The notes beneath the pieces are model-generated. The model was not told the origin of the DNA. It did not search any database and was given only the letters and a program-made list of their open reading frames with translations. DNA of 61,887 nt from Bacillota bacterium (GTDB lineage: Bacteria; Sysuimicrobiota; Sysuimicrobiia; Sysuimicrobiales; Segetimicrobiaceae), in contig JAJPJL010000025.1 in assembly GCA_021324255.1 (NCBI GenBank), forward strand, positions 1-61,887, written 5' to 3'. A program made the position numbers and the translations under genes. Each line of letters starts with the position of its first letter. Positions within the stretch are counted from its first letter, which is position 1. This document shows, piece after piece, positions 1 through 61,887 of the stretch.

Positions 1-204
1 ACCATCGCCTACCTCAGCGAATTGATCGATCCGATCGGCATCTTCCTCGGTCTCACAGGGCGGAACCTCATGCACCAGTCGCTCCGGTATCTGCTGTTGG
101 GAGAAGGTGAGATCGGCCTGGTCGTCTACGCCATCCTGGTCCGCTACTGGGATTGGATTGACAAAGGGCCCCGCCGGCCGATTCTCTATCTCACGGGTGC
201 TTGA
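1..204 (+). CDS. C-terminal end of an unidentified, probably membrane-associated protein (cut by window edge)
   Basis: The frame is open from the first base of the window, so the gene starts upstream; 67 codons are visible before the TGA at 202-204. A hydrophobic stretch (GEIGLVVYAILVRYWDWID) could be a membrane segment followed by a short basic tail. I do not recognise a family from this tail. A decayed general-stress-type gene follows immediately in another frame. Confidence 0.5.
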   Translation, partial: TIAYLSELIDPIGIFLGLTGRNLMHQSLRYLLLGEGEIGLVVYAILVRYWDWIDKGPRRPILYLTGA

Positions 205-206
205 AT

Positions 207-406
207 GATTTTAGGGAGAAAGGACCGACGAAGCGTGCCCGGCGCATCGGAATCCCGAACGACAGCATTTGAAATACGAAGCGGCACTCAAGTCGGACAG
301 GTTTCTGCTGCTCGTGCACGGGACGGCGGCCGAGGTCTTGAGAGCAAAAGACATCATCGCAACGGCGCACCCGGCCGAATTGGCGGTGCATTCGACCACG
401 CCGTAA
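207..406 (+). pseudogene. Decayed C-terminus of a general-stress/DUF1269-like protein, frameshifted
   Basis: Reading from 207 gives residues ending in RARRIGIPNDSI and then a stop at 270. Shifting by one base at about 269 restores LKYEAALKSDRFLLLVHG, AEVLRAKDIIATAHPAELAV and a TAA at 404-406. The joined peptide strongly resembles the C-terminal half of small bacterial stress proteins of the DUF1269/heat-induced YflT-like group (pattern GIPxDSxxxYExALKxxxFLLxxHGTxxEVxRAKxIL). That family is normally over twice this length, and no N-terminal part or start codon is visible. I infer a truncated, frameshifted remnant; a base-calling error could explain the shift but not the missing N-terminus. The family assignment is from memory of the pattern. 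Confidence 0.6.
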
Positions 407-529
407 GGGCTGGGCCGGTGCGGCTAACGAACGGGCAAATCGTTATGACCCGTGGCCTCCCTGGGGGATTGAGCGCGGATACGACGAGCAAGGCGTGAGC
501 AATTTTGAACCGACGGGAAACCCGTGTCC

Positions 530-538
530 TGGTATGCT
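530..538 (+). promoter_or_regulatory. Possible extended -10 promoter for the small secreted protein gene
   Basis: TGGTATGCT matches an extended -10 (TGn plus a TATAAT-like hexamer), about 48 bases before the ATG at 586. No convincing -35 is seen at 17 bases. A small inverted repeat (ACGGG-AAA-CCCGT) lies just upstream near 513-525. Weak evidence. Confidence 0.25.
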
Positions 539-585
539 GGGTTTGCAGGTGAGGTGAACCCTAAGAATCTGGAGGAGGAGAACAT

Positions 586-822
586 ATGGCGATCGTCCGA
601 ACGCTCGCGGTCATCGTCCTTGGCGTGGCGGTGTTCTCGGCAGCGTTGGTAGGTGTCGCGTCGGCCCAGCAATATCCGAATGTGAGTACCCTGACCCCGT
701 TCACCGCCCAGACGAACTACATGTCCCTGCCCGGCTATCTGAGGTATGTGAGCTACCAGCAGACCGGCCAGTGGCTCACCTATACGGAAGCTGGGCGCAT
801 CGTTCACCAGCAGGGTGGATAG
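586..822 (+). CDS. Small secreted protein of unknown function (78 aa)
   Basis: The start has a strong ribosome binding site (GGAGGAGGAGAAC before ATG). Residues 1-28 form a Sec signal peptide: a short N-region, a hydrophobic core (LAVIVLGVAVFSAALVGVA) and a likely cleavage site after ASA. The mature part is about 50 residues, rich in Tyr, Gln and Thr (YLRYVSYQQTGQWLTYTEAG), with no Cys, and probably lies in the periplasm or outside the cell. I recognise no family. It precedes the GlsB/YeaQ-type gene by 55 bases on the same strand, so the two may be cotranscribed, perhaps in an envelope-stress unit. Confidence 0.75.
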   Translation: MAIVRTLAVIVLGVAVFSAALVGVASAQQYPNVSTLTPFTAQTNYMSLPGYLRYVSYQQTGQWLTYTEAGRIVHQQGG

Positions 823-877
823 TCGTCGCCACGCTGGCTCGATAGTCGGTTCTTCATAGGAGAAGGGAGATCGGGAG

Positions 878-1147
878 ATGAGTATTCTCGCATTGATTAT
901 CGTCGGGATCATCGCGGGCTGGCTGGCGAGGATGGTTATCCCGGGTGAGGGGCCCGGGGGCCTCCTCGGAGATCTCGTGATCGGAGTTGTCGGCGCCGTC
1001 GTGGGGGGGTGGATCTTCAACGCCCTCGGACACCACGGGGCCACGGGACTGAACATCGGGTCGATCATCGTCGCCTTTGTGGGGGCCCTGGTGGTGTTGT
1101 GGCTGGCGCGGTTGTTCACTGGAAGACGGACCGCCAGGTTGGCATAG
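878..1147 (+). CDS. GlsB/YeaQ/YmgE-family stress-response membrane protein
   Basis: An 89-residue protein with the family pattern: an N-terminal helix (ILALIIVGIIAGWLARMVIP), a Gly-rich linker (GEGPGGLLGDLVIGVVGAV) and two further hydrophobic helices ending in a basic tail. Members are small integral membrane proteins (transglycosylase-associated family) induced by stress; their biochemical role is not established. The ribosome binding site AGAAGGGAGATCGGGAG precedes the ATG. A strong hairpin follows at 1183, so the unit 586-1147 probably ends there. Confidence 0.9.
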   Translation: MSILALIIVGIIAGWLARMVIPGEGPGGLLGDLVIGVVGAVVGGWIFNALGHHGATGLNIGSIIVAFVGALVVLWLARLFTGRRTARLA

Positions 1148-1182
1148 CATGAAAAGCGACGGTTGACCTGAGAGATTCATAG

Positions 1183-1212
1183 CGGCGGCCTCGCACTCGA
1201 GGCCGCCGTTGC
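1183..1212 (+). terminator. Rho-independent-type terminator after the GlsB/YeaQ gene
   Basis: A perfect 11-bp stem, CGGCGGCCTCG (1183-1193) with CGAGGCCGCCG (1198-1208), closes a 4-base loop (CACT) and is followed by TTGCGTT. The trailing T-tract is weak, but the stem is long and very GC-rich, and it lies 35 bases after the stop at 1147. The rest of 1213-1421 shows nothing I can name. Confidence 0.6.
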
Positions 1213-1421
1213 GTTCGCAGGGGCGGTACAGCTCGCTTATCTGGTACGCTCCAGCGGTCGATACTGGGGTGATGCGTGAGGCGCCAGTAACCCGGCGACA
1301 GGTCTCGCGAACCTCTGTAAGAACCGCGCGTTCCGCTCCGGACCAACGGTCGTTCGCCTGCTTGCCAATGCCAACGGTGGTGGCAGCCGTTTCGGATCGG
1401 GCATGAGGTCAGGACGTCCGC

Positions 1422-2651
1422 TCAGCAACTCCTGGCGGGGCCCGGCCGAATGAGCGCCACGGCGCCGCGGCTGAGGGCGAACGCGCTCGCCATGACTGCG
1501 GCACCGCTCAGCCCAAGCGCGATCGGCGTGCCCGTGATTGTGGCGACGGCCCCGATGCAAGTGGCACCCAGCGCGTTGAGGCCGAAGGTTGCCGAGTAGA
1601 AGCCCAGCACACGCCCCCGCATCTCATCCGTAACCCCAAGTTGAAACGATGCGGCGATCGTCGCATCGTACGCGCTTCCCATGAGCCCCACCACCGCGAT
1701 CAGGCCGAGCGAGAGCCCGAACCACGGAGACGACGAAAATGCGATGATGCAGACGCCGAACCCGAACGCCGCCCCCATGAGCACCGTACCGAGATGCTCC
1801 TGCTCTACGCGGGAGGCGATCAACAGTGTCGCGGCCAGCTGTCCTACGCCGCTCATGGCGGCGAGATCCCCGAGCCCGGCGCCGCCCACGTGGAGGACAT
1901 CCCGCGCCATGAACGGGAGCAACGAGAACGTTGAGAAGCCGAAGCCCTCGATCGTCAGGCTGAGCAGCAGCAGCCGCCGGATGCGGGGTGTGCGAAGCAC
2001 GTAACGGACGCCCTCGGCCACCGCGCGGCCAAATGCTTCCGACGCACGCCGCCGGGCGGCCGGGCTCCGCAGCGCGGCAAGGCATGCGACACCGCCGGCG
2101 TTCACGACCGCGATCAGCAAGTAGTTCCGGCCGACGCCCAGCCGGTCGATGATGATGCCGCCCGCGAGCGCGCCGGCGATGCGGACGATGCTGCTGGCCA
2201 TGAACTGGAACGCGCTCGCGTTGAGGAGGCGCGCTTCGCCGACCACGTCGTAGACGAGGCCGTTGGTGGCCGGGCTGTTGGTCGAAAACATCGCGCCCGC
2301 CAACACCATATAGATCAAGACGTGCCACAGCGCGATTTTCGCGGACAGGATCAGATAGGCGAGCACAAGTGCGCCGAGCCCCGCGATCGTCTGCGCGACG
2401 ATGAGCAAGGCGCGGCGATCCAGACGGTCGGCGGCAAGTCCCGCGGGCACGCTGAGCAACGCCTGGGAGATTCCGCGCATGGCGACGGCGACGCCCAGCC
2501 AGAACGGAGAATTGGTCAGCTGGAGGACAAGCCAACCGACACTCAGGTTCTCGATCGTATACGCTGCTGCCGTCGAGAGAGATTTCAGCCACAGCCAGCG
2601 GTAGCCGGGAGCCTCGAAGGCGGCCGTGAAACGGCGCCGGCCCACCGACAA
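1422..2651 (-). CDS. MFS transporter, probable drug/siderophore exporter type (EntS-like)
   Basis: A 409-residue, very hydrophobic protein with about 12 membrane helices, the usual size for the major facilitator superfamily. The N-terminus (FEAPGYRWLWLKSLSTAAA) and the loop between helices 2 and 3 (VPAGLAADRLDRRALLI, the MFS G-x-L-a-D-r-x-d-R-R motif) match the DHA3/enterobactin-exporter-like branch; AGGIIIDRLG is the corresponding second-half loop. The likely role is proton-driven export of a small molecule; the substrate is unknown. It is transcribed alone, convergent with the GlsB/YeaQ unit. Confidence 0.85.
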   Translation of the reverse strand: MSVGRRRFTAAFEAPGYRWLWLKSLSTAAAYTIENLSVGWLVLQLTNSPFWLGVAVAMRGISQALLSVPAGLAADRLDRRALLIVAQTIAGLGALVLAYLILSAKIALWHVLIYMVLAGAMFSTNSPATNGLVYDVVGEARLLNASAFQFMASSIVRIAGALAGGIIIDRLGVGRNYLLIAVVNAGGVACLAALRSPAARRRASEAFGRAVAEGVRYVLRTPRIRRLLLLSLTIEGFGFSTFSLLPFMARDVLHVGGAGLGDLAAMSGVGQLAATLLIASRVEQEHLGTVLMGAAFGFGVCIIAFSSSPWFGLSLGLIAVVGLMGSAYDATIAASFQLGVTDEMRGRVLGFYSATFGLNALGATCIGAVATITGTPIALGLSGAAVMASAFALSRGAVALIRPGPARSC

Positions 2652-3315
2652 TGCTACCGCCCTACGATGGCTGGAGGTCGTGGCCTGCCGTCCAGTTTGA
2701 GGTTGCCCGCGGCTCCTGGACGGCCGCGTTCAGCTCCGTTGAACGAGAGCTGAAACGGCGGGCTCGCGGTTTCACCCATTGAGTCTCGGCCTCCCGCCCC
2801 CGCAATCGTCGCGCGCAAACTCGTCTGAACTTTCCACCATGCCCGAAGCCCCTCGGCGCGTAATCAAACTCCATCAGTAGGCAGGGCGTTCGTGCGTACG
2901 CCCCGCAGCGCCAACTTTCGCGCCGCACATCGCGGCCTTCCCAAGACAGATGAGCCCCGTCTTCACCACGGCGGCTCTGTGGCTCTGCGGATCGCGTAGT
3001 TGCTGAAGTAGTACCGTTTGTCGATGAGCGCAGCGCGGGCGTGTTCGGCAGAGACACGCTGATGACCTTTGCGGGACCGTGGAGAAATGGCCGGTCACCG
3101 TGGGCCGGCAGGGCTTTGACGGCGGCACGTTGGCGACAAGGACAAACGGAAAGCAACCAGGAACCACTCAATTGGCCCCGCGACCGGGCGCGTTCCGGAT
3201 GCGCCAGTCCTTATGGTCAGCTGTCGAGTGCCGCCGGGTTCCCCCGCAACTGTTCAGCCTGGCAGCGGACCGCCCGTCGCTGACGCGTGGAAATACCCGA
3301 GGGAGGAATGCACCG
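2652..3315. other. Non-coding stretch between the MFS gene and the DUF3830 cluster
   Basis: Open frames here on both strands (for example 2662-3171 minus) have no recognisable domain or codon pattern and overlap one another. The region must carry the divergent promoters for the MFS exporter (minus) and the DUF3830 operon (plus), but I see no convincing -35/-10 pair, repeat or RNA gene. Confidence 0.5.
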
Positions 3316-3816
3316 GTGTCAGATCGGCCGCGCGATACTCATGTCGTGCCGCGAAAGATCCGGGTCTCCTTTCCAGATAATGGCGTCTCTGCCGTCGCAG
3401 ATCTCTTGGAAGCGGACTGTCCACACACATGTGAGGCGATATGGGACCTGTTGCCGATGCGCGTCACGGTGATACATGACATCTGGTCCGGACACCAGGT
3501 ATTGGCCCACCTGGACAACAAGGTTGTGCTGCCGCCCGAGAACGTTCTCACCTACCTCCCCATCCCGGGCGACATCTTCTATTACTACAGGCCTCCGCAC
3601 TACTTTCGCGGCTCCCCGTATGGCAGGTGTGAATCCGCGGAGATAGGCATCGTCTACGACAGGGACACGAGGCCGCAGGGGCCGCGAGGGCCAGAAGCCG
3701 TGAGCCTCTTTGCGAACATCTCGTCTGATCTGGAGGCGTTCGCCAGGGCTTGCGAAGACATGATCTACCGAGGCCAGAGGGACCTGCTCATCGAGAAGGC
3801 GGGATACATCGGGTGA
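3316..3816 (+). CDS. DUF3830 family protein, copy 1 of 3
   Basis: The GTG at 3316 is preceded by GGGAGGA (3301-3307), giving 166 residues; upstream sequence in the same frame is unrelated and compositionally odd. The family pattern is clear: a basic start KIRVSFPDNGVSAVADLLE, then CPHTCEAIWDLLP, a central PIPGDIFYYYRPPHYFRG, then IGIVYDRDTRPQGPRGP and a C-terminal CEDMIYRGQRDLLI. DUF3830 proteins have a small cyclophilin-like fold and no established function; they often sit beside amide/hydantoin-utilisation and oxidoreductase genes. It overlaps the next copy by four bases. An alternative start is the GTG at VPRKIRV. Confidence 0.82.
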   Translation: MSDRPRDTHVVPRKIRVSFPDNGVSAVADLLEADCPHTCEAIWDLLPMRVTVIHDIWSGHQVLAHLDNKVVLPPENVLTYLPIPGDIFYYYRPPHYFRGSPYGRCESAEIGIVYDRDTRPQGPRGPEAVSLFANISSDLEAFARACEDMIYRGQRDLLIEKAGYIG

Positions 3817-4322
3817 GGAAGCTGATGTTTGAACTGGCTGGAACGAGCGCCGTTGCCGAGATGCACGAGGACGTCGTGCCGAAGACATGTGAGGCGGTCT
3901 GGAATATGCTTCCGGTGGAAGGGATGGCGATCCACGCCAACTGGTCGAGCCGCGAGATCATGCTGCATCTTCACGGCGAGAAGCTCCTTCGGCTTCCGCC
4001 CGAAGGGCCGGCCAGGCGGGGGACCACCGCTCCCGGTGACATCGTCTACTTCTGGAGATCCCCCCAGATGTCTCGCGGCAAGCAATTAGCCTACAGCGCC
4101 GAGTTCCAGCGGGAGCTATCAGAACTCGCCATCTTCTACGGCGATCCCGCGGGCGGCGGCTTGGCCGCGGACGACCCGGCACGCAGCGGCCGAGATTTGA
4201 ACTTGCAGGTCTCCACGTTGTTCGCCACCTTGATCGATATCCCCAAGCCGTTCGCCCAGAAGTGCGAAGACGTCCGCCACAAAGGCCTGCAACGGCTGGT
4301 CGTGACGAGGTTGGAACGGTAG
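3813..4322 (+). CDS. DUF3830 family protein, copy 2 of 3
   Basis: The start is taken at the GTG (3813-3815), which overlaps the TGA of copy 1 as GTGA, a translational-coupling arrangement; the product is 169 residues. The landmarks of copy 1 recur: VPKTCEAVWNMLP, APGDIVYFWRSPQMSRG, ELAIFYGDPAG, VSTLFATL and CEDVRHKGLQRLVV. It has an extra loop (about residues 109-125, GGGLAADDPARSGRD) between the YGDP segment and the LFATL helix. The two Cys positions of copy 1 are kept. It probably forms a hetero-oligomer or a divergent paralogue; function unknown. Confidence 0.8.
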   Translation: MRKLMFELAGTSAVAEMHEDVVPKTCEAVWNMLPVEGMAIHANWSSREIMLHLHGEKLLRLPPEGPARRGTTAPGDIVYFWRSPQMSRGKQLAYSAEFQRELSELAIFYGDPAGGGLAADDPARSGRDLNLQVSTLFATLIDIPKPFAQKCEDVRHKGLQRLVVTRLER

Positions 4323-4362
4323 GCGTGGCCGAGGTGACGCGCGCGGGGGCGAGACCGAACCA

Positions 4363-4812
4363 ATGACGCGGGTGAAGATCGCGCTGGGCCGCGTTGAAGC
4401 GTTCGCGCAACTGGATGAACAGGACGCGCCGAAATCCACGACGTGGCTCAAAGAGATGCTCCCGATCCACGGCCAGGCCATGCACAGCATGGAGAACGGC
4501 CGCGAGGTCTATCTGGTCCTCGATGCTCCCCGCCAGATCGAGGAAGAGAATCAGACGATCTACCAGACCGTCGGGGATCTGATCGTGTACTACAAACCGG
4601 CGATTTTCGTGCGGCCCGAGTGGCCGAGGCATATCCGCGACTTCCTCGTGATCGGATTCATCTACGAGCGTGACAGCGCGATCCGCGGTATGAGCGGTCC
4701 GCTCGCGACGAACCTGGTCGGGAAGATCACGGAGGGGATCGATGCGCTCGCCCGCGAGGCCCCGCGGATGCGCAGGGAAGGCTTCGGACAGATGCGCATC
4801 AGCTTGGCCTAG
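4363..4812 (+). CDS. DUF3830 family protein, copy 3 of 3 (divergent)
   Basis: 149 residues starting at ATG 4363, 40 bases after copy 2. The fold pattern is retained: RVKIALGRVEAFAQLDEQ, APKSTTWLKEMLP, TVGDLIVYYKPAIFVRP, VIGFIYERDSAIRGMSGP and a basic C-terminus. Both conserved Cys residues of copies 1 and 2 are missing (C-T becomes S-T, and CED becomes AP), so the copies are not equivalent. It is followed after 29 bases by an LLM flavin oxidoreductase on the same strand, suggesting one operon 3316-5897. Confidence 0.75.
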   Translation: MTRVKIALGRVEAFAQLDEQDAPKSTTWLKEMLPIHGQAMHSMENGREVYLVLDAPRQIEEENQTIYQTVGDLIVYYKPAIFVRPEWPRHIRDFLVIGFIYERDSAIRGMSGPLATNLVGKITEGIDALAREAPRMRREGFGQMRISLA

Positions 4813-4841
4813 GGAAGCGGAAGGGAGCGCCTGACGGCTTG

Positions 4842-5897
4842 ATGGTCAAATTTGGCGTGGGGATGGCGCCGGTGGAGCCGCTGAAGAAGGTCGTCTCGGT
4901 GGCGAAGCTGGCCGAGGAGCTCGGCTTCGAACACATCGTGCACGCCGATCAGCGATTCTCGGGCGAGAAAGACGTCTTCGTCACCCTTGCCGCGGACGCC
5001 CTGCACACCACGAAGATCAAGCTCGGCCCATGCGTGTCCGATCCGTTCAGCCGGATCCCCGCGATGCTGGCCGCAGCCATCGCCAGCCTCGACGAACTGT
5101 CGGGTGGACGGGCGCTGCTCGCCCTGGGCGCCGGAGGATCCGGGTTCGCCCAGATGCATCTCGACCGAAGGCACGTCAACCAGGCCCTCCGCGAGACGGT
5201 CACCATGATCCGAGGGTTGTTTAGCGGGCAACCGGTCAACTTCGACGGAAGATTGTACAAGCTCACCAACGCACACCTGGGGTTCGCCGTGCGGCCCGGC
5301 ATTCCGATCCTCATCGCGAGCAGAAGCCCGCTCAACCTCGAGCTCGCCGGCGAGATCGCGGACGGCGCGGTGATCGCGACCTACGCCGCAAAGGAGCAGC
5401 TGGCGTTTGCGATCGAGCGGGTGAGGGCCGGGGCCAGGAAGGCGGGCAGGCGCTTGGAGGACGTCCGGCTGATTTCGTGGGTCTACACCTCGATCTCGGA
5501 CGACGGGCGGCAAGCCGTGGAAAACGTCAGGCCGTTCGTGACTCAGGCGCTCGTGAACACCTCCCCCGAGGCCTACCCTGTCATCCTCGACGGCTTCCAC
5601 GAAGCCTTGCCATCGTTTCTTGGGACGTGCCGCGACATGGGGCCGGCGGGATTGGCGACGGCGTACCAGGATCGGACGTACCTCACGGATGAGGTCATCA
5701 AGCGGTTCTCCGTCGCGGGCACGGCCGAGGACTGTGTCAAGAAGATCGAGGAGATCACATCGTTCGGGATCAATGAAATCTGGCTGCGGTGCTTTTCGGC
5801 GCCGCGCTCAGAAGTGAACCACGAAACGGTGATCGTCCCCTTCGCCGAACAGGTGATGCCGCGCTTTACGGCCGACGCTCGCCGCTCCCGCGCCTGA
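4842..5897 (+). CDS. LLM-class flavin-dependent oxidoreductase
   Basis: A 351-residue luciferase-like TIM-barrel enzyme using FMN or F420. Supporting features are the start VKFGVGMAPVEPL, AEELGFEHIVHADQRFSG, the canonical IASLDELSGGRALLALGAGG, RPGIPILIASRSPLNLELAG and the C-terminal FSVAGTAEDCVKKIEEI. Known members are methylene-tetrahydromethanopterin reductase-like enzymes and alkanesulfonate monooxygenases (SsuD group). The ATG at 4842 is preferred over the adjacent TTG because of the upstream GGAAGGGAG. The tandem DUF3830 genes upstream and the SsuABC-type transporter convergent downstream suggest, but do not prove, a sulfonate or cyclic-amide substrate. Confidence 0.88.
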   Translation: MVKFGVGMAPVEPLKKVVSVAKLAEELGFEHIVHADQRFSGEKDVFVTLAADALHTTKIKLGPCVSDPFSRIPAMLAAAIASLDELSGGRALLALGAGGSGFAQMHLDRRHVNQALRETVTMIRGLFSGQPVNFDGRLYKLTNAHLGFAVRPGIPILIASRSPLNLELAGEIADGAVIATYAAKEQLAFAIERVRAGARKAGRRLEDVRLISWVYTSISDDGRQAVENVRPFVTQALVNTSPEAYPVILDGFHEALPSFLGTCRDMGPAGLATAYQDRTYLTDEVIKRFSVAGTAEDCVKKIEEITSFGINEIWLRCFSAPRSEVNHETVIVPFAEQVMPRFTADARRSRA

Positions 5898-5918
5898 GGC
5901 GCCAGCCGGATTCTGCGA

Positions 5919-6689
5919 TCAGGTCGCCGCGTCGACCCGCATGGCATGCAGCTCGAGGAGCTTCGCCCGGACTTTGCTGGCCGCGGCAAAAAATTCGAGG
6001 CTGGAACGCACCGATGGGTCTCGGGCGGACGGGAGATTGACGGGGACTTCCTCCACGATCGCGCCGGGCCTGGGCGACATCACGAAGATCCGATCCGAGA
6101 GAAACACCGCTTCCTCGATATCGTGAGTGACGAGCAGCGCGGTCACGTGCAGTGTCCGGATCAGGTTCCCGAGCTCGTGCTGCAGCGCCTCTTTGGTCAG
6201 CTCGTCCACGCCGGTGAACGGCTCGTCCATCAAGACGATCGACGGCTCATGCACGAACGCGCGCGCGATCGACACCCTGCGCTGCATGCCGCCGGACAGC
6301 TCGATCGGATAGCTCCGTTCAAAGCCCTTCATGCCGATCAGGTCGATGAGCCGGTCGACGTTCCCGAGGTCCCGCTTCTTGACGACCTCCAGCGGCAGCT
6401 TGATGTTGTCGTAGACGGTCCTCCACCGCATCAGGCTCGAATCCTGGAACACGTAGCCGACGATGAAGTGCCCGCCGGCGGTCTCCCGGCGGATGCTCCC
6501 GCCGCTGGGGCCCTCGACCCCGGCGATCAGCCTGAGGAGCGTGCTCTTGCCGCATCCGCTGGGCCCTACGATCGCGACGGTCTCGCCCGGTTGCACCGAC
6601 AGCGAGACGTTCCTGACGGCCTGGACCTCGTGACCCTTGACGGTCGTATAGTGCTTGCTGACGTTCTCGAGAACGACGACGGCGGGCAT
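5919..6689 (-). CDS. ABC transporter ATPase, nitrate/sulfonate/taurine type (SsuB/TauB-like)
   Basis: Translation from the ATG at 6689 gives 256 residues; this start is two bases after the permease stop and is preferred over an in-frame upstream start that would overlap the permease. Walker A is VGPSGCGKST (about residues 41-50), the signature is LSGGMQRRVSIAR, Walker B is IVLMDEPF and the His loop is LLVTHDIEEA. It energises import through the adjacent permease in the cytoplasmic membrane. It forms the last gene of the unit SBP (8539), permease (7477), ATPase, and converges on the LLM oxidoreductase gene. Confidence 0.9.
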   Translation of the reverse strand: MPAVVVLENVSKHYTTVKGHEVQAVRNVSLSVQPGETVAIVGPSGCGKSTLLRLIAGVEGPSGGSIRRETAGGHFIVGYVFQDSSLMRWRTVYDNIKLPLEVVKKRDLGNVDRLIDLIGMKGFERSYPIELSGGMQRRVSIARAFVHEPSIVLMDEPFTGVDELTKEALQHELGNLIRTLHVTALLVTHDIEEAVFLSDRIFVMSPRPGAIVEEVPVNLPSARDPSVRSSLEFFAAASKVRAKLLELHAMRVDAAT

Positions 6690-6691
6690 GC

Positions 6692-7477
6692 TCAACCGGA
6701 CCGGTACCACGGCATCAGCTGCCGCGCGAGCACGATCACGGCGGCATACAGCAGCAGGCCCAGCACGGTTAGGATGGCGAACGCTCCGAACGCCGCCACC
6801 GTGTTGAAGGTGTACTGCGAATTGAGAATCAGGAAGCCGAGGCCGCTGTTGGAGCTCACGAACTCCGCGACGATCGCTCCGACCAATGCGCCCGATACCG
6901 CGATCTTCAGCCCGTCAAAGAAGTACGGAAGCGAGTTGGGCAGCCGAACCTTGAAAAAGATCGTCGCCCGGCTGGCGCGCAGGGATTGGAGCAGGTAGAT
7001 GAGGTTGCGGTCGACATCGGTGAGACCGGTACTGACGTTGATCACGATCGGGAAGAAGGTGAGGATCACGATGAGCAAGACCCTCGACGTGTTGGAGAAG
7101 CCGAGCAAAATGTAGATGATGGGCGCGATCGCCACCTTCGGCAACACCTGCAACGCCACGATGTACGGCATGAGGATCTGCCGTAGGGTCGCGGAGAGCG
7201 TGATCACCACGGCGATCGCGAAGCCGACGACGATGCCGATCAGGGCCCCGGTGACGGCCTCGTTCAAGGTGATCGACGTCTGTTGCACCCAGTCGATGCG
7301 GCCGGCGAAGAAGCCTTGGATGATCGCGGACGGTGATGGAAACAGGTACGCGGGGATCCGGAACAACGCGACCAACAGCTGCCACAACACGACGCCGACC
7401 ACAAAGGAGACAAGCGGAAGGCCGTATGCCGCGAGCCCCGGCAGGCTCAGCCGTGTCGTTCTGCCGATCCCACCCAT
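6692..7477 (-). CDS. ABC transporter permease, SsuC/TauC-like
   Basis: 261 residues with about six membrane helices, starting with a positive N-terminus and LPLVSFVVGVVLWQLLVALF. The EAA-type cytoplasmic loop is LRASRATIFFKVRLPNSLPY, as in binding-protein-dependent permeases of the nitrate/sulfonate/taurine and HMP-precursor group. One subunit type with one ATPase suggests a homodimeric channel. It lies 12 bases downstream of the binding-protein gene. Confidence 0.9.
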   Translation of the reverse strand: MGGIGRTTRLSLPGLAAYGLPLVSFVVGVVLWQLLVALFRIPAYLFPSPSAIIQGFFAGRIDWVQQTSITLNEAVTGALIGIVVGFAIAVVITLSATLRQILMPYIVALQVLPKVAIAPIIYILLGFSNTSRVLLIVILTFFPIVINVSTGLTDVDRNLIYLLQSLRASRATIFFKVRLPNSLPYFFDGLKIAVSGALVGAIVAEFVSSNSGLGFLILNSQYTFNTVAAFGAFAILTVLGLLLYAAVIVLARQLMPWYRSG

Positions 7478-7489
7478 GGCGGGAACCCG

Positions 7490-8539
7490 CTACGGGCGCT
7501 CCACGAACCGGTTCGTGTACAGCGCGGCGGGATCGAACGTCCGGTTGATGTTGAAGAGCGTCTTGAGCTCTGGAAGTGTCGACGCGACCAGATTGGGATC
7601 GAACCACCCCAGTTGGAGCGGCTTCATCTTCTGGACGGTCGCGGCGTCCAGCCCGTACTGCGCCTTGAGCGCGATCTTCCACTCGGCCAACGTCTGATCG
7701 TAGTCGCGCCCCGGGTTCTTGGCCACGAAGTCCTTGGTGCACTGCTCCGGCTTCGTCGCGCAGAAGTAGAGCGCCTCCGTGAGCGCGGTGGCGACCGCCC
7801 CGGCGACGGCCGGATCGTTGTCCACGAGACTCTTCTGGACCACTACCGCCCCCAGGGGCGAGGGCATCTGATAATCGCCGAACAGGAAGGAACCGACCCG
7901 CTGCCCCTGCCGCAGCGCGACGATGTTCAGGCTGGCCAATCCCCGGGCAAACTCGCAGATGGCGTCGACCCTTCGCTGCAGCAACGCCGGGTGGAGGGCG
8001 GCAAAGCCGATATTCTGAATCGTTACCTTGTCCTTTGCGATGCCTTGCTTTTGGAGGAAGATATCGAGGTACTGCTCGGACAGACTGCCGGTCGGAACCC
8101 CGATCTTCTTGCCGACGAGATCGGCTGGCCGTTTGATCCCACCCGACTGCAGGAAGATCAACGCGACCGGATTCCGCGGCTCGGTGGCGGCGATGCCGAT
8201 GAGTGCAGGCGCGCCGGGGTTCTTGTCTGCCAGCAGCATCTCGTCCAGGATGTCCCCCTGCGTGAACGCGAGGCCCTTCCGGTCGGCCGCGACTGCTTGC
8301 ACGGCCTGCGACGTGCCTTCCAGCGTCACGAAGTTCACCCGGAGGTTGTGCCTGGCAAAGATTCCCTCCGCATCCCCCGCAAAATCCTGGGGCGCGCTGC
8401 TCGTGATGCCGCCCACGTAGTCGGTCACCGTCACGGGCGAGGTGAGCGTCGAGGGACTGGAAAAGCCGGCACGGTCCGCGAGCACGACACCGAACACGAT
8501 CACGACGACCACGATCCCGGCCATGAGCGCTCGAGACAT
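7490..8539 (-). CDS. ABC transporter substrate-binding protein, NMT1/SsuA/THI5-like
   Basis: The ATG at 8539 is preceded by GGAGGAAGAGG, giving 349 residues; longer in-frame starts lack such a site. A hydrophobic N-terminus (MAGIVVVVIVFGVVLADRA) acts as signal or anchor. The body follows the type II periplasmic fold seen in NMT1/SsuA proteins: GDAEGIFARHNLRVNFVTLE, SGGIKRPADLVGKKIGVPTG and a late NPGRDYDQTLAEWKIA. Substrates of this family include alkanesulfonates, taurine, nitrate and pyrimidine precursors; the sequence does not decide. It is divergent from the ComDE-like genes. Confidence 0.88.
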   Translation of the reverse strand: MSRALMAGIVVVVIVFGVVLADRAGFSSPSTLTSPVTVTDYVGGITSSAPQDFAGDAEGIFARHNLRVNFVTLEGTSQAVQAVAADRKGLAFTQGDILDEMLLADKNPGAPALIGIAATEPRNPVALIFLQSGGIKRPADLVGKKIGVPTGSLSEQYLDIFLQKQGIAKDKVTIQNIGFAALHPALLQRRVDAICEFARGLASLNIVALRQGQRVGSFLFGDYQMPSPLGAVVVQKSLVDNDPAVAGAVATALTEALYFCATKPEQCTKDFVAKNPGRDYDQTLAEWKIALKAQYGLDAATVQKMKPLQLGWFDPNLVASTLPELKTLFNINRTFDPAALYTNRFVERP

Positions 8540-8911
8540 CCTCTTCCTCCTCGGTCCTCCGCGTCCCCGCGAGAACAAGCCGGCAATGGGGCTCGGCAAG
8601 GAATCCGGCGCTGGCGCCGCACCAAGAAACGCCCGCCGGTAAGCCCACACCATGCTCGGGACGTTATATCTTCGGTGGCGCTTCGGAATATCCCGTGAGG
8701 CGGCGAGTCGAGTCGTCCAGAATGACCAAGGCCGCAGGCGGGGTCATTGGATGCCGCGGCGTCGCCGGCGAGTGCGATGCCGCTCCGAGCCCCTGAGCCC
8801 GCAAATGAATTGCGACCCGCAGCCGCGAACTCACCATCGGATGCGCCAACACCCGTCGTTGCGCATCGCCGGTCACTACGCGGGGAGCCAGCGACGGCCC
8901 GGGAGGCGAGC
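8540..8911. promoter_or_regulatory. Divergent intergenic region between the SsuA-like and ComD-like genes
   Basis: No gene is supported here; the open frame running from 8747 into ComD is of low quality before 8912. The minus strand carries a -10-like TATAAC (plus-strand positions 8664-8669) about 125 bases before the SBP start, without a matching -35. I see no inverted repeat strong enough to call an operator. Confidence 0.35.
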
Positions 8912-9424
8912 GTGCCGGTTTCCGTTGCGAATTCTCAAGTGATTTACGATGCCCTCAAGGCGAGCGGCATCAGCTTGCTGTCCGCCCTTCCCGAGACGTG
9001 GCTCGTGCACCTCATCCGCATGGCGGAAGACGACCCGGAGATGATCCTCGTGCGCCTCGCGAAGGAGGAGGAAGGGATCGGCATCTCTGCCGGCGCGCAC
9101 CTCGCCGGAGCGAAATCGGCCATGCTGATGCAGAATCACGGCTTCCTGCAGAGCGTGAACGGCATCGTCTCGCTGGCACGGCTCTATCGTATCCCCCTGC
9201 TCATGCTGATCAGCTACCGGGGCGAGATGGGAGAGCGCGATCCGTGGCAGACGGAGGGCGGGAGCGTGACCGAGCCCGTGCTGCGGGCCCTCGACATCCC
9301 CTACGAACGGCTGGAGGAACCGGGCCATGTGCGACTCCGGATCCGGAAGGCACAGGCGCTGGCAGAATCCTCGCTCAAGCCGGTTGCGCTCCTGCTGTGC
9401 CGGGACCTGATGTGGGAGGAATGA
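8912..9424 (+). CDS. Thiamine-diphosphate decarboxylase alpha subunit, sulfopyruvate decarboxylase (ComD)-like
   Basis: The GTG at 8912 with GGAGG at 8902-8906 gives 170 residues, the size of ComD. Landmarks are QVIYDALKASGISLLSALPE, then LAKEEEGIGISAGAHLAGAK, whose Glu is in the position of the ThDP-activating glutamate, then MQNHGFLQSVNGI and RIPLLMLISYRGEMGERDPW. In ComDE and phosphonopyruvate decarboxylase this half contributes the pyrimidine-binding domain. The known reactions are sulfopyruvate to sulfoacetaldehyde plus CO2, or phosphonopyruvate to phosphonoacetaldehyde. It overlaps the beta-subunit start by four bases. Confidence 0.85.
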   Translation: MPVSVANSQVIYDALKASGISLLSALPETWLVHLIRMAEDDPEMILVRLAKEEEGIGISAGAHLAGAKSAMLMQNHGFLQSVNGIVSLARLYRIPLLMLISYRGEMGERDPWQTEGGSVTEPVLRALDIPYERLEEPGHVRLRIRKAQALAESSLKPVALLLCRDLMWEE

Positions 9425-10041
9425 CGGCGCCCGCCGAACCTGTTCACTCTCGAGGACCGATGATGCTTCGCATCGACGCGTTGCGAGCGATCTATCCCAG
9501 TTTAGCGCGATGCATCGTGGTCACGATCATGGGAGCCGTCTCTGCCGAGCTGCAATCCCTCGGACATCGCCCAGGGTTCTTTTACCTGCTCCATTCCATG
9601 GGGCTGGCGTCGTCCGTCGGGCTCGGCATCGCGCTCCTTCGGCCGGAATTGCACGTGGTCGTGCTGGACGGCGACGGCTCGATCCTCATGAACCTCGGCG
9701 GCCTCACGACCATGGCGCGCTACCGCCCGCGCAACCTCACACACATCGTGTTCGACAACGAGAGCCTGTTGTCGGTGGGCGGGTTCCCGACCGCCACCGC
9801 CACCGGGAGCGACATCGCGGGGATGGCCGCGGCCGCGGGCGTCCCCCGCACGACGACCGTGCACACGCTCGCCGAGTTCACGGCCGCGTTCGAAGAGTCG
9901 CTGGGTGGGAACGAGCTGACAACGCTCGTGGCCAAGGTGGAGGCGACGGGTCCTCCCGTGTACCTGACCGATCTGCCCATGCTCGAGAATCGCTTTCAGT
10001 TCCAGCGCCACCTGAGGAATCTGCGCACCGGTCAGGGATGA
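9421..10041 (+). CDS. Thiamine-diphosphate decarboxylase beta subunit, sulfopyruvate decarboxylase (ComE)-like
   Basis: Starting at ATG 9421 (ATGA overlap with ComD) the product is 206 residues; ATG 9460, behind CGAGGA, is an alternative start. The ThDP/Mg motif is present as LDGDGSILMNLGG with the trailing Asn in HIVFDNESLLSVGG. HSMGLASSVGLGIALLRPE and FPTATATGSDIAGMAAAAG match the pyrophosphate-binding half of ComE and phosphonopyruvate decarboxylases. With the preceding gene it should form an alpha/beta enzyme in the cytoplasm. The neighbouring SsuABC-like transporter and LLM enzyme make a sulfonate route reasonable. Confidence 0.85.
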   Translation: MTAPAEPVHSRGPMMLRIDALRAIYPSLARCIVVTIMGAVSAELQSLGHRPGFFYLLHSMGLASSVGLGIALLRPELHVVVLDGDGSILMNLGGLTTMARYRPRNLTHIVFDNESLLSVGGFPTATATGSDIAGMAAAAGVPRTTTVHTLAEFTAAFEESLGGNELTTLVAKVEATGPPVYLTDLPMLENRFQFQRHLRNLRTGQG

Positions 10042-10100
10042 GCAAGGGACGTCCGGCACGCGGCGCGCAGCGAGGCGGCCGGACGAGGGGGCACGGGACC

Positions 10101-10880
10101 ATGGCGAGCGTGTTGACGCAGTTGGTGCAGGAGCTCAGGGCGGGACGGATCATGGTGGTAGACCTGTCACAGCCGCTCGGACCGGAGACGCCGGTCATCG
10201 GGTTGCCGCCCATGTTCGCACCGTCCCCGCCGTTCTCGATGGAGGTGATTTCTCGTTACGACGAACGCGGGCCGGCCTGGTACTGGAACACGATCTCGCT
10301 CGGGGAGCATAAGGGCACGCACTTCGATGCCACCGTGCACTGGATCACGGGCAAGGATCTCCCGGACAACACCTGCGAGACCATCCCGGCACACCGCCTT
10401 GTCGGCCCCGCCGCCGTCATCGATGTGACGGACGACGTTGCGCGCAACCACGATTTCCTGCTGCTGCCGGAACACATTGCCGCATGGGAGGAGCGCCATG
10501 GGCGGATTCCCGCGGCATCCTGGGTGCTGCTTCGGTCCGGATGGAGCCGGCGCCACGCTCCCGCGGACTTCCTGAACGTCGGACACAACGGGCCGCACAC
10601 GCCCGGCTTCCACAAGACCGCATCGGAGCTGCTCGCCCGCGAGCGGGACATCCTTGGGGTGGGCGTCGAGACGGTGGGCACCGACGCCGGTCAAGCAGGA
10701 ACGTTTGACCCTCCCTTTCCTAACCACGCGATCATGCACGGCGCGGGAAAGTTTGGACTGACGAGCTTGTGCAACCTGGATCGACTTCCCGCGACCGGCG
10801 CGGTAGTCATCGCGGCCCCGCTGAAGATCGTCGGCGGCAGCGGGAGCCCGGTCCGGGTTCTCGCTCTCGTTCCGGCCTGA
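10101..10880 (+). CDS. Cyclase family protein (kynurenine-formamidase-like metal hydrolase)
   Basis: 259 residues from ATG 10101. The metal-binding signature HKGTHFDATVH is intact (His, His, Asp, His pattern), and DLSQPLGPETPVIG is the usual N-terminal strand of this family. The C-terminus RLPATGAVVIAAPLKIVGGS is typical. Members hydrolyse N-formylkynurenine, isatin or related cyclic amides. The gene follows the ComE-like gene by 59 bases on the same strand and probably belongs to its operon; the actual substrate is not evident. Confidence 0.85.
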   Translation: MASVLTQLVQELRAGRIMVVDLSQPLGPETPVIGLPPMFAPSPPFSMEVISRYDERGPAWYWNTISLGEHKGTHFDATVHWITGKDLPDNTCETIPAHRLVGPAAVIDVTDDVARNHDFLLLPEHIAAWEERHGRIPAASWVLLRSGWSRRHAPADFLNVGHNGPHTPGFHKTASELLARERDILGVGVETVGTDAGQAGTFDPPFPNHAIMHGAGKFGLTSLCNLDRLPATGAVVIAAPLKIVGGSGSPVRVLALVPA

Positions 10881-10909
10881 AGGACGAGGAGCCTCCCGGA
10901 ACAGCGGCC

Positions 10910-11929
10910 TCACCGGCGCGGGTGAGATGACGCATCCAACAGCGGTTCCTCTACCGGCGGTGTGTCCTTCCCCATCGGCGAGGAAACAGTCGGTGACGGG
11001 CCGTCCGCGTACATCCGGAGCACCGCCTCCAGCGCAGCGAGGCCATCCTCGCCGTTCGGCTCGGGCGGCCGGCCCTCACGGAGGGCGGCGACGAATTCCG
11101 TGGCTGCACCGAGGAACCGGTCTTCCGGCATCCCCGCCACCTTGACGACGTCGCCGCCGGCCGTCCAACGCATCTCGCGGCCGGTTGTGATGTGAAGCGA
11201 GCCTATCGAACCAAAAACCTGCGTGTCCCAGCTGCCGAGCGCGGCGGCGGGCGCCTTGTGCTGCACGACCGTGCCGACGGCGCCCGACCGGAAGCCGAGC
11301 AGCGCGGTGACGGTATCTTCGACCTCCGACCGGTACCCGAGCGTGCGGACCTCGGCCCGGACGGTCGCGATGTCGTCGCCCAGCAGAAAGCGCGCGCGGT
11401 CGATCTGGTGGATGCCGTTGTAGAACATCATGCCGCCGCCGGCGTGGCGGCGGCTCCAGACCCACGACGGCATATCGCTCGCGCCGCTCGCCATGATGTC
11501 GACGATGAGCCTCGGTTGACCGATATGGCCGCGCGCGATGACCCGGCGAGCCTCGGCCACCTCGGGACGGAACCGGTGTACGAAGGACACCATCACGAAC
11601 CGCCCGGCGCGCCGGGCGCGCTCGAGGAGTGCCGCGGCGTCGTCGCGGCCGGTCGCCATCGGCTTTTCCATGAGGACGTGACAGCCGGCGTCGATCGCGC
11701 GCATCCCGGCCTCCGCCAGGTAGACATGGGGCACGGCGATGACCATGGCGTCCGGGCGTGCGGCAAGCAGGTCGTTGAGGCTCGGGACCACGGACACGCC
11801 GTCCGCCTCGGCGTGCCGCCGGCGCTCGGCATCGACATCGGCCGCGATCAGATCAACGCCCGAGAGCCGGCGAAACGCGCGGAGATGCCTGCTGCCGGCA
11901 CTCCCCATCCCCAGGATGCCGATCCGCAT
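10910..11929 (-). CDS. Gfo/Idh/MocA family oxidoreductase
   Basis: 339 residues with an N-terminal Rossmann domain (RIGILGMGSAGSRHLRAF), the EKPMA motif whose Lys is catalytic, and the C-terminal alpha/beta domain with GGGMMFYNGIHQIDRARFLL. Members are NAD(P)-dependent dehydrogenases of sugars, inositols or amino-sugar derivatives. It is the last gene of the ten-gene minus-strand array and converges on the cyclase gene. It begins one base after the VOC gene stop, so the two are likely cotranslated. Substrate unknown. Confidence 0.9.
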   Translation of the reverse strand: MRIGILGMGSAGSRHLRAFRRLSGVDLIAADVDAERRRHAEADGVSVVPSLNDLLAARPDAMVIAVPHVYLAEAGMRAIDAGCHVLMEKPMATGRDDAAALLERARRAGRFVMVSFVHRFRPEVAEARRVIARGHIGQPRLIVDIMASGASDMPSWVWSRRHAGGGMMFYNGIHQIDRARFLLGDDIATVRAEVRTLGYRSEVEDTVTALLGFRSGAVGTVVQHKAPAAALGSWDTQVFGSIGSLHITTGREMRWTAGGDVVKVAGMPEDRFLGAATEFVAALREGRPPEPNGEDGLAALEAVLRMYADGPSPTVSSPMGKDTPPVEEPLLDASSHPRR

Positions 11930-11930
11930 C

Positions 11931-12386
11931 CTAGGCGGTCCGGGGACCTGCGTCGGGTCCCTCGCCCGGCTTGTACACCTGCATGAACTCGGTCTCGAGT
12001 CCGGAGAGCCGGTCCTGTAAAAATGCCACCCAGCCTTCGGAGTGTTTGTGCGCGCCGGTCACCCGACAGGCGGCGCAGGGCTTGAGGACCGCACCGTTCG
12101 AGACCGCGGCGGCGAGCTCGCTCTCGATGTCGTCGGTCGTGTAACAGATGTGGTGCACGCCTTCGTCGCGGTGTTCCTCGATGTAACGCGCGAACCGGCC
12201 GGCAGCGTCCCACGATCGACACAATTGAATCTGAATGCCGCCCAGCATGAAATGCGCCTCGCTCGACCGGGCCTTCTCGAATTCATGACGCGTGACGCCC
12301 TTCACGCCGAGCAGACCCTCGTACTTCTTGAGCGCCGCGTTGACGTCACGTACGGCGATGGCTATGTGTTTAATCCCGGTAATCAT
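11931..12386 (-). CDS. VOC (glyoxalase/methylmalonyl-CoA epimerase-like) protein
   Basis: 151 residues with two beta-alpha-beta-beta-beta modules of the vicinal-oxygen-chelate fold. Likely metal ligands are the first His (IKHIAIAVRD), the central GVHHICYTTDD and the Glu of GLETEFMQVYKP. The closest memory match is the methylmalonyl-CoA epimerase/lactoylglutathione-lyase group, but VOC sequences do not fix the reaction. It sits between the Gfo/Idh and dihydroorotase-like genes in one transcription unit. Confidence 0.85.
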   Translation of the reverse strand: MITGIKHIAIAVRDVNAALKKYEGLLGVKGVTRHEFEKARSSEAHFMLGGIQIQLCRSWDAAGRFARYIEEHRDEGVHHICYTTDDIESELAAAVSNGAVLKPCAACRVTGAHKHSEGWVAFLQDRLSGLETEFMQVYKPGEGPDAGPRTA

Positions 12387-12404
12387 CGCTGCCCCCCTTC
12401 CCCT

Positions 12405-13784
12405 TCAAGCGGGCCGTACCCACTCGCCCCAGCCCGGCTCGCCCGTGACGCGGCCGCCACGCATGACGACGCGACCCCGGACGATGGTCATGACCGCGAC
12501 ACCGCGAAATCGCATGCCGTCGTACACGAGTGCGGCGTCGCGCGCTTTCGTGTAGAGCCTGGTATGGTCGTGGACCCACTCGGCCGTTGCATCCACGATC
12601 GTGATGTCGGCGTCCGCCCCGGCGACGAGCGCCCCCTTGCGCGGCCACAGTCCGAACAGACGCGCGGGGGTCTCGCTCACGGCGCGCACGAGCTGCGGCA
12701 GCGTCAGCCGCTCTTCGTGCACCGCGGTGAGCATGAGCGGCAGGAACTCCTCGAGGCCCGGGAGCCCGGGCGGCGCGGCCCAGATGTCGCCGTCAGGAGC
12801 GCCTTTCTCCTCGGGGAGGAACGGCGAATGGTCGGTACCGATCACGTCGATCCGCCCCCCGCGGAACGCGTTCCAGAGCCGGTCCACGGCGGCCCCGTCG
12901 CGCAGCGGAGGATTACACTTGGCGTACGGGCCCCAGGCGTCGAGCGCCCCGTCCGTGAGCATGAGGTAGTGCGGACACGTCTCGGCGGTCACCCGGAGGC
13001 CACGATCCTTGGCTGCCGCGACCATGTCGACGGCATCCGCGGCGCTCACATGTGCGATCTGGAGGCGTGCGCCCGTGGCGGATGCGAGTGCGATGCTCTG
13101 CGCCACCGAGGCCGTTTCCGCTACGGGCGGCCGGGCGGCCGCGTGGGCTCTGCCGTCACGGCGCCCCCCGGCCCGAACCGCAGCGGTCGTCCGGTCGATG
13201 ATCTGCTGCTCTTCGCAGTGGACGACATGGAGCAGGCCCGTACGGGACGTGCGCTCCATGACCCGCAGCATGTCGCCCGCGTCCGGACAGCAGATACCGA
13301 TGAACTCGGTCTCACGGCCGGGCACGGGATCCGTCCGGAAGGTCTTGAAGGCAATCGCGCCCGCCGCGGCCAGCGCTTCGATCTCGTCCAAATTGTCCGG
13401 GTTCGCGCCGGCATAGAGGCCGAAGTTGACGATCGAACGAGGGCCGACGATCGCCGCGCGGTCGCGCAGAATCGCGGCCGTATGCACCGGCGGAATCGCG
13501 ATCGGCATCTCGAGGATCGTCGTGATGCCGCCGGCGGCGGCCGCGCGCGTGCCGGTGATCCAGTCTTCGCGCTCCAGTCGGCCCGGCTCGCGCAGGTGCA
13601 CGTGCGTGTCGATGACGCCGGGCAAGACATACCAGGCCGTCGCATCGATGGTTTCGCGCGCCGCAGGCAGCAGACCGTCCCGATCCACCGCGGTGATCTT
13701 GCCGTCCGCGATAGCCACTCCTCCCCGGCGGGCCCCCTCGCTCGTGACGAGCGTCCCGCCGCGGATGACCAGGTCGGCGATCAC
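12405..13784 (-). CDS. Dihydroorotase/allantoinase-like amidohydrolase
   Basis: The GTG at 13784 overlaps the upstream stop (GTGA), giving 459 residues; the much longer open frame upstream is a shadow of the deacylase gene. Metal ligands are visible: VIDTHVHLREPG (H61, H63), the carbamylated Lys in AIAFKTFR (about K147), LHVVHCEE, QIAHVSAAD and the catalytic Asp in VIGTDHSPF. Family members open cyclic ureides such as dihydroorotate, allantoin and hydantoins. Because it is embedded in a transport/catabolic operon it is unlikely to be the pyrimidine-biosynthetic PyrC. Confidence 0.88.
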   Translation of the reverse strand: MIADLVIRGGTLVTSEGARRGGVAIADGKITAVDRDGLLPAARETIDATAWYVLPGVIDTHVHLREPGRLEREDWITGTRAAAAGGITTILEMPIAIPPVHTAAILRDRAAIVGPRSIVNFGLYAGANPDNLDEIEALAAAGAIAFKTFRTDPVPGRETEFIGICCPDAGDMLRVMERTSRTGLLHVVHCEEQQIIDRTTAAVRAGGRRDGRAHAAARPPVAETASVAQSIALASATGARLQIAHVSAADAVDMVAAAKDRGLRVTAETCPHYLMLTDGALDAWGPYAKCNPPLRDGAAVDRLWNAFRGGRIDVIGTDHSPFLPEEKGAPDGDIWAAPPGLPGLEEFLPLMLTAVHEERLTLPQLVRAVSETPARLFGLWPRKGALVAGADADITIVDATAEWVHDHTRLYTKARDAALVYDGMRFRGVAVMTIVRGRVVMRGGRVTGEPGWGEWVRPA

Positions 13785-14770
13785 CCCGTGATCTCCTCTT
13801 CGACCACGCCGTAGAAAACGCACCAATCGCCGAGTTGCACGGAGGGATTGGTCCGCATCCCGAATGGAATGCCGTCGAATGGCGCCTGCACGTCCGCGAC
13901 CACGTCGCCGGACAGGCTGTAGATGGTCGCGAGCCGCTCGCCTTGCCGCACACGCCGGCGCAGCACCGACGGCTCCGACACCCAGAGCCCCGACGCCGGG
14001 GCCAGCACCACCGTCTTCTGATAGCCGAGCATCCACCGTTCCGCGTACTGCGCCGCGCCGTCGATCATCTTGTAGTGGCGGAGGATGTTCACAAAGCCCT
14101 CGGCGAGCGCATCGGCGTTGCCTTGAAACCGGCCGGGAAACGTATCGCACAAGCCGCCAAGTTCCACCGTGATCGCCGGCTTCCCGTGCTGTCGCATCGC
14201 GGCCTGGGGACTGCCGCGCTCGCTCGTCTGCCTCAGCAGCAGGTCCCACCGCGGCCCCATCGCCTTTGCGAGTTCGATCCCGGAGGGCGTCGCCGTGTAG
14301 AACATCGCGTAGGCGAGGTACGAGTGCGCGCCTCCGGAGTGGACGGCAACCTCCAGGTCGGCGTGCTCCACCATCGTCGTGTAGTGGGCGTACGCGATCC
14401 GTTCCGTGAGGTGACCGTCCGGCCGCCCCGGATAGATGCGGTTCAGATCGTAGGTGAACAGATCCGCCGGGTTGCCTCGCGAGCTGAATTCGAACGCGCC
14501 GACGTTGACCACCGGGACGCCGACCACGGTGCCACGCAGCCGGGCAGGATCCAGTCGCTCCACGAGGCGCAGGACCGCGAGCGGCCCTTCCGGCTCGTCG
14601 CCGTGCACCGCGCCGTCCAACCACAGCAGGGGCCCTTCTTCCACACCGTTCACGACGATGAGCGGGATCTCAATCGCCCCGCCGCCGGACCGGCGACCTA
14701 CCGGGATGACGCCCGTCGCCCGCTCGCCCGCGTTCGCGCGCGCGGTGCCGATCACACACTCGTTCTTCAT
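13781..14770 (-). CDS. Succinylglutamate desuccinylase/aspartoacylase (M14-like) family deacylase
   Basis: The ATG at 14770 follows GGGAGGTCGGAGA and gives 329 residues. The zinc site is recognisable as GAVHGDEPEG (H56, E59), a second His in VAVHSGGAHS and the catalytic Glu in ITVELGG. The C-terminus (VADVQAPFDGIPFG) resembles the barrel found in AstE/AspA relatives. Known relatives hydrolyse N-acyl amino acids or ectoine intermediates. Its stop overlaps the start of the cyclic-amidohydrolase gene, so the two could act in sequence on an N-acylated, ring-opened substrate (inference). Confidence 0.85.
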   Translation of the reverse strand: MKNECVIGTARANAGERATGVIPVGRRSGGGAIEIPLIVVNGVEEGPLLWLDGAVHGDEPEGPLAVLRLVERLDPARLRGTVVGVPVVNVGAFEFSSRGNPADLFTYDLNRIYPGRPDGHLTERIAYAHYTTMVEHADLEVAVHSGGAHSYLAYAMFYTATPSGIELAKAMGPRWDLLLRQTSERGSPQAAMRQHGKPAITVELGGLCDTFPGRFQGNADALAEGFVNILRHYKMIDGAAQYAERWMLGYQKTVVLAPASGLWVSEPSVLRRRVRQGERLATIYSLSGDVVADVQAPFDGIPFGMRTNPSVQLGDWCVFYGVVEEEITG

Positions 14771-14789
14771 TCTCCGACCTCCCATGCGC

Positions 14790-15818
14790 CTACTCGCCGT
14801 CAGAACCGGATGGGGTACCGCCCAATCCGCGGAATCGCCGCACCCACATGACGGTCTCTCGCAAGCCGTCGTCCAACGCGTACCGCGGGACGAAACCGAG
14901 CGCCCGGATCCTGGTGATGTCCAGCGGCCCACGGCGTTGCACCGCGTTCCCATCCACGTCCACCATCCCGTCCACGACCCCCACGGGGGTCGCGCCAGGG
15001 TCGGCCGGACGCCAGGAAAACCCGGGCGCGATGCGCCCGAGCGTATCCGCGACCGCGGACAACGGCGCCGGGGCGCCCGAGGACACATTGTAGCAGCGGT
15101 GCGCCAGTTGGGGCGCGTCGATCAACAGCCTCGCGGCGCGCGCGATGTCGCCGGCGTACGTCCAGTCGCGCGTGCGGTCGGCGCCGCGCAGCCGAACCAC
15201 CCGGCCGGCCGCCGCCGCGTTGACCAGCGCGTAGATCACCGACATCACCGTGCGCGCACCGGTTGGGCGCTCCGTTGGGCCGTATGGAGCCCCAATACGG
15301 AGCGTGGCGGCGCCGAGGCTGGCGCTGTTCGCCGCCGCCACGAGCTGCTCGCTGGCGTACTTCGTCATCGTGTACAAGCTGCCAAGCCGCACCGGCGCCG
15401 CCTCGGATAAGCCGGCGGCGGGATCGGTCTCGCCGTACACGCCGGACGAGCTAATGTAGACGAAACGGCGTGTCCGCGTCCGCGCGGCCCAGTTCAGCAT
15501 GTGCGCCGTGCCAAGGAGGTTGACCGCAATCACCCGCTCGGGCTCGCGGTCCTCGACGTCACGTGTGGATGTGACGGCCGCAGCGTGGACGATCGCGTCC
15601 GGGGTTTCGCCCGTCGCCGCCTCGAGCTGGTCCGGCGCGGCGAGGTCCAGTCGAATGAAGCGAACGCTTCGGGCGGTCGCTCCGAGAAAACACCTCGCGC
15701 GCCCGTCCGGCGGATCGACATCCACCGCAACCACGCGCCGGCCCGCCTCCGCGAACTCCTTGACCAAATGCAGGCCGATGAACCCGGTCGCGCCGGTCAC
15801 GAGGACCGTCGTCGTCAT
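14790..15818 (-). CDS. NAD-dependent epimerase/dehydratase (extended SDR)
   Basis: 342 residues starting at the ATG that overlaps the Ldh-type gene stop (ATGA). The nucleotide-binding motif is VTGATGFIGLHL near residue 6, the catalytic Ser lies in YISSSGVYG, and the YxxxK pair is in SLYTMTKYASEQ. This is the GalE/RmlB-like extended SDR class, usually acting on nucleotide sugars, although catabolic members act on free sugar acids or ketoses. It has a complete C-terminal substrate domain. The setting in an uptake operon argues for a catabolic role. Confidence 0.88.
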   Translation of the reverse strand: MTTTVLVTGATGFIGLHLVKEFAEAGRRVVAVDVDPPDGRARCFLGATARSVRFIRLDLAAPDQLEAATGETPDAIVHAAAVTSTRDVEDREPERVIAVNLLGTAHMLNWAARTRTRRFVYISSSGVYGETDPAAGLSEAAPVRLGSLYTMTKYASEQLVAAANSASLGAATLRIGAPYGPTERPTGARTVMSVIYALVNAAAAGRVVRLRGADRTRDWTYAGDIARAARLLIDAPQLAHRCYNVSSGAPAPLSAVADTLGRIAPGFSWRPADPGATPVGVVDGMVDVDGNAVQRRGPLDITRIRALGFVPRYALDDGLRETVMWVRRFRGLGGTPSGSDGE

Positions 15819-16870
15819 GGCAGCGGCTCCGGAAACGGCACCGCAAATTCGCCGCCGATCTCGCGCAGCCGCTCGACCGTATCGTCCGGGAGTTCGGCGC
15901 CACGCGCGATGCCGTCGTCCCGGCGTTCCCACTCGGGGTCCCCCGGCAGTCGGACGGCATCGATGCCGGGCCACCTCGGGGCGCCGTGCACTTCGCTCGA
16001 CACCGCCGCGACCCCGGCGCGCAGCGCCGCCGCCCCGCCAAACGCGTCGGGGTCGAGCGCGAGGAGCAAATGACTCACCCCCTGCGGCCGGGCGACCTCG
16101 TATGGCGACCCGACCGCGGACCCGACGAGACCGCCTGCGAGCCCGCCGGTGAGCAGATCCACCATGACCGCGATCGCGTAACCCTTGTAGCCGCCCATCG
16201 GCGCGAGCAAGGCATCGACCGCGGCGCGCGCGTCGGTCACCGGCCGACCGCTCGCATCTACGGCCCAACCTGCCGGGATGCTGCGGCCTGCGGCCGCATG
16301 CTGCCGGATGACGCCCTTGCCCGATGACGCGTTCGAGAGATCCAGCACGACGGGGCGGTCGCTCGGACCGGGAACCGCGATGCTCCACGGGTTCGTGCCT
16401 ACGAGCGCGACGGATGCGCCCCACGCGGGCATTTCGGGGCTGGCGTTGGTAAACGCGAGGCCGACGAGTCCCGCGCGCGCCGCCATCAGAGTAAAATACG
16501 ACGCCGTGCCGAAGTGGTTGCTGTTGCGCGCGGCGACCGCGCCGACTCCACCGCCTCGAGCTTTGGCCATGGCCAGCGCCATCGCGCGGTACGCGACGAC
16601 CTGGCCGAAGCCGTTGCCGCCGTCCAGCAACGCGGCGGCCGGGCGATCGAGCAGCACGCGAATCGCCGCGCATGGCGTGATGCCGCCTTCGCGGACCCGA
16701 CGCGCGTACACGGCAAACCGGACGACACCCTGGTTCTGGAACGGTGCCGTCCGAAGCTGCGCGTCGATCAAACAGTCGGTGAGAATCCGCGCCTCATCGC
16801 GACCCGCCCCCGCGGCGGCCAGCAAGCTGAGGCCAAACGTCCGGAGGGCCTCGATCGCAAAGCGCCGCAC
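15815..16870 (-). CDS. Ldh family (malate/L-lactate dehydrogenase type 2) oxidoreductase
   Basis: The GTG at 16870, eight bases after the DppC stop and behind AAAGGACGG, gives 351 residues; sequence upstream in this frame belongs to dppC. Family landmarks are RNSNHFGTASYF, FTNASPEMPAWGA, GTNPWSIAVPGP and APMGGYKGYAIA. This NAD(P)-dependent family includes malate, ureidoglycolate, 2,3-diketo-L-gulonate and (2R)-3-sulfolactate (ComC) dehydrogenases. The presence of ComDE-like genes 6 kb away makes a ComC-type role worth testing, but they are in different operons. Confidence 0.88.
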   Translation of the reverse strand: MRRFAIEALRTFGLSLLAAAGAGRDEARILTDCLIDAQLRTAPFQNQGVVRFAVYARRVREGGITPCAAIRVLLDRPAAALLDGGNGFGQVVAYRAMALAMAKARGGGVGAVAARNSNHFGTASYFTLMAARAGLVGLAFTNASPEMPAWGASVALVGTNPWSIAVPGPSDRPVVLDLSNASSGKGVIRQHAAAGRSIPAGWAVDASGRPVTDARAAVDALLAPMGGYKGYAIAVMVDLLTGGLAGGLVGSAVGSPYEVARPQGVSHLLLALDPDAFGGAAALRAGVAAVSSEVHGAPRWPGIDAVRLPGDPEWERRDDGIARGAELPDDTVERLREIGGEFAVPFPEPLP

Positions 16871-16878
16871 CGCTGCGA

Positions 16879-17778
16879 TTACCGTCCTTTCAGGCGCGGG
16901 TCGAGCACCGCGCGGAGATAGTCGCCCACCAGATTGATCGCCACCACGGTGACGAACACCAGCAGGCCGGGGAAAAGCATGAGCCAGGGCGCGTACCGCA
17001 TGAATTCGCGCCCTTCGCTCAACATCGTACCCCACTCGGGCGTGGGCGGCTGAACGCCAAGCCCCAGGAATCCGAGGGATGAGGTGTCAAGGATGGCCGA
17101 ACCGACATACAGTGTGGCGAGCACGATGATTGGCGGGAGCGCGTTCGGCAACACGTGCCGCCGGATGAGGCGCGCCGCGCTTGCGCCGATCGCGCGGCCG
17201 GCCTCGATGTAGGTATGCTCGCGAATCGCAAGCGCCGTGCCGCGTACGATGCGGGCGAACCGCGGGATCCCCGCCACGCCGATCGCGATGACGACGTTTT
17301 GGATGCCGACACCCAGGACGGCGATGATCAACAGCGCAAGCATGATGGGCGGAAAGCCGAGCATGATATCGATCACGCCCGATCCGACGGTATCGACCCG
17401 TCCGCCGAGGAACCCCGCCGCCAGGCCGAGGAACGATCCGAGCACGACGGAGACCGAGACGGCCATGACCCCGATCGGGAGGGAGATGCGGGCTCCGAAC
17501 AGCAAGCGGCTGAACAGGTCCCGGCCGTATCGATCCGTGCCGAACCAATGAGCCGGGCCCGGCGGCGACAGCGCGGGACCCGTCGCCATGGCGGACGGAT
17601 CGTACGGGCTCAGCACCGGGGCCAGCATCGCGGCGACCACCACCATCCCGAGCACGGCCGTCGCGAACATGGCGAGAGGGTACCGGTGCACATGCGTCAG
17701 ACGGCGCCGGCGGCCCGCGGCAGCGCCCCGCGGGCCGCCGGTCCGCTCCGCGATCGCGAGCGGCTTGACGTGCATCAT
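16879..17778 (-). CDS. ABC transporter permease, DppC/OppC type (operon 1)
   Basis: 299 residues starting at the ATG that overlaps the DppB stop (ATGA). A long basic N-terminus precedes a helix (LAMFATAVLGMVVVAAMLAPVL), followed by the DppC hallmark HWFGTDRYGRDLFSRLLFGA and the EAA loop EAGRAIGASAARLIRRHVLP. The end, LRAVLDPRLKGR, is typical. It pairs with the DppB gene to form the membrane channel of a peptide- or amide-type importer. No DppD/DppF ATPases are nearby. Confidence 0.92.
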   Translation of the reverse strand: MMHVKPLAIAERTGGPRGAAAGRRRRLTHVHRYPLAMFATAVLGMVVVAAMLAPVLSPYDPSAMATGPALSPPGPAHWFGTDRYGRDLFSRLLFGARISLPIGVMAVSVSVVLGSFLGLAAGFLGGRVDTVGSGVIDIMLGFPPIMLALLIIAVLGVGIQNVVIAIGVAGIPRFARIVRGTALAIREHTYIEAGRAIGASAARLIRRHVLPNALPPIIVLATLYVGSAILDTSSLGFLGLGVQPPTPEWGTMLSEGREFMRYAPWLMLFPGLLVFVTVVAINLVGDYLRAVLDPRLKGR

Positions 17779-18695
17779 TGATACCGGATGCGGGGGTCGA
17801 TCACGCCGTAGACCACGTCCACCAGCACATTGGCAAAGACATAGGCGGCCGTCGTGAGAAGCAGCAGGGCCTGCACGACGGGGTAGTCTTTCGTGAGGAT
17901 CGACGTGACCAGCAGCGCGCCGAGACCCTGACGCGCGAACACCGTCTCGGTAATGACGCCCCCGCCGATAAAGAGCCCCAGCAGCAGCCCGGTCATCGTC
18001 ACGACGGGGAACAACGCATTCCGAAGGGCGTGCCGAAGCACGACGACCCGCTCCATCAGTCCTTTGGCTCTGGCGGTGCGGATGTAATCCTCGCCGCGCA
18101 CATCGAGGATGCTCGATCGGACGAGCCGGGCGAGGTTGCCGATGGCATACGAGCCGAAGACGACGGCGGGCAGGATGAGCGCCGGCAGACCGCCGCCGAC
18201 GATCGGCACCCACCCGAGTCGGAGGCCGAAGAAGTAGATGAGCAGCATTGCGATCCAGTACCCGGGCATCGAAATGCCCACCAGCGCCAGGAACATCGCG
18301 GCACCGTCGATCGCCGTATTCGGATACAGACCGGCCGCGATGCCCAGCGCCAGGCCGCCGCCGACGCCGACGATGAATCCCGCGCCGGCGAGCTGGAGGC
18401 TGGCCGGCAGTTGCTGAGCGATGACCTGCGAGACGGGCTGGCCGGTGGCGAACGACTCCCCGAAGTCGCCGCGAAGCGCATGCAGCACGAAATAGGCATA
18501 CTGCGCTGGGAGCGGCCGGTTAAGGCCGAGCTTGGCTCTCAGGTTCTCCCGCACTCGTTCGGAGGCGGGCCGTCCCGACAGCATCAGGTTGACCGGATCG
18601 CCAGGAATGAGACGCAAGACCAGGAACGCGCAGGTCGTCGCGACAACCAGCACCGGGACCGTCCACATCAGTTTGCGCAGTACGTACCGCGACAT
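17775..18695 (-). CDS. ABC transporter permease, DppB/OppB type (operon 1)
   Basis: 306 residues with the classic DppB start (a short basic segment, RKLMWTVPVLVVATTCAFLV, then RLIPGDPVNLML). RGDFGESFATGQPV and the EAA loop RTARAKGLMERVVVLRHALR are also diagnostic, and YGVIDPRIRY ends the protein. It lies 71 bases downstream of its cognate binding-protein gene and overlaps dppC by four bases. Confidence 0.92.
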   Translation of the reverse strand: MSRYVLRKLMWTVPVLVVATTCAFLVLRLIPGDPVNLMLSGRPASERVRENLRAKLGLNRPLPAQYAYFVLHALRGDFGESFATGQPVSQVIAQQLPASLQLAGAGFIVGVGGGLALGIAAGLYPNTAIDGAAMFLALVGISMPGYWIAMLLIYFFGLRLGWVPIVGGGLPALILPAVVFGSYAIGNLARLVRSSILDVRGEDYIRTARAKGLMERVVVLRHALRNALFPVVTMTGLLLGLFIGGGVITETVFARQGLGALLVTSILTKDYPVVQALLLLTTAAYVFANVLVDVVYGVIDPRIRYQ

Positions 18696-18766
18696 ACGAC
18701 CTCGTAACGCTCACGCGAGTCGGTGCCGCCGCCGCGCACGCACGATCGAGCGCGCGGGGCTCTGTT

Positions 18767-20401
18767 TCAGTCCACCGACGCGCCGTAGAAGAGCACCTGC
18801 CAGTAGCCTTGGGCAAACTTCAAGTTGCGGACGGCCCGCCGAAAGCCTATCGGCTGCGGGCTGACGTGAACCGGGAACATCAACCCTCGCTGCAGCACGA
18901 ACTGCTGGATGTCGGCCAGCGTCTTGTCCCGCTGCTTAACGTCGACTTGCCCGTCGGCGAGCCTCAACATCCGGTCCAACTCCGGCGAACCGAAGCGCGA
19001 CCAATTGAACTTGAACTTGCCGGGCGCCGGGACGTTGTGCGAGAAGAACGGAATGTCGAGGACGCTGGGGTCGACGGCCACCCATCGGATCTCGCCGATA
19101 TTGTACTGCCCGTGCATCACCATCTCGTCCTGGCGTGCTTTGGTTACACGCTCCACGTTGAGCTTGATGCCGACGTCTTTGACGGCCGCCTGCACCGCTA
19201 CTTCCAGGTCAGGCTCGAGCAGCGTGATGAAGTGGATCTCGAGCGGCCGCCCGTTCTTCGTCCGGGTCCCGCCGGGGCCAACCTTCCAGCCGGCGTCGTC
19301 GAGCAGTTGCCGCGCCTTCGCCGGATCGTACGTAAAGAGCTTCTCGACCCCCGCCCAGTAGCCGGGGGTGGTGGGCGTGATCGGCCCGTACGCCGGCTTC
19401 GCGACGCCGAAGAAGACCTGCTGCACGACCTGCGGCCGGTTGATCGCGTACATGTAGGCCTGCCGGACGCGGAGATCATCCGTCGGCTCGAGCTGCGTGT
19501 TGATGAGATGCGCCAGCGGGATCCCGGAGACGTCGCCGATCATCATGTCGAAGCCCTGGCTGCCCCGAATCCGCTTCACTTCGATCGGCGGCACCTGATC
19601 GCAGATATCGATCTCGCCCCTGTCGAGAGCGGCGACGCGCGTGGAATCGTCGGGGATGATCCGGATGACGACGCGCTTGAGCGCACTCGGTCCCTGGCGC
19701 TTGAACGGACTCGGCGCCCAATGATAGGCGTCGTTCCGCTCCATCACGACGTGGACGCGCGGCACCCATTCCACGAACTTGAACGGCCCCGTGCCGACGG
19801 GGTTGCGAGCGAACCCGTTGTTTCCCAGTTTCCGGACCGCCGCCGGCGAGACGATGCTCAGCAACCATGGGTTGCTGAGATTTGTGAGGGCGGCCGCGAA
19901 CGGCTCCGTCCAATTCACCCGGACGGTATACGGATCGATCACGTCGGTGGACTTGTACGGTCCGAGAAAGTCGATCGCGCCCTGCGACCCCAGTTTGGGA
20001 TCGATGATGGTGTCGAACGTAAACTTGACGGCCTCCGCGGTAAACGGCGTGCCGTCATGGAACTTTACATCCCGGCGCAGCGCAAACGTGATGCTTTTCC
20101 CGTCCTTTGAGTAGTCCCATCGCTGCGCCAGCCAGGGGTAAAATCGCCCGTCGGTATCGAGGAAGAGCAGGCTTTCGAACATCTGCATTATCGCCTGCGC
20201 CTCGTGGCGCGACTGGGTAACGCGAGGATCGAGCGTGGCATAATCTTGATCCTCGCCCCACGTCAGCGTCGCGTCTGTCCGAGACGTTTGCGCTACGGCC
20301 GAGGCCAGCATCCCGGCCAGCGGCCCGGCCGCCAACGCCGCCGCCGCGGTCCCCTTGATGAATCCACGCCGCGACCATCTCGCACGCCCGTCGCTCGTCA
20401 T
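18767..20401 (-). CDS. ABC transporter substrate-binding protein, family 5 (operon 1)
   Basis: 544 residues with a twin-arginine signal (WSRRGFIKGTAAAAL, cleavage near AVA-Q), so it is exported folded. Family-5 landmarks are LTWGEDQDYATLDPRVTQSR, FHDGTPFTAEAVKFTFDTI, VGTGPFKFVEWVP and KARQLLDDAGWKVGPGGTR. It delivers a peptide, opine, glycoside or similar solute to the DppBC permeases encoded just downstream. It is 16 bases downstream of the gntR gene, so the regulator leads the operon. Confidence 0.92.
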   Translation of the reverse strand: MTSDGRARWSRRGFIKGTAAAALAAGPLAGMLASAVAQTSRTDATLTWGEDQDYATLDPRVTQSRHEAQAIMQMFESLLFLDTDGRFYPWLAQRWDYSKDGKSITFALRRDVKFHDGTPFTAEAVKFTFDTIIDPKLGSQGAIDFLGPYKSTDVIDPYTVRVNWTEPFAAALTNLSNPWLLSIVSPAAVRKLGNNGFARNPVGTGPFKFVEWVPRVHVVMERNDAYHWAPSPFKRQGPSALKRVVIRIIPDDSTRVAALDRGEIDICDQVPPIEVKRIRGSQGFDMMIGDVSGIPLAHLINTQLEPTDDLRVRQAYMYAINRPQVVQQVFFGVAKPAYGPITPTTPGYWAGVEKLFTYDPAKARQLLDDAGWKVGPGGTRTKNGRPLEIHFITLLEPDLEVAVQAAVKDVGIKLNVERVTKARQDEMVMHGQYNIGEIRWVAVDPSVLDIPFFSHNVPAPGKFKFNWSRFGSPELDRMLRLADGQVDVKQRDKTLADIQQFVLQRGLMFPVHVSPQPIGFRRAVRNLKFAQGYWQVLFYGASVD

Positions 20402-20417
20402 CCGCCCACCCCCGTCC

Positions 20418-21134
20418 CTATTCCTGTACCCTGGAGCCGCCCGTCACGCCGCCCACGCTCCGGCGGTTCATGACCTCCCGCCAGTACGCCAGCCGTTCAT
20501 CGATTCGTCCCTCGATATGTTCACGCACCCGCTGCTCCGCCCGATCCGCGTCGCCGGAGGAGATGGCATCCACGAGTCCCCGATGCTGCTCGGCGAGGCG
20601 CTCGGGATCGCGATAGACTCGGTCGCGCGTCAGCGACAACACGAGCCGCACTTGCGCCTCCAGCGCGCACCAAGCGCTGAGCAGCCGTGTGTTCCCCGGG
20701 CGGCCGACGAGGACCCGGTGGAACCTCACATCGGCTTCGATCAGTCCCGACATGTCATTGGACCGAAACGCTTCGTCCATCTCGCCGAGCACCGACTGAA
20801 GCGTCGCGATGGTCCGGTCAGTCTGACGAGCGGCATAACCTTCGAGCGCCGCACGGACTCCATAGATTTCGCGAATATCTTGCTCCGTGAGTGTGGCGAC
20901 AAACGTCCCGCCGGCCGGGACGATCCGGACCAACCCTTCCTGCTCAAGACGCCGCAACGCCTCTCGCACCGGACCGCGGCTAACCCGCAGCGACTCAGCG
21001 AGGTCGCCTTCCACGAGGCGCGTGCCTGGAGCGATCGTCCCATCGACGACGGCGTTGCGAATAGCAACGGTGACTTGGTCAACGAGGAGCGTGCGACTCG
21101 CCGGCGGGACCTGGATGCTGTGCTGCTTCACCAC
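20418..21134 (-). CDS. GntR family (FadR/FCD subfamily) transcriptional regulator
   Basis: 238 residues. The winged helix lies at about residues 15-80 (VAIRNAVVDGTIAPGTRLVE, ESLRVSRGPVREALRRLEQE, GLVRIVPAGGTFV), followed by an all-helical FCD ligand domain with GLIEADVRFHRVLV and the metal-site His in LAEQHRGLVDAISSGDADRA. FCD regulators sense organic acids or sugar acids and usually repress adjacent catabolic operons. It is the first gene of the 10910-21134 array, and a palindromic candidate operator lies 30 bases before it. Confidence 0.9.
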   Translation of the reverse strand: MVKQHSIQVPPASRTLLVDQVTVAIRNAVVDGTIAPGTRLVEGDLAESLRVSRGPVREALRRLEQEGLVRIVPAGGTFVATLTEQDIREIYGVRAALEGYAARQTDRTIATLQSVLGEMDEAFRSNDMSGLIEADVRFHRVLVGRPGNTRLLSAWCALEAQVRLVLSLTRDRVYRDPERLAEQHRGLVDAISSGDADRAEQRVREHIEGRIDERLAYWREVMNRRSVGGVTGGSRVQE

Positions 21135-21163
21135 GATAACATCGCTCCGACCCCAAGTGTTTT

Positions 21164-21178
21164 CCGTTAACGGTTAAC
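21164..21178. promoter_or_regulatory. Candidate GntR operator upstream of the ten-gene operon
   Basis: CCGTTAACGG (21164-21173) is a perfect 10-bp palindrome and overlaps a repeat GTTAACGGTTAAC (21166-21178). It lies 30 bases upstream of the gntR start. An AT-rich tract with TATATG on the minus strand (near 21226-21231, next to a T7 run) is a possible -10 further upstream. The position fits autoregulation; this is not experimentally known. Confidence 0.4.
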
Positions 21179-21420
21179 AGTTTTCAACAATGCGAGACAC
21201 TTCGCTTGCGCAGGCGACCTTCCTTCATATAAAAAAACCCTTACACGAGCCCCCTGGTGAGCCGGTGCGCCAGCGCAACGTGGACACACTCGTACACGAG
21301 CGACCTGCGCTCGCGGGAGCCAACGAGCGGGCGTTCCATCGGACCGTATGCCGAGCCCGGATCGTCGGGCCGGGCGAACGCCGGCTGCGCAGGCGTTGGA
21401 GCGGCGCCGGCCGGGAGACG

Positions 21421-22323
21421 CTATTGACCGTTGCTACGCCCGAAGAATTCTTCGTCCGGCAACAGACCGTCGAGCGTCTCGAGCGCCCGGCGGCTTTCTT
21501 TGAGGCGGCGGTTCACCGCTGCCGTCATGAGCGCATTGATGATCGCCACAGCCGCAGTGTACGAGTTGAAAAACGACGCGGCCCGCACCCCGCAGACCAG
21601 CGAAACGGTAGCCACCTGAGCGGCCGGCGAGGCCAGGGAATCGGCGATGACCAGCGTGCGCGCTCCTCGGCGACGGGCCAGTTCCATCGCGTCCACCGTG
21701 CGTTTTGTATAGCGCTCAAAGGAAAACGCCACGAGCACGTCCCGGCGCCCGATGTACCGGAGCTGCTCGAACAGCGCAGCATCGCCATGCGTGAGGACGT
21801 GGCTTCGCGTGCCGGACGTCGTGAGGAGAAAGCCGAGCAGAACGGCCAGGCTCCCCAGGCCGCGCAGGCCGAGGGCGTAGACGTCCTCCGCCCGCGCAAG
21901 GAGATCGACCGCGCGGGGAAAGGACGCGACCGTCACGGGGTCGCTCGCGGTGACCTGGAGGTTTTCGATATCCGAGGTGATCGTTTGCCGCAACACATCG
22001 TCACTGCGCCCGGCCGTGCCGCGGACGGCCTGATCGCCTTCAAGCCGCCGGAATGGCGCGAGTTCGTTCTTCACGATCTTTTGGATGGCGCGGAGCAGCT
22101 CCGGGTAGCCGCTGTACCCAAGGGCGCCGGCAAATCGGATCACCACGGACTCGCTGACACCAACGTTGGCCGCGACCCTAGCGGCCGGCAGAAACGCGGC
22201 ATCGCGATGCCGCTCCAACAGATAGTCCGCGAGTTTTTGGAAGCTGGGACTCAACGTCCGATATTGCGAGCGGATACGCTGGAACACTTCCAGATGGTCG
22301 CCGCGGTCCTCGGCCAGCCGCAC
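21421..22323 (-). CDS. RpiR/MurR family transcriptional regulator (HTH plus SIS domain)
   Basis: About 300 residues from the GTG at 22323 (preceded by GGCGGAGC); the frame is open further upstream into the aminotransferase end. The N-terminal HTH has YRTLSPSFQKLADYLLERH and VAANVGVSESVVIRFAGALG; the C-terminal SIS domain includes VYALGLRGLGSLAVLLGFLL and ARTLVIADSLASPAAQVATV. RpiR proteins sense phosphosugars or related ligands and bind inverted repeats. It lies 25 bases after the aminotransferase gene in one unit. The duplicated palindrome at 23631 and 29725 is the natural candidate binding site. Confidence 0.88.
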   Translation of the reverse strand: MRLAEDRGDHLEVFQRIRSQYRTLSPSFQKLADYLLERHRDAAFLPAARVAANVGVSESVVIRFAGALGYSGYPELLRAIQKIVKNELAPFRRLEGDQAVRGTAGRSDDVLRQTITSDIENLQVTASDPVTVASFPRAVDLLARAEDVYALGLRGLGSLAVLLGFLLTTSGTRSHVLTHGDAALFEQLRYIGRRDVLVAFSFERYTKRTVDAMELARRRGARTLVIADSLASPAAQVATVSLVCGVRAASFFNSYTAAVAIINALMTAAVNRRLKESRRALETLDGLLPDEEFFGRSNGQ

Positions 22324-22348
22324 CGCTCCGCCGCGATGCGCGGCGCGG

Positions 22349-23542
22349 CTACGCACGCGCGCCACGATACCGGTGCACCGCCTCGGCGAGTCGCGCAAGT
22401 CCCTGGGGGAGCATCTCGGTCGGTACGGCGAGCGAGCCCCGCACGTACGAGTCCCACTCCGGTCCGATGCTGCCGCCGGACCCGATCACGAGGCCGTATT
22501 CGTCGCGCACGCGCCGGCTGAATTCCGCGGCCGTGAGGCCGGTCGTCCCGACGTCGATGTAGATGTAATACGCGCCCTGAGGTCGACCGTACGAAAGACC
22601 CATATCGTCGAGCGCCTCCATCCACAGGTGCCGGCGGCGGTCATATTCCGCGAGCACGCCGCAGAACCACTGCTGCGGCCCGGTGAGCGCCGCGACGGCC
22701 GCCCACTGGGAGATCGACGGCGCGCAGATCGTCATGCCGTGCTTGATCGGCAGCATCGCGCGCACGAACTCGGCGGGAGCCGCAATGTAGCCGATGCGAA
22801 AGCCGGTCATCGCGAAGGCCTTCGAAAATCCGTTGATCGTGACCGTCCGTTCAAACATCCCCGGCATCGCCGCGATACTGTGGTGACGGTGCTGCTCGTA
22901 CACGTACTTCTCGTACAGCTCGTCCGCAATCACCACAAGATTGCGTTCGGCCGCCAGCGCGGCGACACGCTCGAGCACGGCGCGCGACTGCACGGCGCCC
23001 GTGGGATTGCTCGGCGAGATCACGATCACGGCTTTCGTGCGCCCGGTGATGCGCGCCGCGAGCGCGTCCACATCGATCGCGAAGTGATCGGCTTGCCGGC
23101 TCGGAACGGACACAAGCGTCGCGCCGGCCATGAGGGCGTCACGGCGATACTCGTCGTAGTACGGGGCGGAAACAAGGATCTCGTCGCCCGGGTCAAGGAA
23201 CGCCTGGCACACCACCTGCAGCGCCTCCTGCGTTCCCGTGGTCACGAGCACGTCCGAGTCGGGATCCACAGTGATCCCATTGTCCTGTGCCAGCTTGTCG
23301 GCGATGGCGCGACGCAGCTCCGGGATCCCCGTCCACGGCGTATACGCGGTTTCACCACGGTCGAGCGCCCGCTTTGCGCCGTCGAGAATGTGCGGTGGAA
23401 CCGGGAAATCGGGCGTACCGCTCGACAGCGTAATGAATCCCGATGTCGGCACCGACGTCTGCCGTGGAAACCCCTGTCCGAGCTCGCGAGCGCGCCGAGA
23501 CATCACCCGTTCGATCAGTGTCCCGCGTGCAGCCTCCGGCAT
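22349..23542 (-). CDS. Class I/II PLP-dependent aminotransferase
   Basis: 397 residues from ATG 23542, which has GGGAGG about nine bases upstream. Landmarks are SSGTPDFPVPPHIL, YTPWTGIPELRRAIA, TTGTQEALQV, the NPTG segment ISPSNPTGAV, VIADELYEKYVY, the PLP lysine in TINGFSKAFAMTGFR (K241) and VRGSLAVPTEMLPQGLARLA with the carboxylate-binding Arg. It is a fold-type I aspartate-aminotransferase-like enzyme; the amino donor and acceptor are not predictable. The duplicated operator lies 88 bases upstream of the start. Confidence 0.9.
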   Translation of the reverse strand: MPEAARGTLIERVMSRRARELGQGFPRQTSVPTSGFITLSSGTPDFPVPPHILDGAKRALDRGETAYTPWTGIPELRRAIADKLAQDNGITVDPDSDVLVTTGTQEALQVVCQAFLDPGDEILVSAPYYDEYRRDALMAGATLVSVPSRQADHFAIDVDALAARITGRTKAVIVISPSNPTGAVQSRAVLERVAALAAERNLVVIADELYEKYVYEQHRHHSIAAMPGMFERTVTINGFSKAFAMTGFRIGYIAAPAEFVRAMLPIKHGMTICAPSISQWAAVAALTGPQQWFCGVLAEYDRRRHLWMEALDDMGLSYGRPQGAYYIYIDVGTTGLTAAEFSRRVRDEYGLVIGSGGSIGPEWDSYVRGSLAVPTEMLPQGLARLAEAVHRYRGARA

Positions 23543-23630
23543 CGGTCGGCAGCCTCCCGTCGATCGCGGCTCCCGGGCGGAGATCGGACCGGGAATCGTG
23601 GCAATACTTTCTTCAATACTTAGTGTAGCC

Positions 23631-23646
23631 TGCAGGATTTCCTGCA
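23631..23646. promoter_or_regulatory. Candidate RpiR operator, copy 1: TGCAGGATTTCCTGCA
   Basis: A perfect inverted repeat (TGCAGGA-TT-TCCTGCA) lies in the divergent region between the aminotransferase (minus, start 23542) and the family-5 SBP (plus, start 23862). The identical 16 bases recur at 29725. A -10-like TACACT on the minus strand (23623-23628) almost abuts it, as expected for a repressor site. Apart from this, the 319-base intergenic region 23543-23861 shows nothing else. Confidence 0.65.
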
Positions 23647-23861
23647 CGTGGGCCGGTATTACGGCGGTGGACCGGTCTGCGAGCCCGATTGGTCCAGCGC
23701 AGCCGGCCCGGGCGAGGGGATGGGCAGCGTGTGGAAGGTCAGACGGACGAGCAGGCACACGACCCGGCCGCGGCGGCGCGCGAAGTGCCTCGCGGCCGGG
23801 TAGCCGGATCCGGAGCGGCCGTAGACGCATGATGGTTGAGCCACACGTGGGAGGTGTGGGT

Positions 23862-25475
23862 ATGAGGTCGAGCGTGAAGCTGACGCGCCGGCAGCTCCTG
23901 TACGGAGCCGCCGGAGGACTCGCCACGCTGGGTGCCGGCGCATTCCCGGTCGCAACGCGCGCGGCCGCGCGAGGCGGCAATCTCGTCATCGCAACACCCG
24001 CGGACAGCGAACCGGCATCCCTCGACGGCCAGGTCGATCCGTATACTTCCACATTTCTGTTCGATTCGTTCGTCAGCGACCCGCTGGTGGTGCTCACGGC
24101 CGACCGAAAGTTCGTACCGGGCGTCGCGTCGAGCTGGACGGCAGCCGCAGAAGGCCGAATCTGGACCTTCACGATCAAAGATGGACTCACGTTCCAAGAC
24201 GGCACACCATGCGACGCGGATGCGGTGCGATACAACATCGAACGGGTGATGAGCCCTGACACGCACTCAGCGCTGATGGCGACCGACCTCGGCCAGCCGG
24301 CGTTTCTTCGGGCCGAGGTAGCCGGGACGAATCAGGTACGGTTGCTCTACCGGGAGCCTTTCCCAGAGTTGCTGAGCGGCATGAGCATTTTCCCGATCTG
24401 GTCCCCCGCCGCAGTGAAGCAGTACGGGACCTCGTTTCAGCAGCATCTGGTCGGTGAAGGGGCGTTCCGGATGACCTCGTGGGTCCGGGGCGACCATATC
24501 AGCTTCGCGCGCAATCCCGCGTACCTTGGCAGGACGACGCTGCAGCACCATCCGGGACCGGCATACCTTGACAGCATCACCGTGAAGTTCGTCGGCAGTG
24601 CCGGCGTGCTCGGCGAGATTCTCAAGACCGGCGAGGCGAACTTGGTGATGGGACTCCCCTCGCAGGCGCTGGCGGACTATGCGCACAATCCCAAGTATCA
24701 GATCGTCACCGGGTATCAACCGGGCAATGGCTTGATGTTTACGATGAACACCAGCCGGGCGCCGCTCAACGACATCCGGGTGAGGCAGGCGCTGCGCTAT
24801 GCGTACGATCAGCAGCGCATGAACCAAACCTTGTATGCGGGGACCTACGTCGACGTCTACGGCCCGCTCACCAGATACACACTGTACTATTGGAAAGGCG
24901 CGGAAACGGCGTACCGTTACGATCAAGCCAAGGCGCGCGCGCTGTTGGACGCAGCCGGCTGGAAGCCGGCGGGCTCGGGCATCCGCGAGCGCGACGGGAA
25001 ACCGTTGACCTTGACGATGGTGATGCTGCACCACCGCGAGATCGGCGAGTACCTCGCGGCGCAGTTCAAGGCGGTCGGCGTGGATCTTCGGCCCGTCGTG
25101 GTCCCCGGACCCGTGCAGCTGCAACGGGCGCAGAGCGGGGACTTCGATCTCATCTATGAACGGCTGCGTACCCTCGAACCGGATATCCTGTACAGTGAGT
25201 TCTATTCCAAAAACGCCGGGAAACCGGGCGGCTGGGCCTGGTCGGGATTCCACGACGCGCAACTGGACGACGCGCTCCTCCGAACGCAACAAACCGCGGA
25301 CCCTCAGGTGCGCGCCAAGTATTTTGCGGAGGCACAGCGTCTCTTGACGCAGTTCGCGGTCTACCTGCCGACGCTTGACGATCCGCAGTTCTTCGCCATG
25401 CCGGCGACCGTGAAAGGGTTTCAGCTGGGAGCGACCGGCGCGTGGTTCTTCGCCAACGACGTATACGTGGAATGA
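23862..25475 (+). CDS. ABC transporter substrate-binding protein, family 5 (RpiR locus)
   Basis: 537 residues from ATG 23862, preceded by GTGGGAGGTGTGGGT. The Tat signal is KLTRRQLLYGAAGGLATLG. Family-5 features are ATPADSEPASLDGQVDPYTS, FQDGTPCDADAVRYNIERVM, VGEGAFRMTSWVRGDHISFA and AKARALLDAAGWKPAG. The cognate DppC and (frameshifted) DppB are probably the minus-strand genes at 27801-29633, which share the same candidate operator. Substrate unknown. Confidence 0.92.
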   Translation: MRSSVKLTRRQLLYGAAGGLATLGAGAFPVATRAAARGGNLVIATPADSEPASLDGQVDPYTSTFLFDSFVSDPLVVLTADRKFVPGVASSWTAAAEGRIWTFTIKDGLTFQDGTPCDADAVRYNIERVMSPDTHSALMATDLGQPAFLRAEVAGTNQVRLLYREPFPELLSGMSIFPIWSPAAVKQYGTSFQQHLVGEGAFRMTSWVRGDHISFARNPAYLGRTTLQHHPGPAYLDSITVKFVGSAGVLGEILKTGEANLVMGLPSQALADYAHNPKYQIVTGYQPGNGLMFTMNTSRAPLNDIRVRQALRYAYDQQRMNQTLYAGTYVDVYGPLTRYTLYYWKGAETAYRYDQAKARALLDAAGWKPAGSGIRERDGKPLTLTMVMLHHREIGEYLAAQFKAVGVDLRPVVVPGPVQLQRAQSGDFDLIYERLRTLEPDILYSEFYSKNAGKPGGWAWSGFHDAQLDDALLRTQQTADPQVRAKYFAEAQRLLTQFAVYLPTLDDPQFFAMPATVKGFQLGATGAWFFANDVYVE

Positions 25476-25482
25476 CGGCGGC

Positions 25483-26790
25483 GTGCATACCGCTCGCACG
25501 CTCGCGCTCCGTGTTGGATGCCTCATCGATGGCACCGGTGCCGCACCGCCTCACGGCGTGACCATCGTGCTGGCCGGTGATCGGATCGAGGGCGTTCGTC
25601 CGTCGCCGGCGGAGCCTGGCGGCCCGGGCCACGTCTGGAATTTGTCGCGCTACACGGCGCTGCCGGGACTGATCGACGCTCACGTCCACGTCTTCGGCAG
25701 CGGAGATCCCCGCGAGCCCAACTGGTTCGTGCGCGAGGTGACGGAGCTCGTCCCGACCGTCGCCTTCAATTGCCTGATCAACGCGCAGCGGAATTTGGCG
25801 TACGGCTTCACCACGATCAGAGATCTTGCGTGTTGCCACTATGCCGACGTTGCGCTGCGAAACGCCATCGAAGCGGGCCGCCTGGAGGGGCCGCGGATGA
25901 AGGTGTGCGGCATCGGCCTGACGAGCACGGCAGGGCACATGGACCGGGCCAAGGGGTTCGCACCCGGCGTCGTTGTGCCGGGACCCAGCGCGATCGTCGA
26001 CGGTCCGGATGAGGGGCGGCGCGCCGTGCGTGCCAATCTGAGATACGGCGTGGATTTCATCAAGATCAACGCGACACTGAGTGAGCTCGTCCGGCCGCTG
26101 GGCGGATTGTGTTCCCCGGAAATGACGCGCGAGACGATGACGGCGATCTGCGAGACGGCGCACGCCCACGGCCGGAAGGTCGCCGCCCACTGCCACGGCG
26201 GCGTGGGCGTCACGTGGGCCCTGGAGGCCGGCGTTGACGTGCTCGAACACGGGCGGTTCTTGACGGACGAGCAACTGGATACGATGGCGGCCAGGGGAGT
26301 GTTCCTCTGCCCCACGTTGAGCCCCGAGGCCAAAGCGCGCGATCTCGGTCTCGTGCCCCCCGATCCTCACCTCGCGCGCTGGCAGGAGCGTGCGAGGGAC
26401 GCCATGTACGAGACGGTCAGGAGGGCGCGCCGTGCCGGCGTGACGATCGTCAACGGCAGCGACGCCGCGATGCCGGGCGTTCGCCACGGCGAGGGCGGCG
26501 CGTACGAAATGGCTCAGCTCGTGGCCGCGGGGCTCTCTCCGATGGAGGCGGTGGTTGCCGCCACCAGCGCGGCAGCGCGCTGTTTGGGCATGGAAAGCGA
26601 GATAGGCACGGTCGAACCCGGGAAGCTGGCCGACTTGATCCTGGTTGAGGGAGATCCGCTCGAAAGGATCGAGCTCTTGCAGGATCTGGAGCGGGTACCG
26701 GTCGTGATCAAGGGCGGCCGGATCGTTGCGAACCGCCTGCCGGCCGCGGAGGCCGCATCATTGCCGGCCGCCCTCGGGCAATCCCGCTGA
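25483..26790 (+). CDS. Amidohydrolase family protein (imidazolonepropionase/prolidase-like)
   Basis: 435 residues from the GTG at 25483, seven bases after the SBP stop. The metal site is LIDAHVHVFG (H67, H69), the bridging Lys is in DFIKINATLSE, and further ligands lie in GRKVAAHCHGG, VLEHGRFL and the Asp of IVNGSDAAMP. The terminal IGTVEPGKLADLILVEGDPL is typical of the group. Members cleave cyclic amides or Xaa-Pro-type bonds. Its last 33 bases overlap, tail to tail, the end of the Gfo/Idh gene on the other strand. Confidence 0.9.
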   Translation: MHTARTLALRVGCLIDGTGAAPPHGVTIVLAGDRIEGVRPSPAEPGGPGHVWNLSRYTALPGLIDAHVHVFGSGDPREPNWFVREVTELVPTVAFNCLINAQRNLAYGFTTIRDLACCHYADVALRNAIEAGRLEGPRMKVCGIGLTSTAGHMDRAKGFAPGVVVPGPSAIVDGPDEGRRAVRANLRYGVDFIKINATLSELVRPLGGLCSPEMTRETMTAICETAHAHGRKVAAHCHGGVGVTWALEAGVDVLEHGRFLTDEQLDTMAARGVFLCPTLSPEAKARDLGLVPPDPHLARWQERARDAMYETVRRARRAGVTIVNGSDAAMPGVRHGEGGAYEMAQLVAAGLSPMEAVVAATSAAARCLGMESEIGTVEPGKLADLILVEGDPLERIELLQDLERVPVVIKGGRIVANRLPAAEAASLPAALGQSR

Positions 26791-27804
26791 GCCATTGTCT
26801 ACCCGCTCGGGCCGCCCAGCAGCGGCCGAGCGGTACAGTGCCAACGCGACCTCCAGCCCCCGCAGCCCGTCTTCGCCGGTGACCGCGGGGGGACGGCCCT
26901 CTTTCAGCGCCGCTATGAACTCCGCCGCCTGCCGTTCGAAGCGGTGGTCCGGGCCGTACGTCCAGCGCTGCGTGCTGTCGCGGCCGCGATACTCGAGGCT
27001 GGCTCCGGTCGTCAACGTCAGCGCGCCCTCGCTGCCGAAGATCTCGGTCACCCAGCCGCCCAAACGGCCGTACCCCGGGGCATTCTCAAACAAAACGGCC
27101 ACCGCTCCGCCCGCGAACGTCAGAACCGCACTTACCCCGTCTTCCACGTCCGCCGGATTCGAGTATGTGGCAAGCCGTGCGTAGACTTCGGCCACCTCGT
27201 CATCGAGCAGCCAGCGCAGCCGGTCGATCGCATGGACCCCTCCGTACATGATCACGCCGCCCCCAGCGTCAACCCGGTTCCACACCCACCCCGGCGTCTC
27301 GGCCATGCCGCCGCTCATGAAACGGTCGAGCGCAGTCGCCGGCCGGCCGAGGCATCCTCGAGCGATGAGAGAGCGCGCGGCCTCGGTCTCGGGCCGGAAC
27401 CGATGCACGTATCCCATCATGAGCCGCACACCCGCCTGCTCGACGGCCCCGAGAATCGCATGCGCGTCATCGAGCGTGGTGGCCAGCGGCTTTTCAAGCA
27501 GCACGTGCACCCCTGCGGCCGCAGCCTCGAGGACGCAGGCGCGGTGCAGCGCGTGCGGGACCGCAACCACCACGGCATCGATCGGCTCGGCTAGCATGTC
27601 GCGGTAGTCGACATAGTGTACGGCTCCGAACCGGCGGGCCAAGGCCTGTCCGCGCTCCGGGTCCAGTTCGGAGACAGCCGTGATCGTGGCGTCCGCACGC
27701 GCAGCAAACGCCTCGGCGTGCCGCTCGCCGGCAATGCCCGCACCGACAATGCCGATCCGCACCCTCGGCACGTCGATCGGACGGGACGGCGCCGGCCGGT
27801 TCAT
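26758..27804 (-). CDS. Gfo/Idh/MocA family oxidoreductase
   Basis: 348 residues; the Rossmann motif is VRIGIVGAGIAGERHAEAF, the catalytic-Lys motif is LLEKPLATTLDDAH, and the second domain has GGGVIMYGGVHAIDRLRWLL. It closely resembles the enzyme at 10910-11929 in layout (same GYVHRFRPE and FVHRFRPE segments), suggesting paralogues serving parallel pathways. The start overlaps the DppC stop by four bases (ATGA). Confidence 0.9.
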   Translation of the reverse strand: MNRPAPSRPIDVPRVRIGIVGAGIAGERHAEAFAARADATITAVSELDPERGQALARRFGAVHYVDYRDMLAEPIDAVVVAVPHALHRACVLEAAAAGVHVLLEKPLATTLDDAHAILGAVEQAGVRLMMGYVHRFRPETEAARSLIARGCLGRPATALDRFMSGGMAETPGWVWNRVDAGGGVIMYGGVHAIDRLRWLLDDEVAEVYARLATYSNPADVEDGVSAVLTFAGGAVAVLFENAPGYGRLGGWVTEIFGSEGALTLTTGASLEYRGRDSTQRWTYGPDHRFERQAAEFIAALKEGRPPAVTGEDGLRGLEVALALYRSAAAGRPERVDNGSAGLPEGGRQ

Positions 27805-28703
27805 CGGGAGATCGAGCGCGGGTCAAGCGCCGCGCGGAGGCCGTCGCCGAGGAGATTTACCGCCATAGCGGCTGAGAAAATGGCGAACCCAGGGAATGTC
27901 GACATCCACCACGCTCCCGCGAGATATGCTTGACCATCCGCCGTCATCAGGCCCCACTCGGGGGTCGGCGGCTGGGCCCCCATGCCAAGGTAGCTCAAGG
28001 CGGATCCGACCAGGATCGCATTGCCGACCTGCAGCGTCGACAGGACGATGAGAGGACCGAGCACGTTAGGCACGATGTGGCGAAGGATCACGCGGCGGTC
28101 GGATCCGCCGAGCGCACGGGCCGCCTGCACGTACTCCACCTCACGAATCGTCAGGCACGACCCGCGCACCAACCGTGCGTACAGCGGGACGGAGGAGACC
28201 CCGACGGCCAGCATGACGTTGAGCAGACCGGGTCCGAGGGCCGCGATCACGACGAGCGCGAGCAATAATCCGGGGAACGCCAGCATCGCGTCGACGAGCC
28301 GCATCAACACCCCGTCTGCCCGACCTCCATAGTACCCGGCGACCAAGCCCGTGAACGAGCCGGCAATCAGGCCGATCGCGACGCTGATTAGGCCGATCGC
28401 GAGGGACAGCCGGGCGCCGAAAATCAGCCGGCTCAAGATGTCGCGGCCCAGCAGATCCGTCCCCATCAGATGAACCGCCGAGGGCGGCTGCCGGCTTGCG
28501 CCGACCAATGCAATCGGATCGTATGGAGCAATGTGGGGCGCGAGGGCGGCGGCCAGGGCCCAGGCGGCGAGGATCACGGCGCCGGCCAGCGCGCCTCTGT
28601 TGCGCCGGAGAGCGCGCCAGCCCGGCGCGGACCACCGCCGGCGCCTTTCCAGTGCCGGCGCGGCGGACGCCGACGCGGCGTTGACAGCGGCTGTGTCACG
28701 CAT
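27801..28703 (-). CDS. ABC transporter permease, DppC type (RpiR locus)
   Basis: 300 residues: a variable basic N-terminus, LAGAVILAAWALAAALAPHI, the hallmark HLMGTDLLGRDILSRLIFGA, the EAA loop EYVQAARALGGSDRRVILRH and the end LRAALDPRSISR. Intact. Its partner gene dppB (28696-29633) overlaps by eight bases but is frameshifted. Substrate delivery is likely by the SBP at 23862. Confidence 0.92.
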   Translation of the reverse strand: MRDTAAVNAASASAAPALERRRRWSAPGWRALRRNRGALAGAVILAAWALAAALAPHIAPYDPIALVGASRQPPSAVHLMGTDLLGRDILSRLIFGARLSLAIGLISVAIGLIAGSFTGLVAGYYGGRADGVLMRLVDAMLAFPGLLLALVVIAALGPGLLNVMLAVGVSSVPLYARLVRGSCLTIREVEYVQAARALGGSDRRVILRHIVPNVLGPLIVLSTLQVGNAILVGSALSYLGMGAQPPTPEWGLMTADGQAYLAGAWWMSTFPGFAIFSAAMAVNLLGDGLRAALDPRSISR

Positions 28704-29633
28704 ATTTGATCCGGGGATCGATCCAGGCGTACAGCACGTCGATCAGGAGATTGACGAGCACGTAGGAGACGGACGTCAGCAGCACCGCGCCCTGGATCAA
28801 CGGATAATCGTGCCAGAGGATCGCCTTCACGATCAACGAGCCAAGGCCCGGGCGGCTGAAAACCGTCTCGGTAATCACCGCTCCGCTCAGCATGCCGCCG
28901 AACTGCAGCCCGGCCACCGTGATGACGGGGATCAGCGCGTTCTTCAGCGCATGTTTCGCCATGACGGCACGCCAGCGCAGACCCTTGGCCAGCGCGGTCC
29001 GGATGTAATCGTGCCGCAACGCCTCGATGAGGCTCGCACGCATGAGCCGGCTGATGAGTCCGGCGGCAACGAACCCGAGCGTTAGGGCCGGCAAGATGAT
29101 GCCGCGCGGCTGTCCGCCGCTGATCGCCGGCAGCCACTGCAGATGGATGGAAACCGCAAGGATGAGCAGGAGGGCGAGCCAGAACAGCGGCATCGAGACG
29201 CCGAGGAGCGATACCACCATGGCCGCGCTGTCGGCCCACGAATTTTCGTACAGCCCGGCGATGAAGCCGAGCGGGATACCGATCAGCAACGCCGCCGCCA
29301 TGCCCGCGAGGCTCAACTGAAACGTCTGCAGCGACGCGACGAAGATGAGATCATTCACCGGCGCCTGGAACCGGATCGACTGTCCGAGATCGCCACGCAG
29401 AGCGTGGACGATGAACCCACCGTACTGGAGGTACAGCGGCCGGTCCAACCCCATGCTCTTTCGCAGTTCCGCGATTCGTTCCGGCGTCGTGACGCCCGCT
29501 TCGGCGCCTGCCAACATCAACTGCACGGGGTCCCCGGAAGCGCGTGCATGATGCCGAAGACGATCGAGAATACCAGGACGACCACGGGGATGAGCACCGC
29601 GAGCCGCTGTCCGATATATGTGGCCATCCCCAT
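28696..29633 (-). pseudogene. dppB-type permease gene with a single-base frameshift (RpiR locus)
   Basis: The N-terminus is read from ATG 29633 (behind GCAGGAGCGG): GMATYIGQRLAVLIPVVVLV, then IVFGIMHALPG, ending prematurely at a TGA. The rest, beginning DPVQLMLAGAEAG and running to YAWIDPRIKYA, is in the next frame. Inserting one G in the GGGG run (plus-strand C4 at 29532-29535) restores the universal DppB text LPGDPVQLML. So the gene is complete except for one base in a homopolymer. It is either a true pseudogene, a phase-variable run or an assembly/base-calling error. The EAA loop (RTALAKGLRWRAVMAKHAL) and the membrane helices are otherwise intact. Confidence 0.85.
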
Positions 29634-29724
29634 CCGCTCCTGCGGTACCGACGCGCGGCACGCCGGCGCCGAACACGCCGGGGTCGCAGCCGCCGCAGTA
29701 TAAATGGCTACGTTCGGTTGATAT

Positions 29725-29740
29725 TGCAGGATTTCCTGCA
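29725..29740. promoter_or_regulatory. Candidate RpiR operator, copy 2: TGCAGGATTTCCTGCA
   Basis: Identical to the 16-bp inverted repeat at 23631-23646 and again in a divergent promoter region, here between dppB (minus, start 29633) and a Gfo/Idh gene (plus, start 29793). A -10-like TATACT on the minus strand (29697-29702) lies 22 bases away. The flanks differ from copy 1, so only the palindrome is conserved. Confidence 0.65.
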
Positions 29741-29792
29741 GAACCGCCAGAAGCGAGCCGCATCGCCCGAATACGCACCCGAGGTCTCGCCG

Positions 29793-30884
29793 ATGCCGCA
29801 ATCGTTTCGGACGCTGCTGGTAGGGCTAGGTGCCCGCGGCCGAGTGTGGGCCCGCCTGCTCGATGAGGAGCCGCGGGTCACGGTCGCGGGCTATGTCGAC
29901 AAGGAGGAAGAGCGGCTCGCCGCGGTGCGCGACGCCTCTCGCGTCCGAACCACCGCCTGCTTTACGGACCTCGCGGACGCGCTGCGGACGGTCCGGCCCG
30001 ATCTGGTGGTGCTTGCCACGCCGCCGATGGACCGATCCGGAGACGCACTGGCGGTCTTAGCACATGGTGCGCATTTGCTGTGTGAGAAGCCGCTGACGCT
30101 CGACCTGGGGGAGGCGGTCCGCGTCGTGGAGGCGGCCGAACAGGCGGGACGCGCCCTTGCGGTCGGGGTGAACTTTCGTTACCAGCATTGCGTGACCCGG
30201 GCGCGCGCGATCGTGCGATCGGGAGAGATCGGCTGCCCGGCGTTTTCCCGGTACGTCTACTGGCGCAACCGTGACGGTTACCGGCCGGGGCTGAACCGGT
30301 ACCCGCTGACGATGCGCCAGCCCATGCTCTACGAGCAGTCCATTCATCACTTCGACCAGATTCGGTTCGTATACGATGCGGAGGTGCAGCGTGTGTCATG
30401 CCGCTGCCACAACCCGCCGTGGAGCATGTACCGGGATGACGCGACCGTGTCGGCCGTCCTCGAGCTGTCGGGCGGCATCTTGGTCACGTACATTGGAACC
30501 TGGTCCGCGCAGACGAGGATGACGGATTTCGAGTGGCGGACCGACTTCGATCGAGGCGCCTTGGTGCAGCGGCAGATGTTCTCCGACCTCTCGATCGCCC
30601 GGGGGCCCGACGCCGAGCGCGTGGTGCCGGTTCCGCTGCCGGCCCAAGAACAGCTCGTCGATGACGCCCGGCTCCTGCTGGCGCACGTTGTGGAGCAACT
30701 CGCGGCCGGAACGCCGCGGCCGCACCCCTCCGGCCTCGATCACCTGAAGACGCTCGCCGTCGTGGCGGCCTGCGAGGAATCGCACCAAACGGGACGGGCC
30801 ATTCTCATGGAGGACTTGTACGCGCGACACCACGTGCCGGACCGCTGGCTCACATGGCGCGAGGCCGGACGGCCCGAGGGCTGA
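29793..30884 (+). CDS. Gfo/Idh/MocA family oxidoreductase
   Basis: 363 residues from ATG 29793. The Rossmann start is TLLVGLGARGRVWARLLDEE, the Lys motif is LLCEKPLTLDLGEAVRVVEA, and the C-terminal half contains LYEQSIHHFDQIRFVYDAEV. It is more distant from the other two Gfo/Idh enzymes here (no HRFRPE segment). It heads a plus-strand unit with an amidohydrolase and a glycosidase-like gene under operator copy 2. Predicted as an NAD(P)-dependent dehydrogenase of a sugar-like substrate. Confidence 0.88.
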   Translation: MPQSFRTLLVGLGARGRVWARLLDEEPRVTVAGYVDKEEERLAAVRDASRVRTTACFTDLADALRTVRPDLVVLATPPMDRSGDALAVLAHGAHLLCEKPLTLDLGEAVRVVEAAEQAGRALAVGVNFRYQHCVTRARAIVRSGEIGCPAFSRYVYWRNRDGYRPGLNRYPLTMRQPMLYEQSIHHFDQIRFVYDAEVQRVSCRCHNPPWSMYRDDATVSAVLELSGGILVTYIGTWSAQTRMTDFEWRTDFDRGALVQRQMFSDLSIARGPDAERVVPVPLPAQEQLVDDARLLLAHVVEQLAAGTPRPHPSGLDHLKTLAVVAACEESHQTGRAILMEDLYARHHVPDRWLTWREAGRPEG

Positions 30885-30901
30885 TCAAGGAGGAAGATCG
30901 A

Positions 30902-32119
30902 ATGACGACGCAATTGCTTGCCGGAGGCTGGGTCCTTGACGTGCGGGCGGGAACACGGCGGCGCGCAGACGTGCTCGTGGAGGGAAGCCGGATCGCGCAC
31001 GTGGCGGCTCCCGGGGCGGCACGGGCGTCCGACGCGCCGCGGGTGGATGCCGCGGGGCTCACCATCCTGCCAGGCTTTTCGAACAATCACGTCCACGTCG
31101 GTTGGAGCGGCATGGGATGGGACGGAGGGCCGACCGGCATCCTGCGCGACGAGGCGCTCAACGACTCGGACGGCATCAACGGCATCAAGGCCGCCGCGAA
31201 TCTGCGCAAGTCTTTGCGCGCGGGCCTGACCGCGCTGCGCGACCTCGGGATGCGCATGAGCGCGTTCGACGCGAAAGAAGCGCTCCGCCGCGGTCTCATC
31301 AAGGGGCCGAGGCTGTTCATCGCCGGCCGGGCGATCATGTGCACAGGTGGCCACACCTGGTGGTGCGGCCGGGAAGCCGACGGCGTGGACGGGATGCGCG
31401 CGGCGGTGCGCGAGCAGGTGAAGCTCGGCGCCGACCACATCAAAATCATTGCGAACGAGCGCACGCCGCAGTACAGCGTAGAGGAGCTGCGGGCGGCGGC
31501 CGACGAGGCGCACCGGCTCGGCCGGCGCATCACGGCGCACGCGTCCATTCGCGAGGCGATTCGCAACGTCGTGGCGGCCGGGTTCGATTCGATCGAACAC
31601 GGCGGCCCGGCAGACGACGATGTCATCGAGCAGATCGTGGAACGCAAGATGATCGTAGTGCCGACGTTGTCTCCGCGGGTGCTGCAGACCGAGCGTGGCC
31701 CGTCGCGCGGGATGCCGGCGGGGGTGGCCGCAGCCCGGCGGAAGCAGACGCTGGAGAACCCGCCCGGCGCGCCGCTTCGACGCATGCGTGAAGCCGGCGT
31801 GAAATTCGCGTTCGGCACGGATGCCGGCAGTCCGTGTGTACCGCATGACGAGATTATGGGCGAGATCGCCGCGCTGCTCGAATACGAGGCGGTCGCGGAG
31901 CCCCTCGATGTTGTCCGGATGCTGACCATCAACAGCGCGGAGTTGCGGGGCGACGACGACCGCCTCGGCACCGTGGAGGAAGGCAAGCTGGCAGACCTTG
32001 TGGCGGTGGACGGCGATCCGCTCGCGGATATCCGCGCGCTCGGGAACGTGCGCCACGTCTTCGTGGACGGCGAGCACCTGGTTCGGGACGGCGAGTTGCA
32101 CGATTGGTACGACTGGTAG
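30902..32119 (+). CDS. Amidohydrolase family protein (imidazolonepropionase-like)
   Basis: 405 residues from ATG 30902 with AAGGAGGAAGA upstream. The metal site reads GFSNNHVHVG (H63, H65), with Asn in place of the Asp usually found two before the first His. The other ligands are present: HIKIIANERTPQ, RITAHASIREA, SIEHGGPADD and FGTDAGSPCVP. It ends with LGTVEEGKLADLVAVDGDPL. It is related to the enzyme at 25483 (same C-terminal layout). Its place between a Gfo/Idh gene and a glycosidase-like gene suggests an N-substituted sugar or similar compound (inference). Confidence 0.88.
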   Translation: MTTQLLAGGWVLDVRAGTRRRADVLVEGSRIAHVAAPGAARASDAPRVDAAGLTILPGFSNNHVHVGWSGMGWDGGPTGILRDEALNDSDGINGIKAAANLRKSLRAGLTALRDLGMRMSAFDAKEALRRGLIKGPRLFIAGRAIMCTGGHTWWCGREADGVDGMRAAVREQVKLGADHIKIIANERTPQYSVEELRAAADEAHRLGRRITAHASIREAIRNVVAAGFDSIEHGGPADDDVIEQIVERKMIVVPTLSPRVLQTERGPSRGMPAGVAAARRKQTLENPPGAPLRRMREAGVKFAFGTDAGSPCVPHDEIMGEIAALLEYEAVAEPLDVVRMLTINSAELRGDDDRLGTVEEGKLADLVAVDGDPLADIRALGNVRHVFVDGEHLVRDGELHDWYDW

Positions 32120-32132
32120 GGGGCGCGGCGGC

Positions 32133-33551
32133 ATGCAGGTGAGGAGCAAGTTTGTGGGGATTCAGATTAGCCCGGTCAGCTTCATCGACGAAGGGATCGG
32201 GCCCCTCCTCGACACGCTGAAGGAGCGGTTCGGCATCAACGTGCTGCTGATCGGGACGATCTCGTGGCTGGGCCTCAAAGTGGGCCGGCGCATCTCATGG
32301 AAGATCGACGGGTGGCCCGACCACGGCGCGCAGGACGCGCGGCCGCTCGAAGGCGGCTCGTACATCGCGGAGCATCCAGAATACTATCAGAACACGTTCA
32401 TTAAGCGGTTCCGCGCCCGAGACGAAGAGTTCGAGAACGTCGACGTGCTGGAGATGGTCATCCCGGAAGCGCGCCGGCGCGGCATGCAGGTCTACCCGGA
32501 GGTCATGGAACCGCTCTTCAACTACGAAGGCCACGGCTCGGCGCAGACAGTGGCCATTCCGAACCTGCCGCAAACGCTGGAGATCGACGCATTCAACCGC
32601 GTGGGCGCCGCGCCGTGCATCAACCACCCGGATTACCGGGCGTGGTGGCACTCGATCATCGAAGACTACTGCCGCAGTTACGACATCGACGGTGTGATGT
32701 GGTGCAACGAGCGGCGGAGCCCGCTCGACGGGCTGATCAGCGGCACCGCGGCGCACTGCTTCTGCGAGCACTGCCGGCGCCTGGCCGCTGCCAGGGGGGT
32801 CGATGCGGAGCGCGCGCAGGCAGCGTATCGCACGGGCGCGGACTTCTTCGAGGCAGCGCGCTCGGGCGCCGCGCTGGAAGACGGCGCGCTGGTGGAGTTC
32901 CTACGCCTGCTCTACGAGCACCCGGACCTGCTGGTCTGGGAGCGGTTTTGGGTCGAGCGCAACAAGGACATGGACCGAGAGCTCTACGGCATCGTGAAGT
33001 GGTGCAAAGGATCCCTGGAATTCGGGCTCAACGTCTGGAACCGCAACCACCTGAACCCGCTGCGTAAGGCGGAGTGGCCGTGGCGGGAGATGACGCGCTG
33101 GTGCGATTGGGTGAAGCCGATCACGTACCAGCACCAGGCCGGCGGCGTTTACGTCAAGGAAATGACCGACTGGCACCGCTCGATCCTGCGTGATGTGACG
33201 CCGCAACAGATGACCCCGTTGATGTACCGGTTCCTGGGCCTTGACGAGGCGCCGTGGGATGAGGTCGTCCAGCGCGGATTCGATCCGGATACGTACGTGT
33301 ACGGGCAGTGTCTTGCGACGGTTCGGGCGATCGGGGATCGAGTGCCGGTGTACATGGGCATCGGGGTGGACGCTCCCCGAACCCGGGAAGACCAGGCCCG
33401 GTGTACGCCGGATATCGTGCGCCGCAGCGTCCTGGCGACGTACCGTGCCGGCGGCCGGGGGGTCGTCTTTTCGCCGAACTACGCTGGGATGAATCTCTCG
33501 ACACTGGATGGCGCTGCCCAGGCACTCCAGGAACTCGGCCTGCTTTCGTGA
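32133..33551 (+). CDS. Uncharacterised TIM-barrel, glycoside-hydrolase-like protein
   Basis: 472 residues from ATG 32133, 13 bases after the amidohydrolase. There is no signal peptide, so it is cytoplasmic. Features that recall retaining glycosidase or DUF4015-type barrels are repeated beta/alpha segments (FGINVLLIGTISWLGL, RRRGMQVYPEVMEP, YDIDGVMWCNERRSPL) and acidic residues near strand ends (MWCNE, VYPEV). A CEHC pair (HCFCEHCRRLA) could bind metal or form a disulfide. I do not recognise the exact family and give no reaction. The unit Gfo/Idh, amidohydrolase and this gene suggests carbohydrate-linked substrates. Confidence 0.7.
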   Translation: MQVRSKFVGIQISPVSFIDEGIGPLLDTLKERFGINVLLIGTISWLGLKVGRRISWKIDGWPDHGAQDARPLEGGSYIAEHPEYYQNTFIKRFRARDEEFENVDVLEMVIPEARRRGMQVYPEVMEPLFNYEGHGSAQTVAIPNLPQTLEIDAFNRVGAAPCINHPDYRAWWHSIIEDYCRSYDIDGVMWCNERRSPLDGLISGTAAHCFCEHCRRLAAARGVDAERAQAAYRTGADFFEAARSGAALEDGALVEFLRLLYEHPDLLVWERFWVERNKDMDRELYGIVKWCKGSLEFGLNVWNRNHLNPLRKAEWPWREMTRWCDWVKPITYQHQAGGVYVKEMTDWHRSILRDVTPQQMTPLMYRFLGLDEAPWDEVVQRGFDPDTYVYGQCLATVRAIGDRVPVYMGIGVDAPRTREDQARCTPDIVRRSVLATYRAGGRGVVFSPNYAGMNLSTLDGAAQALQELGLLS

Positions 33552-33562
33552 TCAAAGGACGC

Positions 33563-34951
33563 CTATGGTGGACTTGACCGGACCGCGCCACGCCGCAGCC
33601 ACCGGCCCCGTCCGCGTTCCGCGGTGACGCCTGTCTCATCCAGCACCACGTCTCCGCGGCTCACCGTGTACCGGGGCCATCCGGTCACGCGCCATCCGTC
33701 GTAGACCGAGTATCCGGCGCGCGAATGCATCGCGGCTCCATCGACGACCCTGGAACGCTCCGGATCCCACACCACCAGATCAGCATCCGCGCCCACGGCG
33801 ATCGTTCCCTTTTGGGGATAGAGTCCAAACAGCTTTGCGACGTTCGTGCTGGTGAGCTCCACGAAGCGCTCGAGCGTGATCCGGCCGGTACGGACGCCCT
33901 CCGAAAACAGCATCGGCATGAGGGTTTCGAGATCGGCGACGCCGTTCCGCACGGTAGCCACGGTGAGCGACGGATCCAGTTTCTGCCGCAGACTCCAGGG
34001 CGCATGGTCCGTGCAGACGCTCTGGATATCACCGCTCCGGAGGCCGGCCCAGATCGCCTCCACGTCGGTCATTTCCCGGAGCGGCGGCGCCCCTGTATAC
34101 TTCGCGCCGTCCGGCTCCTCCAGGCGCTCCTTCGTCAAATACAGATACAGGGGCCGGGTTTCCACATACACCGGGAGCCCCCGCGTGCGGGCGCGCCGGC
34201 AGCGGTCGAGCGCCTCGGCCGAGGACAGGTGCACCACGTAGATCGGCGCTCCGGTCGCCTCCGCCATCGCGATCGCGCGCTCGGTAGCGGCGGATTCCGT
34301 GTAAGTGGGGCGGCTTTCGGCGTAGTGCGCGAGCGCATCGCGCCCCTCTTCGGCGAGGCGCGCCTTGAGGAACCGCTGCAGCGCCCCGTCCTCGCAGTGC
34401 ATGAGCGTCATGAGGCCGCCTTCCGCGGCCGCGCGCATCGCGCGAAGATACATGTCGATGTCCGCGTCGAAGTTGTCCCGGCTCATGAAGATCTTGAGAC
34501 TGGTGTGACCCGCCGCGGCCAGCCCGGCGACCTCGCGAACGGCCGCCGGCGTCGGTTCGGTGAGGACCGGGTGGAGAACGAAGTCTACCATCGCGTCCCG
34601 GGCGGCCGCTTCGAGATCGCGAGCGAGGGCTCCCTCGAGGCGGTCGCCGGCCCACTGGAACGTCATGTTGCCGACCGTGGTGACGCCGCCCGCGATGGCG
34701 GCCTGGGATCCCGAGTAGAAGTCGTCGACCCAGAGCTCCCGCCCGGGCTCCGGCCTGGCCGCCTGGCTCAGGTGGACATGGATATCGACCCCGCCGGGGA
34801 AAACGTAGCACCCTCCCGCGTTGAGCGTGCGCCGTGCGCGCACCTCGCCGCCGAGTTGCACGATCTTGCCGTCGCGGATCCCGACGTCTACGGAACCGCG
34901 GGACGCGGGGGTCACTACTGTGCCGCCTTTCACCACCAGATCACAGTCCAC
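33563..34951 (-). CDS. Dihydropyrimidinase/D-hydantoinase-like amidohydrolase
   Basis: 462 residues. The metal site is GVDIHVHLSQ (H58, H60), the carbamylated Lys is in HTSLKIFMSRDN (about K153), further ligands are in LMHCEDGAL and YVVHLSSAEAL, and the Asp is in SVCTDHAPW. FGLYPQKGTIAVGADADLVV is the usual C-terminal barrel strand. The enzyme class reversibly opens five- and six-membered cyclic ureides. It is the distal gene of a damaged minus-strand operon and converges on the glycosidase-like gene with an 11-base gap. Confidence 0.88.
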   Translation of the reverse strand: MDCDLVVKGGTVVTPASRGSVDVGIRDGKIVQLGGEVRARRTLNAGGCYVFPGGVDIHVHLSQAARPEPGRELWVDDFYSGSQAAIAGGVTTVGNMTFQWAGDRLEGALARDLEAAARDAMVDFVLHPVLTEPTPAAVREVAGLAAAGHTSLKIFMSRDNFDADIDMYLRAMRAAAEGGLMTLMHCEDGALQRFLKARLAEEGRDALAHYAESRPTYTESAATERAIAMAEATGAPIYVVHLSSAEALDRCRRARTRGLPVYVETRPLYLYLTKERLEEPDGAKYTGAPPLREMTDVEAIWAGLRSGDIQSVCTDHAPWSLRQKLDPSLTVATVRNGVADLETLMPMLFSEGVRTGRITLERFVELTSTNVAKLFGLYPQKGTIAVGADADLVVWDPERSRVVDGAAMHSRAGYSVYDGWRVTGWPRYTVSRGDVVLDETGVTAERGRGRWLRRGAVRSSPP

Positions 34952-34984
34952 GGATGCCTCCTCCGCGTGGTGAGGTACCGAACC

Positions 34985-35704
34985 TCATGACTCGCCCCTC
35001 AGGCGAGGATCGAAGGCATCCCGCGCCCCGTCGCCGGCGAGGTTGAAGGCGGCGACCGCGAAGAAGATCGCGATCGCAGGAAACAGCACGACCCACCAGT
35101 GATCGCGCATATACTGACGGCCATCGGCCACCATGCGGCCCCAATCCGGCGTCCCGGGCTCGGCGCCGAAGCCGATAAAGCTCAGCGCCGCCGTGGTGAG
35201 GATAATCGCGCCGAGATCGAGCGTCGCCTGCACCACCACGGGACTGAACGCGTTGGGGAGCACATGCTGGAGAAGCACCCGCAGGTGTGGCGCGCCGATG
35301 GAGCTGCTGTATTTCACCGCTTCCGCGGTCAGCTCGCTGCCGGTAGTGAACTTCACGCCGCGGCGCAGCTTGAAGGTGTAGACCGTGCCGTTTCCCGAGA
35401 CGGTCCACGATTCGGCCAGGTACGGCTTGGCGTCGAGACTGTAGCCCGGCAGGTACGTTAGGGTGTCGTAGAGCTCGGTCAGCACCCACCAGTTGCGGTT
35501 ACCGCGCGCTGTCTGCGGATCCAGGTTGTCCTGCACCTGATCCCAGGCGACCTGCAACGTACCGGAAATCGCACGCTGCGCGCTCGCCGTACCTACCGCG
35601 CGCGACAGCCAGCCGGCGCCGAACCCCACGCCGAGGGCGCCGCCGGCCAGGGCATGGCGCAGCGCGTCGCGCCGCGAGAAGGTCGCCTTATGCCGTCCGT
35701 CCAT
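34985..35704 (-). pseudogene. In-frame chimera: N-terminus of a family-5 SBP fused to the C-terminus of a DppC permease
   Basis: Residues 1-135 are a typical SBP start: Tat signal FSRRDALRHALAGGALG, then LQVAWDQVQDNLDPQTARGN and GVKFTTGSELTAEAVKYS. From about residue 136 (35297-35308) the text switches without a stop to the C-terminal third of a DppC permease: IGAPHLRVLLQHVLPNAFSP, LSFIGFGAEPGTPDWGRMV, RDAFDPRLRGES. Using the intact operon at 16879-20401 as a ruler, the missing part (SBP C-terminus, all of dppB, DppC N-terminus) is about 2.8 kb. The product cannot work as either protein. It is a deletion scar or an assembly join. Confidence 0.85.
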
Positions 35705-36911
35705 GATGTCCCTCGTCTCGTGTGGCGTCCCGCGGCTCCTTCGGTAGCGCCGCAGTCATTCGCGAGACCGCCTCCCGCATCACCTCGGTGGGCTGCAGCA
35801 GCGTTACCCGCATGTAGCCCTCTCCCGCGCCGAACGCCGTTCCCGGAAAGATGAGGACGTTCGCCTGCTCCAGCACCCGGACGCAAAAGTCGTACGAGGA
35901 TTCTCCGTCCCGGGGGACCCGCGGGTAGACGTAGAGCGCACCGCGCGACCAACGGCCCCCCATCCCCAGCGGCTCGAAGCCGTCCAAGAGAATACGGCGC
36001 CGGCCGGCGTAGATGCGACGCATTTCGTCGACGCAGTCCTGCGGGCCCTCGAGGGCCGCTAGCGCCGCCGCCTGCGACACCGCCGGCGCGCAGATCGTGA
36101 GCGTGTGCTTGACTACCTGAACGGGGCCGACCAGTTCTCGCGGCACAACCATGTACCCCACGCGCCACCCCGTCATCGCGTAGGTCTTGCTGAAGCCGTT
36201 GATCATGATCGTGCGGTCTCCGAGCGCCGGGTCCGACGCGATGCTCACGTGCGGCGGCCCCTCGTAGACGAACTTCTCGTAGATGTCGTCCGCGATGACC
36301 ATGAGGTCGTGCTCGTTCGCGATGCGCGCCAGCGCGGCGATGGTGTCGGGCGGGATCACCGCGCCCGTCGGATTCTCCGGGCTGACCACGACCACGAGCT
36401 TCGTCCGGGGCGAGATCAGCGCTTCGACGTCCTGCGGATCAATGACGAAATTGTTAGCTTCATGCGTGGGCACGAACACGGGCACGCCGCCCGCGAGACG
36501 GATCGCGCGTGAATAGGACGTGTAATGCCGGTCCGCGAGCAGTACCTCGTCCCCGGGATCCAACAGCGTCTGGAACACGACGTACATCGCTTCCTGCGCG
36601 CCCGCCGTGATGATAACCTGGTCCGCGGCCACCTCGACGCGATAGTCGCGACGGCACTTCTCGGCGACCGCTTCGCGGAGGTCAAGCTGTCCCTGCCAGT
36701 GCGTGTAGTGGGTGGCGCCGTGGTCGAGGGCGCGCTTCGCGGCTTCGATGATGTGGGCCGGCGTGGGCAGGTCCGGATCGCCACGCCCGAGCCTCACCAC
36801 GTCCCGGCGGCTCTCCGCCAGCGCGAGCAGCCGCTCCCGGTCGCCACCGCCCTGCCTGACCGCCCGTTTCGACGCGCGCGCCGCCATCGTCTGCCCGCTC
36901 CGGACACTCAT
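35688..36911 (-). CDS. Class I/II PLP-dependent aminotransferase
   Basis: 407 residues. Features are LGRGDPDLPTPAHIIEAAKR, YTHWQGQLDLREAVAEK, ITAGAQEAMYVVFQ, VVSPENPTGAV, VIADDIYEKFVYEG, the PLP lysine in MINGFSKTYAMTGWR (K242), and a late MRVTLLQPTEVMREA that carries the Arg. It is related to, but clearly diverged from, the aminotransferase at 22349. Its 3' end overlaps the start of the SBP::DppC chimera by 17 bases, so they shared an operon. Confidence 0.9.
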   Translation of the reverse strand: MSVRSGQTMAARASKRAVRQGGGDRERLLALAESRRDVVRLGRGDPDLPTPAHIIEAAKRALDHGATHYTHWQGQLDLREAVAEKCRRDYRVEVAADQVIITAGAQEAMYVVFQTLLDPGDEVLLADRHYTSYSRAIRLAGGVPVFVPTHEANNFVIDPQDVEALISPRTKLVVVVSPENPTGAVIPPDTIAALARIANEHDLMVIADDIYEKFVYEGPPHVSIASDPALGDRTIMINGFSKTYAMTGWRVGYMVVPRELVGPVQVVKHTLTICAPAVSQAAALAALEGPQDCVDEMRRIYAGRRRILLDGFEPLGMGGRWSRGALYVYPRVPRDGESSYDFCVRVLEQANVLIFPGTAFGAGEGYMRVTLLQPTEVMREAVSRMTAALPKEPRDATRDEGHHGRTA

Positions 36912-36927
36912 CGACCCACGCCCCTCC

Positions 36928-37113
36928 CTACGCGTCCGCCAGCCGGAACAGCACGGCGGCGGCGTACTCGACGCCCCTCAGATAGCACTCGATGTCCACG
37001 TTTTCGTCGGGCGAATGGACCCGGCAGTCCGGGTTCGCAAATCCGGTCAGTACCGGCGGGATGCCGAACGATTCCGCGAAGACGCCCTCGGCCGTCGGGC
37101 CGTCCCGCTCCAT
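36928..37113 (-). pseudogene. C-terminal remnant of an M20 family metallopeptidase
   Basis: Only 61 residues remain: ERDGPTAEGVFAESFGIPP, VLTGFANPDCRVHSPDENV and CYLRGVEYAAAVLFRLADA. This is the standard end of M20 peptidases/deacylases (the GxPxxxxG segment, then the metal His in VHSPDEN). The family is normally about 400-460 residues. The upstream neighbour is the intact SBP stop at 37146, so the first roughly 85 percent of the gene is absent. It may be the trace of a deletion in the same operon as the SBP::DppC chimera. Confidence 0.75.
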
Positions 37114-37145
37114 GGTCGCTCCGTGTCCCGCCTCTCTCGCGGGGC

Positions 37146-38792
37146 TTACGACCGCGAAATCGTCGAGTAATCAACATACCAGCCGGTCGTATACGTCACG
37201 CCCTTGAGGTTCGACCGGTACGCGATCGACACGGCGGGCTGATAGAGGGGGATGTAGGGCCCCTCCGTCGAGAGCCGGCGGTCGAGCTCCTGGTACAGCG
37301 CGGTCGCCTTGGCCGGATCCGTCTCGGTCTCGACCTGTTGGCCCAGCTTGGTGATCGCCCGCGCTTCGGGGCTCGCGTCGGCTTCCCACTGGAGCCTGTG
37401 CCCGACGGTTCGCCCGGGAAGGAACACGAGATAGTCGCTCCGGTCCATGTAATCGGCGAGCCAGCCCCCGATGCCCATGGGCAGTTTGCCCTGCCGGTAC
37501 TGCGTGACTTCGGTCGCGTAGGGCTCGTCGACGATCTTGAGGTTGATACCGATCGCGGCAAGGTCCTGCTGAATCTTCTGCGCGAGGATCCCCAGGTCGA
37601 GGCCGAACCCCGCATAGGTGCTCGAGTAGAAAAACGTGCCCTCCAGCTTCGTGATGTTGGCCTGCTGCAAAATGGCCCGGGCGCGCTGCTTGTCTGTCTT
37701 GACCGCCTCACTCGTTGGACGCGCGCCGGGGAAACTCGGCGGGATAATGCCGGCCGACCGCCGGGAGCCGGGCGCGGTCAGCGCCATGACCCCCTGGTAG
37801 TCGATCGCGTAACGGATCGCTTCGCGCACCTTGGGGTTGGCGAACGGCCCGCTGATCTCCGGGTTGGTGTTGATGATGATGTTAACCACGTTCAGTTCGG
37901 GGCTGGCGTTGAGCACGATCCCTTCGGCGTGACGGAGCTGCCGCGCCTGATCGGCCTGAATGTTGACCGCGATGTCGATGTCCCCCTTTTGGACCATGAG
38001 TGCCTGCGCGCTCGAATCCGCGATGTTGCGGACGACGACGCGGTCCAACGATGACGGACCCCGCCAATACGCAGGGTTCTTCACCATCACGATCTCTTGC
38101 TTCGGGACGTACGACTGGAGAATGAACGCCCCCGTCCCGGCGGAGTGCGAGTTCAGGTAGGCTTCCGCCTTGTCCTTGTCTTTGGCATCCGGCCCCGCGT
38201 CGCCGCCCTGCGCGATGACCACCTTGGTATCGAGCGGGCTCAGGGAGGGCGTCGTCAAAATCGGCAGCAGCGCCGGCTTGGGTTTGGCCAACCTGATGAC
38301 AAACGTGGAGGGGTTCGGCGCGTCCACGCTCGATACGCCGTCGAGGAGCCAAGCCCCGTTCCCCTTGATATTCATCAGCCGCTCAAAGGACCATTTGAAA
38401 TCGGCTGCGGTCATCGGGTTGCCGCTGGCAAACTTCACGTTTGGATGGAGCGTGAACGTGTAGGTCAGCCCGTCAGGAGAGATCGCCCACCGGGTGGCAA
38501 GGGACGGCCGGATCGTCTTGAGGTCCTCACCCTGAAATGTGACCAGCGCGTCGTACGTCACGTGATCGATGTTGTTCGTCGCGTTCTCCAGCGTGCGGCC
38601 TGGATCCAGCGTGTTGATGTTGAGCAGCATCGCGACGCTGAGCGTGTTACCGCCGGCCGCCGCGGCGGCCGCGGGACGGGCGCGCCCCGCCGTCAGCGCG
38701 CCGCCTTCGAGGACGGCCAACGACGCAGCCGCGCTCGTGCGGAGGAGCTGCCGTCGAGTCATCCGGTCTCGCGAGCGTTCATTCAACTGCAT
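37146..38792 (-). CDS. ABC transporter substrate-binding protein, family 5
   Basis: 548 residues with the Tat signal MTRRQLLRTSAAASLAVLEG after a short N-terminal extension; GGGGGCGG precedes the ATG at 38792. Family-5 landmarks are LLNINTLDPGRTLENATNNI, VKFASGNPMTAADFKWSFER, GAFILQSYVPKQEIVMVKNP and a central NPKVREAIRYAIDYQGVM. It is intact, but the permease genes expected after it are missing or damaged (see the chimera at 34985), so its transporter partner is uncertain. Confidence 0.92.
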   Translation of the reverse strand: MQLNERSRDRMTRRQLLRTSAAASLAVLEGGALTAGRARPAAAAAAGGNTLSVAMLLNINTLDPGRTLENATNNIDHVTYDALVTFQGEDLKTIRPSLATRWAISPDGLTYTFTLHPNVKFASGNPMTAADFKWSFERLMNIKGNGAWLLDGVSSVDAPNPSTFVIRLAKPKPALLPILTTPSLSPLDTKVVIAQGGDAGPDAKDKDKAEAYLNSHSAGTGAFILQSYVPKQEIVMVKNPAYWRGPSSLDRVVVRNIADSSAQALMVQKGDIDIAVNIQADQARQLRHAEGIVLNASPELNVVNIIINTNPEISGPFANPKVREAIRYAIDYQGVMALTAPGSRRSAGIIPPSFPGARPTSEAVKTDKQRARAILQQANITKLEGTFFYSSTYAGFGLDLGILAQKIQQDLAAIGINLKIVDEPYATEVTQYRQGKLPMGIGGWLADYMDRSDYLVFLPGRTVGHRLQWEADASPEARAITKLGQQVETETDPAKATALYQELDRRLSTEGPYIPLYQPAVSIAYRSNLKGVTYTTGWYVDYSTISRS

Positions 38793-38835
38793 GATCCGCC
38801 CCCTGCCGAGTATGTCGTTCGGTACCGTGCGGATG

Positions 38836-39660
38836 CTACGGCATAGACATCGGACGCATGACGAGCGACCACCCGCCGTCGATCAGGATGTCCTGGCCGG
38901 TGAGGTACGCCGAGCCGTCGGATGCCAAAAAGACGCACAACCCAACGATGTCCTCGGGCTGCGACACCCGGCCGAGCGGGATCAGATCGACCGTCATCTT
39001 GTACCGGGCCGTCGCCGGGTCGGCGGGCCGCTCCGGCGACGCGATGGAGCCCGGCGAAATGGCGTTGACCGTAATGCCGTCGGCCGCCCATTCCACGGCC
39101 AGACCTCGGGTCAGCGCCACGACGGCGCCCTTCGAGGCGCTGTAGGAGGTGCGCCGGACCATCCCCTTGCGGGCAGAGATCGACGCGATGTTGATGATGC
39201 GGCCCTTGCGCTGCCGGCGCATGAAGGGATAGACTGCCTGGCAGGCGTGAAAGACGCCGCGGACGTTCACGCCCATGATCCAATCGAGGTCCGCCGCGGT
39301 GTGCTCCGCCGCCGTCTTGTCGACTCTGACCGCCCCGTTGTTGACCAGGATGTCGATCCTGCCCCATCGATCGGCCGCACAAGCCGCCATCCGCTCGCAC
39401 GCCGCGGGGTCGCTCACGTCGGTCGCACAGGCGGCGACGCTCCATCCCTCCTCGCGTAACGCCGCCTCGGCCGCCTCTCCGCTGGCAGCGTCGCGATTGG
39501 CGATGAGGACATGAGCCCCCGCACCGGCGAGCCCCCGGCTCAGCCCCAATCCGAGGTTGCGGTTGCCGCCGGTCACAATCGCAACGCGCCCCGCGAGCGA
39601 AAAGAGTCCGAGGGTCGGCAAATGCGGCGCTAGCGTGGCCGAGTCGTCGGCGGGCGCCAT
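38836..39660 (-). CDS. Short-chain dehydrogenase/reductase (classical SDR)
   Basis: 274 residues. The cofactor motif is VAIVTGGNRNLGLGLSRGLA, the NNAG-like motif is LVNNGAVR, the catalytic Ser lies in INIASISARKG, and the YxxxK is TSYSASKG (Y173, K177). The C-terminal GSAYLTGQDILIDGGWS is standard. It resembles gluconate 5-dehydrogenase and 3-oxoacyl-reductase-like SDRs; the substrate is not predictable. It is divergent from the IclR gene and may be controlled by it. Confidence 0.9.
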   Translation of the reverse strand: MAPADDSATLAPHLPTLGLFSLAGRVAIVTGGNRNLGLGLSRGLAGAGAHVLIANRDAASGEAAEAALREEGWSVAACATDVSDPAACERMAACAADRWGRIDILVNNGAVRVDKTAAEHTAADLDWIMGVNVRGVFHACQAVYPFMRRQRKGRIINIASISARKGMVRRTSYSASKGAVVALTRGLAVEWAADGITVNAISPGSIASPERPADPATARYKMTVDLIPLGRVSQPEDIVGLCVFLASDGSAYLTGQDILIDGGWSLVMRPMSMP

Positions 39661-39714
39661 CGGTCCCAGCGATCCTCCCTAAGCAGCCGATCCACGATAG
39701 CTAGAAAAACAGCG

Positions 39715-39722
39715 TTACGTAA
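39715..39722. promoter_or_regulatory. Small palindrome TTACGTAA in the SDR/IclR divergent region
   Basis: This 8-bp perfect palindrome lies in an AT-richer stretch (GCGTTACGTAATTTACTCG) 55 bases upstream of the SDR gene and 130 bases before the IclR ATG. It is a possible operator or promoter element. Short palindromes arise by chance, so confidence is low. Confidence 0.25.
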
Positions 39723-39851
39723 TTTACTCGTCAAGATGCTCTTTCCTCCCGATAGACCCACCAGAATTGGACGGATTCGGAAGGGAATTTCATTTCGCAT
39801 CTGGAAGCGCTCGCTGGGCGTACTCGTGTCGCCGGTGAGGTGGGGACGACG

Positions 39852-40619
39852 ATGCCGAAGTCGGATTCCGTCAAAACGGTCAAACGGTCCATCGCCATCC
39901 TGAACCTGCTCGCGGAGGATGGCCGCCAGGTCGGCGTCATTGAACTGAGCAAACGCCTCAAGACCAGCCAGAGCACCGTGTACCGCATCCTCTCGACGCT
40001 CGCGGCCGAAGGCTATGTGGCTCAAGATCCGCGGACCGAGAAGTACCATCTCGGCCTGCAGGGCATCATCCTTGCCGGAGCGGCGCTGAACCAGCTCGAA
40101 ATCCGAAAACAGGCGATTTCAATCCTCGAGCGGTTGGTCGCCGCGACCGGCTGCAACGCGAGCCTCGGCATCCTATACCAGCAGCACGTGATGTACGTCG
40201 CGAGGATCGACGGCCCGAAGAGCGCGCGCATGTACACCCCCCTGGGGCGGCGCGCGCCGACGCACGCGACCGCGCTCGGCAAGGCCATCCTCGCTTTCCT
40301 GCCCCCCGACGAGGCCGCCCCGATCCTGGGCGCCAGCAAGCTCGTCGCCTGCACGCCGCACACGATCACCGATCCGGCGGCCCTCGCCGAGGAACTGCGC
40401 CGGATCAGGGAGCGCGGATACGCCGTCGATCGCGAGGAGTTCCTCGCCGGCATCCGCTGCGTCGGCGTGCCGGTGCGCGGGCCCTCGGGCGGCGTCGAAG
40501 CCTCGCTCAGCGTCTCGGGGTCTGTCTTCCAAGTCCGGGAGGGGGACACGGAGCAACTGGCCCGCCTGCTGCAGGATGCGGCCTACGAACTGTCGGGGCG
40601 CCTCGGCTACTTGGTGTAA
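39852..40619 (+). CDS. IclR family transcriptional regulator
   Basis: 255 residues from ATG 39852 (an in-frame GTG at 39840 is an alternative). The HTH domain occupies about residues 5-65 (VKTVKRSIAILNLLAEDGRQ, TSQSTVYRILSTLAAEGYVA). The ligand domain has YTPLGRRAPTHATALGKAIL, the typical GYAVDREEFLAGIRCVGVPV and VEASLSVSGSVFQV. IclR proteins respond to aromatic acids, glyoxylate or similar small acids. The asparaginase-like gene starts six bases after its stop, so the two are one unit. Confidence 0.92.
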   Translation: MPKSDSVKTVKRSIAILNLLAEDGRQVGVIELSKRLKTSQSTVYRILSTLAAEGYVAQDPRTEKYHLGLQGIILAGAALNQLEIRKQAISILERLVAATGCNASLGILYQQHVMYVARIDGPKSARMYTPLGRRAPTHATALGKAILAFLPPDEAAPILGASKLVACTPHTITDPAALAEELRRIRERGYAVDREEFLAGIRCVGVPVRGPSGGVEASLSVSGSVFQVREGDTEQLARLLQDAAYELSGRLGYLV

Positions 40620-40624
40620 CCTCC

Positions 40625-41605
40625 GTGTCCAAACCGCGCGTCCGTGTGATTACGACCGGCGGCACGATCGCCGGCCGGCGGCAGCCGTCCGGCGCGGTGG
40701 CCCCCGCCCTTGGACCCCGCGAACTGCTCGACCGCATTCCCGCGGTCCGCCACTACGCGGAGTGCATGCTGGACGGCTGGCTCGAGCTGCCGAGCACCGC
40801 CATCGGCTTCCGCCACATGCTGAACCTGGCGCACCGTGTCACCGACGCCTTCGCCGATCCCGAGCTCGCCGGCGTCGTGATTACCCACGGGACCGCGACG
40901 CTGGAGCAGACCGCATATTTTCTCGACGTGACGCTCGGGCAGGAGCGCCCGGTCGTCGTGACCGGCGCACTGCGGGACCCCACGCTTCCAAGCGACGACG
41001 GCCCGGCCAATCTGTTGCATGCCATTCAAGTCGCCGCCTGCGATCGTTCGCGCGGGCTCGGGGTGCTGGTCGTGATGAACGGCACGATCCACTGCGCCAG
41101 AGACGTCACCAAGACGAGCCCGGCGAATCCCGCGGCCTTTCAGTCGCCCGAGTTCGGGCCGCTCGGAGCGGTGGACGAGGACTACGTGTTTTTCGCGCGG
41201 CGTCCGTTCCGGCGCCTGCCGGCGGTCATGCCGGCGGTGATCCGAGCCAGGGTCGAGCGCATTCCGTTTGCCGCCGACCCCAGCGACACGCTGCTCCGCG
41301 CCGCGATCGAGGGCGGTGCGGACGGCCTCGTGCTCGAGTCGGGACGGATGAGCCCGCGGTACGTCGAGCTATTGACGGACGCGATGGCGCGGGGGATCAC
41401 CGTCGTCATCGCCAACCCGTACCCGACCGGACGCCTGCAGCGCAATACATACCGGCATGAGGGCGGCGAGTCGCACCTCCTGTCGCTCGGCATGATCTTC
41501 GCCGGCACGTCGGGCCTCAAAGCGCGCGTCAAGCTCGTCGCGCTCTTGAGCGCCGGCCTCAGCCGCGAGGAGATCAGGAAGCAGTTTCACGCGGAGTGGC
41601 AGTAG
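40625..41605 (+). CDS. Asparaginase/glutaminase-fold amidohydrolase with an altered active site
   Basis: 326 residues from the GTG at 40625. The first catalytic motif is intact (VITTGGTIAGRR, T14), as is the Lys motif (ARDVTKTSPANPAAF, K163). The second motif, normally HGTDTxEET, reads THGTATLEQTAYFLD, so the substrate-binding/catalytic Asp is Ala (A91) while the Thr is kept. The fold and length match type I/II L-asparaginases. Loss of this Asp should weaken binding of the alpha-amino group of Asn, so a different amide substrate, or low activity, is likely (inference). The gene is coupled to the IclR regulator. Confidence 0.85.
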   Translation: MSKPRVRVITTGGTIAGRRQPSGAVAPALGPRELLDRIPAVRHYAECMLDGWLELPSTAIGFRHMLNLAHRVTDAFADPELAGVVITHGTATLEQTAYFLDVTLGQERPVVVTGALRDPTLPSDDGPANLLHAIQVAACDRSRGLGVLVVMNGTIHCARDVTKTSPANPAAFQSPEFGPLGAVDEDYVFFARRPFRRLPAVMPAVIRARVERIPFAADPSDTLLRAAIEGGADGLVLESGRMSPRYVELLTDAMARGITVVIANPYPTGRLQRNTYRHEGGESHLLSLGMIFAGTSGLKARVKLVALLSAGLSREEIRKQFHAEWQ

Positions 41606-41664
41606 CCGCAGGCCGCGCGGCGTTGAGCGGACCTGCGATTCCGCAACCGGCCCCGGCCGCTGCG

Positions 41665-42849
41665 TCACGCCGTGGTCGTCTTGCGCTGCGCGAAGAACGC
41701 CTGCAGGTGATCAACGACGTAGGCGACATCGTCCGCCGTCATCTGCGGATAGAGCGGCAGCGTCATGATCTCGCGGGCGAGGCGCTCGCTCACCGGCAGG
41801 GCGCCGGGCCGGACGCCGAGTTGGTCGCGGTACGGAACGTCCAGGTGGATCGGGGTCGGATAGTGCACCTGGGTGCGCACACCGTGTTCGGCCAGGTATT
41901 GCCGGAGCGCGCGGCGCTCGCGCACGCAGATCTCGAAGCGCACGTACGAGTGGTACGCATAGGGCCGCTCGCCGGGCAGGTCGATCGGCAGGTGGCACGC
42001 CGCGATGAGCTCGCGGTACAGGCCTGCCCATCGCCGGCGCTGCTCGATCCACGCCGGCAGCCGGCGCAGCTGCACGCGGGCCACGGCCGACAAGATCTCG
42101 GATTGCCGGTAGTTGAAGCCCACCTCGTCGTGGGCGACCGGCATGGAGTCGTCGCCGCGAGCGCGGTGAAATTGCTCGCCGCGCGCGTGGTTCGCGAGGT
42201 TGAACACCCGGCGCACCCGCATCTCGTCGAACGACGCCACCGCACCGCCCTCACCGCCGCACGTCATGGCCTTGTTCTGGACAAAGCTGTAACAGCCCAT
42301 CTGCCCGAGCGTGCCGACGGGGCGGCCATGGTAGCGCGCGCCGATGGCCTGACAGGCGTCCTCGATCACGAGAAGGTTGTGCCGGCGTGCGATATCGAGG
42401 ATCGGGTCGAGATCGGCGGGATGGCCGGCCGTATGGACGGGCATGATGGCCCGCGTCCGAGGCGTGATCGCGGCGGCCGCGGACGCCGGGTCCATGTTGT
42501 ACGTGTCCGCCTCGACATCCACCGGGACCGGCGTGGCGCCAACCAGCGAGAGGCAATGCGCCACGCTGACAAACGTGTTCGCGGGGATGATGACCTCGTC
42601 GCCCCGGCTGACGCCGTACGCCAGCCATGCAAGATGCATCGCCGCGGTACCGTTCGCCAGGTTCGCCACGTATAGGCGCCGCCCGTCCGAGCCCGCCAGG
42701 AACGCGCCGAACTCCTCCTCGAGCGCTTTGCCCTCTGACGATTCGGTGGGCGACGTGCGGATGTAATGCCCAGAATCGAGCACGCGGCACGCAGCGTCCT
42801 TCATTTCCTGATCGACGACCGGGCGAAATGCGACAATGCGGCCGGCCAT
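41665..42849 (-). CDS. DegT/DnrJ/EryC1/StrS family aminotransferase, copy 1
   Basis: 394 residues. Features are LDSGHYIRTSPTESSEGKAL, NLANGTAAMHLAWLAYGV, VIIPANTFVSVAHCL, VIEDACQAIGARYHGRPVG (PLP-pyridine Asp, D164) and the PLP lysine in SFVQNKAMTCGGEGG (K193). C-terminal HSYVRFEICVRERRALRQYL and VHYPTPIHLDVPY are typical. The family makes amino groups on nucleotide sugars or aminocyclitols. It is most like the copy at 48050 (shared EVEADTYNM/EPDTYNM segment). It stands alone on the minus strand between plus-strand genes. Confidence 0.9.
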   Translation of the reverse strand: MAGRIVAFRPVVDQEMKDAACRVLDSGHYIRTSPTESSEGKALEEEFGAFLAGSDGRRLYVANLANGTAAMHLAWLAYGVSRGDEVIIPANTFVSVAHCLSLVGATPVPVDVEADTYNMDPASAAAAITPRTRAIMPVHTAGHPADLDPILDIARRHNLLVIEDACQAIGARYHGRPVGTLGQMGCYSFVQNKAMTCGGEGGAVASFDEMRVRRVFNLANHARGEQFHRARGDDSMPVAHDEVGFNYRQSEILSAVARVQLRRLPAWIEQRRRWAGLYRELIAACHLPIDLPGERPYAYHSYVRFEICVRERRALRQYLAEHGVRTQVHYPTPIHLDVPYRDQLGVRPGALPVSERLAREIMTLPLYPQMTADDVAYVVDHLQAFFAQRKTTTA

Positions 42850-43031
42850 GGGTCCCTCCCCTGCGGTGATGCCGTCGGCAATACCCGTGGTTGTTCAAGG
42901 GGTTCCGGTAACCAGCACCGAAGTCCTGCGTGCTTTGAAACCGTGTTCCGAGTCACGTCGGCTTCCAGCACTGTTTCACATCATTGTTCCATTACGTCGC
43001 ATGCGAACGACCCCTCGAGGAGGCTGAGCAG

Positions 43032-44030
43032 GTGGCCCGACGGTCCTGGTATTGCATTCGCACGGAATCGAAGCGCCAGCCTTCGTACGACATAGCGGTC
43101 GAGCGCAGTATCTTGGAACCCGCCGGTATCCGCGTCGAATCGGTAGACATGGACGACCCGGTAGCCTTCGAGCGGGCCGCCCCGCTCGTCGACGCGGTGC
43201 TGCACTCCCGGGGCATACTCGACGCCGCGAGAATCGACCGGCTGATCAAATGCCGCATCATCGCGCACTACGGGACGGGCGTCGATCGCGTGGACGTGGC
43301 GGCGGCGACGGCGCGGGGCATCTGGGTGACCAATGGGCCGCTCTACGCGGTGGACGAGGTCTCCTCGCACGCGATCGCCCTGCTGCTGGCCGTGACGCGC
43401 AAGATCGTCGCTGCCGACCGGGCGGTGCGGTCCGGCCAGTGGCACATCAAACCGGTCGTCCCGCTGCGGCGAATTGCCGGACGGACGCTCGGCCTGCTCG
43501 GGTTCGGCAATATCGCGCGGGCCACCGGACGCAAAGGCCGCGCCCTCGGCCTCGATGTCATGGCGCACGATCCCTACCTCGACGAGGCCGTGTTCCGCTC
43601 CGAACACGCCCGCTCGGTGGACTTCAAGACGTGTGTGTCCGAGTCGGACATCCTGTCCATCCACCTGCCGCTCACGCCCGCGACGCGCGGGATCGTCTCG
43701 CGCGAGGCGATCGCGATGATGAAGCCCGATGCGGTGCTCGTTAACACCTCGCGCGGCCCGGTGGTGGACGAGCCGGCCCTCGTGGACGCCCTGCGCGAGG
43801 GCCGGCTCGCCGGCGCGGGCCTGGACGTCTTCGCCGAGGAACCGTTGCGTGCCGACCATCCGCTCCTCTCGCTTCCCAACGTGACGGTGTCCGGGCACAT
43901 CGGCTTCTACTCGGAGGAGTCGATCAAGCAGGGCCAGCGCGACGCGGCCCAGCAAGTGGTCGAAGCCCTGCAAGGCCGACCGCCCGCGTTTCTCGTCAAC
44001 CGGCAGGTGCTCGAGCGGCCGTCCCGCTGA
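43032..44030 (+). CDS. D-isomer-specific 2-hydroxyacid dehydrogenase (C-terminal-binding-protein-like)
   Basis: The GTG at 43032 with GAGGAGG upstream gives 332 residues; the longer TTG start at 42984 adds a segment with no family match. Landmarks are YGTGVDRVDVAAATARGIWV, the NAD motif LGLLGFGNIARATGRKGRAL, LVNTSRGPVVDEPALVDAL and the catalytic His near LPNVTVSGHIGFYSEES. The family reduces 2-oxoacids to D-2-hydroxyacids. It is followed 30 bases later by the PIG-L gene, suggesting a two-gene unit. Confidence 0.88.
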   Translation: MARRSWYCIRTESKRQPSYDIAVERSILEPAGIRVESVDMDDPVAFERAAPLVDAVLHSRGILDAARIDRLIKCRIIAHYGTGVDRVDVAAATARGIWVTNGPLYAVDEVSSHAIALLLAVTRKIVAADRAVRSGQWHIKPVVPLRRIAGRTLGLLGFGNIARATGRKGRALGLDVMAHDPYLDEAVFRSEHARSVDFKTCVSESDILSIHLPLTPATRGIVSREAIAMMKPDAVLVNTSRGPVVDEPALVDALREGRLAGAGLDVFAEEPLRADHPLLSLPNVTVSGHIGFYSEESIKQGQRDAAQQVVEALQGRPPAFLVNRQVLERPSR

Positions 44031-44060
44031 GCGCCTCCGAACTCCGAGGAGGGATACGAC

Positions 44061-44792
44061 ACGGCGAACGATCGTGTGTTGTGCGTCAGCGCGCATGCCG
44101 CCGACTTCTGCGTCAGGGCGGGCGGCACGCTCGCCCGCTACGCCGCGGCCGGATCCCACGTGCGCGTTGTCGTCCTCAGTCCGGGCGCGCGCGGGGAATC
44201 GAACGAATTCTGGAAGGCCCGGGGCGGCAAGACGACCGAGGAAGAGGTGGCCGAGGTCCGGCGCGCCGAGGCCCGGGCTGCGGCGGAGATCCTCGGCGTG
44301 GAACTCGCCTGCTACGACTACCGGGATCAACCGTTGACCGTCGACTATGAGCGGCTGATGCGCCTCGTGCGCGAGATTCGCACGTTCCGCCCGCGCGTCA
44401 TCATCACGCATCCGGCGAAGGAGCCGTACAATCCGGACCACACCACGGCCTACCAGGCCACCATGGAGGCCGCCTACTACACGGGGTTGGCCGGCGTCGA
44501 GCCGGACCTACCGGTGATGACGCCGACACAGATCTTCGCCTGCGAGCCGACGCAGCCGCTGACCGAGATGACGGGGTTCGTCCCGGACTACTTCATCGAC
44601 ATCACGGATACCATGGACGCCAAGATGCGCGCAACCGCGGAATTTCGCGCGCAGCCGTACCACGTCGAGCGATACCGCACGCGCTCGCAGCAGCGCGGCA
44701 CCCAGGCTGCGTACGTCGCCGGCAATCCGGCGATCAAGTTTGCCGAAGCGTTCCAGCGGCTCACGCCCTGGTGCGGCCGGCTCTTTCCATAG
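44061..44792 (+). CDS. PIG-L family deacetylase, apparently using an ACG start codon
   Basis: About 243 residues. The zinc-site text is CVSAHAADFCVRAGG (the His and Asp of the HPDD-type motif kept as HxxD) and ITHPAKEPYNPDHTTAYQA. Members remove N-acetyl groups from sugars or related amides. No ATG/GTG/TTG sits at the expected place: a strong site GAGGAGGG (44046-44053) is followed eight bases later by ACG (44061), which begins the family-typical T/M-A-N-D-R-V-L-C-V-S. The first canonical start (GTG 44076) is too far from the site. Either an ACG start or a point mutation/base error is implied. Confidence 0.82.
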   Translation, partial: TANDRVLCVSAHAADFCVRAGGTLARYAAAGSHVRVVVLSPGARGESNEFWKARGGKTTEEEVAEVRRAEARAAAEILGVELACYDYRDQPLTVDYERLMRLVREIRTFRPRVIITHPAKEPYNPDHTTAYQATMEAAYYTGLAGVEPDLPVMTPTQIFACEPTQPLTEMTGFVPDYFIDITDTMDAKMRATAEFRAQPYHVERYRTRSQQRGTQAAYVAGNPAIKFAEAFQRLTPWCGRLFP

Positions 44793-44883
44793 GGGGACAG
44801 CATACTCGACTGCCCGCCCGCACGGACCCGCGCCGAACAACGCGCAAGAGGCGCGGCGGCCTCTCGGGCAGCGCGACGCGCCG

Positions 44884-46032
44884 CTACGCGACGGCGCGGC
44901 CCTCCTGAAAGAACGCGATGACTGAATCGGCGACGCGCGCGAGCATCTCGTCGGTCATGTGCGGGCCGACAGGCAGCGACACGGTCTCGCCACACAACCG
45001 CTCCGCGATGGGGAACTGCCCGTCGCGGGTGCCGTACCGGGCCTTGACCGGCTCCAGCAGGTGCAGCGGCCTCGGATAGTGGATCCCCACCCCGATCGCG
45101 CGCCGGCGGAGGAACTCCACCAGCGCGTCGCGGCGCGGGGTGCACACCGAGTAGTGCAGGTAGCAGGGGTTCGCCCACGGGCGCTCGGGCGGCGTGCGGA
45201 ACGGCAACCCCGCATCACGGAAGCGCGCGGTGTAATACGCGGCGCCCTTCCGCCGTTTTGCCGTGAACTCATCGAGCAGCCGAAGCTGCAGGCGGCCGAG
45301 CGCGCACGCCATCTCGGACAGGTGCATGTTGTAGCCGATCCACCGCTGATCGTACCAGGAGGCGTCGGTCCGGCGGATGAAACTGATCTTCTCGTCCCGC
45401 AGCCGGCCCTGGTCGCGCAGGCTCGACATGCTCTCCGCCAGCGCGCGGTCGTTCGTGACAACCGCGCCGCCGGTGCTGAACACGGTGATCATCTTCCCGG
45501 AAAAGCTAAAGAATCCCGCGTCGCCGAGACCGCCGGCCGGCCGTCCCTTGTACTCCGCGCCGAGCGCGTGGGCCGCGTCCTCCAGCACGAAGGCGTCATG
45601 CGCTCGCGCCGCCTCCACGATCGGATCCATATCGCACGGGAATCCGTACATGTGGATCGGCACGATCGCGCGCGTCTTAGGAGTCATCGCCGCGGCGGCC
45701 GCCCCGGGCGCGATGTTGCCGGTCTCGGGATCGGCTTCGACGAACACCGGGGTGGCACCGAGCTTCACGACGGCCGCCAGCACGCCGATGTACGCGTTCG
45801 CGGCCATGATCACCTCGTCGCCCCGTCCGACGCCGCGTGCGTCGAGGGCGAGCATCGTCGCGGATGTGCCGGAGTTCGCGCTGACACCGTAGCGGCAGCC
45901 GCAGCGTTGCGCTAACTCGACCTCGAAGCGCTCGGTCTCCTGACCGCCAAATGTTGTGCCGCTCTCCAGTACCTCGAGGGCCTTGCGGCGCATGTCATCG
46001 GTCACAATCGGCGCGCGGTACGGAATCTCCAT
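44884..46032 (-). CDS. DegT/DnrJ/EryC1/StrS family aminotransferase, copy 2
   Basis: 382 residues. Features are MEIPYRAPIVTDDMRRKALE, SANSGTSATMLALDARGVG, VIMAANAYIGVLAAV, VLEDAAHALGAEYKGRPAG (PLP Asp, D152) and the PLP lysine in SFSGKMITVFSTGG (K180). The start of the damaged copy upstream (46348) encodes nearly the same N-terminus, MEIPYRYPV, so the two are probably tandem paralogues. It is the distal gene of the minus-strand unit that includes the amidase. Confidence 0.9.
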   Translation of the reverse strand: MEIPYRAPIVTDDMRRKALEVLESGTTFGGQETERFEVELAQRCGCRYGVSANSGTSATMLALDARGVGRGDEVIMAANAYIGVLAAVVKLGATPVFVEADPETGNIAPGAAAAAMTPKTRAIVPIHMYGFPCDMDPIVEAARAHDAFVLEDAAHALGAEYKGRPAGGLGDAGFFSFSGKMITVFSTGGAVVTNDRALAESMSSLRDQGRLRDEKISFIRRTDASWYDQRWIGYNMHLSEMACALGRLQLRLLDEFTAKRRKGAAYYTARFRDAGLPFRTPPERPWANPCYLHYSVCTPRRDALVEFLRRRAIGVGIHYPRPLHLLEPVKARYGTRDGQFPIAERLCGETVSLPVGPHMTDEMLARVADSVIAFFQEGRAVA

Positions 46033-46047
46033 GGGGCTCCTCCCGAT

Positions 46048-46348
46048 TCAGCGGCCGCCGGCGAAGAACTCGGCGACGGCGGCTGTGACATATTCGACTT
46101 CGGCTTCCGCGACCGCGGGGTGACACGGGAGGGACAGGATCTCCCGGCACGCCGCCTCGCTTCGGGGAACCTGTCCTTCTCGGTAGGGCAGGCGCCCGGC
46201 GTGGCGGTGCACCGGCACCGGATAATGCACCGACGCCGTGATGCCGCGCCGCGCCGAGGACGCCCTCAAGGCGTCGCGCTCCTTGAGCTGGACGACGTAG
46301 TGCAGCCACGTATGTGAAGCGTACCGGATACCTGTAAGGGATCTCCAT
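46048..46348 (-). pseudogene. Internally deleted DegT family aminotransferase, copy 3
   Basis: The first codons (ATG 46348: M-E-I-P-Y-R-Y-P-V) match the N-terminus of copy 2. After about nine codons (46322-46327) the sequence jumps, in another frame, to the last quarter of a DegT protein: RYASHTWLHYVVQLKERDAL, RGITASVHYPVPVHRHAGRL and ACREILSLPCHPAVAEAEVE, with the stop at 46048. Compared with copy 2 roughly 280 codons, including the PLP lysine, are absent. It is non-functional as read. The deletion could be biological or a collapse between paralogues during assembly. Confidence 0.75.
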
Positions 46349-46385
46349 CCTCGAGCGCGATCCGGCCGACATCATCGCCACCCGC

Positions 46386-46613
46386 TCAACATCCGCCGCT
46401 CGGCGCCGGCTCACCCGCCGGGGGCGCCGGCGGTACGAAGCCGTGTGGAACCGGAGGACCGCCGGCCACGCACGCCCGGGCGCGATCGAGGCCGGCCCGG
46501 CCGGCCTCGACGATCTCGACAATGACGGCGAGGTCATCGTCGCCAACGGCGATGCCTTGGCGCGCCAACTCGCCGCGGACCTGCTCCAGGCGTCCCGGCT
46601 CGACGGAGCTCAT
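46386..46613 (-). CDS. Small AtzG/GatC-like protein paired with the amidase
   Basis: 75 residues, starting at an ATG that overlaps the amidase stop (ATGA). The first 50 residues are predicted helical (LEQVRGELARQGIAVGDDDL, AVIVEIVEAGRAGLDRARA), followed by a Pro-rich tail (FVPPAPPAGEPAPSGG). Small helical proteins translationally coupled to amidase-signature enzymes include GatC (with GatA) and AtzG (with AtzE), where they stabilise the amidase. The assignment rests on size, helical pattern and coupling; sequence identity to AtzG is not obvious by eye. Confidence 0.55.
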   Translation of the reverse strand: MSSVEPGRLEQVRGELARQGIAVGDDDLAVIVEIVEAGRAGLDRARACVAGGPPVPHGFVPPAPPAGEPAPSGGC

Positions 46614-48004
46614 GCCGCGGCCTCCTCCAGCGCCGGACGGCGCGTGTGCCAGGGTGTCGCCCGTTCGTATGCGTGCCCGATGCGAAACAGCGACGCCTCA
46701 TCGAAGTACCGGCCGGCCAGCTGCATGCCGACGGGCAGCCCGGCCGCGGTGAAGCCGCACGGCACGGTCAGCGCCGGGTGGCCCGACATGTTGAAGTGAC
46801 GCGTCCCCCAGCTGGTGTCCGGCGGATCGGCGAGCTGCGTCTCGACCGGGAACGCCGGATGCGGCAGGGTCGGCGTTACGACGGCGTCGACCCCTTCGAG
46901 CGCGGCGACGATCTGGCGCATCCATGCCACGCGAACCCGCACCGCCTCCTCGTACTCCCCGCTGGTGTAGCAGGCGCCGGACAAGATGCGCCGGCGCGTG
47001 CGCGCGCCGTAGTCGGCCGCCCGCTTCCGCATGTCCGCCGCGTGCAGACCGTAGGCCTCCGCCATGATGAGGATCCCCGCCGGCGCGGAGACGTGCGGAG
47101 CGAGCGGTAGATCGACGGGCTCAAGACGCGCGCCCAGCGCCTCGAGCTGGCGGAGCGCGCCGCGCAGCGCCGCGTCGACGTCGGGATCCAGCCCCTCGTA
47201 GAAATGCTGTCGCGGCACGCCGAGGACAATCCCCCGGATCCCGGCCTCCAGCCCGTCGGTAAAGTCGGGAACCGCCGACCGAACGCTCGTCGGATCGTCG
47301 GGATCGTGGCCCGCCATCGTGTTGAGCAGCAGCGCGCAGTCCGCCACGGTGCGGGCCATGGGCCCGACGTGGTCCATGCTCCAGCTGAGCGGTACGAGGC
47401 CGCTGCGGCTCACGCGCCCGTACGTCGGCTTGAGCCCGACGATCCCGCAAAAGCTCGATGGCACGCGGATGGAACCGCCGGTGTCCGAGCCGGTTGCGGC
47501 GACCGCGAGCCCGGCCGCAAGCGCGTTCGCCGAGCCGCCGCTCGACCCGCCGGCGTAACGGCCGAGATCCCACGGGTTGCGGTGAACGCCGAATAGATCC
47601 ATCGTCCCGCATGCGAACTCGGTGGTGTTCGTCTTGCCGAGCAAGATCATGCCGGCCTCGCGGAGCCGCCGCACGTGGGTGGCGTCGCGGTCCGGAACAT
47701 ACTCCACCATGCAGCGCGAATGCGCGGTGGTCCGTACGCCGCGCGTGAGGCTCACGTCCTTGTGGGCGATCGGGAGGCCATGCAGGCGACCGCGGCGGCG
47801 CCGGTCGCGGACGATCTCCCGCTCTGCCACCCGCGCCTCCGCGAGCGCCGCGTCGCCGCAGACGGTGATGTAGCTCGCCAGCCGCCCATTGTACCGGTCG
47901 ACGCGGTCAAGGATCGCCCGGACGATCTCCACGGGCGACACCTGCCGCTCATCCAGCAGGCGCCCGAGCTCTGTGAGCGAACGGTACGCGAGATCGTGGT
48001 CCAT
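46610..48004 (-). CDS. Amidase-signature family hydrolase (GatA/AtzE-like)
   Basis: 464 residues from ATG 48004 with GGGGAG upstream. The Ser-cisSer-Lys triad is complete: Lys in GLPIAHKDVSLTRG (K82), cis-Ser in YAGGSSGGSANA (S158) and nucleophile Ser in GSDTGGSIRVPSS (S178). GLKPTYGRVSRSGLVPLSWS is diagnostic. It hydrolyses an amide to acid plus ammonia or amine; there is no GatB nearby, so a tRNA-Gln role is unlikely. It is embedded between DegT aminotransferases and coupled to a small AtzG/GatC-like gene. Confidence 0.9.
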   Translation of the reverse strand: MDHDLAYRSLTELGRLLDERQVSPVEIVRAILDRVDRYNGRLASYITVCGDAALAEARVAEREIVRDRRRRGRLHGLPIAHKDVSLTRGVRTTAHSRCMVEYVPDRDATHVRRLREAGMILLGKTNTTEFACGTMDLFGVHRNPWDLGRYAGGSSGGSANALAAGLAVAATGSDTGGSIRVPSSFCGIVGLKPTYGRVSRSGLVPLSWSMDHVGPMARTVADCALLLNTMAGHDPDDPTSVRSAVPDFTDGLEAGIRGIVLGVPRQHFYEGLDPDVDAALRGALRQLEALGARLEPVDLPLAPHVSAPAGILIMAEAYGLHAADMRKRAADYGARTRRRILSGACYTSGEYEEAVRVRVAWMRQIVAALEGVDAVVTPTLPHPAFPVETQLADPPDTSWGTRHFNMSGHPALTVPCGFTAAGLPVGMQLAGRYFDEASLFRIGHAYERATPWHTRRPALEEAAA

Positions 48005-48049
48005 GGTCACTCCCCGGCTTGCCCGAGGGCGCCGGCGATGCGGACTGCC

Positions 48050-49216
48050 CTACGCATCGTAGAACTGCCGGATCACCTCAGAGACGTAGCCGATGTCGTC
48101 GGCGTCGAGGGTCTGGTAGCACGGCAGCGTGAGGATGGTCTGCGCCAGCCGCTCGGTCACGGGAAACGTGCCCTCGGGGGCGCCGCAATACGGCTGGTAG
48201 GCGTGGTCCAGATGGATGGGCGTGCCGTACTCGACCATGACGTGGACGCCCCTGTTCTCGAGGTAGGCACGCAGCTCGTCACGGCGCGGTGTCTGCACGA
48301 CGAAGCGGAGCATCGAGTGCTCCGCGTACGGCCGGGTCGCCGGCAGCGTGAGGTCGTGCTTGAACCGGCCCAGCAACCGGGCATAGAGCGCCGCGTTTTC
48401 CCGCCGGCGCACGTTCCACTCGTCCAGGTACCGCAACTGAATCCGTCCGATCGCGGAGAGCAACTCGTTCTGACGGTAGTTGAACCCGACCGTTTCGATC
48501 TGCTGCGCACGGTACATATGGTAGGCCTTGTGGCCCTCGAACCACCGGCGGCCACGGCCGTGGTTGCAGAGCATCATGCTCGACTCCCAGATCCGGGGAT
48601 CCGGCGTGACGAGCATCCCGCCCTCCCCGCCGACCGAGATGCACTTGTTCTGGACGAACGAGAACGCGCCGGCATCCCCGAACGTCCCGAGGAACCTGCC
48701 CTTGTACTTCGCGCCCGCCGCGTGGCAGACGTCCTCGACGACCTTGAGCCCATGGCGCCGAGCGATCGCCATGAGCGGGTCCATGTCGACCGCCTGTCCG
48801 TTCATGTGCACCGGGAGGATCGCCTTGGTCCGCGGGGTGATGGCACGCTCCACGAGTCCGACGTTCATGTTGTAGGTATCGGGCTCCACGTCAACGAGCA
48901 CCGGCTTGGCCCCGCACAGGATGATGACATCGGCGACGGAAGAGAACGTGTTAGGCACCGTGATGACCTCGTCACCCGGCCCAACGCCCGCGGCGAGCAG
49001 GCCGGTATGCAGGGCGGCGGTGCCGCTCGACACGTTTACCGCGTGGGGCGCGCCGATGTAGGCGCAAAACTCCTCCTCGAAGCGCTTCCCCTCGGAGTCC
49101 TCGAGTGGAAAACTTCGGATGTACTTGCCGCTGCGCAGCACGCGCGTCGCGGCCTCGATCATCTCGTCGGTCATCACGGGCTTGTAGCGGACGTCGCGCG
49201 CCGGCGCCTGTGCCAT
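48050..49216 (-). CDS. DegT/DnrJ/EryC1/StrS family aminotransferase, copy 4
   Basis: The ATG at 49216 (behind GGGGAGGG) gives 388 residues. Features are LRSGKYIRSFPLEDSEGKRF, NVSSGTAALHTGLLAAGVGP, VITVPNTFSSVADVI, VVEDVCHAAGAKYKGRFLG (PLP Asp, D162) and the PLP lysine in SFVQNKCISVGGEGG (K191). TVGFNYRQNELLSAIGRIQL is typical. It heads the unit DegT, amidase, AtzG-like, deleted DegT, DegT. It is divergent from HyuA across a 154-base AT-rich region. Confidence 0.9.
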   Translation of the reverse strand: MAQAPARDVRYKPVMTDEMIEAATRVLRSGKYIRSFPLEDSEGKRFEEEFCAYIGAPHAVNVSSGTAALHTGLLAAGVGPGDEVITVPNTFSSVADVIILCGAKPVLVDVEPDTYNMNVGLVERAITPRTKAILPVHMNGQAVDMDPLMAIARRHGLKVVEDVCHAAGAKYKGRFLGTFGDAGAFSFVQNKCISVGGEGGMLVTPDPRIWESSMMLCNHGRGRRWFEGHKAYHMYRAQQIETVGFNYRQNELLSAIGRIQLRYLDEWNVRRRENAALYARLLGRFKHDLTLPATRPYAEHSMLRFVVQTPRRDELRAYLENRGVHVMVEYGTPIHLDHAYQPYCGAPEGTFPVTERLAQTILTLPCYQTLDADDIGYVSEVIRQFYDA

Positions 49217-49370
49217 GATCATCCCTCCCCGCGTTCTCGCGCGAGGATATTGTTCGTCTGAAGAGAACCAACCCCTCTGCACTCGCATAGACGTTTCAAA
49301 AAGTAAAACAACATTCTGATTTATTGAAGACTGGAGGATCTATTAGGCACTACGGCCAATGGGAGGCTGA

Positions 49371-51374
49371 ATGGGGACACGCTCGCTTCGAGCGCCGGGT
49401 CTGCGACTCGGGATCGAAACAGGCGGCACCTTTACCGACTGGGTGCTGTCCAGGGGCGATCACATCGACGCGACCGGCAAGGTAATGTCGACGCCGGCCG
49501 ACCCGGAATGCGCGGTGCTGGCCGCGGTGTCCGAGTGCGGTGTACCGCCGTCCGAGCTCGCGGCCCTGATTCACGGCTCGACGGTCGTCACGAACGCGGT
49601 GCTGGAACGCAAAGGTGCGCGCACCTGCCTGGTCACCACCAAGGGCTTCCGTGACGTGCTGTTGATCCAGCGCCAGGCCAAGACGCGGTTGTTCGACCTG
49701 TTCTACCGGCAGCCGGAACCGCTCGTCTCCCGGGACCACATTATCGAGGCGGACGAGCGCATGGGCCCCGACGGGGAGGCGCGCCGGCCGTTGGTGGACT
49801 TTTCGTTCGTCGAGCGCGTTCGGCGGCTGGTTCTCGAGGAGCACATCGAGTCGGTGGCGATCTGCTTCCTGCACTCGTACGCCAACCCCGCGCACGAGAT
49901 CGCCGCCGAAGACGCGCTCGCCGCGGCTCTGCCCGGCGTGGCCGTCACCCGGTCCTCCGACGTCCTGCCGCAGTTCCGCGAGTACGAGCGTGCCAGTACC
50001 TGCGTGCTCAGCGCCTATGCGAAGCCGGTTGTGGACGGCTACCTGTCCCGCCTCGAAGATCGGCTCCGGAACCGCGGCTTCCGGGGGCCGGTCACGATCG
50101 TGCAAGCCAACGGCGGCACGATTCCAGCCCGCGCGGTCCGGCGCCACGCAGCGAAGATGATTTTGTCCGGGCCCGCGGCCGGCGTGGTCGGCGCCACCAC
50201 GGCCGCCCTCGAGGCCGGCTTTGCCAACGCGATTACCTTCGATATGGGCGGCACCAGCACCGACGTGTGCCTCGTGACGGGCGGCCGGCCCGGTGTCACC
50301 CGCGAGTACAAAATTGCCGGGCTGCCGCTCAACGTCCCGATGATCGACATCGCGACCGTGGGCGCGGGCGGCGGCAGCATCGCGGAGGTGGACCGCGGGG
50401 GCATTCTGACGGTCGGGCCCGGGAGCGCGGGGGCCGATCCGGGGCCCGCGGCCTACGGCCGAGGCGGCACGGCCTTTACCGTCACGGATGCAAACGTGCT
50501 GGCCGGGCGCATCCGCCCGGAAGCGTTCTTCGGCGGCAGGTTGCGCCTCGACGCGGCAGCCGCTGAGGCCGCGCTCGGTGCGCTGGCCGACCGCCTGGGA
50601 CTGCCGCGCCGCGAGACGCTCGACGGCGTGCTGCGCCTCGTCAACGTGACCATGGCCCAGGCCGTCCGCCTCGTGTCGATTGAGCGCGGCTACGACCCGC
50701 GGGACTACACGATCGTCGCGTACGGCGGCTCTGGCCCACTGCACGCGGCCGCGGTCGCATCCGGCCTCGGCATCTCCCGGGTCATGGTGCCGGTCAACCC
50801 CGGCCTCGTCTCCGCCTACGGGCTGCTGCTGGCCGACACGCGCCAGGATTTCTCCAGCACGCGCGTCATGCCGGCGGCGCGCGTGACCGACGGCGGTGCG
50901 GCTGCCGTGTTCGGGGAACTGGAGGCGCAGGCGCGCAGGGAGTTCGAGCTCTACGAACGGCCGTGGGCCGACGTAGCGTGCCGGCGAGAGATGGATATGC
51001 GCTACGCCGGCCAGGCGTACGAGATCAGCGTGCCCTGCGACGGCGTGCCGGTGTCGGCCGCGGTCGAGGCGTTCCACGAAGCGCACCGGGTACGCTATGG
51101 GCACGCGGTGCGGGACCAGGACGTCGAGGTCGTCGGCTACCGGCTGATCGCCGTCGCGCCTTCGCCCCTGCGCGCGATCCGGCCGGCGCCCGGACGGCGC
51201 AGCGGCACGGCGCCCCGCGCGCAAGGCTACCACCCGCGGCACGAGATCGACGTGGGCGACCGTCTCCGCGGACCGTGTGTCGTCGAAGAGCCGACCGCCA
51301 CGACGTACGTACCGGACGGCTGGTCCGTACGCGCCGACCGGCTCGGCAACCTCATTTTGGAGGCCGCGGAGTGA
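49371..51374 (+). CDS. Hydantoinase/oxoprolinase family protein, subunit A (HyuA-like)
   Basis: 667 residues, preceded by GGGAGGCTGA. The N-terminal actin-like ATPase domain has LGIETGGTFTDWVLSRGDHI, LIHGSTVVTNAVLERKGART and the ATP-binding AITFDMGGTSTDVCLVTGG. VAYGGSGPLHAAAVASGLGI is also diagnostic, as is GPCVVEEPTATTYVPDGWS at the end. Relatives are ATP-dependent N-methylhydantoinase, 5-oxoprolinase and acetone carboxylase subunits. It overlaps HyuB by four bases and lies upstream of a Liv-type transporter on the other strand. Confidence 0.9.
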   Translation: MGTRSLRAPGLRLGIETGGTFTDWVLSRGDHIDATGKVMSTPADPECAVLAAVSECGVPPSELAALIHGSTVVTNAVLERKGARTCLVTTKGFRDVLLIQRQAKTRLFDLFYRQPEPLVSRDHIIEADERMGPDGEARRPLVDFSFVERVRRLVLEEHIESVAICFLHSYANPAHEIAAEDALAAALPGVAVTRSSDVLPQFREYERASTCVLSAYAKPVVDGYLSRLEDRLRNRGFRGPVTIVQANGGTIPARAVRRHAAKMILSGPAAGVVGATTAALEAGFANAITFDMGGTSTDVCLVTGGRPGVTREYKIAGLPLNVPMIDIATVGAGGGSIAEVDRGGILTVGPGSAGADPGPAAYGRGGTAFTVTDANVLAGRIRPEAFFGGRLRLDAAAAEAALGALADRLGLPRRETLDGVLRLVNVTMAQAVRLVSIERGYDPRDYTIVAYGGSGPLHAAAVASGLGISRVMVPVNPGLVSAYGLLLADTRQDFSSTRVMPAARVTDGGAAAVFGELEAQARREFELYERPWADVACRREMDMRYAGQAYEISVPCDGVPVSAAVEAFHEAHRVRYGHAVRDQDVEVVGYRLIAVAPSPLRAIRPAPGRRSGTAPRAQGYHPRHEIDVGDRLRGPCVVEEPTATTYVPDGWSVRADRLGNLILEAAE

Positions 51375-53026
51375 ACCCCATTACCCTGTCGGTGATCGGC
51401 CACGCCTTCGCCGCGACGGCGGAAGAGATGGGTGTCAACCTCTACCGCTCGGCGCACTCGACGATCGTGCGCGAAGTCCGCGACATCGCAACGGCCGTGC
51501 TCGACCCGCGCGGGAACACGGTCGCGATCGCCAACTACATCCCGCAGCTCCTGAACGCGATCGACCCCGCGGCGGCGGCCATCGCCGAGGAATACAACGT
51601 CTCGACCCTCCAGGACGGCGAAGCCTTCGTCGTCAACGATCCGTTCCACGGCGGCCAGCACATCAACGACGTGCTGCTGTTCACGCCGATCCGGTTGGAC
51701 GGGGAGATGCTCGGCGTCACATGCGCCAACGTTCACCACCTGGATCTCGGCGGCGGCGCGGCCGCCAGCAACGCCCGGGCAACGGACGTGTTTCAGGAAG
51801 GCATCGTCTTCCCGCCGATGCGCATTCCCCTCACGGACGACTGGCGCTCTTCGCCGTTCGGCAAGTTCCTCGGCGCGAACGTGCGGGCGCCGCGGACGGT
51901 GCTGGCCGACTTCGACGCCCAGATCGCCGCCTGCCGCACCGGCGAGGCGCGGGTGCGGGCGCTCGCCCAGAAATACGGCGCCGACGCGATCGCCGAGTTC
52001 ATGGCCGATGTCCAGGACTACGGCGAGCGGATCTCGCGCCAGGCCATCAGCGCGATCCCGGACGGCGAGTACCACGGCGAGGCCTACATGGAGGACGACG
52101 GCACCGGCGCAGGGCCGTTTTACGTGCGCGCGACCGTGCGCATCGCCGGGAGCGACATGACCGTCGACTTCACGGGGACGGACCTGCAGGCCAGAGGCTT
52201 TATCAACGTCCCGTGGGGCTCGACCCTCTCGAGCGTGCGCACGACGGTGGTGGCGATCCTCGGCATCACGCACATGCTGGTGAACGCCGGCAGCATGCGG
52301 CCGCTGCACGTCACGGCGCCGCTCGGATGCTTGTTGAACCCGCGGTGGCCGGCCGCGACGCGGGCGCGGACTAGCGCCTGCTACAAGATCTTCGATGCAG
52401 TCAACATGGCGCTCGCTCCGGTGCTGCCGAAGCAGGTCATGGCGCCGGGCTTCGATGCGCAGACCGGCATCTCGTTCGGCCACCGAGCGGGCGGCCACGC
52501 CCGGATCCTGTCCGAAGTCCTGGGCGCCGGGAACGGCGCGCTGTGGTGCCAGGACGGCGCGGACGGGATGATCATGCCGTTGACGAACGGCCAGAACACG
52601 CCGGTGGAATCGGTGGAAATCGAGTTTCCGTTCCTCGAGATCCTGCGCTACGGGCTCGTCCCGAACTCCGGGGGCGACGGAGAATTCCGCGGCGGCCTCG
52701 GCATGGAGCGTGCGTACCGCATCCTCAACGATGATGTCACGTTCGGATTGCATTCCGACCGGCACCGCCACGGCGCTCCGGGCCTCTTCGGCGGAGGTAC
52801 CGGCGCCCCGGGCGCCTGCCTGCTCGTCCGCGACGGGACCGCCCATATGCTCGGATCCAAAGTGCACGAATCGCTGCGAGCGGGAGACCGCCTGGTCGTC
52901 CGCTCGGGCGGCGGCGGAGGGTACGGACCCCCCGAGCGCCGGACGGCCGAACGCATCGAGCGAGATGCCCGCGAGGGCCGCCAGGTCCGCGGCTCCCCCA
53001 TTGCGCCGCCCGTTGACAGTCTGTAG
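51371..53026 (+). CDS. Hydantoinase/oxoprolinase family protein, subunit B (HyuB-like)
   Basis: 551 residues from the GTG at 51371 (GTGA overlap with HyuA). The start NPITLSVIGHAFAATAEEMG and the segments VVNDPFHGGQHINDVLLFTP, VHHLDLGGGAAASNARATDV, VDFTGTDLQARGFINVP and PNSGGDGEFRGGLGMERAYR are family hallmarks. It should form the A/B enzyme that opens a cyclic amide ring at the expense of ATP. With the hydantoinase-like gene at 33563 and the amidase at 46610 it adds to the amide-degrading content of the window. Confidence 0.92.
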   Translation: MNPITLSVIGHAFAATAEEMGVNLYRSAHSTIVREVRDIATAVLDPRGNTVAIANYIPQLLNAIDPAAAAIAEEYNVSTLQDGEAFVVNDPFHGGQHINDVLLFTPIRLDGEMLGVTCANVHHLDLGGGAAASNARATDVFQEGIVFPPMRIPLTDDWRSSPFGKFLGANVRAPRTVLADFDAQIAACRTGEARVRALAQKYGADAIAEFMADVQDYGERISRQAISAIPDGEYHGEAYMEDDGTGAGPFYVRATVRIAGSDMTVDFTGTDLQARGFINVPWGSTLSSVRTTVVAILGITHMLVNAGSMRPLHVTAPLGCLLNPRWPAATRARTSACYKIFDAVNMALAPVLPKQVMAPGFDAQTGISFGHRAGGHARILSEVLGAGNGALWCQDGADGMIMPLTNGQNTPVESVEIEFPFLEILRYGLVPNSGGDGEFRGGLGMERAYRILNDDVTFGLHSDRHRHGAPGLFGGGTGAPGACLLVRDGTAHMLGSKVHESLRAGDRLVVRSGGGGGYGPPERRTAERIERDAREGRQVRGSPIAPPVDSL

Positions 53027-53093
53027 TCGCAGCCGGGATCGAACGTCCGGCATCAGTTCGCCGACAACAGCCTCGCCGTCGGCCGGCGGTCAA

Positions 53094-53873
53094 TCAAGCG
53101 CGGCCGCCGAGGTACGCCCGGCGCACCTCGGGGTGCTGGAGGATCTCCTCGCCGCCGCCCTCGAATCGCACGCGTCCCTGCTCGAGCACGTACGCGCGCT
53201 GGCTGTGCCGCAACGCCGTGCGGGCGTTTTGCTCCACGAGCAGCACGGCAAGCCCGCGCCGCCGGAACTCGCCGATCTTCTCGTAGATGAACTCCACGGC
53301 GGCGCCCGACAAACCGATCGTCGGTTCGTCGAGCAGCACGAGGCGGGGGTCGAGCAGGAGCACGCGCGCGACTTCCAGGATCCGCCGCTCGCCGCCGCTG
53401 AGCGTGCGGGCGCGCAGCCTCCGCCGGGCCCGCAGCGCCGGGAACGCGTCGAGCAACCGCTCGATGTCGTCGCGCACCTGCCGGTCGCGGCGCACGTACG
53501 CGGCGAGCCGCAGGTTGTCGTCGACGCTCAGGTTTGGCAGCGTGCTGATCCCCTGCGGCACATACGTAATCCCCGAGCGCAGGATCTCCGGCGGCCGCCG
53601 CCCGAGGAGCGAGACGCCGTCGAACGTGATCGCCCCCCGCGTGGCGCGGAGGAACCCGAAGATCGTCTTGAGCAGCGTGGACTTCCCCGCGCCGTTCGGG
53701 CCGATGACGCAGACGACTTCGCCCGGCCGCACGCAGAGCGTGATGCCCCGCAGGACCTCCTGGCCGCCGTAGCCGGCGTGCAGATCGCGGACCACGAGAA
53801 GCGCCCCGTCCGGCGCCGCCTCCGCCGCGCGGGCGGAGACGGCCTGATCGCCTCCCCGCCCGTCAGCGGCCAT
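53094..53873 (-). CDS. Branched-chain-type ABC transporter ATPase (LivF-like)
   Basis: 259 residues. Walker A is VIGPNGAGKSTLLKTIFG, the signature is TLSGGERRILEVARVL, Walker B is LVLLDEPTIGLS, and the His-loop region is VLLVEQNARTALRHSQRAYV, a LivF-specific text. It is the last gene of the unit SBP, LivH, LivMG, LivF. Its start overlaps the end of the LivM-LivG fusion by 11 bases. Confidence 0.92.
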   Translation of the reverse strand: MAADGRGGDQAVSARAAEAAPDGALLVVRDLHAGYGGQEVLRGITLCVRPGEVVCVIGPNGAGKSTLLKTIFGFLRATRGAITFDGVSLLGRRPPEILRSGITYVPQGISTLPNLSVDDNLRLAAYVRRDRQVRDDIERLLDAFPALRARRRLRARTLSGGERRILEVARVLLLDPRLVLLDEPTIGLSGAAVEFIYEKIGEFRRRGLAVLLVEQNARTALRHSQRAYVLEQGRVRFEGGGEEILQHPEVRRAYLGGRA

Positions 53874-55620
53874 AGTACAGGTTGAGCGCCTCGTCGCTTT
53901 GCTGGATCGCCTCGGGCGGCCCCTCCACCACGACGCGCCCGTTGGCCATGAAGTAGAGGCGGTCGGCGAGCGCCATCAGCGCATCCATGTTGTGCTCGAT
54001 CACGAGAAACGTCGTCCCGGCGTCGTTCTGGGCGAGGATGTAGTCCTTGAGCCGCTCCACCACGGTGAGGTTCACGCCGGCGACGGGCTCGTCCAGCAGC
54101 ATGAGCGGCGGGTGGCGGACGAGCGCCATGGCGAAGGCGAGCAGCTTCTGCTGGCCATACGATAGCGCGGCGGCCGGGGCATTCCGGTGGGCCTCGAGCC
54201 CCACAAACCGGAGGAGGCCCTCGGCCCGGTCGCGCACCGCGGGCGGGCTCGGGCGCAGCGCCGCGGCGATCGACTCACCGCGGTGCTCCTGTCCGATCAG
54301 CAGGTGCTCGAGCACCGTGAGGCCGGGGAAGACGCGGATCAACTGGAACGTCCGCGCGAGGCCCTGTTGCGCGATCCAGTGCGGGGGGCGGCCGGCGAGC
54401 AGGCGCGGGCCTCCGGCCCGATGGAGCACGATCCGTCCGCCGGAAGCCGGCAGGTACCCGGTGATGCAGTCGAACAGCGTGGACTTGCCGGCGCCGTTCG
54501 GGCCGAGGATGCCGACGATTTCGCCGCGGCGTACCTCAAGGTCGACCCCGTCCAACGCCCGCAGGCCCCCGAACCGCTTCGCCAACCCCGCCACCTCGAG
54601 CAGCAGCGCCGGCGCGGGCCGGGGACCGCGCGTGTCCGCGCCGTGCGTCGCCGGCCGGACTTCGGGGCCGGGCGCGGCCGTGGGGCGCGGCCGCAGACGC
54701 CGCACCAGCCCGAGCAACCCCCGCCGCTCGTACGCGGCGATCCACATGATCAGGAGCCCGTACACGACGTAGTCGTACCCGCGGCCGAAGCCGCCGAGGG
54801 CGCCGCCGAGGTACTGGGACAGCAGGATCAAAAAGCCCGCGCCGATCGCCGGACCGGCCACGGTCCCCCGCCCGCCGAACAGGGCCATGATTGCAAACAG
54901 GACGGACCGCAGCGGGTCGAGCACCGTGGAGGGGTCGATGTAGAGGACGTACTGCGCAAACACCGACCCGGCGAGCGCCGTGAGCGCCGCGCTGGCGCCC
55001 ATCATGAGAAGCTTGTAGCGGAGCGCCGGGATGCCGAGCGCGGCCGCGGCGTCCTCGTCCTCGTCGATCGCCCGCAGGTAAAGGCCGAGCCGCACCCGCC
55101 CGACCCACGCCCCGGCGCCGCACGCCGCCCCGAACAGCACGAGCGCGATATAGTAGTAGGGCGTCTTGGTGTTCCAGATCATGGCCCACGATTGGTTCAT
55201 CAGGCGCACCGGCAGGTACAAGCCGACCGCGGCGCCGACCAGGTTCCAGTTGAGAAACAGCACACGCACGAGTTCGGCCAGGGCCAGGGTGGCGAGCGCG
55301 AAGTAGTGGCGGCGCAGCCGGAACGTCGGCAGACCGACAACGAGGGAGACGGCGGCCGCGAGCCCGGCCGCGGCCCATATTCCCAGCCATGGGCTGATGC
55401 CGGCCCGCGCGAGCAGCATGGTGCTCGTGTACGCCCCGAGCCCGAAGAACACGGCGTGCCCGAACGAGAGCTGGCCGGCGTAACCGCCGAGCAGATTCCA
55501 CGCTTCGGCCGCCGTGCCGTAGATGAAGACGAGGATCATGCCGTTGATGAAATACGCGTTGTGGACGGCCAGCGGCAGCAGCGCGAGCAGGACGGCGACC
55601 GCGGCGCCGGCGGCGGTCAT
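53863..55620 (-). CDS. LivM-LivG fusion: branched-chain-type ABC permease plus ATPase in one polypeptide
   Basis: 585 residues from the ATG at 55620, which overlaps the LivH stop (ATGA). Residues 1 to about 310 are LivM: EAWNLLGGYAGQLSFGHAVF, GLPTFRLRRHYFALATLALA and LYLRAIDEDEDAAAALGIPA. A Pro/Arg-rich linker (RPRPTAAPGPEVRPATHGAD) leads to a LivG ATPase from about residue 345: LAKRFGGLRALDGVDLEVRR, Walker A GPNGAGKST, signature ALSYGQQKLLAFA and Walker B LMLLDEPVAGVN, ending ALNLYYGR. No stop or frameshift separates them, and the same fusion is known in other bacteria. Confidence 0.92.
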   Translation of the reverse strand: MTAAGAAVAVLLALLPLAVHNAYFINGMILVFIYGTAAEAWNLLGGYAGQLSFGHAVFFGLGAYTSTMLLARAGISPWLGIWAAAGLAAAVSLVVGLPTFRLRRHYFALATLALAELVRVLFLNWNLVGAAVGLYLPVRLMNQSWAMIWNTKTPYYYIALVLFGAACGAGAWVGRVRLGLYLRAIDEDEDAAAALGIPALRYKLLMMGASAALTALAGSVFAQYVLYIDPSTVLDPLRSVLFAIMALFGGRGTVAGPAIGAGFLILLSQYLGGALGGFGRGYDYVVYGLLIMWIAAYERRGLLGLVRRLRPRPTAAPGPEVRPATHGADTRGPRPAPALLLEVAGLAKRFGGLRALDGVDLEVRRGEIVGILGPNGAGKSTLFDCITGYLPASGGRIVLHRAGGPRLLAGRPPHWIAQQGLARTFQLIRVFPGLTVLEHLLIGQEHRGESIAAALRPSPPAVRDRAEGLLRFVGLEAHRNAPAAALSYGQQKLLAFAMALVRHPPLMLLDEPVAGVNLTVVERLKDYILAQNDAGTTFLVIEHNMDALMALADRLYFMANGRVVVEGPPEAIQQSDEALNLYYGR

Positions 55621-56486
55621 CCCCGCCGCTCCTGCCCCAGCAGGCCCCCGGGCCGCAGGAACAACACCAGCAGCAGCGCCCCGAACACCAGGGCCAGCTT
55701 GAACGTGGGCGAGACCAGGTTGCCCGCCACGCTCTCCACGAGGCCGATCACCACTCCCCCGAGGAGGGGCCCCAAGACGCTGCCGAACCCGCCCAGCACC
55801 ACGCTCGCGAACATCAGCAAGAGGAACGCGTCGCCGACCGTCGGGCTCACCTGATAGAACGTCAGCAGGAACGCGCCCCCGACGGCGGCGGTCGCGATGC
55901 TGAGCCCCCACGCGAGCATGTACATCCGTTCGACTTCGATGCCCAGCGCGAGCGCCGCCGCCGGATTCTGCGCGGTGGCCTGTAGCGCCTTCCCCGTCTT
56001 CGTCCACTGGAGGAACGCATGCAGCAACCCGAACGTGATGAGCGCCGCGAGCGCCGCGTCAACCTGCGCCGCGCCGATCGGCACGCCCAGGATGAGCACG
56101 CTCCCGCCGGCCGGCGGCCACGTGATGCCGCGGAAGTCCGGTCCGAACGCGGCGAACGCGGAGTAGCGCAGGAAAAATAGCAGCCCAAACGTCGTGAAGA
56201 TCTGCGTGACCGCGGGCGCGCTCATGATGCGGCGGATCAGGACGGCGTACGTGCACACGCCGGCCAGAAAGCCGAGGGCCACGACGATCGGCAGGGCCGC
56301 GAGCAGGTCCAGGTGGAAGCCCGCGACCGCGAAATATGTCGCGTACATCGCCCACATCATGTACTCGGCGTGGGCGAAGTTCACGACGTCCACGACCCCC
56401 CAGATCAACCCGAGGCCAAGCGAGACGAGCGCGTACACGAGCCCCATGATGAGGCCCTGCACGACCGCCGTCAGCAGCAGGTTCAC
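55617..56486 (-). CDS. Branched-chain-type ABC transporter permease (LivH-like)
   Basis: 289 residues with about eight membrane helices. LVSLGLGLIWGVVDVVNFAH and AEYMMWAMYATYFAV are the standard LivH start; QATAQNPAAALALGIEVERM and FLLLMFASVVLGGFGSVLGP are also typical. It pairs with the LivM half of the neighbouring fusion. It lies 80 bases after the SBP gene. Confidence 0.93.
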   Translation of the reverse strand: MNLLLTAVVQGLIMGLVYALVSLGLGLIWGVVDVVNFAHAEYMMWAMYATYFAVAGFHLDLLAALPIVVALGFLAGVCTYAVLIRRIMSAPAVTQIFTTFGLLFFLRYSAFAAFGPDFRGITWPPAGGSVLILGVPIGAAQVDAALAALITFGLLHAFLQWTKTGKALQATAQNPAAALALGIEVERMYMLAWGLSIATAAVGGAFLLTFYQVSPTVGDAFLLLMFASVVLGGFGSVLGPLLGGVVIGLVESVAGNLVSPTFKLALVFGALLLVLFLRPGGLLGQERRG

Positions 56487-56566
56487 GGGCCCTCCGGCGC
56501 GTCGACGCCCCGGCCCGCCGCTCCCGGCGCCGGGGGCCGCCGGTCAGGCGCAGGCACGCGATGAGG

Positions 56567-57859
56567 CTACGATCGCTTGTCCCACGCCGGCGCCGGCCAG
56601 ACGACCGGCGTCTCCGCGAGGTCGAACGGCCAGACCACCTTATACTTGCCGTCGAGCAGCTGCACCATCACGCCGCTCGCGTACATGTTCTGTCCGTCCT
56701 TGTCGAACTTGATGCCCTTCCACGGCATGATCGTGTCCGCCTCGGGGATGTCGGTCATGAGCAGCCCCTGCAGGATTTGCGTCGGACTCGTCCCGCCGCC
56801 GAGGTTGATCGCGTTGGCAAGCGTCAGCAGCCCCGTGAAGCTCCGGGCATTGGTCTCGTCCATGTCCTCGTTGTAGCGCGCCCGGTAGAGATCGTTCACC
56901 TTTCCGACGAGCCGCTTGCGGGCGCCGAGCCCGAGCGCCCACGATGCGCGGCTCAAGATGTAATACCCGTCCTTCCCCGTGTCCTTGATGTAGTCCGGCA
57001 GCACGTAGCCCGCATCCTGGGCCACGAGCGCCGGCGGGAAGTACCGCATCGTCTTGAGCGCCTTGATCGTGGTCACGGCGTCGATCAGGTAACTATTGGC
57101 GATCACGGCGTCGGGGCCGGCGGCGTGGATCCGGTTGAGCTCCGCGTCCAGCGTGGCCGCCGGCGACGTATACATCTCGACCGCCACCATCTGGTACCCC
57201 TGCGACTTGGCCTGAGCCTGCTCCACCTTGGCGGCGGTCGCGCCGAACTCGGTGTTTTCGGATAGGATGGCGAGTTTCTGGATGCGCTTCCCGCGCTTCC
57301 TCAGGTCGCCGAACATCTGGAAAAACATGGCCGTGAACGTCTCGTCGGTGGGCCCGGTGCGGAAGAACCATTTGAAGCCCCGCTGGGTCAGCGTGGGGCT
57401 CGACGATTCCGCGTTGAGAAACGGGACCCCGCGGGTCTCCGCGGCCAGGCTGGCCGTCGCCGTGTACGCGCTCGCGTAGCAGCCCATGAGCGCGACGACC
57501 TTCTCCTGATCGATCAGGCGCTCGGCTTCCGCGCGCGCCGTGGCGGGGTCCTTTGCGTCCGCCCAGACCAGCTGGATCTTGCGCCCGCCCAGCTTCGGCA
57601 GGCCCGCGGGAGCGGCGAGCGTGAGCGGCGCCAGCTCCGGATGCGCGGTGTTGACGATATCGGCGGCGAGTTCGACGGCCTGCCTCATGTTCCGGCCGGT
57701 CAGCGCGAGCGAGCCGGACAGCGGGTACAACATTCCCACCTTGATGTCGCCGGCCTGCGCCGGCGCCGGGACGGCACGCCACCCGCCCAGCGCGGCCGCG
57801 GCCGCGCCTCCGCCCACGGTCCGGAGCAAGGTCCGCCTCGTGACACGCCGCAGCTTCAT
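56567..57859 (-). CDS. ABC transporter substrate-binding protein, branched-chain amino-acid/amide type (LivJ-like)
   Basis: 430 residues from ATG 57859 (an in-frame start at 57877 is possible). The Tat signal is VTRRTLLRTVGGGAAAAALG. The type I periplasmic fold is clear: IKVGMLYPLSGSLALTGRNM, LMGCYASAYTATASLAAETR, FLNAESSSPTLTQRGFKWFF, LAILSENTEFGATAAKVEQA. Relatives bind amino acids, amides, urea or aromatic acids. It precedes livH and the LivM-LivG gene, making a complete importer. Confidence 0.92.
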   Translation of the reverse strand: MKLRRVTRRTLLRTVGGGAAAAALGGWRAVPAPAQAGDIKVGMLYPLSGSLALTGRNMRQAVELAADIVNTAHPELAPLTLAAPAGLPKLGGRKIQLVWADAKDPATARAEAERLIDQEKVVALMGCYASAYTATASLAAETRGVPFLNAESSSPTLTQRGFKWFFRTGPTDETFTAMFFQMFGDLRKRGKRIQKLAILSENTEFGATAAKVEQAQAKSQGYQMVAVEMYTSPAATLDAELNRIHAAGPDAVIANSYLIDAVTTIKALKTMRYFPPALVAQDAGYVLPDYIKDTGKDGYYILSRASWALGLGARKRLVGKVNDLYRARYNEDMDETNARSFTGLLTLANAINLGGGTSPTQILQGLLMTDIPEADTIMPWKGIKFDKDGQNMYASGVMVQLLDGKYKVVWPFDLAETPVVWPAPAWDKRS

Positions 57860-58005
57860 ACCCGTCACCCCCCGCATCCCGCCGACGAATTCCGGGAGGG
57901 GCCGGCCGCTGCGCGCGGCCGTCACCGCCCCCGGCCCCCTCCCTTGTAACGGACAGCCGGCAGATGATGTTCAGAGCGCGGCGCGCGCAGCGCGATCGCT
58001 ACGCA

Positions 58006-59259
58006 TCACGGTTGCCGCATCGCGCCGTTTCGAGCCGGTCGCCACACCGAGGGGATAGACAACCACCGGCCGGAAGCCGCCCGCACGAGCGTCTGCATCA
58101 ACGTCAGCGGGTCCGAGCGCAACGCGCGGCCGGCGCTGGATACCGCGGGCAGGTACCGGCGCCCGAGCGTGTACAGAACGGATGCAGCCATCCACAGCGC
58201 GCACCACGCCTGACGCCTGCGCCCCGCCGCAGGGCTCGGCAGGTCCGGCATTCGAAGCAGCTCGTCCAGCGCCCTGATCAGCATGGTGACGGCGCGGTCG
58301 GCGTGATGTGCCGGGGCCGGCCACGTTCGATCGCCGGGCGGCAGCGTGCGAAGCGCAAGGTCCAAGTATGTGCTCGGGCGCGTGAGCATCCCGGGGTCCT
58401 GCCGGACGGCGTCGAGCAGCAACTCGATTCCGTCCTCCCAGTGATCCTTGTCCCGCAGGCAGCGCGCGGCGTAGAAGATCGCGTGGGTCTTATAGGCCGC
58501 GGCCCGAAATTCGGGCCGGCGGAGACGCTCAGGGAGCCGGGAATCGGCGAGGGCCCGGTCCAGCACGAGCCGCGTATACGCCGCCGCCTGCTCCGGATCG
58601 CGTGTCGAGTTGCGGCCGTGAGTGCGGCAGTGGACCAGGACTTCGGGCACGCCGTGAAACTGACAGCCCGCCAACGCCATCCTGAGGAACAGGTCCCAAT
58701 CTTGCCCCAGGCGCAGGGCGGGATCGAACAGGCCGATGCGATCCAGGCATGCGCGCCGGATCATCGCCATCGGCGGGCCAAAGAGGCAGCTGAGCAGCAT
58801 GGCCTCGAGGAAGTCGCCGTTGTGGGTACGGATCACGGGCTGCCCGATGACCATTCCGGCTTCGTCGATCGCCGCGTAGCCATGATACGCGGCGGCCACG
58901 CCGGGGCGTCGTTCCAGCGCGTCCACCAGCCGCTCGACCTTGCGAGGGAGCCAGACGTCATCCGCGTCGAGAAACGCCACGTACGCGCCGTGACTGCGCT
59001 CGATCCCCGTGTTCCTGGCGACGGCCGCCCCGCCGTTGGGTTGCCGTACGAGCGTAATGGTGGGGTCGCACCCGAGGACCTGCTCACACGTGTCGTCGGT
59101 GGAGCCGTCGTCGACGACGATCACTTCCAGGTTGCGATAGGTTTGCGCGGCGACGCTGCGGAGGGCCGCTCTAATGAACGGGGCCGCATTGTACGCCGGA
59201 ATGATCACGCTCACGAGCGGTCGGGCTCCCGAGGCAGCCGGCGCACCCGCCCCGCGCAT
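58006..59259 (-). CDS. Family 2 glycosyltransferase (GT-A fold)
   Basis: About 417 residues if begun at ATG 59259; upstream in-frame starts at 59322 and 59379 are possible and none has a good ribosome binding site. The GT2 start is VSVIIPAYNAAPFIRAALRS, then LEVIVVDDGSTDDT and the DXD-type motif in AYVAFLDADDVWLPRKVERL, with LRLGQDWDLFLRMAL as the acceptor-site ED/WD region. It adds a sugar to a surface glycan or protein. It is functionally isolated here, next to catabolic genes. The C-terminal 150 residues are helical and unassigned. Confidence 0.85.
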   Translation of the reverse strand: MRGAGAPAASGARPLVSVIIPAYNAAPFIRAALRSVAAQTYRNLEVIVVDDGSTDDTCEQVLGCDPTITLVRQPNGGAAVARNTGIERSHGAYVAFLDADDVWLPRKVERLVDALERRPGVAAAYHGYAAIDEAGMVIGQPVIRTHNGDFLEAMLLSCLFGPPMAMIRRACLDRIGLFDPALRLGQDWDLFLRMALAGCQFHGVPEVLVHCRTHGRNSTRDPEQAAAYTRLVLDRALADSRLPERLRRPEFRAAAYKTHAIFYAARCLRDKDHWEDGIELLLDAVRQDPGMLTRPSTYLDLALRTLPPGDRTWPAPAHHADRAVTMLIRALDELLRMPDLPSPAAGRRRQAWCALWMAASVLYTLGRRYLPAVSSAGRALRSDPLTLMQTLVRAASGRWLSIPSVWRPARNGAMRQP

Positions 59260-59781
59260 GCGCCCGTCGTGGGTGTCGCCCGGCTCCCGCGATCGCGCCG
59301 TGAGAGTCCCCTCCTCTCTCATGGCGCCGGGGAGATGCGGATCCAAATCCGCCGTTGCCCCAGATGGCCCCCGTCGCATGGTTGCTCCGCCGCGGCGTTC
59401 AGCGTCCTGCTGCGCATGCCCGCTGCGCCTGCGCGCTGTCGATTGATTTGTTGAGAGGACTGGCGTCGGGCTGACCTAAGTCGACACAGCCGGGGTCGAA
59501 CCGGAGCGACGTCCGGACGTGATGTCTCAGGACACAAGCATGTCCTCCGCCCAAATATTCCATAATTGGCGCAGGCCCGTTTAGTCTCCTGGGAAGGAAC
59601 CCATCGCCCTCATTCGAACGAGACAAGTCCGGTTGAGTCTTGGAGGCGCTTTGGTATGGAACAACGGCCTCAAACGAACAAAGGTTCCCGGTTGGTCCAC
59701 AAGGGACCTCATCATGCCGCGGTGGCGTGGCGGCGGAGACTACCAGCAACTCATCGACAGCCGGCGTCCAAGCCGCACGCC
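59260..59781. other. Intergenic stretch between the glycosyltransferase and the FAD oxidoreductase
   Basis: The first 120 bases may be N-terminal coding sequence of the glycosyltransferase. From 59380 to 59781 the base composition is less GC-rich (for example CAAATATTCCATAATTGGC) and no frame shows a recognisable protein. I see no repeat, tRNA or clear terminator. Confidence 0.4.
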
Positions 59782-61026
59782 TCAGAAGCGATCGACGCGA
59801 AACGGGGTGACGTCGATCGGCGGCGTCCGATCCCCGACCAGGTCCGCGATGATACGTCCCGTGACCGGACCAAGCGTGAGGCCGAGATGACCGTGCCCGA
59901 ACGCGAAGAACGTCGACGGAGAGCGGGGCGACCGGTCGAGGACCGGTAGCGAGTCCGGCGTCGACGGACGGTGTCCCATCGCATAGGTTGCGCCGTCCGG
60001 GTCCAGCCGGGCCAGGACCCGCCCCGCGGCTTGGACGAGCCGGCGGGCCCGGGCGTAGTTGGGCGGCGCGTGAAGCCCAGCGAGCTCGACCGTCCCGGCC
60101 AAGCGGAGACCGCCCTCCATGGGGGTGATCGCGAAGTTGTAGTCGCCCGAGAGGAGCGGAATACGCGGCGGGAGACCGGGCCGCGGGAGCGTTACGACAT
60201 ACCCGCGCTCCGTGTCCAGCGGGACCCGTCCGCCGGCCCGGGCCGCGAGAGGCCGCGACCACGCGCCCGCGGCGATGACGAGGACGTCGAGATCCCGCCG
60301 CCCGTGAGGGGTGCGGAGCGCGCGGGGACCTCCGGCGTCGACCTCGATGTCAATGACCTGCTCCCGGGCCAGCTCCCCTCCTCGATCAACGAAATCCTGA
60401 GCGAGCGCGCGCACCAGGCCGCGGGGATCCGTGCAAAACATCGTCTTGGGATAGAAGACGCCGTGCCGGATCGCCGGCGCGAGGGCCGGCTCCAACCGGC
60501 GCAGGTCCGCCCCCTGCACAATCTCGAAGTCGATGCCGCGGCGCCGGCGCAGGTCCAAGCTCCACCGCGCGTCTGCGAACGACGCATCGGTTTCGTAGGT
60601 GTAGAGGACGCCTCCCGCGCGCAGATAGCGGCTCGCCGCGCTGCCCGCGGCCAAGGCCGCGTAGCTCTCCGGTGCCAGCTCGAGGAGGCGCGCGAGCGCG
60701 ATGGAGATCGCCTCCACCCGACCGGGCGCGCCGGCGCGCACGAACCTGACGAGCCACGGCACGAGCCGCGGCAGGTAGGTCCAGCGAATCGCGAGCGGCG
60801 CCAGGGGGTCGAGCAACATCTTGGGGACGCGCCGCAGGATGCCCGGCGTGCTCGTGGGCACGCAGCTGCCGGAGGAAATGAACCCGGCGTTGCTCTGCGA
60901 CGCGCCCTCCCCGGGCCCGGCGGGGTCGACCACGGTCACCTGATGGCCGTCCCGCTGCAGGTACAGCGCGCAGGAGACGCCGACGATGCCCGCGCCGACG
61001 ACCGTCACGTGGCGCGCGCGGCTCAT
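59782..61026 (-). CDS. FAD-dependent oxidoreductase, D-amino-acid dehydrogenase (DadA)-like
   Basis: 414 residues from ATG 61026. The FAD motif is HVTVVGAGIVGVSCALYLQR at the N-terminus, then GEGASQSNAGFISSGSCVPT, VFYPKTMFCTDPRGLVRALA, YVVTLPRPGLPPRIPLL and the C-terminal FFAFGHGHLGLTLGPVTGR that closes the FAD site. The family oxidises D-amino acids, glycine or sarcosine to the 2-oxo acids. No electron acceptor gene is adjacent. It may feed on D-amino acids released by the hydantoinases and peptide importers nearby (inference). Confidence 0.88.
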   Translation of the reverse strand: MSRARHVTVVGAGIVGVSCALYLQRDGHQVTVVDPAGPGEGASQSNAGFISSGSCVPTSTPGILRRVPKMLLDPLAPLAIRWTYLPRLVPWLVRFVRAGAPGRVEAISIALARLLELAPESYAALAAGSAASRYLRAGGVLYTYETDASFADARWSLDLRRRRGIDFEIVQGADLRRLEPALAPAIRHGVFYPKTMFCTDPRGLVRALAQDFVDRGGELAREQVIDIEVDAGGPRALRTPHGRRDLDVLVIAAGAWSRPLAARAGGRVPLDTERGYVVTLPRPGLPPRIPLLSGDYNFAITPMEGGLRLAGTVELAGLHAPPNYARARRLVQAAGRVLARLDPDGATYAMGHRPSTPDSLPVLDRSPRSPSTFFAFGHGHLGLTLGPVTGRIIADLVGDRTPPIDVTPFRVDRF

Positions 61027-61331
61027 ACCCGAAGATCCACGCCCTCGTTCACTGAATCTGCTCTTTCCAGTTCCCGCGTGCCTGGCCCTGCGCCCGGAGC
61101 CCGCGGCACCGGTGCACCACGGCGTCGTGCGTCGCCGGCCCCCGCCGGGCGTCGCTCGTTCGCATCGTAGACGAGGAGGATGCCGTTCGTCACGTGAGCG
61201 CCTTATCGCGAATCCGTACACCGCGACGCAGCGGGGAGCGGCACTCTTCAAGGGCAGGAGTTGACAAATTCCAAACGGAAGACCGCGGCGGAGCGGGTGT
61301 GAATCGATCTCGTGCGAGAGAGGGGGCAGGA
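61027..61331. promoter_or_regulatory. Divergent intergenic region before the last SBP gene
   Basis: This 305-base region separates the minus-strand FAD oxidoreductase from the plus-strand SBP. It contains TTGACA at 61261-61266, but the bases 17 downstream are GC-rich with no -10, so no promoter can be called. There is no gene or repeat that I can support. Confidence 0.3.
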
Positions 61332-61887
61332 GTGTTGGCTACGCCTACTGTACTGACCCGGCGCCGCTTCGTCTCCGCCGGTCTTGCCGCCGCCGGCGCG
61401 CTGGCGGTGAGGGAGCACGCGTTCGCGCAGGCGACCGCCCGGACGCTGCGAGTCGGGAGCCTCGGCAACGCGAAGGATACCGTGGACTGCCACTTCGGCC
61501 AGTCCGACATGGACCTCCAACGCGTCTTTCAACTCTACGACACGCTGACCTATTTCGAGCACGACAAGCTCACGCTGCGCTACGGGCTCGCCGAATCCAT
61601 CGAGTTGAATGCGACGGCGACCGTCGCGACGATCCGCCTGCGCAGCGGCGTCACGTTCCACAACGGCAAGCCGCTGACCGCGGACGACCTGATCTTCTCG
61701 TTCGCGCGGATCCTCGATCCCAAGAATCCGGGCAAGGCGGCGAAGAGCCTCGGATCGATCAATGCCAAGGCGATGACGAAGCTGGACCGGCGGACCGTTC
61801 GCCTGACGTTGAACTACCCCGACGCGATCCTCGCCGAGCGCTTCTACATCCCGCAGTCGTCGATCGTGCCCGTCGGGTTCGATCCGC
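61332..61887 (+). CDS. ABC transporter substrate-binding protein, family 5 (N-terminal part, cut by window edge)
   Basis: Translation from the GTG at 61332 (GGGGGCAGGA upstream; TTG 61335 is an alternative) runs off the window after about 185 codons. The Tat signal is VLTRRRFVSAGLAAAGALAV. Family-5 text follows: LRVGSLGNAKDTVDCHFGQS, TYFEHDKLTLRYGLAESIEL, VTFHNGKPLTADDLIFSFAR. It is the fifth family-5 SBP in the window, counting the truncated one. Its permeases are presumably outside the window. Confidence 0.88.
   Translation, partial: MLATPTVLTRRRFVSAGLAAAGALAVREHAFAQATARTLRVGSLGNAKDTVDCHFGQSDMDLQRVFQLYDTLTYFEHDKLTLRYGLAESIELNATATVATIRLRSGVTFHNGKPLTADDLIFSFARILDPKNPGKAAKSLGSINAKAMTKLDRRTVRLTLNYPDAILAERFYIPQSSIVPVGFDP

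Follow-up and report, generated by a model that had tools for sequence, protein, structure and literature searches.

A conserved DUF3830, LLM oxidoreductase and importer module, and a separate ComD-ComE-cyclase cassette, in an uncultured bacterium

Ten genes at positions 3316–10880 of a 61,887-nucleotide stretch of DNA (the whole of which we call the window) encode three DUF3830 proteins, an LLM-type oxidoreductase, a three-part ABC importer, a split ThDP-dependent decarboxylase and a cyclase-family hydrolase. Do these genes serve a single pathway, and what do the DUF3830 proteins contribute to it? A sequence-only reading of the window had proposed an undescribed route of organosulfonate degradation: sulfonate import, desulfonation by the LLM enzyme, ComC acting on sulfolactate and ComDE on sulfopyruvate, with the DUF3830 proteins assisting. 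We compared this proposal with profile scores, gene order in relatives and structural models.

Gene layout and the sulfonate proposal

Pfam profiles bore out all ten genes and their coordinates; an Ldh-family gene lies further along the window:

3316–3816, plus strand: D1, DUF3830 subunit 1 (PF12903, 87.8 bits; AF2 model, pLDDT 88)
3822–4322, plus strand: D2, DUF3830 subunit 2 (PF12903, 64.0 bits; probable start 3825)
4363–4812, plus strand: D3, DUF3830 subunit 3 (PF12903, 70.1 bits; AF2 model, pLDDT 88.5)
4842–5897, plus strand: LLM, Mer-like oxidoreductase resembling the F420 class (PF00296 Bac_luciferase, 191.7 bits, match 4839–5897)
5919–6689, minus strand: SsuB-like ABC importer ATPase (ABC_tran)
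6692–7477, minus strand: SsuC-like ABC importer permease (BPD_transp_1, 89.5 bits)
7490–8524, minus strand: NMT1/SsuA-like substrate-binding protein (NMT1, 92.6 bits)
8912–9424, plus strand: split ThDP 2-oxoacid decarboxylase, ComD-like alpha (PYR) subunit (TIGR03845, 132.6 bits, cut-off 147.95)
9460–10041, plus strand: ComE-like beta (PP) subunit (TIGR03846, 125.7 bits, cut-off 221.5)
10101–10880, plus strand: cyclase-family, metal-dependent hydrolase resembling isatin hydrolase (Cyclase, 126 bits, 10086–10880; phmmer match to 5nna)
15815–16870: Ldh_2-type gene (best NCBIfam model sulfolactate dehydrogenase, NF040650, 224 bits, cut-off 500)

All three DUF3830 genes score above the curated PF12903 cut-off of 26 bits. 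The Pfam matches to ABC_tran, BPD_transp_1 and NMT1 fall within 5919–8653 on the minus strand, and those to TPP_enzyme_N and TPP_enzyme_C within 8747–10041. Comparison with orthologues suggests starts at 3825 for D2, 4842 for LLM, 6689 for SsuB, 8524 for SsuA, 8912 for ComD, 9460 for ComE and 10101 for the cyclase. The genes D1-D2-D3-LLM run in one direction with gaps of 5–50 bp; SsuBCA is convergent to them, and ComD-ComE-cyclase diverges from SsuA.

The case for a sulfonate route consists of superficial family names, the placement of the window ComE beside true ComE in the tree (90/91, a weak placement on long branches) and the best model of the Ldh_2 gene. Against it, every sulfonate-specific profile fell below its cut-off. 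The LLM protein scored 52.1 of 518.2 bits with the alkanesulfonate monooxygenase model SsuD (TIGR03565) and is closer to Mer; the importer reached 49 of 163.5 bits for SsuA, 153 of 395 for SsuB and 89.6 of 347 for SsuC; and the supposed ComD, ComE and ComC fell short by the margins listed above. For Xsc, which handles sulfoacetaldehyde, the best TIGR03457 match anywhere in the genome had 319.7 of 676.4 bits, in a metagenome-assembled genome that is 94.85% complete, so that a miss is possible. In a positive control from Leisingera, the true ComE passed with 244.5 bits, and its ComD partner, with 147.6, lay just below 147.95. On these cut-offs and on the synteny described next, in which ComDE and the DUF3830 unit are not co-conserved, we reject the sulfonate pathway and give it next to no credence. 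What survives of the proposal is the idea of DUF3830 as a new component of an undescribed route.

Conservation of the two modules

The order D1-D2-D3-LLM-SsuBCA is kept in four other genomes (G000, G001, G009 and L058). G007 has the same arrangement except that SsuC was not called there, and in G003 and G005 D1-D2-D3-LLM adjoins a different NMT1-type importer. D2 orthologues are 87–92% identical in five genomes. Orthologues of the SsuB-like ATPase (74–89%) stand next to D1-3-LLM at L039, L042, L043 and L058; the SsuC-like permease is kept at L039, L043 and L058, and the NMT1/SsuA-like protein is kept as well. Because triplet, LLM and importer belong together, DUF3830 has a genuine place in an uptake or catabolic module that had not been described. 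The grouping made by the sequence-only reading thus held for these units but not for ComDE. The ComD-ComE-cyclase cassette, conserved at L134–L136, occurs in three relatives (G002, G004 and G009) away from DUF3830, and stands beside the DUF3830 unit in none of the six relatives that have that unit. The units are therefore not co-conserved in relatives, an outcome that the earlier reading had itself counted against its proposal. The ten genes are two independent modules, not a single sulfonate route.

The LLM protein resembles the F420 class, judging by its closest relatives and by the F420 synthesis genes in its own genome, where CofD, CofE and CofH all score above cut-off; it may use FMN instead. 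Its nearest solved relative is the F420-dependent methylenetetrahydromethanopterin reductase Mer (1z69, E 6e-48 over 315 residues, compared with 2e-7 for SsuD). It differs from Mer in reaching 185 bits where the Mer model asks for 349, and in an operon context of import and catabolism rather than C1 metabolism. The LLM of the other DUF3830 triplet exceeds the cut-off of the F420 subfamily TIGR03619 (205.7 against 166.9 bits). F420-class LLM genes adjoin DUF3830 in independent loci, and the DUF3830-adjacent LLMs fall in two deep LLM clades, of which clade B holds DUF3830-linked LLMs only (98/93). The genome of the window has 14 LLM genes. Two of them are no more than 300 bp from a DUF3830 locus, where chance predicts 0.05 (P 0.001), and four are no more than 7 kb away, where chance predicts 0.28 (P 1e-4); both P values assume uniform gene placement. 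The neighbours of haloarchaeal LLM genes included HyuAB in two of three regions, with no DUF3830-annotated gene in those three.

For the cassette, phmmer matched the cyclase over its full length with isatin hydrolase A (PDB 5nna) at E 6e-93, and in a residue alignment the cyclase retains the His/His/Asp metal ligands and the WxW motif. The motifs of isatin hydrolases include the signature GLQC/GLAS (PMC6117287). Compared with 5nna, 5nmp and 4j0n, the window cyclase has GLTS at the same place, and its metal motif reads HxGTHxDxTxH, not ...PxH. The window pair shares with ComDE the splitting of a ThDP enzyme into alpha and beta subunits in adjacent genes, yet it lies below both equivalog cut-offs and, unlike sulfopyruvate decarboxylase, is partnered with an isatin-hydrolase homologue. 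Phosphonopyruvate decarboxylase was rejected as its identity (TIGR03297, 79 and 125 of 312 bits; apart from AepY in the tree). Most probably the cassette would hydrolyse an isatin-like cyclic keto-amide, and the resulting 2-oxoacid would then be decarboxylated to the aldehyde; an oxo-acid role is plausible, but on a different, isatinate-like substrate. A literature search found no isatinate decarboxylase.

DUF3830 sets of three and their fold

In this bacterial family DUF3830 domains come mostly in threes. Sets of three were found at 14 loci in 8 genomes, either as three genes or as a fused pair and a single gene, counts that in part reflect common descent of the triplet loci. At one locus (G003 C21) DppA and an LLM gene separate the fused pair from the single domain, and some loci hold two domains or one. 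More widely, DUF3830 occurs in Actinomycetota, Acidobacteriota, Pseudomonadota plasmids and archaea. Our literature search found no open paper mentioning it, and no catalytic activity is documented. Its conserved polar residues are H54, E75, D/E109, Y114 and R116. All five are retained in D1 (with E109), D in place of R116 is found in D2, and D3 has V in place of the acid at position 109. Residue tables show that the pocket residues vary with position (D1, D2 or D3) across the sets.

By their models, D1 and D3 are predicted to have the same fold as 3KOP and as the cyclophilin-like domain of Pictet-Spenglerases, enzymes that couple amines with carbonyl compounds. The D1 model scored Z 22.7 with 3kop. 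With McbB it reached Z 18.5 and superposed 131 residues at an rmsd of 1.7, and with cyclophilins Z 12.6. The AF2 model of D3 gave the same picture (3kop Z 22.4, McbB Z 18.1). For both models the matches to McbB and KslB, at Z 18, stand well clear of those to true cyclophilins, at Z 12. 3KOP, an uncharacterised protein of Arthrobacter sp. FB24 and a solved PF12903 structure, shares family and fold, and the alignment columns with P, LP, E, G, Y and G are invariant; the window differs from it in carrying three diverged paralogues in a row and an LLM gene. A comparison of profiles also linked DUF3830 to the cucumopine-synthase/McbB family, with 122 columns aligned at E 2.8e-7, and the domain superposes on McbB (3x27), KslB (9nsc) and cucumopine synthase at 1.6–1.7 A over 127–131 residues, with H54 and Y114 in common. 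Several features set DUF3830 apart from McbB and KslB. It is split over three proteins; at the position of McbB His87 it has Glu, Asp, Val, Lys or Gly; and the site of Glu97, the catalytic residue of McbB (PMC9366743), lacks an acid in 45 of 45 DUF3830 sequences aligned to 3x27. The helical-bundle domain PF18631 is absent from the single-domain D1-3 and has no match in the genome of the window, although its model does match in 7 of 44 actinobacterial genomes. The shared fold by itself shows no function for DUF3830.

What the DUF3830 module may do

We favour, with a probability of about 0.55, the reading that D1-D2-D3-LLM and the NMT1/Ssu importer are a real unit comprising a hetero-oligomeric enzyme and an F420-dependent LLM, and that ComD-ComE-cyclase is independent of it. 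The architecture of the module was observed directly; its chemistry and substrate we infer. The importer would bring in a small organic compound, probably containing nitrogen; solved binding-protein structures gave weak matches only (the FAMP-binding, ThiY-like 3ix1, E 7e-5). D1, D2 and D3 would form one enzyme with unequal pockets, a putative hetero-oligomer in which D1 carries every conserved polar residue and D2 and D3 each lack one. The LLM would then reduce or oxidise the substrate or product of the DUF3830 enzyme.

The DUF3830 proteins might instead be non-enzymes, soluble ligand-binding, regulatory or chaperone-like partners of importers and oxidoreductases built on the cyclophilin-like fold. 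The missing acid at the Glu97 site is consistent with this, as are the several importer types (Ssu, Dpp and polar amino acid) that adjoin DUF3830 loci and the silence of the literature on catalysis; strong conservation of the five polar residues and homology to a catalytic domain argue against it, and we find it possible but doubtful. A bolder version of the enzymatic reading is decidedly less probable: that the triplets are hetero-oligomeric enzymes of Pictet-Spenglerase-domain descent acting on imported amine-carbonyl adducts (opine-like or cyclic-amino-acid-like), which they would open or rearrange, with a dedicated F420-dependent LLM reductase handling the imine or oxo product. If true, the triplet and its LLM would be a catabolic counterpart of Pictet-Spengler chemistry. 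Less probable still is one N-heterocycle pathway for all ten genes, in which an isatin-like or indole-like compound would be imported, pass through a DUF3830/LLM step, be ring-opened by the cyclase and be decarboxylated by ComDE. The SsuBCA and ComDE-cyclase operons do diverge from one intergenic region (window 8525–8911), and the cyclase is similar to isatin hydrolase; however, the cassette lies elsewhere in G009 and occurs in G002 and G004 without the D1-3 unit, and six genomes have the DUF3830 unit without an adjoining cassette.

On our preferred reading of a hetero-oligomeric enzyme with an LLM partner, DUF3830 gains a nearest functional relative, an architecture of three-member sets whose pockets are unequal and, in the F420-class LLM, a redox partner, and its function thereby becomes open to testing. 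The isatin-hydrolase/2-oxoacid-decarboxylase cassette is set apart from it, with a prediction that can be addressed directly in vitro. The module is conserved yet uncharacterised, and it comes from an uncultured bacterium.

Conserved neighbours of the DUF3830 triplet

Pfam profile searches of the window bore out the positions of ten genes and the family names in the sequence-only reading, including these units:

3316-4812, plus strand: three consecutive DUF3830 (PF12903) genes, D1, D2 and D3
4842-5897, plus strand: luciferase-like oxidoreductase gene (LLM)
5919-8524, minus strand: NMT1/Ssu-type ABC importer genes (SsuBCA), convergent to D1-D2-D3-LLM
8912-10880, plus strand: ComD-ComE, a split ThDP decarboxylase-like pair, and a cyclase-family hydrolase

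D1, D2 and D3 are each DUF3830 members, D2 and D3 being 33% and 28% identical to D1. The host genome holds 12 DUF3830 domain matches (profile search) and 16 LLM matches, or 14 LLM genes once split ones are joined. The genomes compared are MAGs with broken contigs, and our home-made gene caller missed some genes.

D1-D2-D3-LLM with convergent SsuBCA is kept at 80-92% identity in relatives G001 and G009. It also occurs in G007, where the gene caller left SsuC uncalled, and in APA_bin_98 (locus L058; a MAG of unstated phylum; 61-75%), whose D1 was uncalled as a gene yet gave a tblastn match. In this otherwise conserved unit an Amidohydro_3 amidohydrolase gene (L058 11479-13062) separates D3 from LLM, a clue to the substrate class. 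In G003 and G005, D1-D2-D3-LLM lies downstream of a different, co-directional NMT1-type importer that includes an isochorismatase-family hydrolase. Of the units that the sequence-only reading joined into a candidate sulfonate or oxoacid pathway, D1-D2-D3-LLM and an NMT1-type importer are neighbours in these six relatives; ComD-ComE-cyclase adjoins the unit in none of the six. G001 retains the downstream minus-strand operon (GFO, glyoxalase-like, allantoinase-like, aspartoacylase-like, epimerase and Ldh_2 genes), with a SnoaL-like gene in place of ComDE-cyclase.

In the window this operon (10910-20401, minus strand; partly kept in G001) carries AllB-like, aspartoacylase-like and Ldh_2 genes and a Dpp importer, and is possibly a separate ureide/amide catabolic operon; its product at 12405-13784 (minus strand) exceeds the allantoinase AllB cut-off (386 bits versus 358). 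Elsewhere in the window, a single ORF at 34985-35704 (minus strand) looks like a hybrid in which a DppA-type binding protein (N-terminal half) runs into a DppC-type permease (C-terminal half), through either a deletion or a join made in assembly. At 49371-53026 and 53094-57925, HyuA/HyuB oxoprolinase-type genes adjoin an importer of the branched-chain type (LivFGHK). There are also three DegT-type aminotransferases, at 41665, 44884 and 48050.

The ComD-ComE-cyclase cassette

ComD-ComE-cyclase is conserved in G002, G004 and G009 (77-89% identity) with unrelated flanks; G002 and G004 have no D1 or D2 homologues. Both window proteins score below the ComD/ComE cut-offs; in the Leisingera control ComE scored above its cut-off and ComD slightly below (147.6 versus 147.95). 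The ComE tree puts the window clade next to true ComE, weakly supported and on long branches. The cyclase is homologous to isatin hydrolases along its full length, with metal ligands and WxW present. Isatin hydrolysis yields isatinate, a 2-oxoacid from which, on chemical grounds, a ThDP decarboxylase could make 2-aminobenzaldehyde. Compared with the isatin hydrolase motifs (PMC6117287), however, T replaces P in the cyclase's metal motif, and the signature GLQC/GLAS reads GLTS.

The LLM partner and F420

The nearest solved relative of the window LLM is F420-dependent Mer. A second DUF3830 triplet of the host genome (contigs C94/C65; intact on C72 of G001) has the same order, D-D-D-LLM, and its LLM scores above the cut-off of an F420 subfamily model. 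The ends of these contigs (C94:1-423 and C65:30-509) hold halves of a single LLM gene, intact in G001 (L213), so the two are probably neighbours in the genome. CofD, CofH and CofE all exceed their cut-offs in a profile search of the host genome, so F420 should be available to the cell.

The LLM tree places the DUF3830-linked LLMs in two deep groups, one of the window type and one of six LLMs, all from DUF3830 loci (98/93); because some LLMs were picked for closeness to DUF3830, the clade shows relatedness and is not an unbiased census. Of the 14 host LLM genes, 2 are at most 300 bp from a DUF3830 locus (P 0.001) and 4 at most 7 kb (P 1e-4); uniform gene placement, which the test assumes, would give 0.05 and 0.28.

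DUF3830 fold, sets and neighbourhoods

AlphaFold models of D1 and D3 (pLDDT 88 and 88.5) matched 3KOP best (Z 22.7 and 22.4, respectively). McbB and KslB, bacterial Pictet-Spenglerases, came next through their cyclophilin-like domain (McbB: Z 18.5 and 18.1; rmsd 1.7 Å over 131 residues and 1.6 Å over 127); TM1367 (Z 14.7 and 15.7) and cyclophilins (Z 12.6 and 12.5) scored clearly lower. The DUF3830 profile also matched five McbB-like proteins from actinobacterial genomes (E 2.8e-7, 122 columns). McbB Glu97 (PMC9366743), placed via the 3x27 alignment (residue = chain index minus 21), lies five residues past a Tyr common to McbB and DUF3830. None of 45 DUF3830 sequences has an acid there. McbB His87 is likewise an active-site residue. 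Unlike Pictet-Spenglerases, DUF3830 is without the helical-bundle domain. DUF3830 is therefore a homologue of the McbB/KslB cyclophilin-like domain that fails the residue test for a Pictet-Spenglerase.

A profile search of 43 genomes of the phylum, all from one order, found DUF3830 in 10; with domain coordinates grouped by hand, exactly three domains occurred at 14 loci, encoded by three separate genes (window type, C94 type, G017) or by two, one for a fused double-domain protein and one for a single domain (C65/C71, C42, C37 and C6 types). The locus on contig C21 of G003, where DppA and LLM intervene between the double-domain protein and the single-domain one, was left out of the 14. Other loci had two domains or one, and none had a run of more than three. 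In the domain tree D1, D2 and D3 form separate clades, as do both fused halves and the accompanying singles. Where D1 has Glu109, D2 and the first fused half also carry E; D3 has V there, the second fused half G and the singles K. In the second fused half N takes the place of D1 His54. This division of pocket residues suggests hetero-oligomers with specialised subunits. Beside two-domain loci lie ornithine-cyclodeaminase/mu-crystallin family genes (L046 6552-7544, L050 5041-6090, L051 15150-16145), suggesting imino- or amino-acid substrates there.

Within four genes of 48 actinobacterial DUF3830 loci (centred, where DUF3830 was uncalled, on the gene closest to the match), the commonest neighbours were class III aminotransferase (24), GntR (19) and arylmalonate-decarboxylase/maleate-isomerase-like genes (18), then aldehyde and 2-hydroxyacid dehydrogenases (14 each). 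On annotated plasmids DUF3830 adjoins genes for GntR, amino-acid-type importers, aminotransferase, FAD oxidoreductase or urea carboxylase. No sulfur genes were prominent around DUF3830 at these actinobacterial loci or on the plasmids. Judged from gene content, the common theme of these DUF3830 neighbourhoods is the catabolism of nitrogen-containing small molecules.

Follow-up and report, generated by a model that had tools for sequence, protein, structure and literature searches.

RpiR-family regulators that act through palindromic operators have been described in several bacteria. RccR of Pseudomonas has a 15-bp operator, TGTAGT-N3-ACTACA, at several target promoters, acts on central carbon genes and has as its ligand KDPG, a sugar phosphate (PMC5489143). 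NanR of Streptococcus pneumoniae controls sialic acid genes; several promoters within one cluster carry its near-palindromic operators of 18 bp, and a tetramer is proposed to bridge the sites. It binds phosphosugar via a conserved loop, which in the solved phosphosugar-binding proteins holds the phosphate and in which, in NanR, Ser179, Ser181 and Thr184 are described as highly conserved (PMC12713135). In Caulobacter, the promoters of the inositol genes, a catabolic pathway with a sugar-type ABC transporter, share the IolR palindrome GGAA-N6-TTCC (PMC2597717). A further RpiR protein, from Sphaerobacter thermophilus, is represented by a structure (3sho) that covers the SIS domain only and has no assigned function.

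The locus considered here lies in the window, the whole stretch of 61,887 nucleotides that was analysed, and contains two exact copies of the 16-bp palindrome TGCAGGATTTCCTGCA (Table 1). Judged from sequence, this palindrome is very probably the operator of the RpiR-family protein encoded in the same locus, which would control genes for uptake and breakdown. The arrangement resembles that of RccR in its palindromic operator with TGnA arms, its several target promoters and, as proposed here, its autoregulation, and that of NanR and IolR in the presence of sites at several promoters of one cluster or pathway. It is distinguished from RccR by its arms, TGCAGGA-N2-TCCTGCA, and from the IolR system by a transporter of the peptide type.

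Table 1. Features of the locus, in window coordinates
Feature	Position	Strand	Remarks
RpiR/MurR-family regulator, HTH_6 + SIS	21421..22398	-	PF01418 and PF01380 above cut-off; fold matches
Class I/II PLP aminotransferase	22349..23542	-	PF00155; overlaps the start annotated for RpiR; predicted to lead the operator-1 leftward unit
Operator 1, TGCAGGATTTCCTGCA	23631..23646	.	between aminotransferase (-) and SBP (+); exact match
Deletion scar, SBP gene start joined to DegT 3' end	23733..23794	+	blastn against G001 locus L035
Peptide/nickel-type solute-binding protein SBP_bac_5	23862..25475	+	PF00496
Amidohydrolase 1, Xaa-Pro dipeptidase-like	25483..26790	+	PF01979; best NCBIfam Xaa-Pro dipeptidase, below cut-off
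Gfo/Idh/MocA oxidoreductase 1	26758..27804	-	PF01408
DppC-type permease	27801..28703	-	NCBIfam GsiD/Opp4C-like, below cut-offs
DppB-type permease	28696..29632	-	NCBIfam Opp2B-like, below cut-off
Operator 2, TGCAGGATTTCCTGCA	29725..29740	.	between dppB (-) and Gfo/Idh-2 (+); exact match
Gfo/Idh/MocA oxidoreductase 2	29793..30884	+	PF01408; first gene right of operator 2
Amidohydrolase 2	30854..32119	+	PF01979; kin of Xaa-Pro/Xaa-Arg dipeptidases and N-acyl hydrolases; PDB 3mkv, 3mtw, 2qs8
GHL10-like protein	32130..33551	+	weak GHL10 match below cut-off

The regulator has the architecture of the RpiR/MurR family, with an N-terminal HTH_6 domain (50.4 bits) and a C-terminal SIS domain (58.8 bits), and the palindrome upstream of its own unit and of the linked genes is conserved together with it. 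Its start codon is uncertain, the conserved protein beginning near residue 35, and its AlphaFold model (pLDDT 74.8) matches RccR, NanR, 3sho and MurR in a fold search. The SIS domain lacks the S-x-S-G-x-T loop that typifies the phosphosugar-sensing proteins such as NanR, MurR and RccR: the corresponding stretch reads AFSFERYTKRT, with the second serine and the glycine replaced. The four close orthologues share with the window protein a loop of the form S-F-[EQ]-R-Y-T, and that of the G013 homologue is similar. The same loop type occurs in many Clostridial homologues (SFPRYS) and in 3sho, which is the best SIS sequence match and a strong fold match, and in which WRYL replaces S-x-S-G-x-T; other RpiR genes of the order keep SDSGST. 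In light of the altered phosphate loop, the protein may respond to something other than a phosphosugar. A bolder and distinctly tentative proposal is that these proteins form a subclass whose SIS domain would have lost the phosphosugar pocket and would sense an unphosphorylated carboxylate- or amide-bearing metabolite, a carboxylate perhaps being held by the new arginine of the loop; they would control an undescribed pathway based on the amidohydrolase and the GHL-like protein. A literature search for RpiR proteins linked to hydantoin, amidohydrolases or non-phosphorylated effectors returned nothing relevant.

The original prediction assigned to the regulon an aminotransferase, a solute-binding protein (SBP) with DppBC, two amidohydrolases, two Gfo/Idh enzymes and a glycosidase-like protein, and these same genes do flank the two sites. 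The PDB relatives of the aminotransferase are aspartate and aromatic aminotransferases. The dppB frame is broken near 29526 in a G-run (29500-29560, minus strand) and is intact in G001, G005 and G009; the cause is either misassembly or a genuine frameshift. Compared with its relatives, the rightward unit of site 1 is shortened: G001 has the order SBP-DegT-SBP-amidohydrolase 1, and G005 and G009 have SBP-DegT-M42 peptidase. A blastn comparison with locus L035 of G001 pairs window positions 23501-23688 with 6535-6724 and 23742-23995 with 9522-9774. The match that ends at 23688 thus covers sequence preceding the first SBP gene of G001, and the one that begins at 23742 takes in the 3' end of DegT, so that a deletion of ~2.7 kb has removed the first SBP and DegT genes. 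The GHL10-like family, of 470 aa, recurs beside dipeptidase-like amidohydrolases (also in L214, L216, L217 and L131); a sequence search gave no solved relative, and a structure prediction was discarded at a pLDDT of 40. The amidohydrolase 2 gene has the GHL-like gene as its neighbour in seven genomes or MAGs (G000, G001, G005, G009, G013, G017 and L131), G017 having a second GHL-like copy that is not beside amidohydrolase 2. In a soda-lake Clostridia MAG (L131), a 49% identical RpiR gene stands beside an amidohydrolase 2 homologue and DegT, GHL-like and Gfo/Idh genes.

This mix, first remarked on as unusual for an RpiR regulator, is less odd for the present protein, because its SIS domain departs from the canonical phosphosugar type. 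The accompanying idea of an amino- or amido-sugar route gains support from the DegT-type aminotransferase in the regulon of G001, G005 and G009, and the gene content supports a putative substrate of the amide/amino-sugar type. It has a serious competitor, only somewhat short of an even chance, which concerns the substrate alone: the locus could serve uptake and hydrolysis of peptides or N-acyl amino acids unconnected with sugars, in which case other chemistry would fall to the Gfo/Idh and GHL-like proteins. The SBP5/Dpp transport genes, the dipeptidase-like amidohydrolases, the M42 peptidase in the relatives' regulon and the hydantoinase/oxoprolinase, amidase and Dpp-type transporter genes faced by the G013 RpiR gene all point this way, whereas the retention in the same units of two Gfo/Idh enzymes, a member of the DegT sugar-aminotransferase family and the GHL10-like protein speaks against it. 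Elsewhere in the window, three DegT-type aminotransferase genes (41716-49204, minus strand) suggest that an amino-sugar biosynthesis cluster lies nearby.

The sites themselves are highly specific. A pattern search of the 3.74-Mb source assembly (G000; 142 contigs, ~95% complete) recovered TGCAGGANNTCCTGCA without mismatch at operators 1 and 2 only, bearing out across the genome what had been claimed by eye for the window. With up to three mismatches, the window holds beyond both copies only 35520-35535 (three mismatches), as against a mean of 0.28 matches in shuffled sequence. The motif is not scattered through genes: there are five one-mismatch sites elsewhere in the genome, on other contigs and all inside ORFs, among them C89, ATGCAGGATATCCTGCC, which encodes MQDILP at the start of hisS. 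From composition, ~1e-4 shared exact 16-mers would be expected between the two intergenic regions. Flanking gene coordinates confirm that both regions are divergent: operator 1 precedes the aminotransferase ATG (23542) by 88 bp, and operator 2 precedes the Gfo/Idh-2 ATG (29793) by 52 bp.

The sites are also conserved upstream of the loci that carry the same regulator. Four further genomes of the family encode RpiR orthologues (90% identity in G001, 74% in G004 and ~70% in G009 and G005), and all four keep site 1 between the aminotransferase and SBP genes; site 2 is kept in all three loci with the second promoter assembled (G001, G005 and G009), the G004 contig ending inside the SBP gene. Operator 1 retains 14-15 of its 16 bases in G001, G004 and G009, and 13 in the degenerate G005 version, CGCAAGGTTTCCTGCA. 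The gene facing Gfo/Idh-2 across site 2 is dppB in G000 and G001 and an SBP gene in G005 and G009; despite this changed gene order, the sites remain between the same functional units. A gap-free alignment of 11 sites has 11 invariant columns out of 16, and when conservation was compared along each intergenic region in sliding stretches of 16 bases, the best-conserved stretch coincided in both with the motif to within a shift of one base.

Across the order, motif presence tracks an RpiR subclass. The pattern GCAGGAWWTCCTGC occurs 18 times in 29 genomes versus once for the reversed control, and 10 of the 18 occurrences adjoin these rpiR loci. Inspection of seven of the remaining eight placed each of them in an ORF, named from the translations as hisS, a sensor kinase, a halogenase-like gene, pyruvate phosphate dikinase, a molybdopterin oxidoreductase and a radical-SAM-like gene in two genomes (the G029 case being equated with that of G016 from its flanks); the eighth, C124 of G001, is identical over 14 letters to the G000 hisS site. 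The divergent rpiR genes of G013 (~42%) and G020 (36%) each have a perfect site just upstream; in G020, a partial second copy lies 39 bp beyond the first, where rpiR probably starts (L044:11564-11618). The G020 gene and its paired operator-like sites lie upstream of an SBP_bac_6 transporter operon; in G013, the site (L043:928-943) faces the genes noted above (992-6215), the hydantoinase/oxoprolinase being fused. An order-wide scan upstream of HTH_6 genes found by a recognition-helix pattern gave motif-like sites only with the helix type '(V/T)S(E/D)(S/A)xV(V/I)RFA..LGY.GYP'. Two related orthologous rpiR pairs of one genus have TGAAGGAATTACTGCA, TGAAGGGAATTCTGCA, TGAAGGAACTCTTGCA and TGAAGGAAACCTTGCA at -65 or -77. 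Among the scanned genes, the motif is absent from the canonical phosphosugar-type RpiR genes of the order ('RLCRR'/'SEATVVRLC'). Related RpiR genes in G026 and, as a second copy, in G013 have no clear site, and L131, the closest outside homologue, has none.

Upstream of 76 Clostridial homologues, TGCA-N8-TGCA is in no excess over coding controls, and hence no claim is made for the motif outside this order. Matches of the TGCAGGAAGTGATAGA type in Flavonifractor recur at a single position, ~225 bp upstream, and seem to belong to an upstream gene. High GCAGGANNTCCTGC counts in family f4 vanish once the centre is limited to A/T; with non-A/T centres, several f4 genomes have 6-9 copies (control 0-1), some of them without an RpiR match.

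The rpiR gene of the window is not directly beside a site but follows the aminotransferase gene, and the sites could in principle belong to another regulator, either one encoded elsewhere or the GntR/FCD protein at 20418-21134, whose gene adjoins rpiR directly in the window genome and in G001. This is improbable: the G004 and G009 loci keep the motif although no GntR gene was found in them, the sites of G013 and G020 lie directly upstream of rpiR, and family members without this RpiR have no intergenic sites. Together with the genome-wide specificity, the conservation in orthologues and the tracking of the subclass, the absence of the GntR gene supports the RpiR regulon as originally envisaged. 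Even less credible is an RNA hairpin or a repeated-element remnant in place of a protein-binding site, for although RNA could form a 6-bp stem with a 4-base loop, there is no T-run or terminator match, the genome has only two copies, the letters are conserved and not just their pairing, and the sites stand between divergent genes.

The -10-like hexamers that had been noted beside the sites fared unevenly. TACACT, adjoining operator 1 (23622-23627), is not kept in the orthologues; near operator 2, the position of TATACT (29697-29702, minus strand) is conserved as TAnnnT (TATACT, TATGGT or TACACT), at a fixed distance from the operator. A promoter scan found no sigma-70-like promoter reaching 9 of 12 in either intergenic region. 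If TATACT is a -10 box, the operator-2 centre would lie ~42 bp upstream of the expected start, a position compatible with interference at the -35 region as well as with class-II-like activation.

With the palindrome taken as the RpiR operator, we infer that a dimer would bind each dyad. Operator 1 would serve the divergent aminotransferase-rpiR and SBP-amidohydrolase 1 units, so that the regulator would control itself, and operator 2 would serve dppB-dppC-Gfo/Idh-1 and Gfo/Idh-2-amidohydrolase 2-GHL-like. A pathway metabolite on the SIS domain would alter binding or oligomerisation, and the switch would thereby govern the import and degradation of a compound with amide or amino groups, possibly linked to a sugar. 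Since repressors predominate among the characterised RpiR proteins, repression is our first guess for the window protein, held with a modest lean in its favour.

These observations offer a regulator-operator pair with a defined regulon in an uncultured lineage, in a form that can be tested. The pair of amidohydrolase 2 and the GHL-like protein would mark a pathway of so far undescribed chemistry. The RpiR subclass, which is frequent in gut Clostridia too, probably has a ligand that is not of the textbook phosphosugar type.
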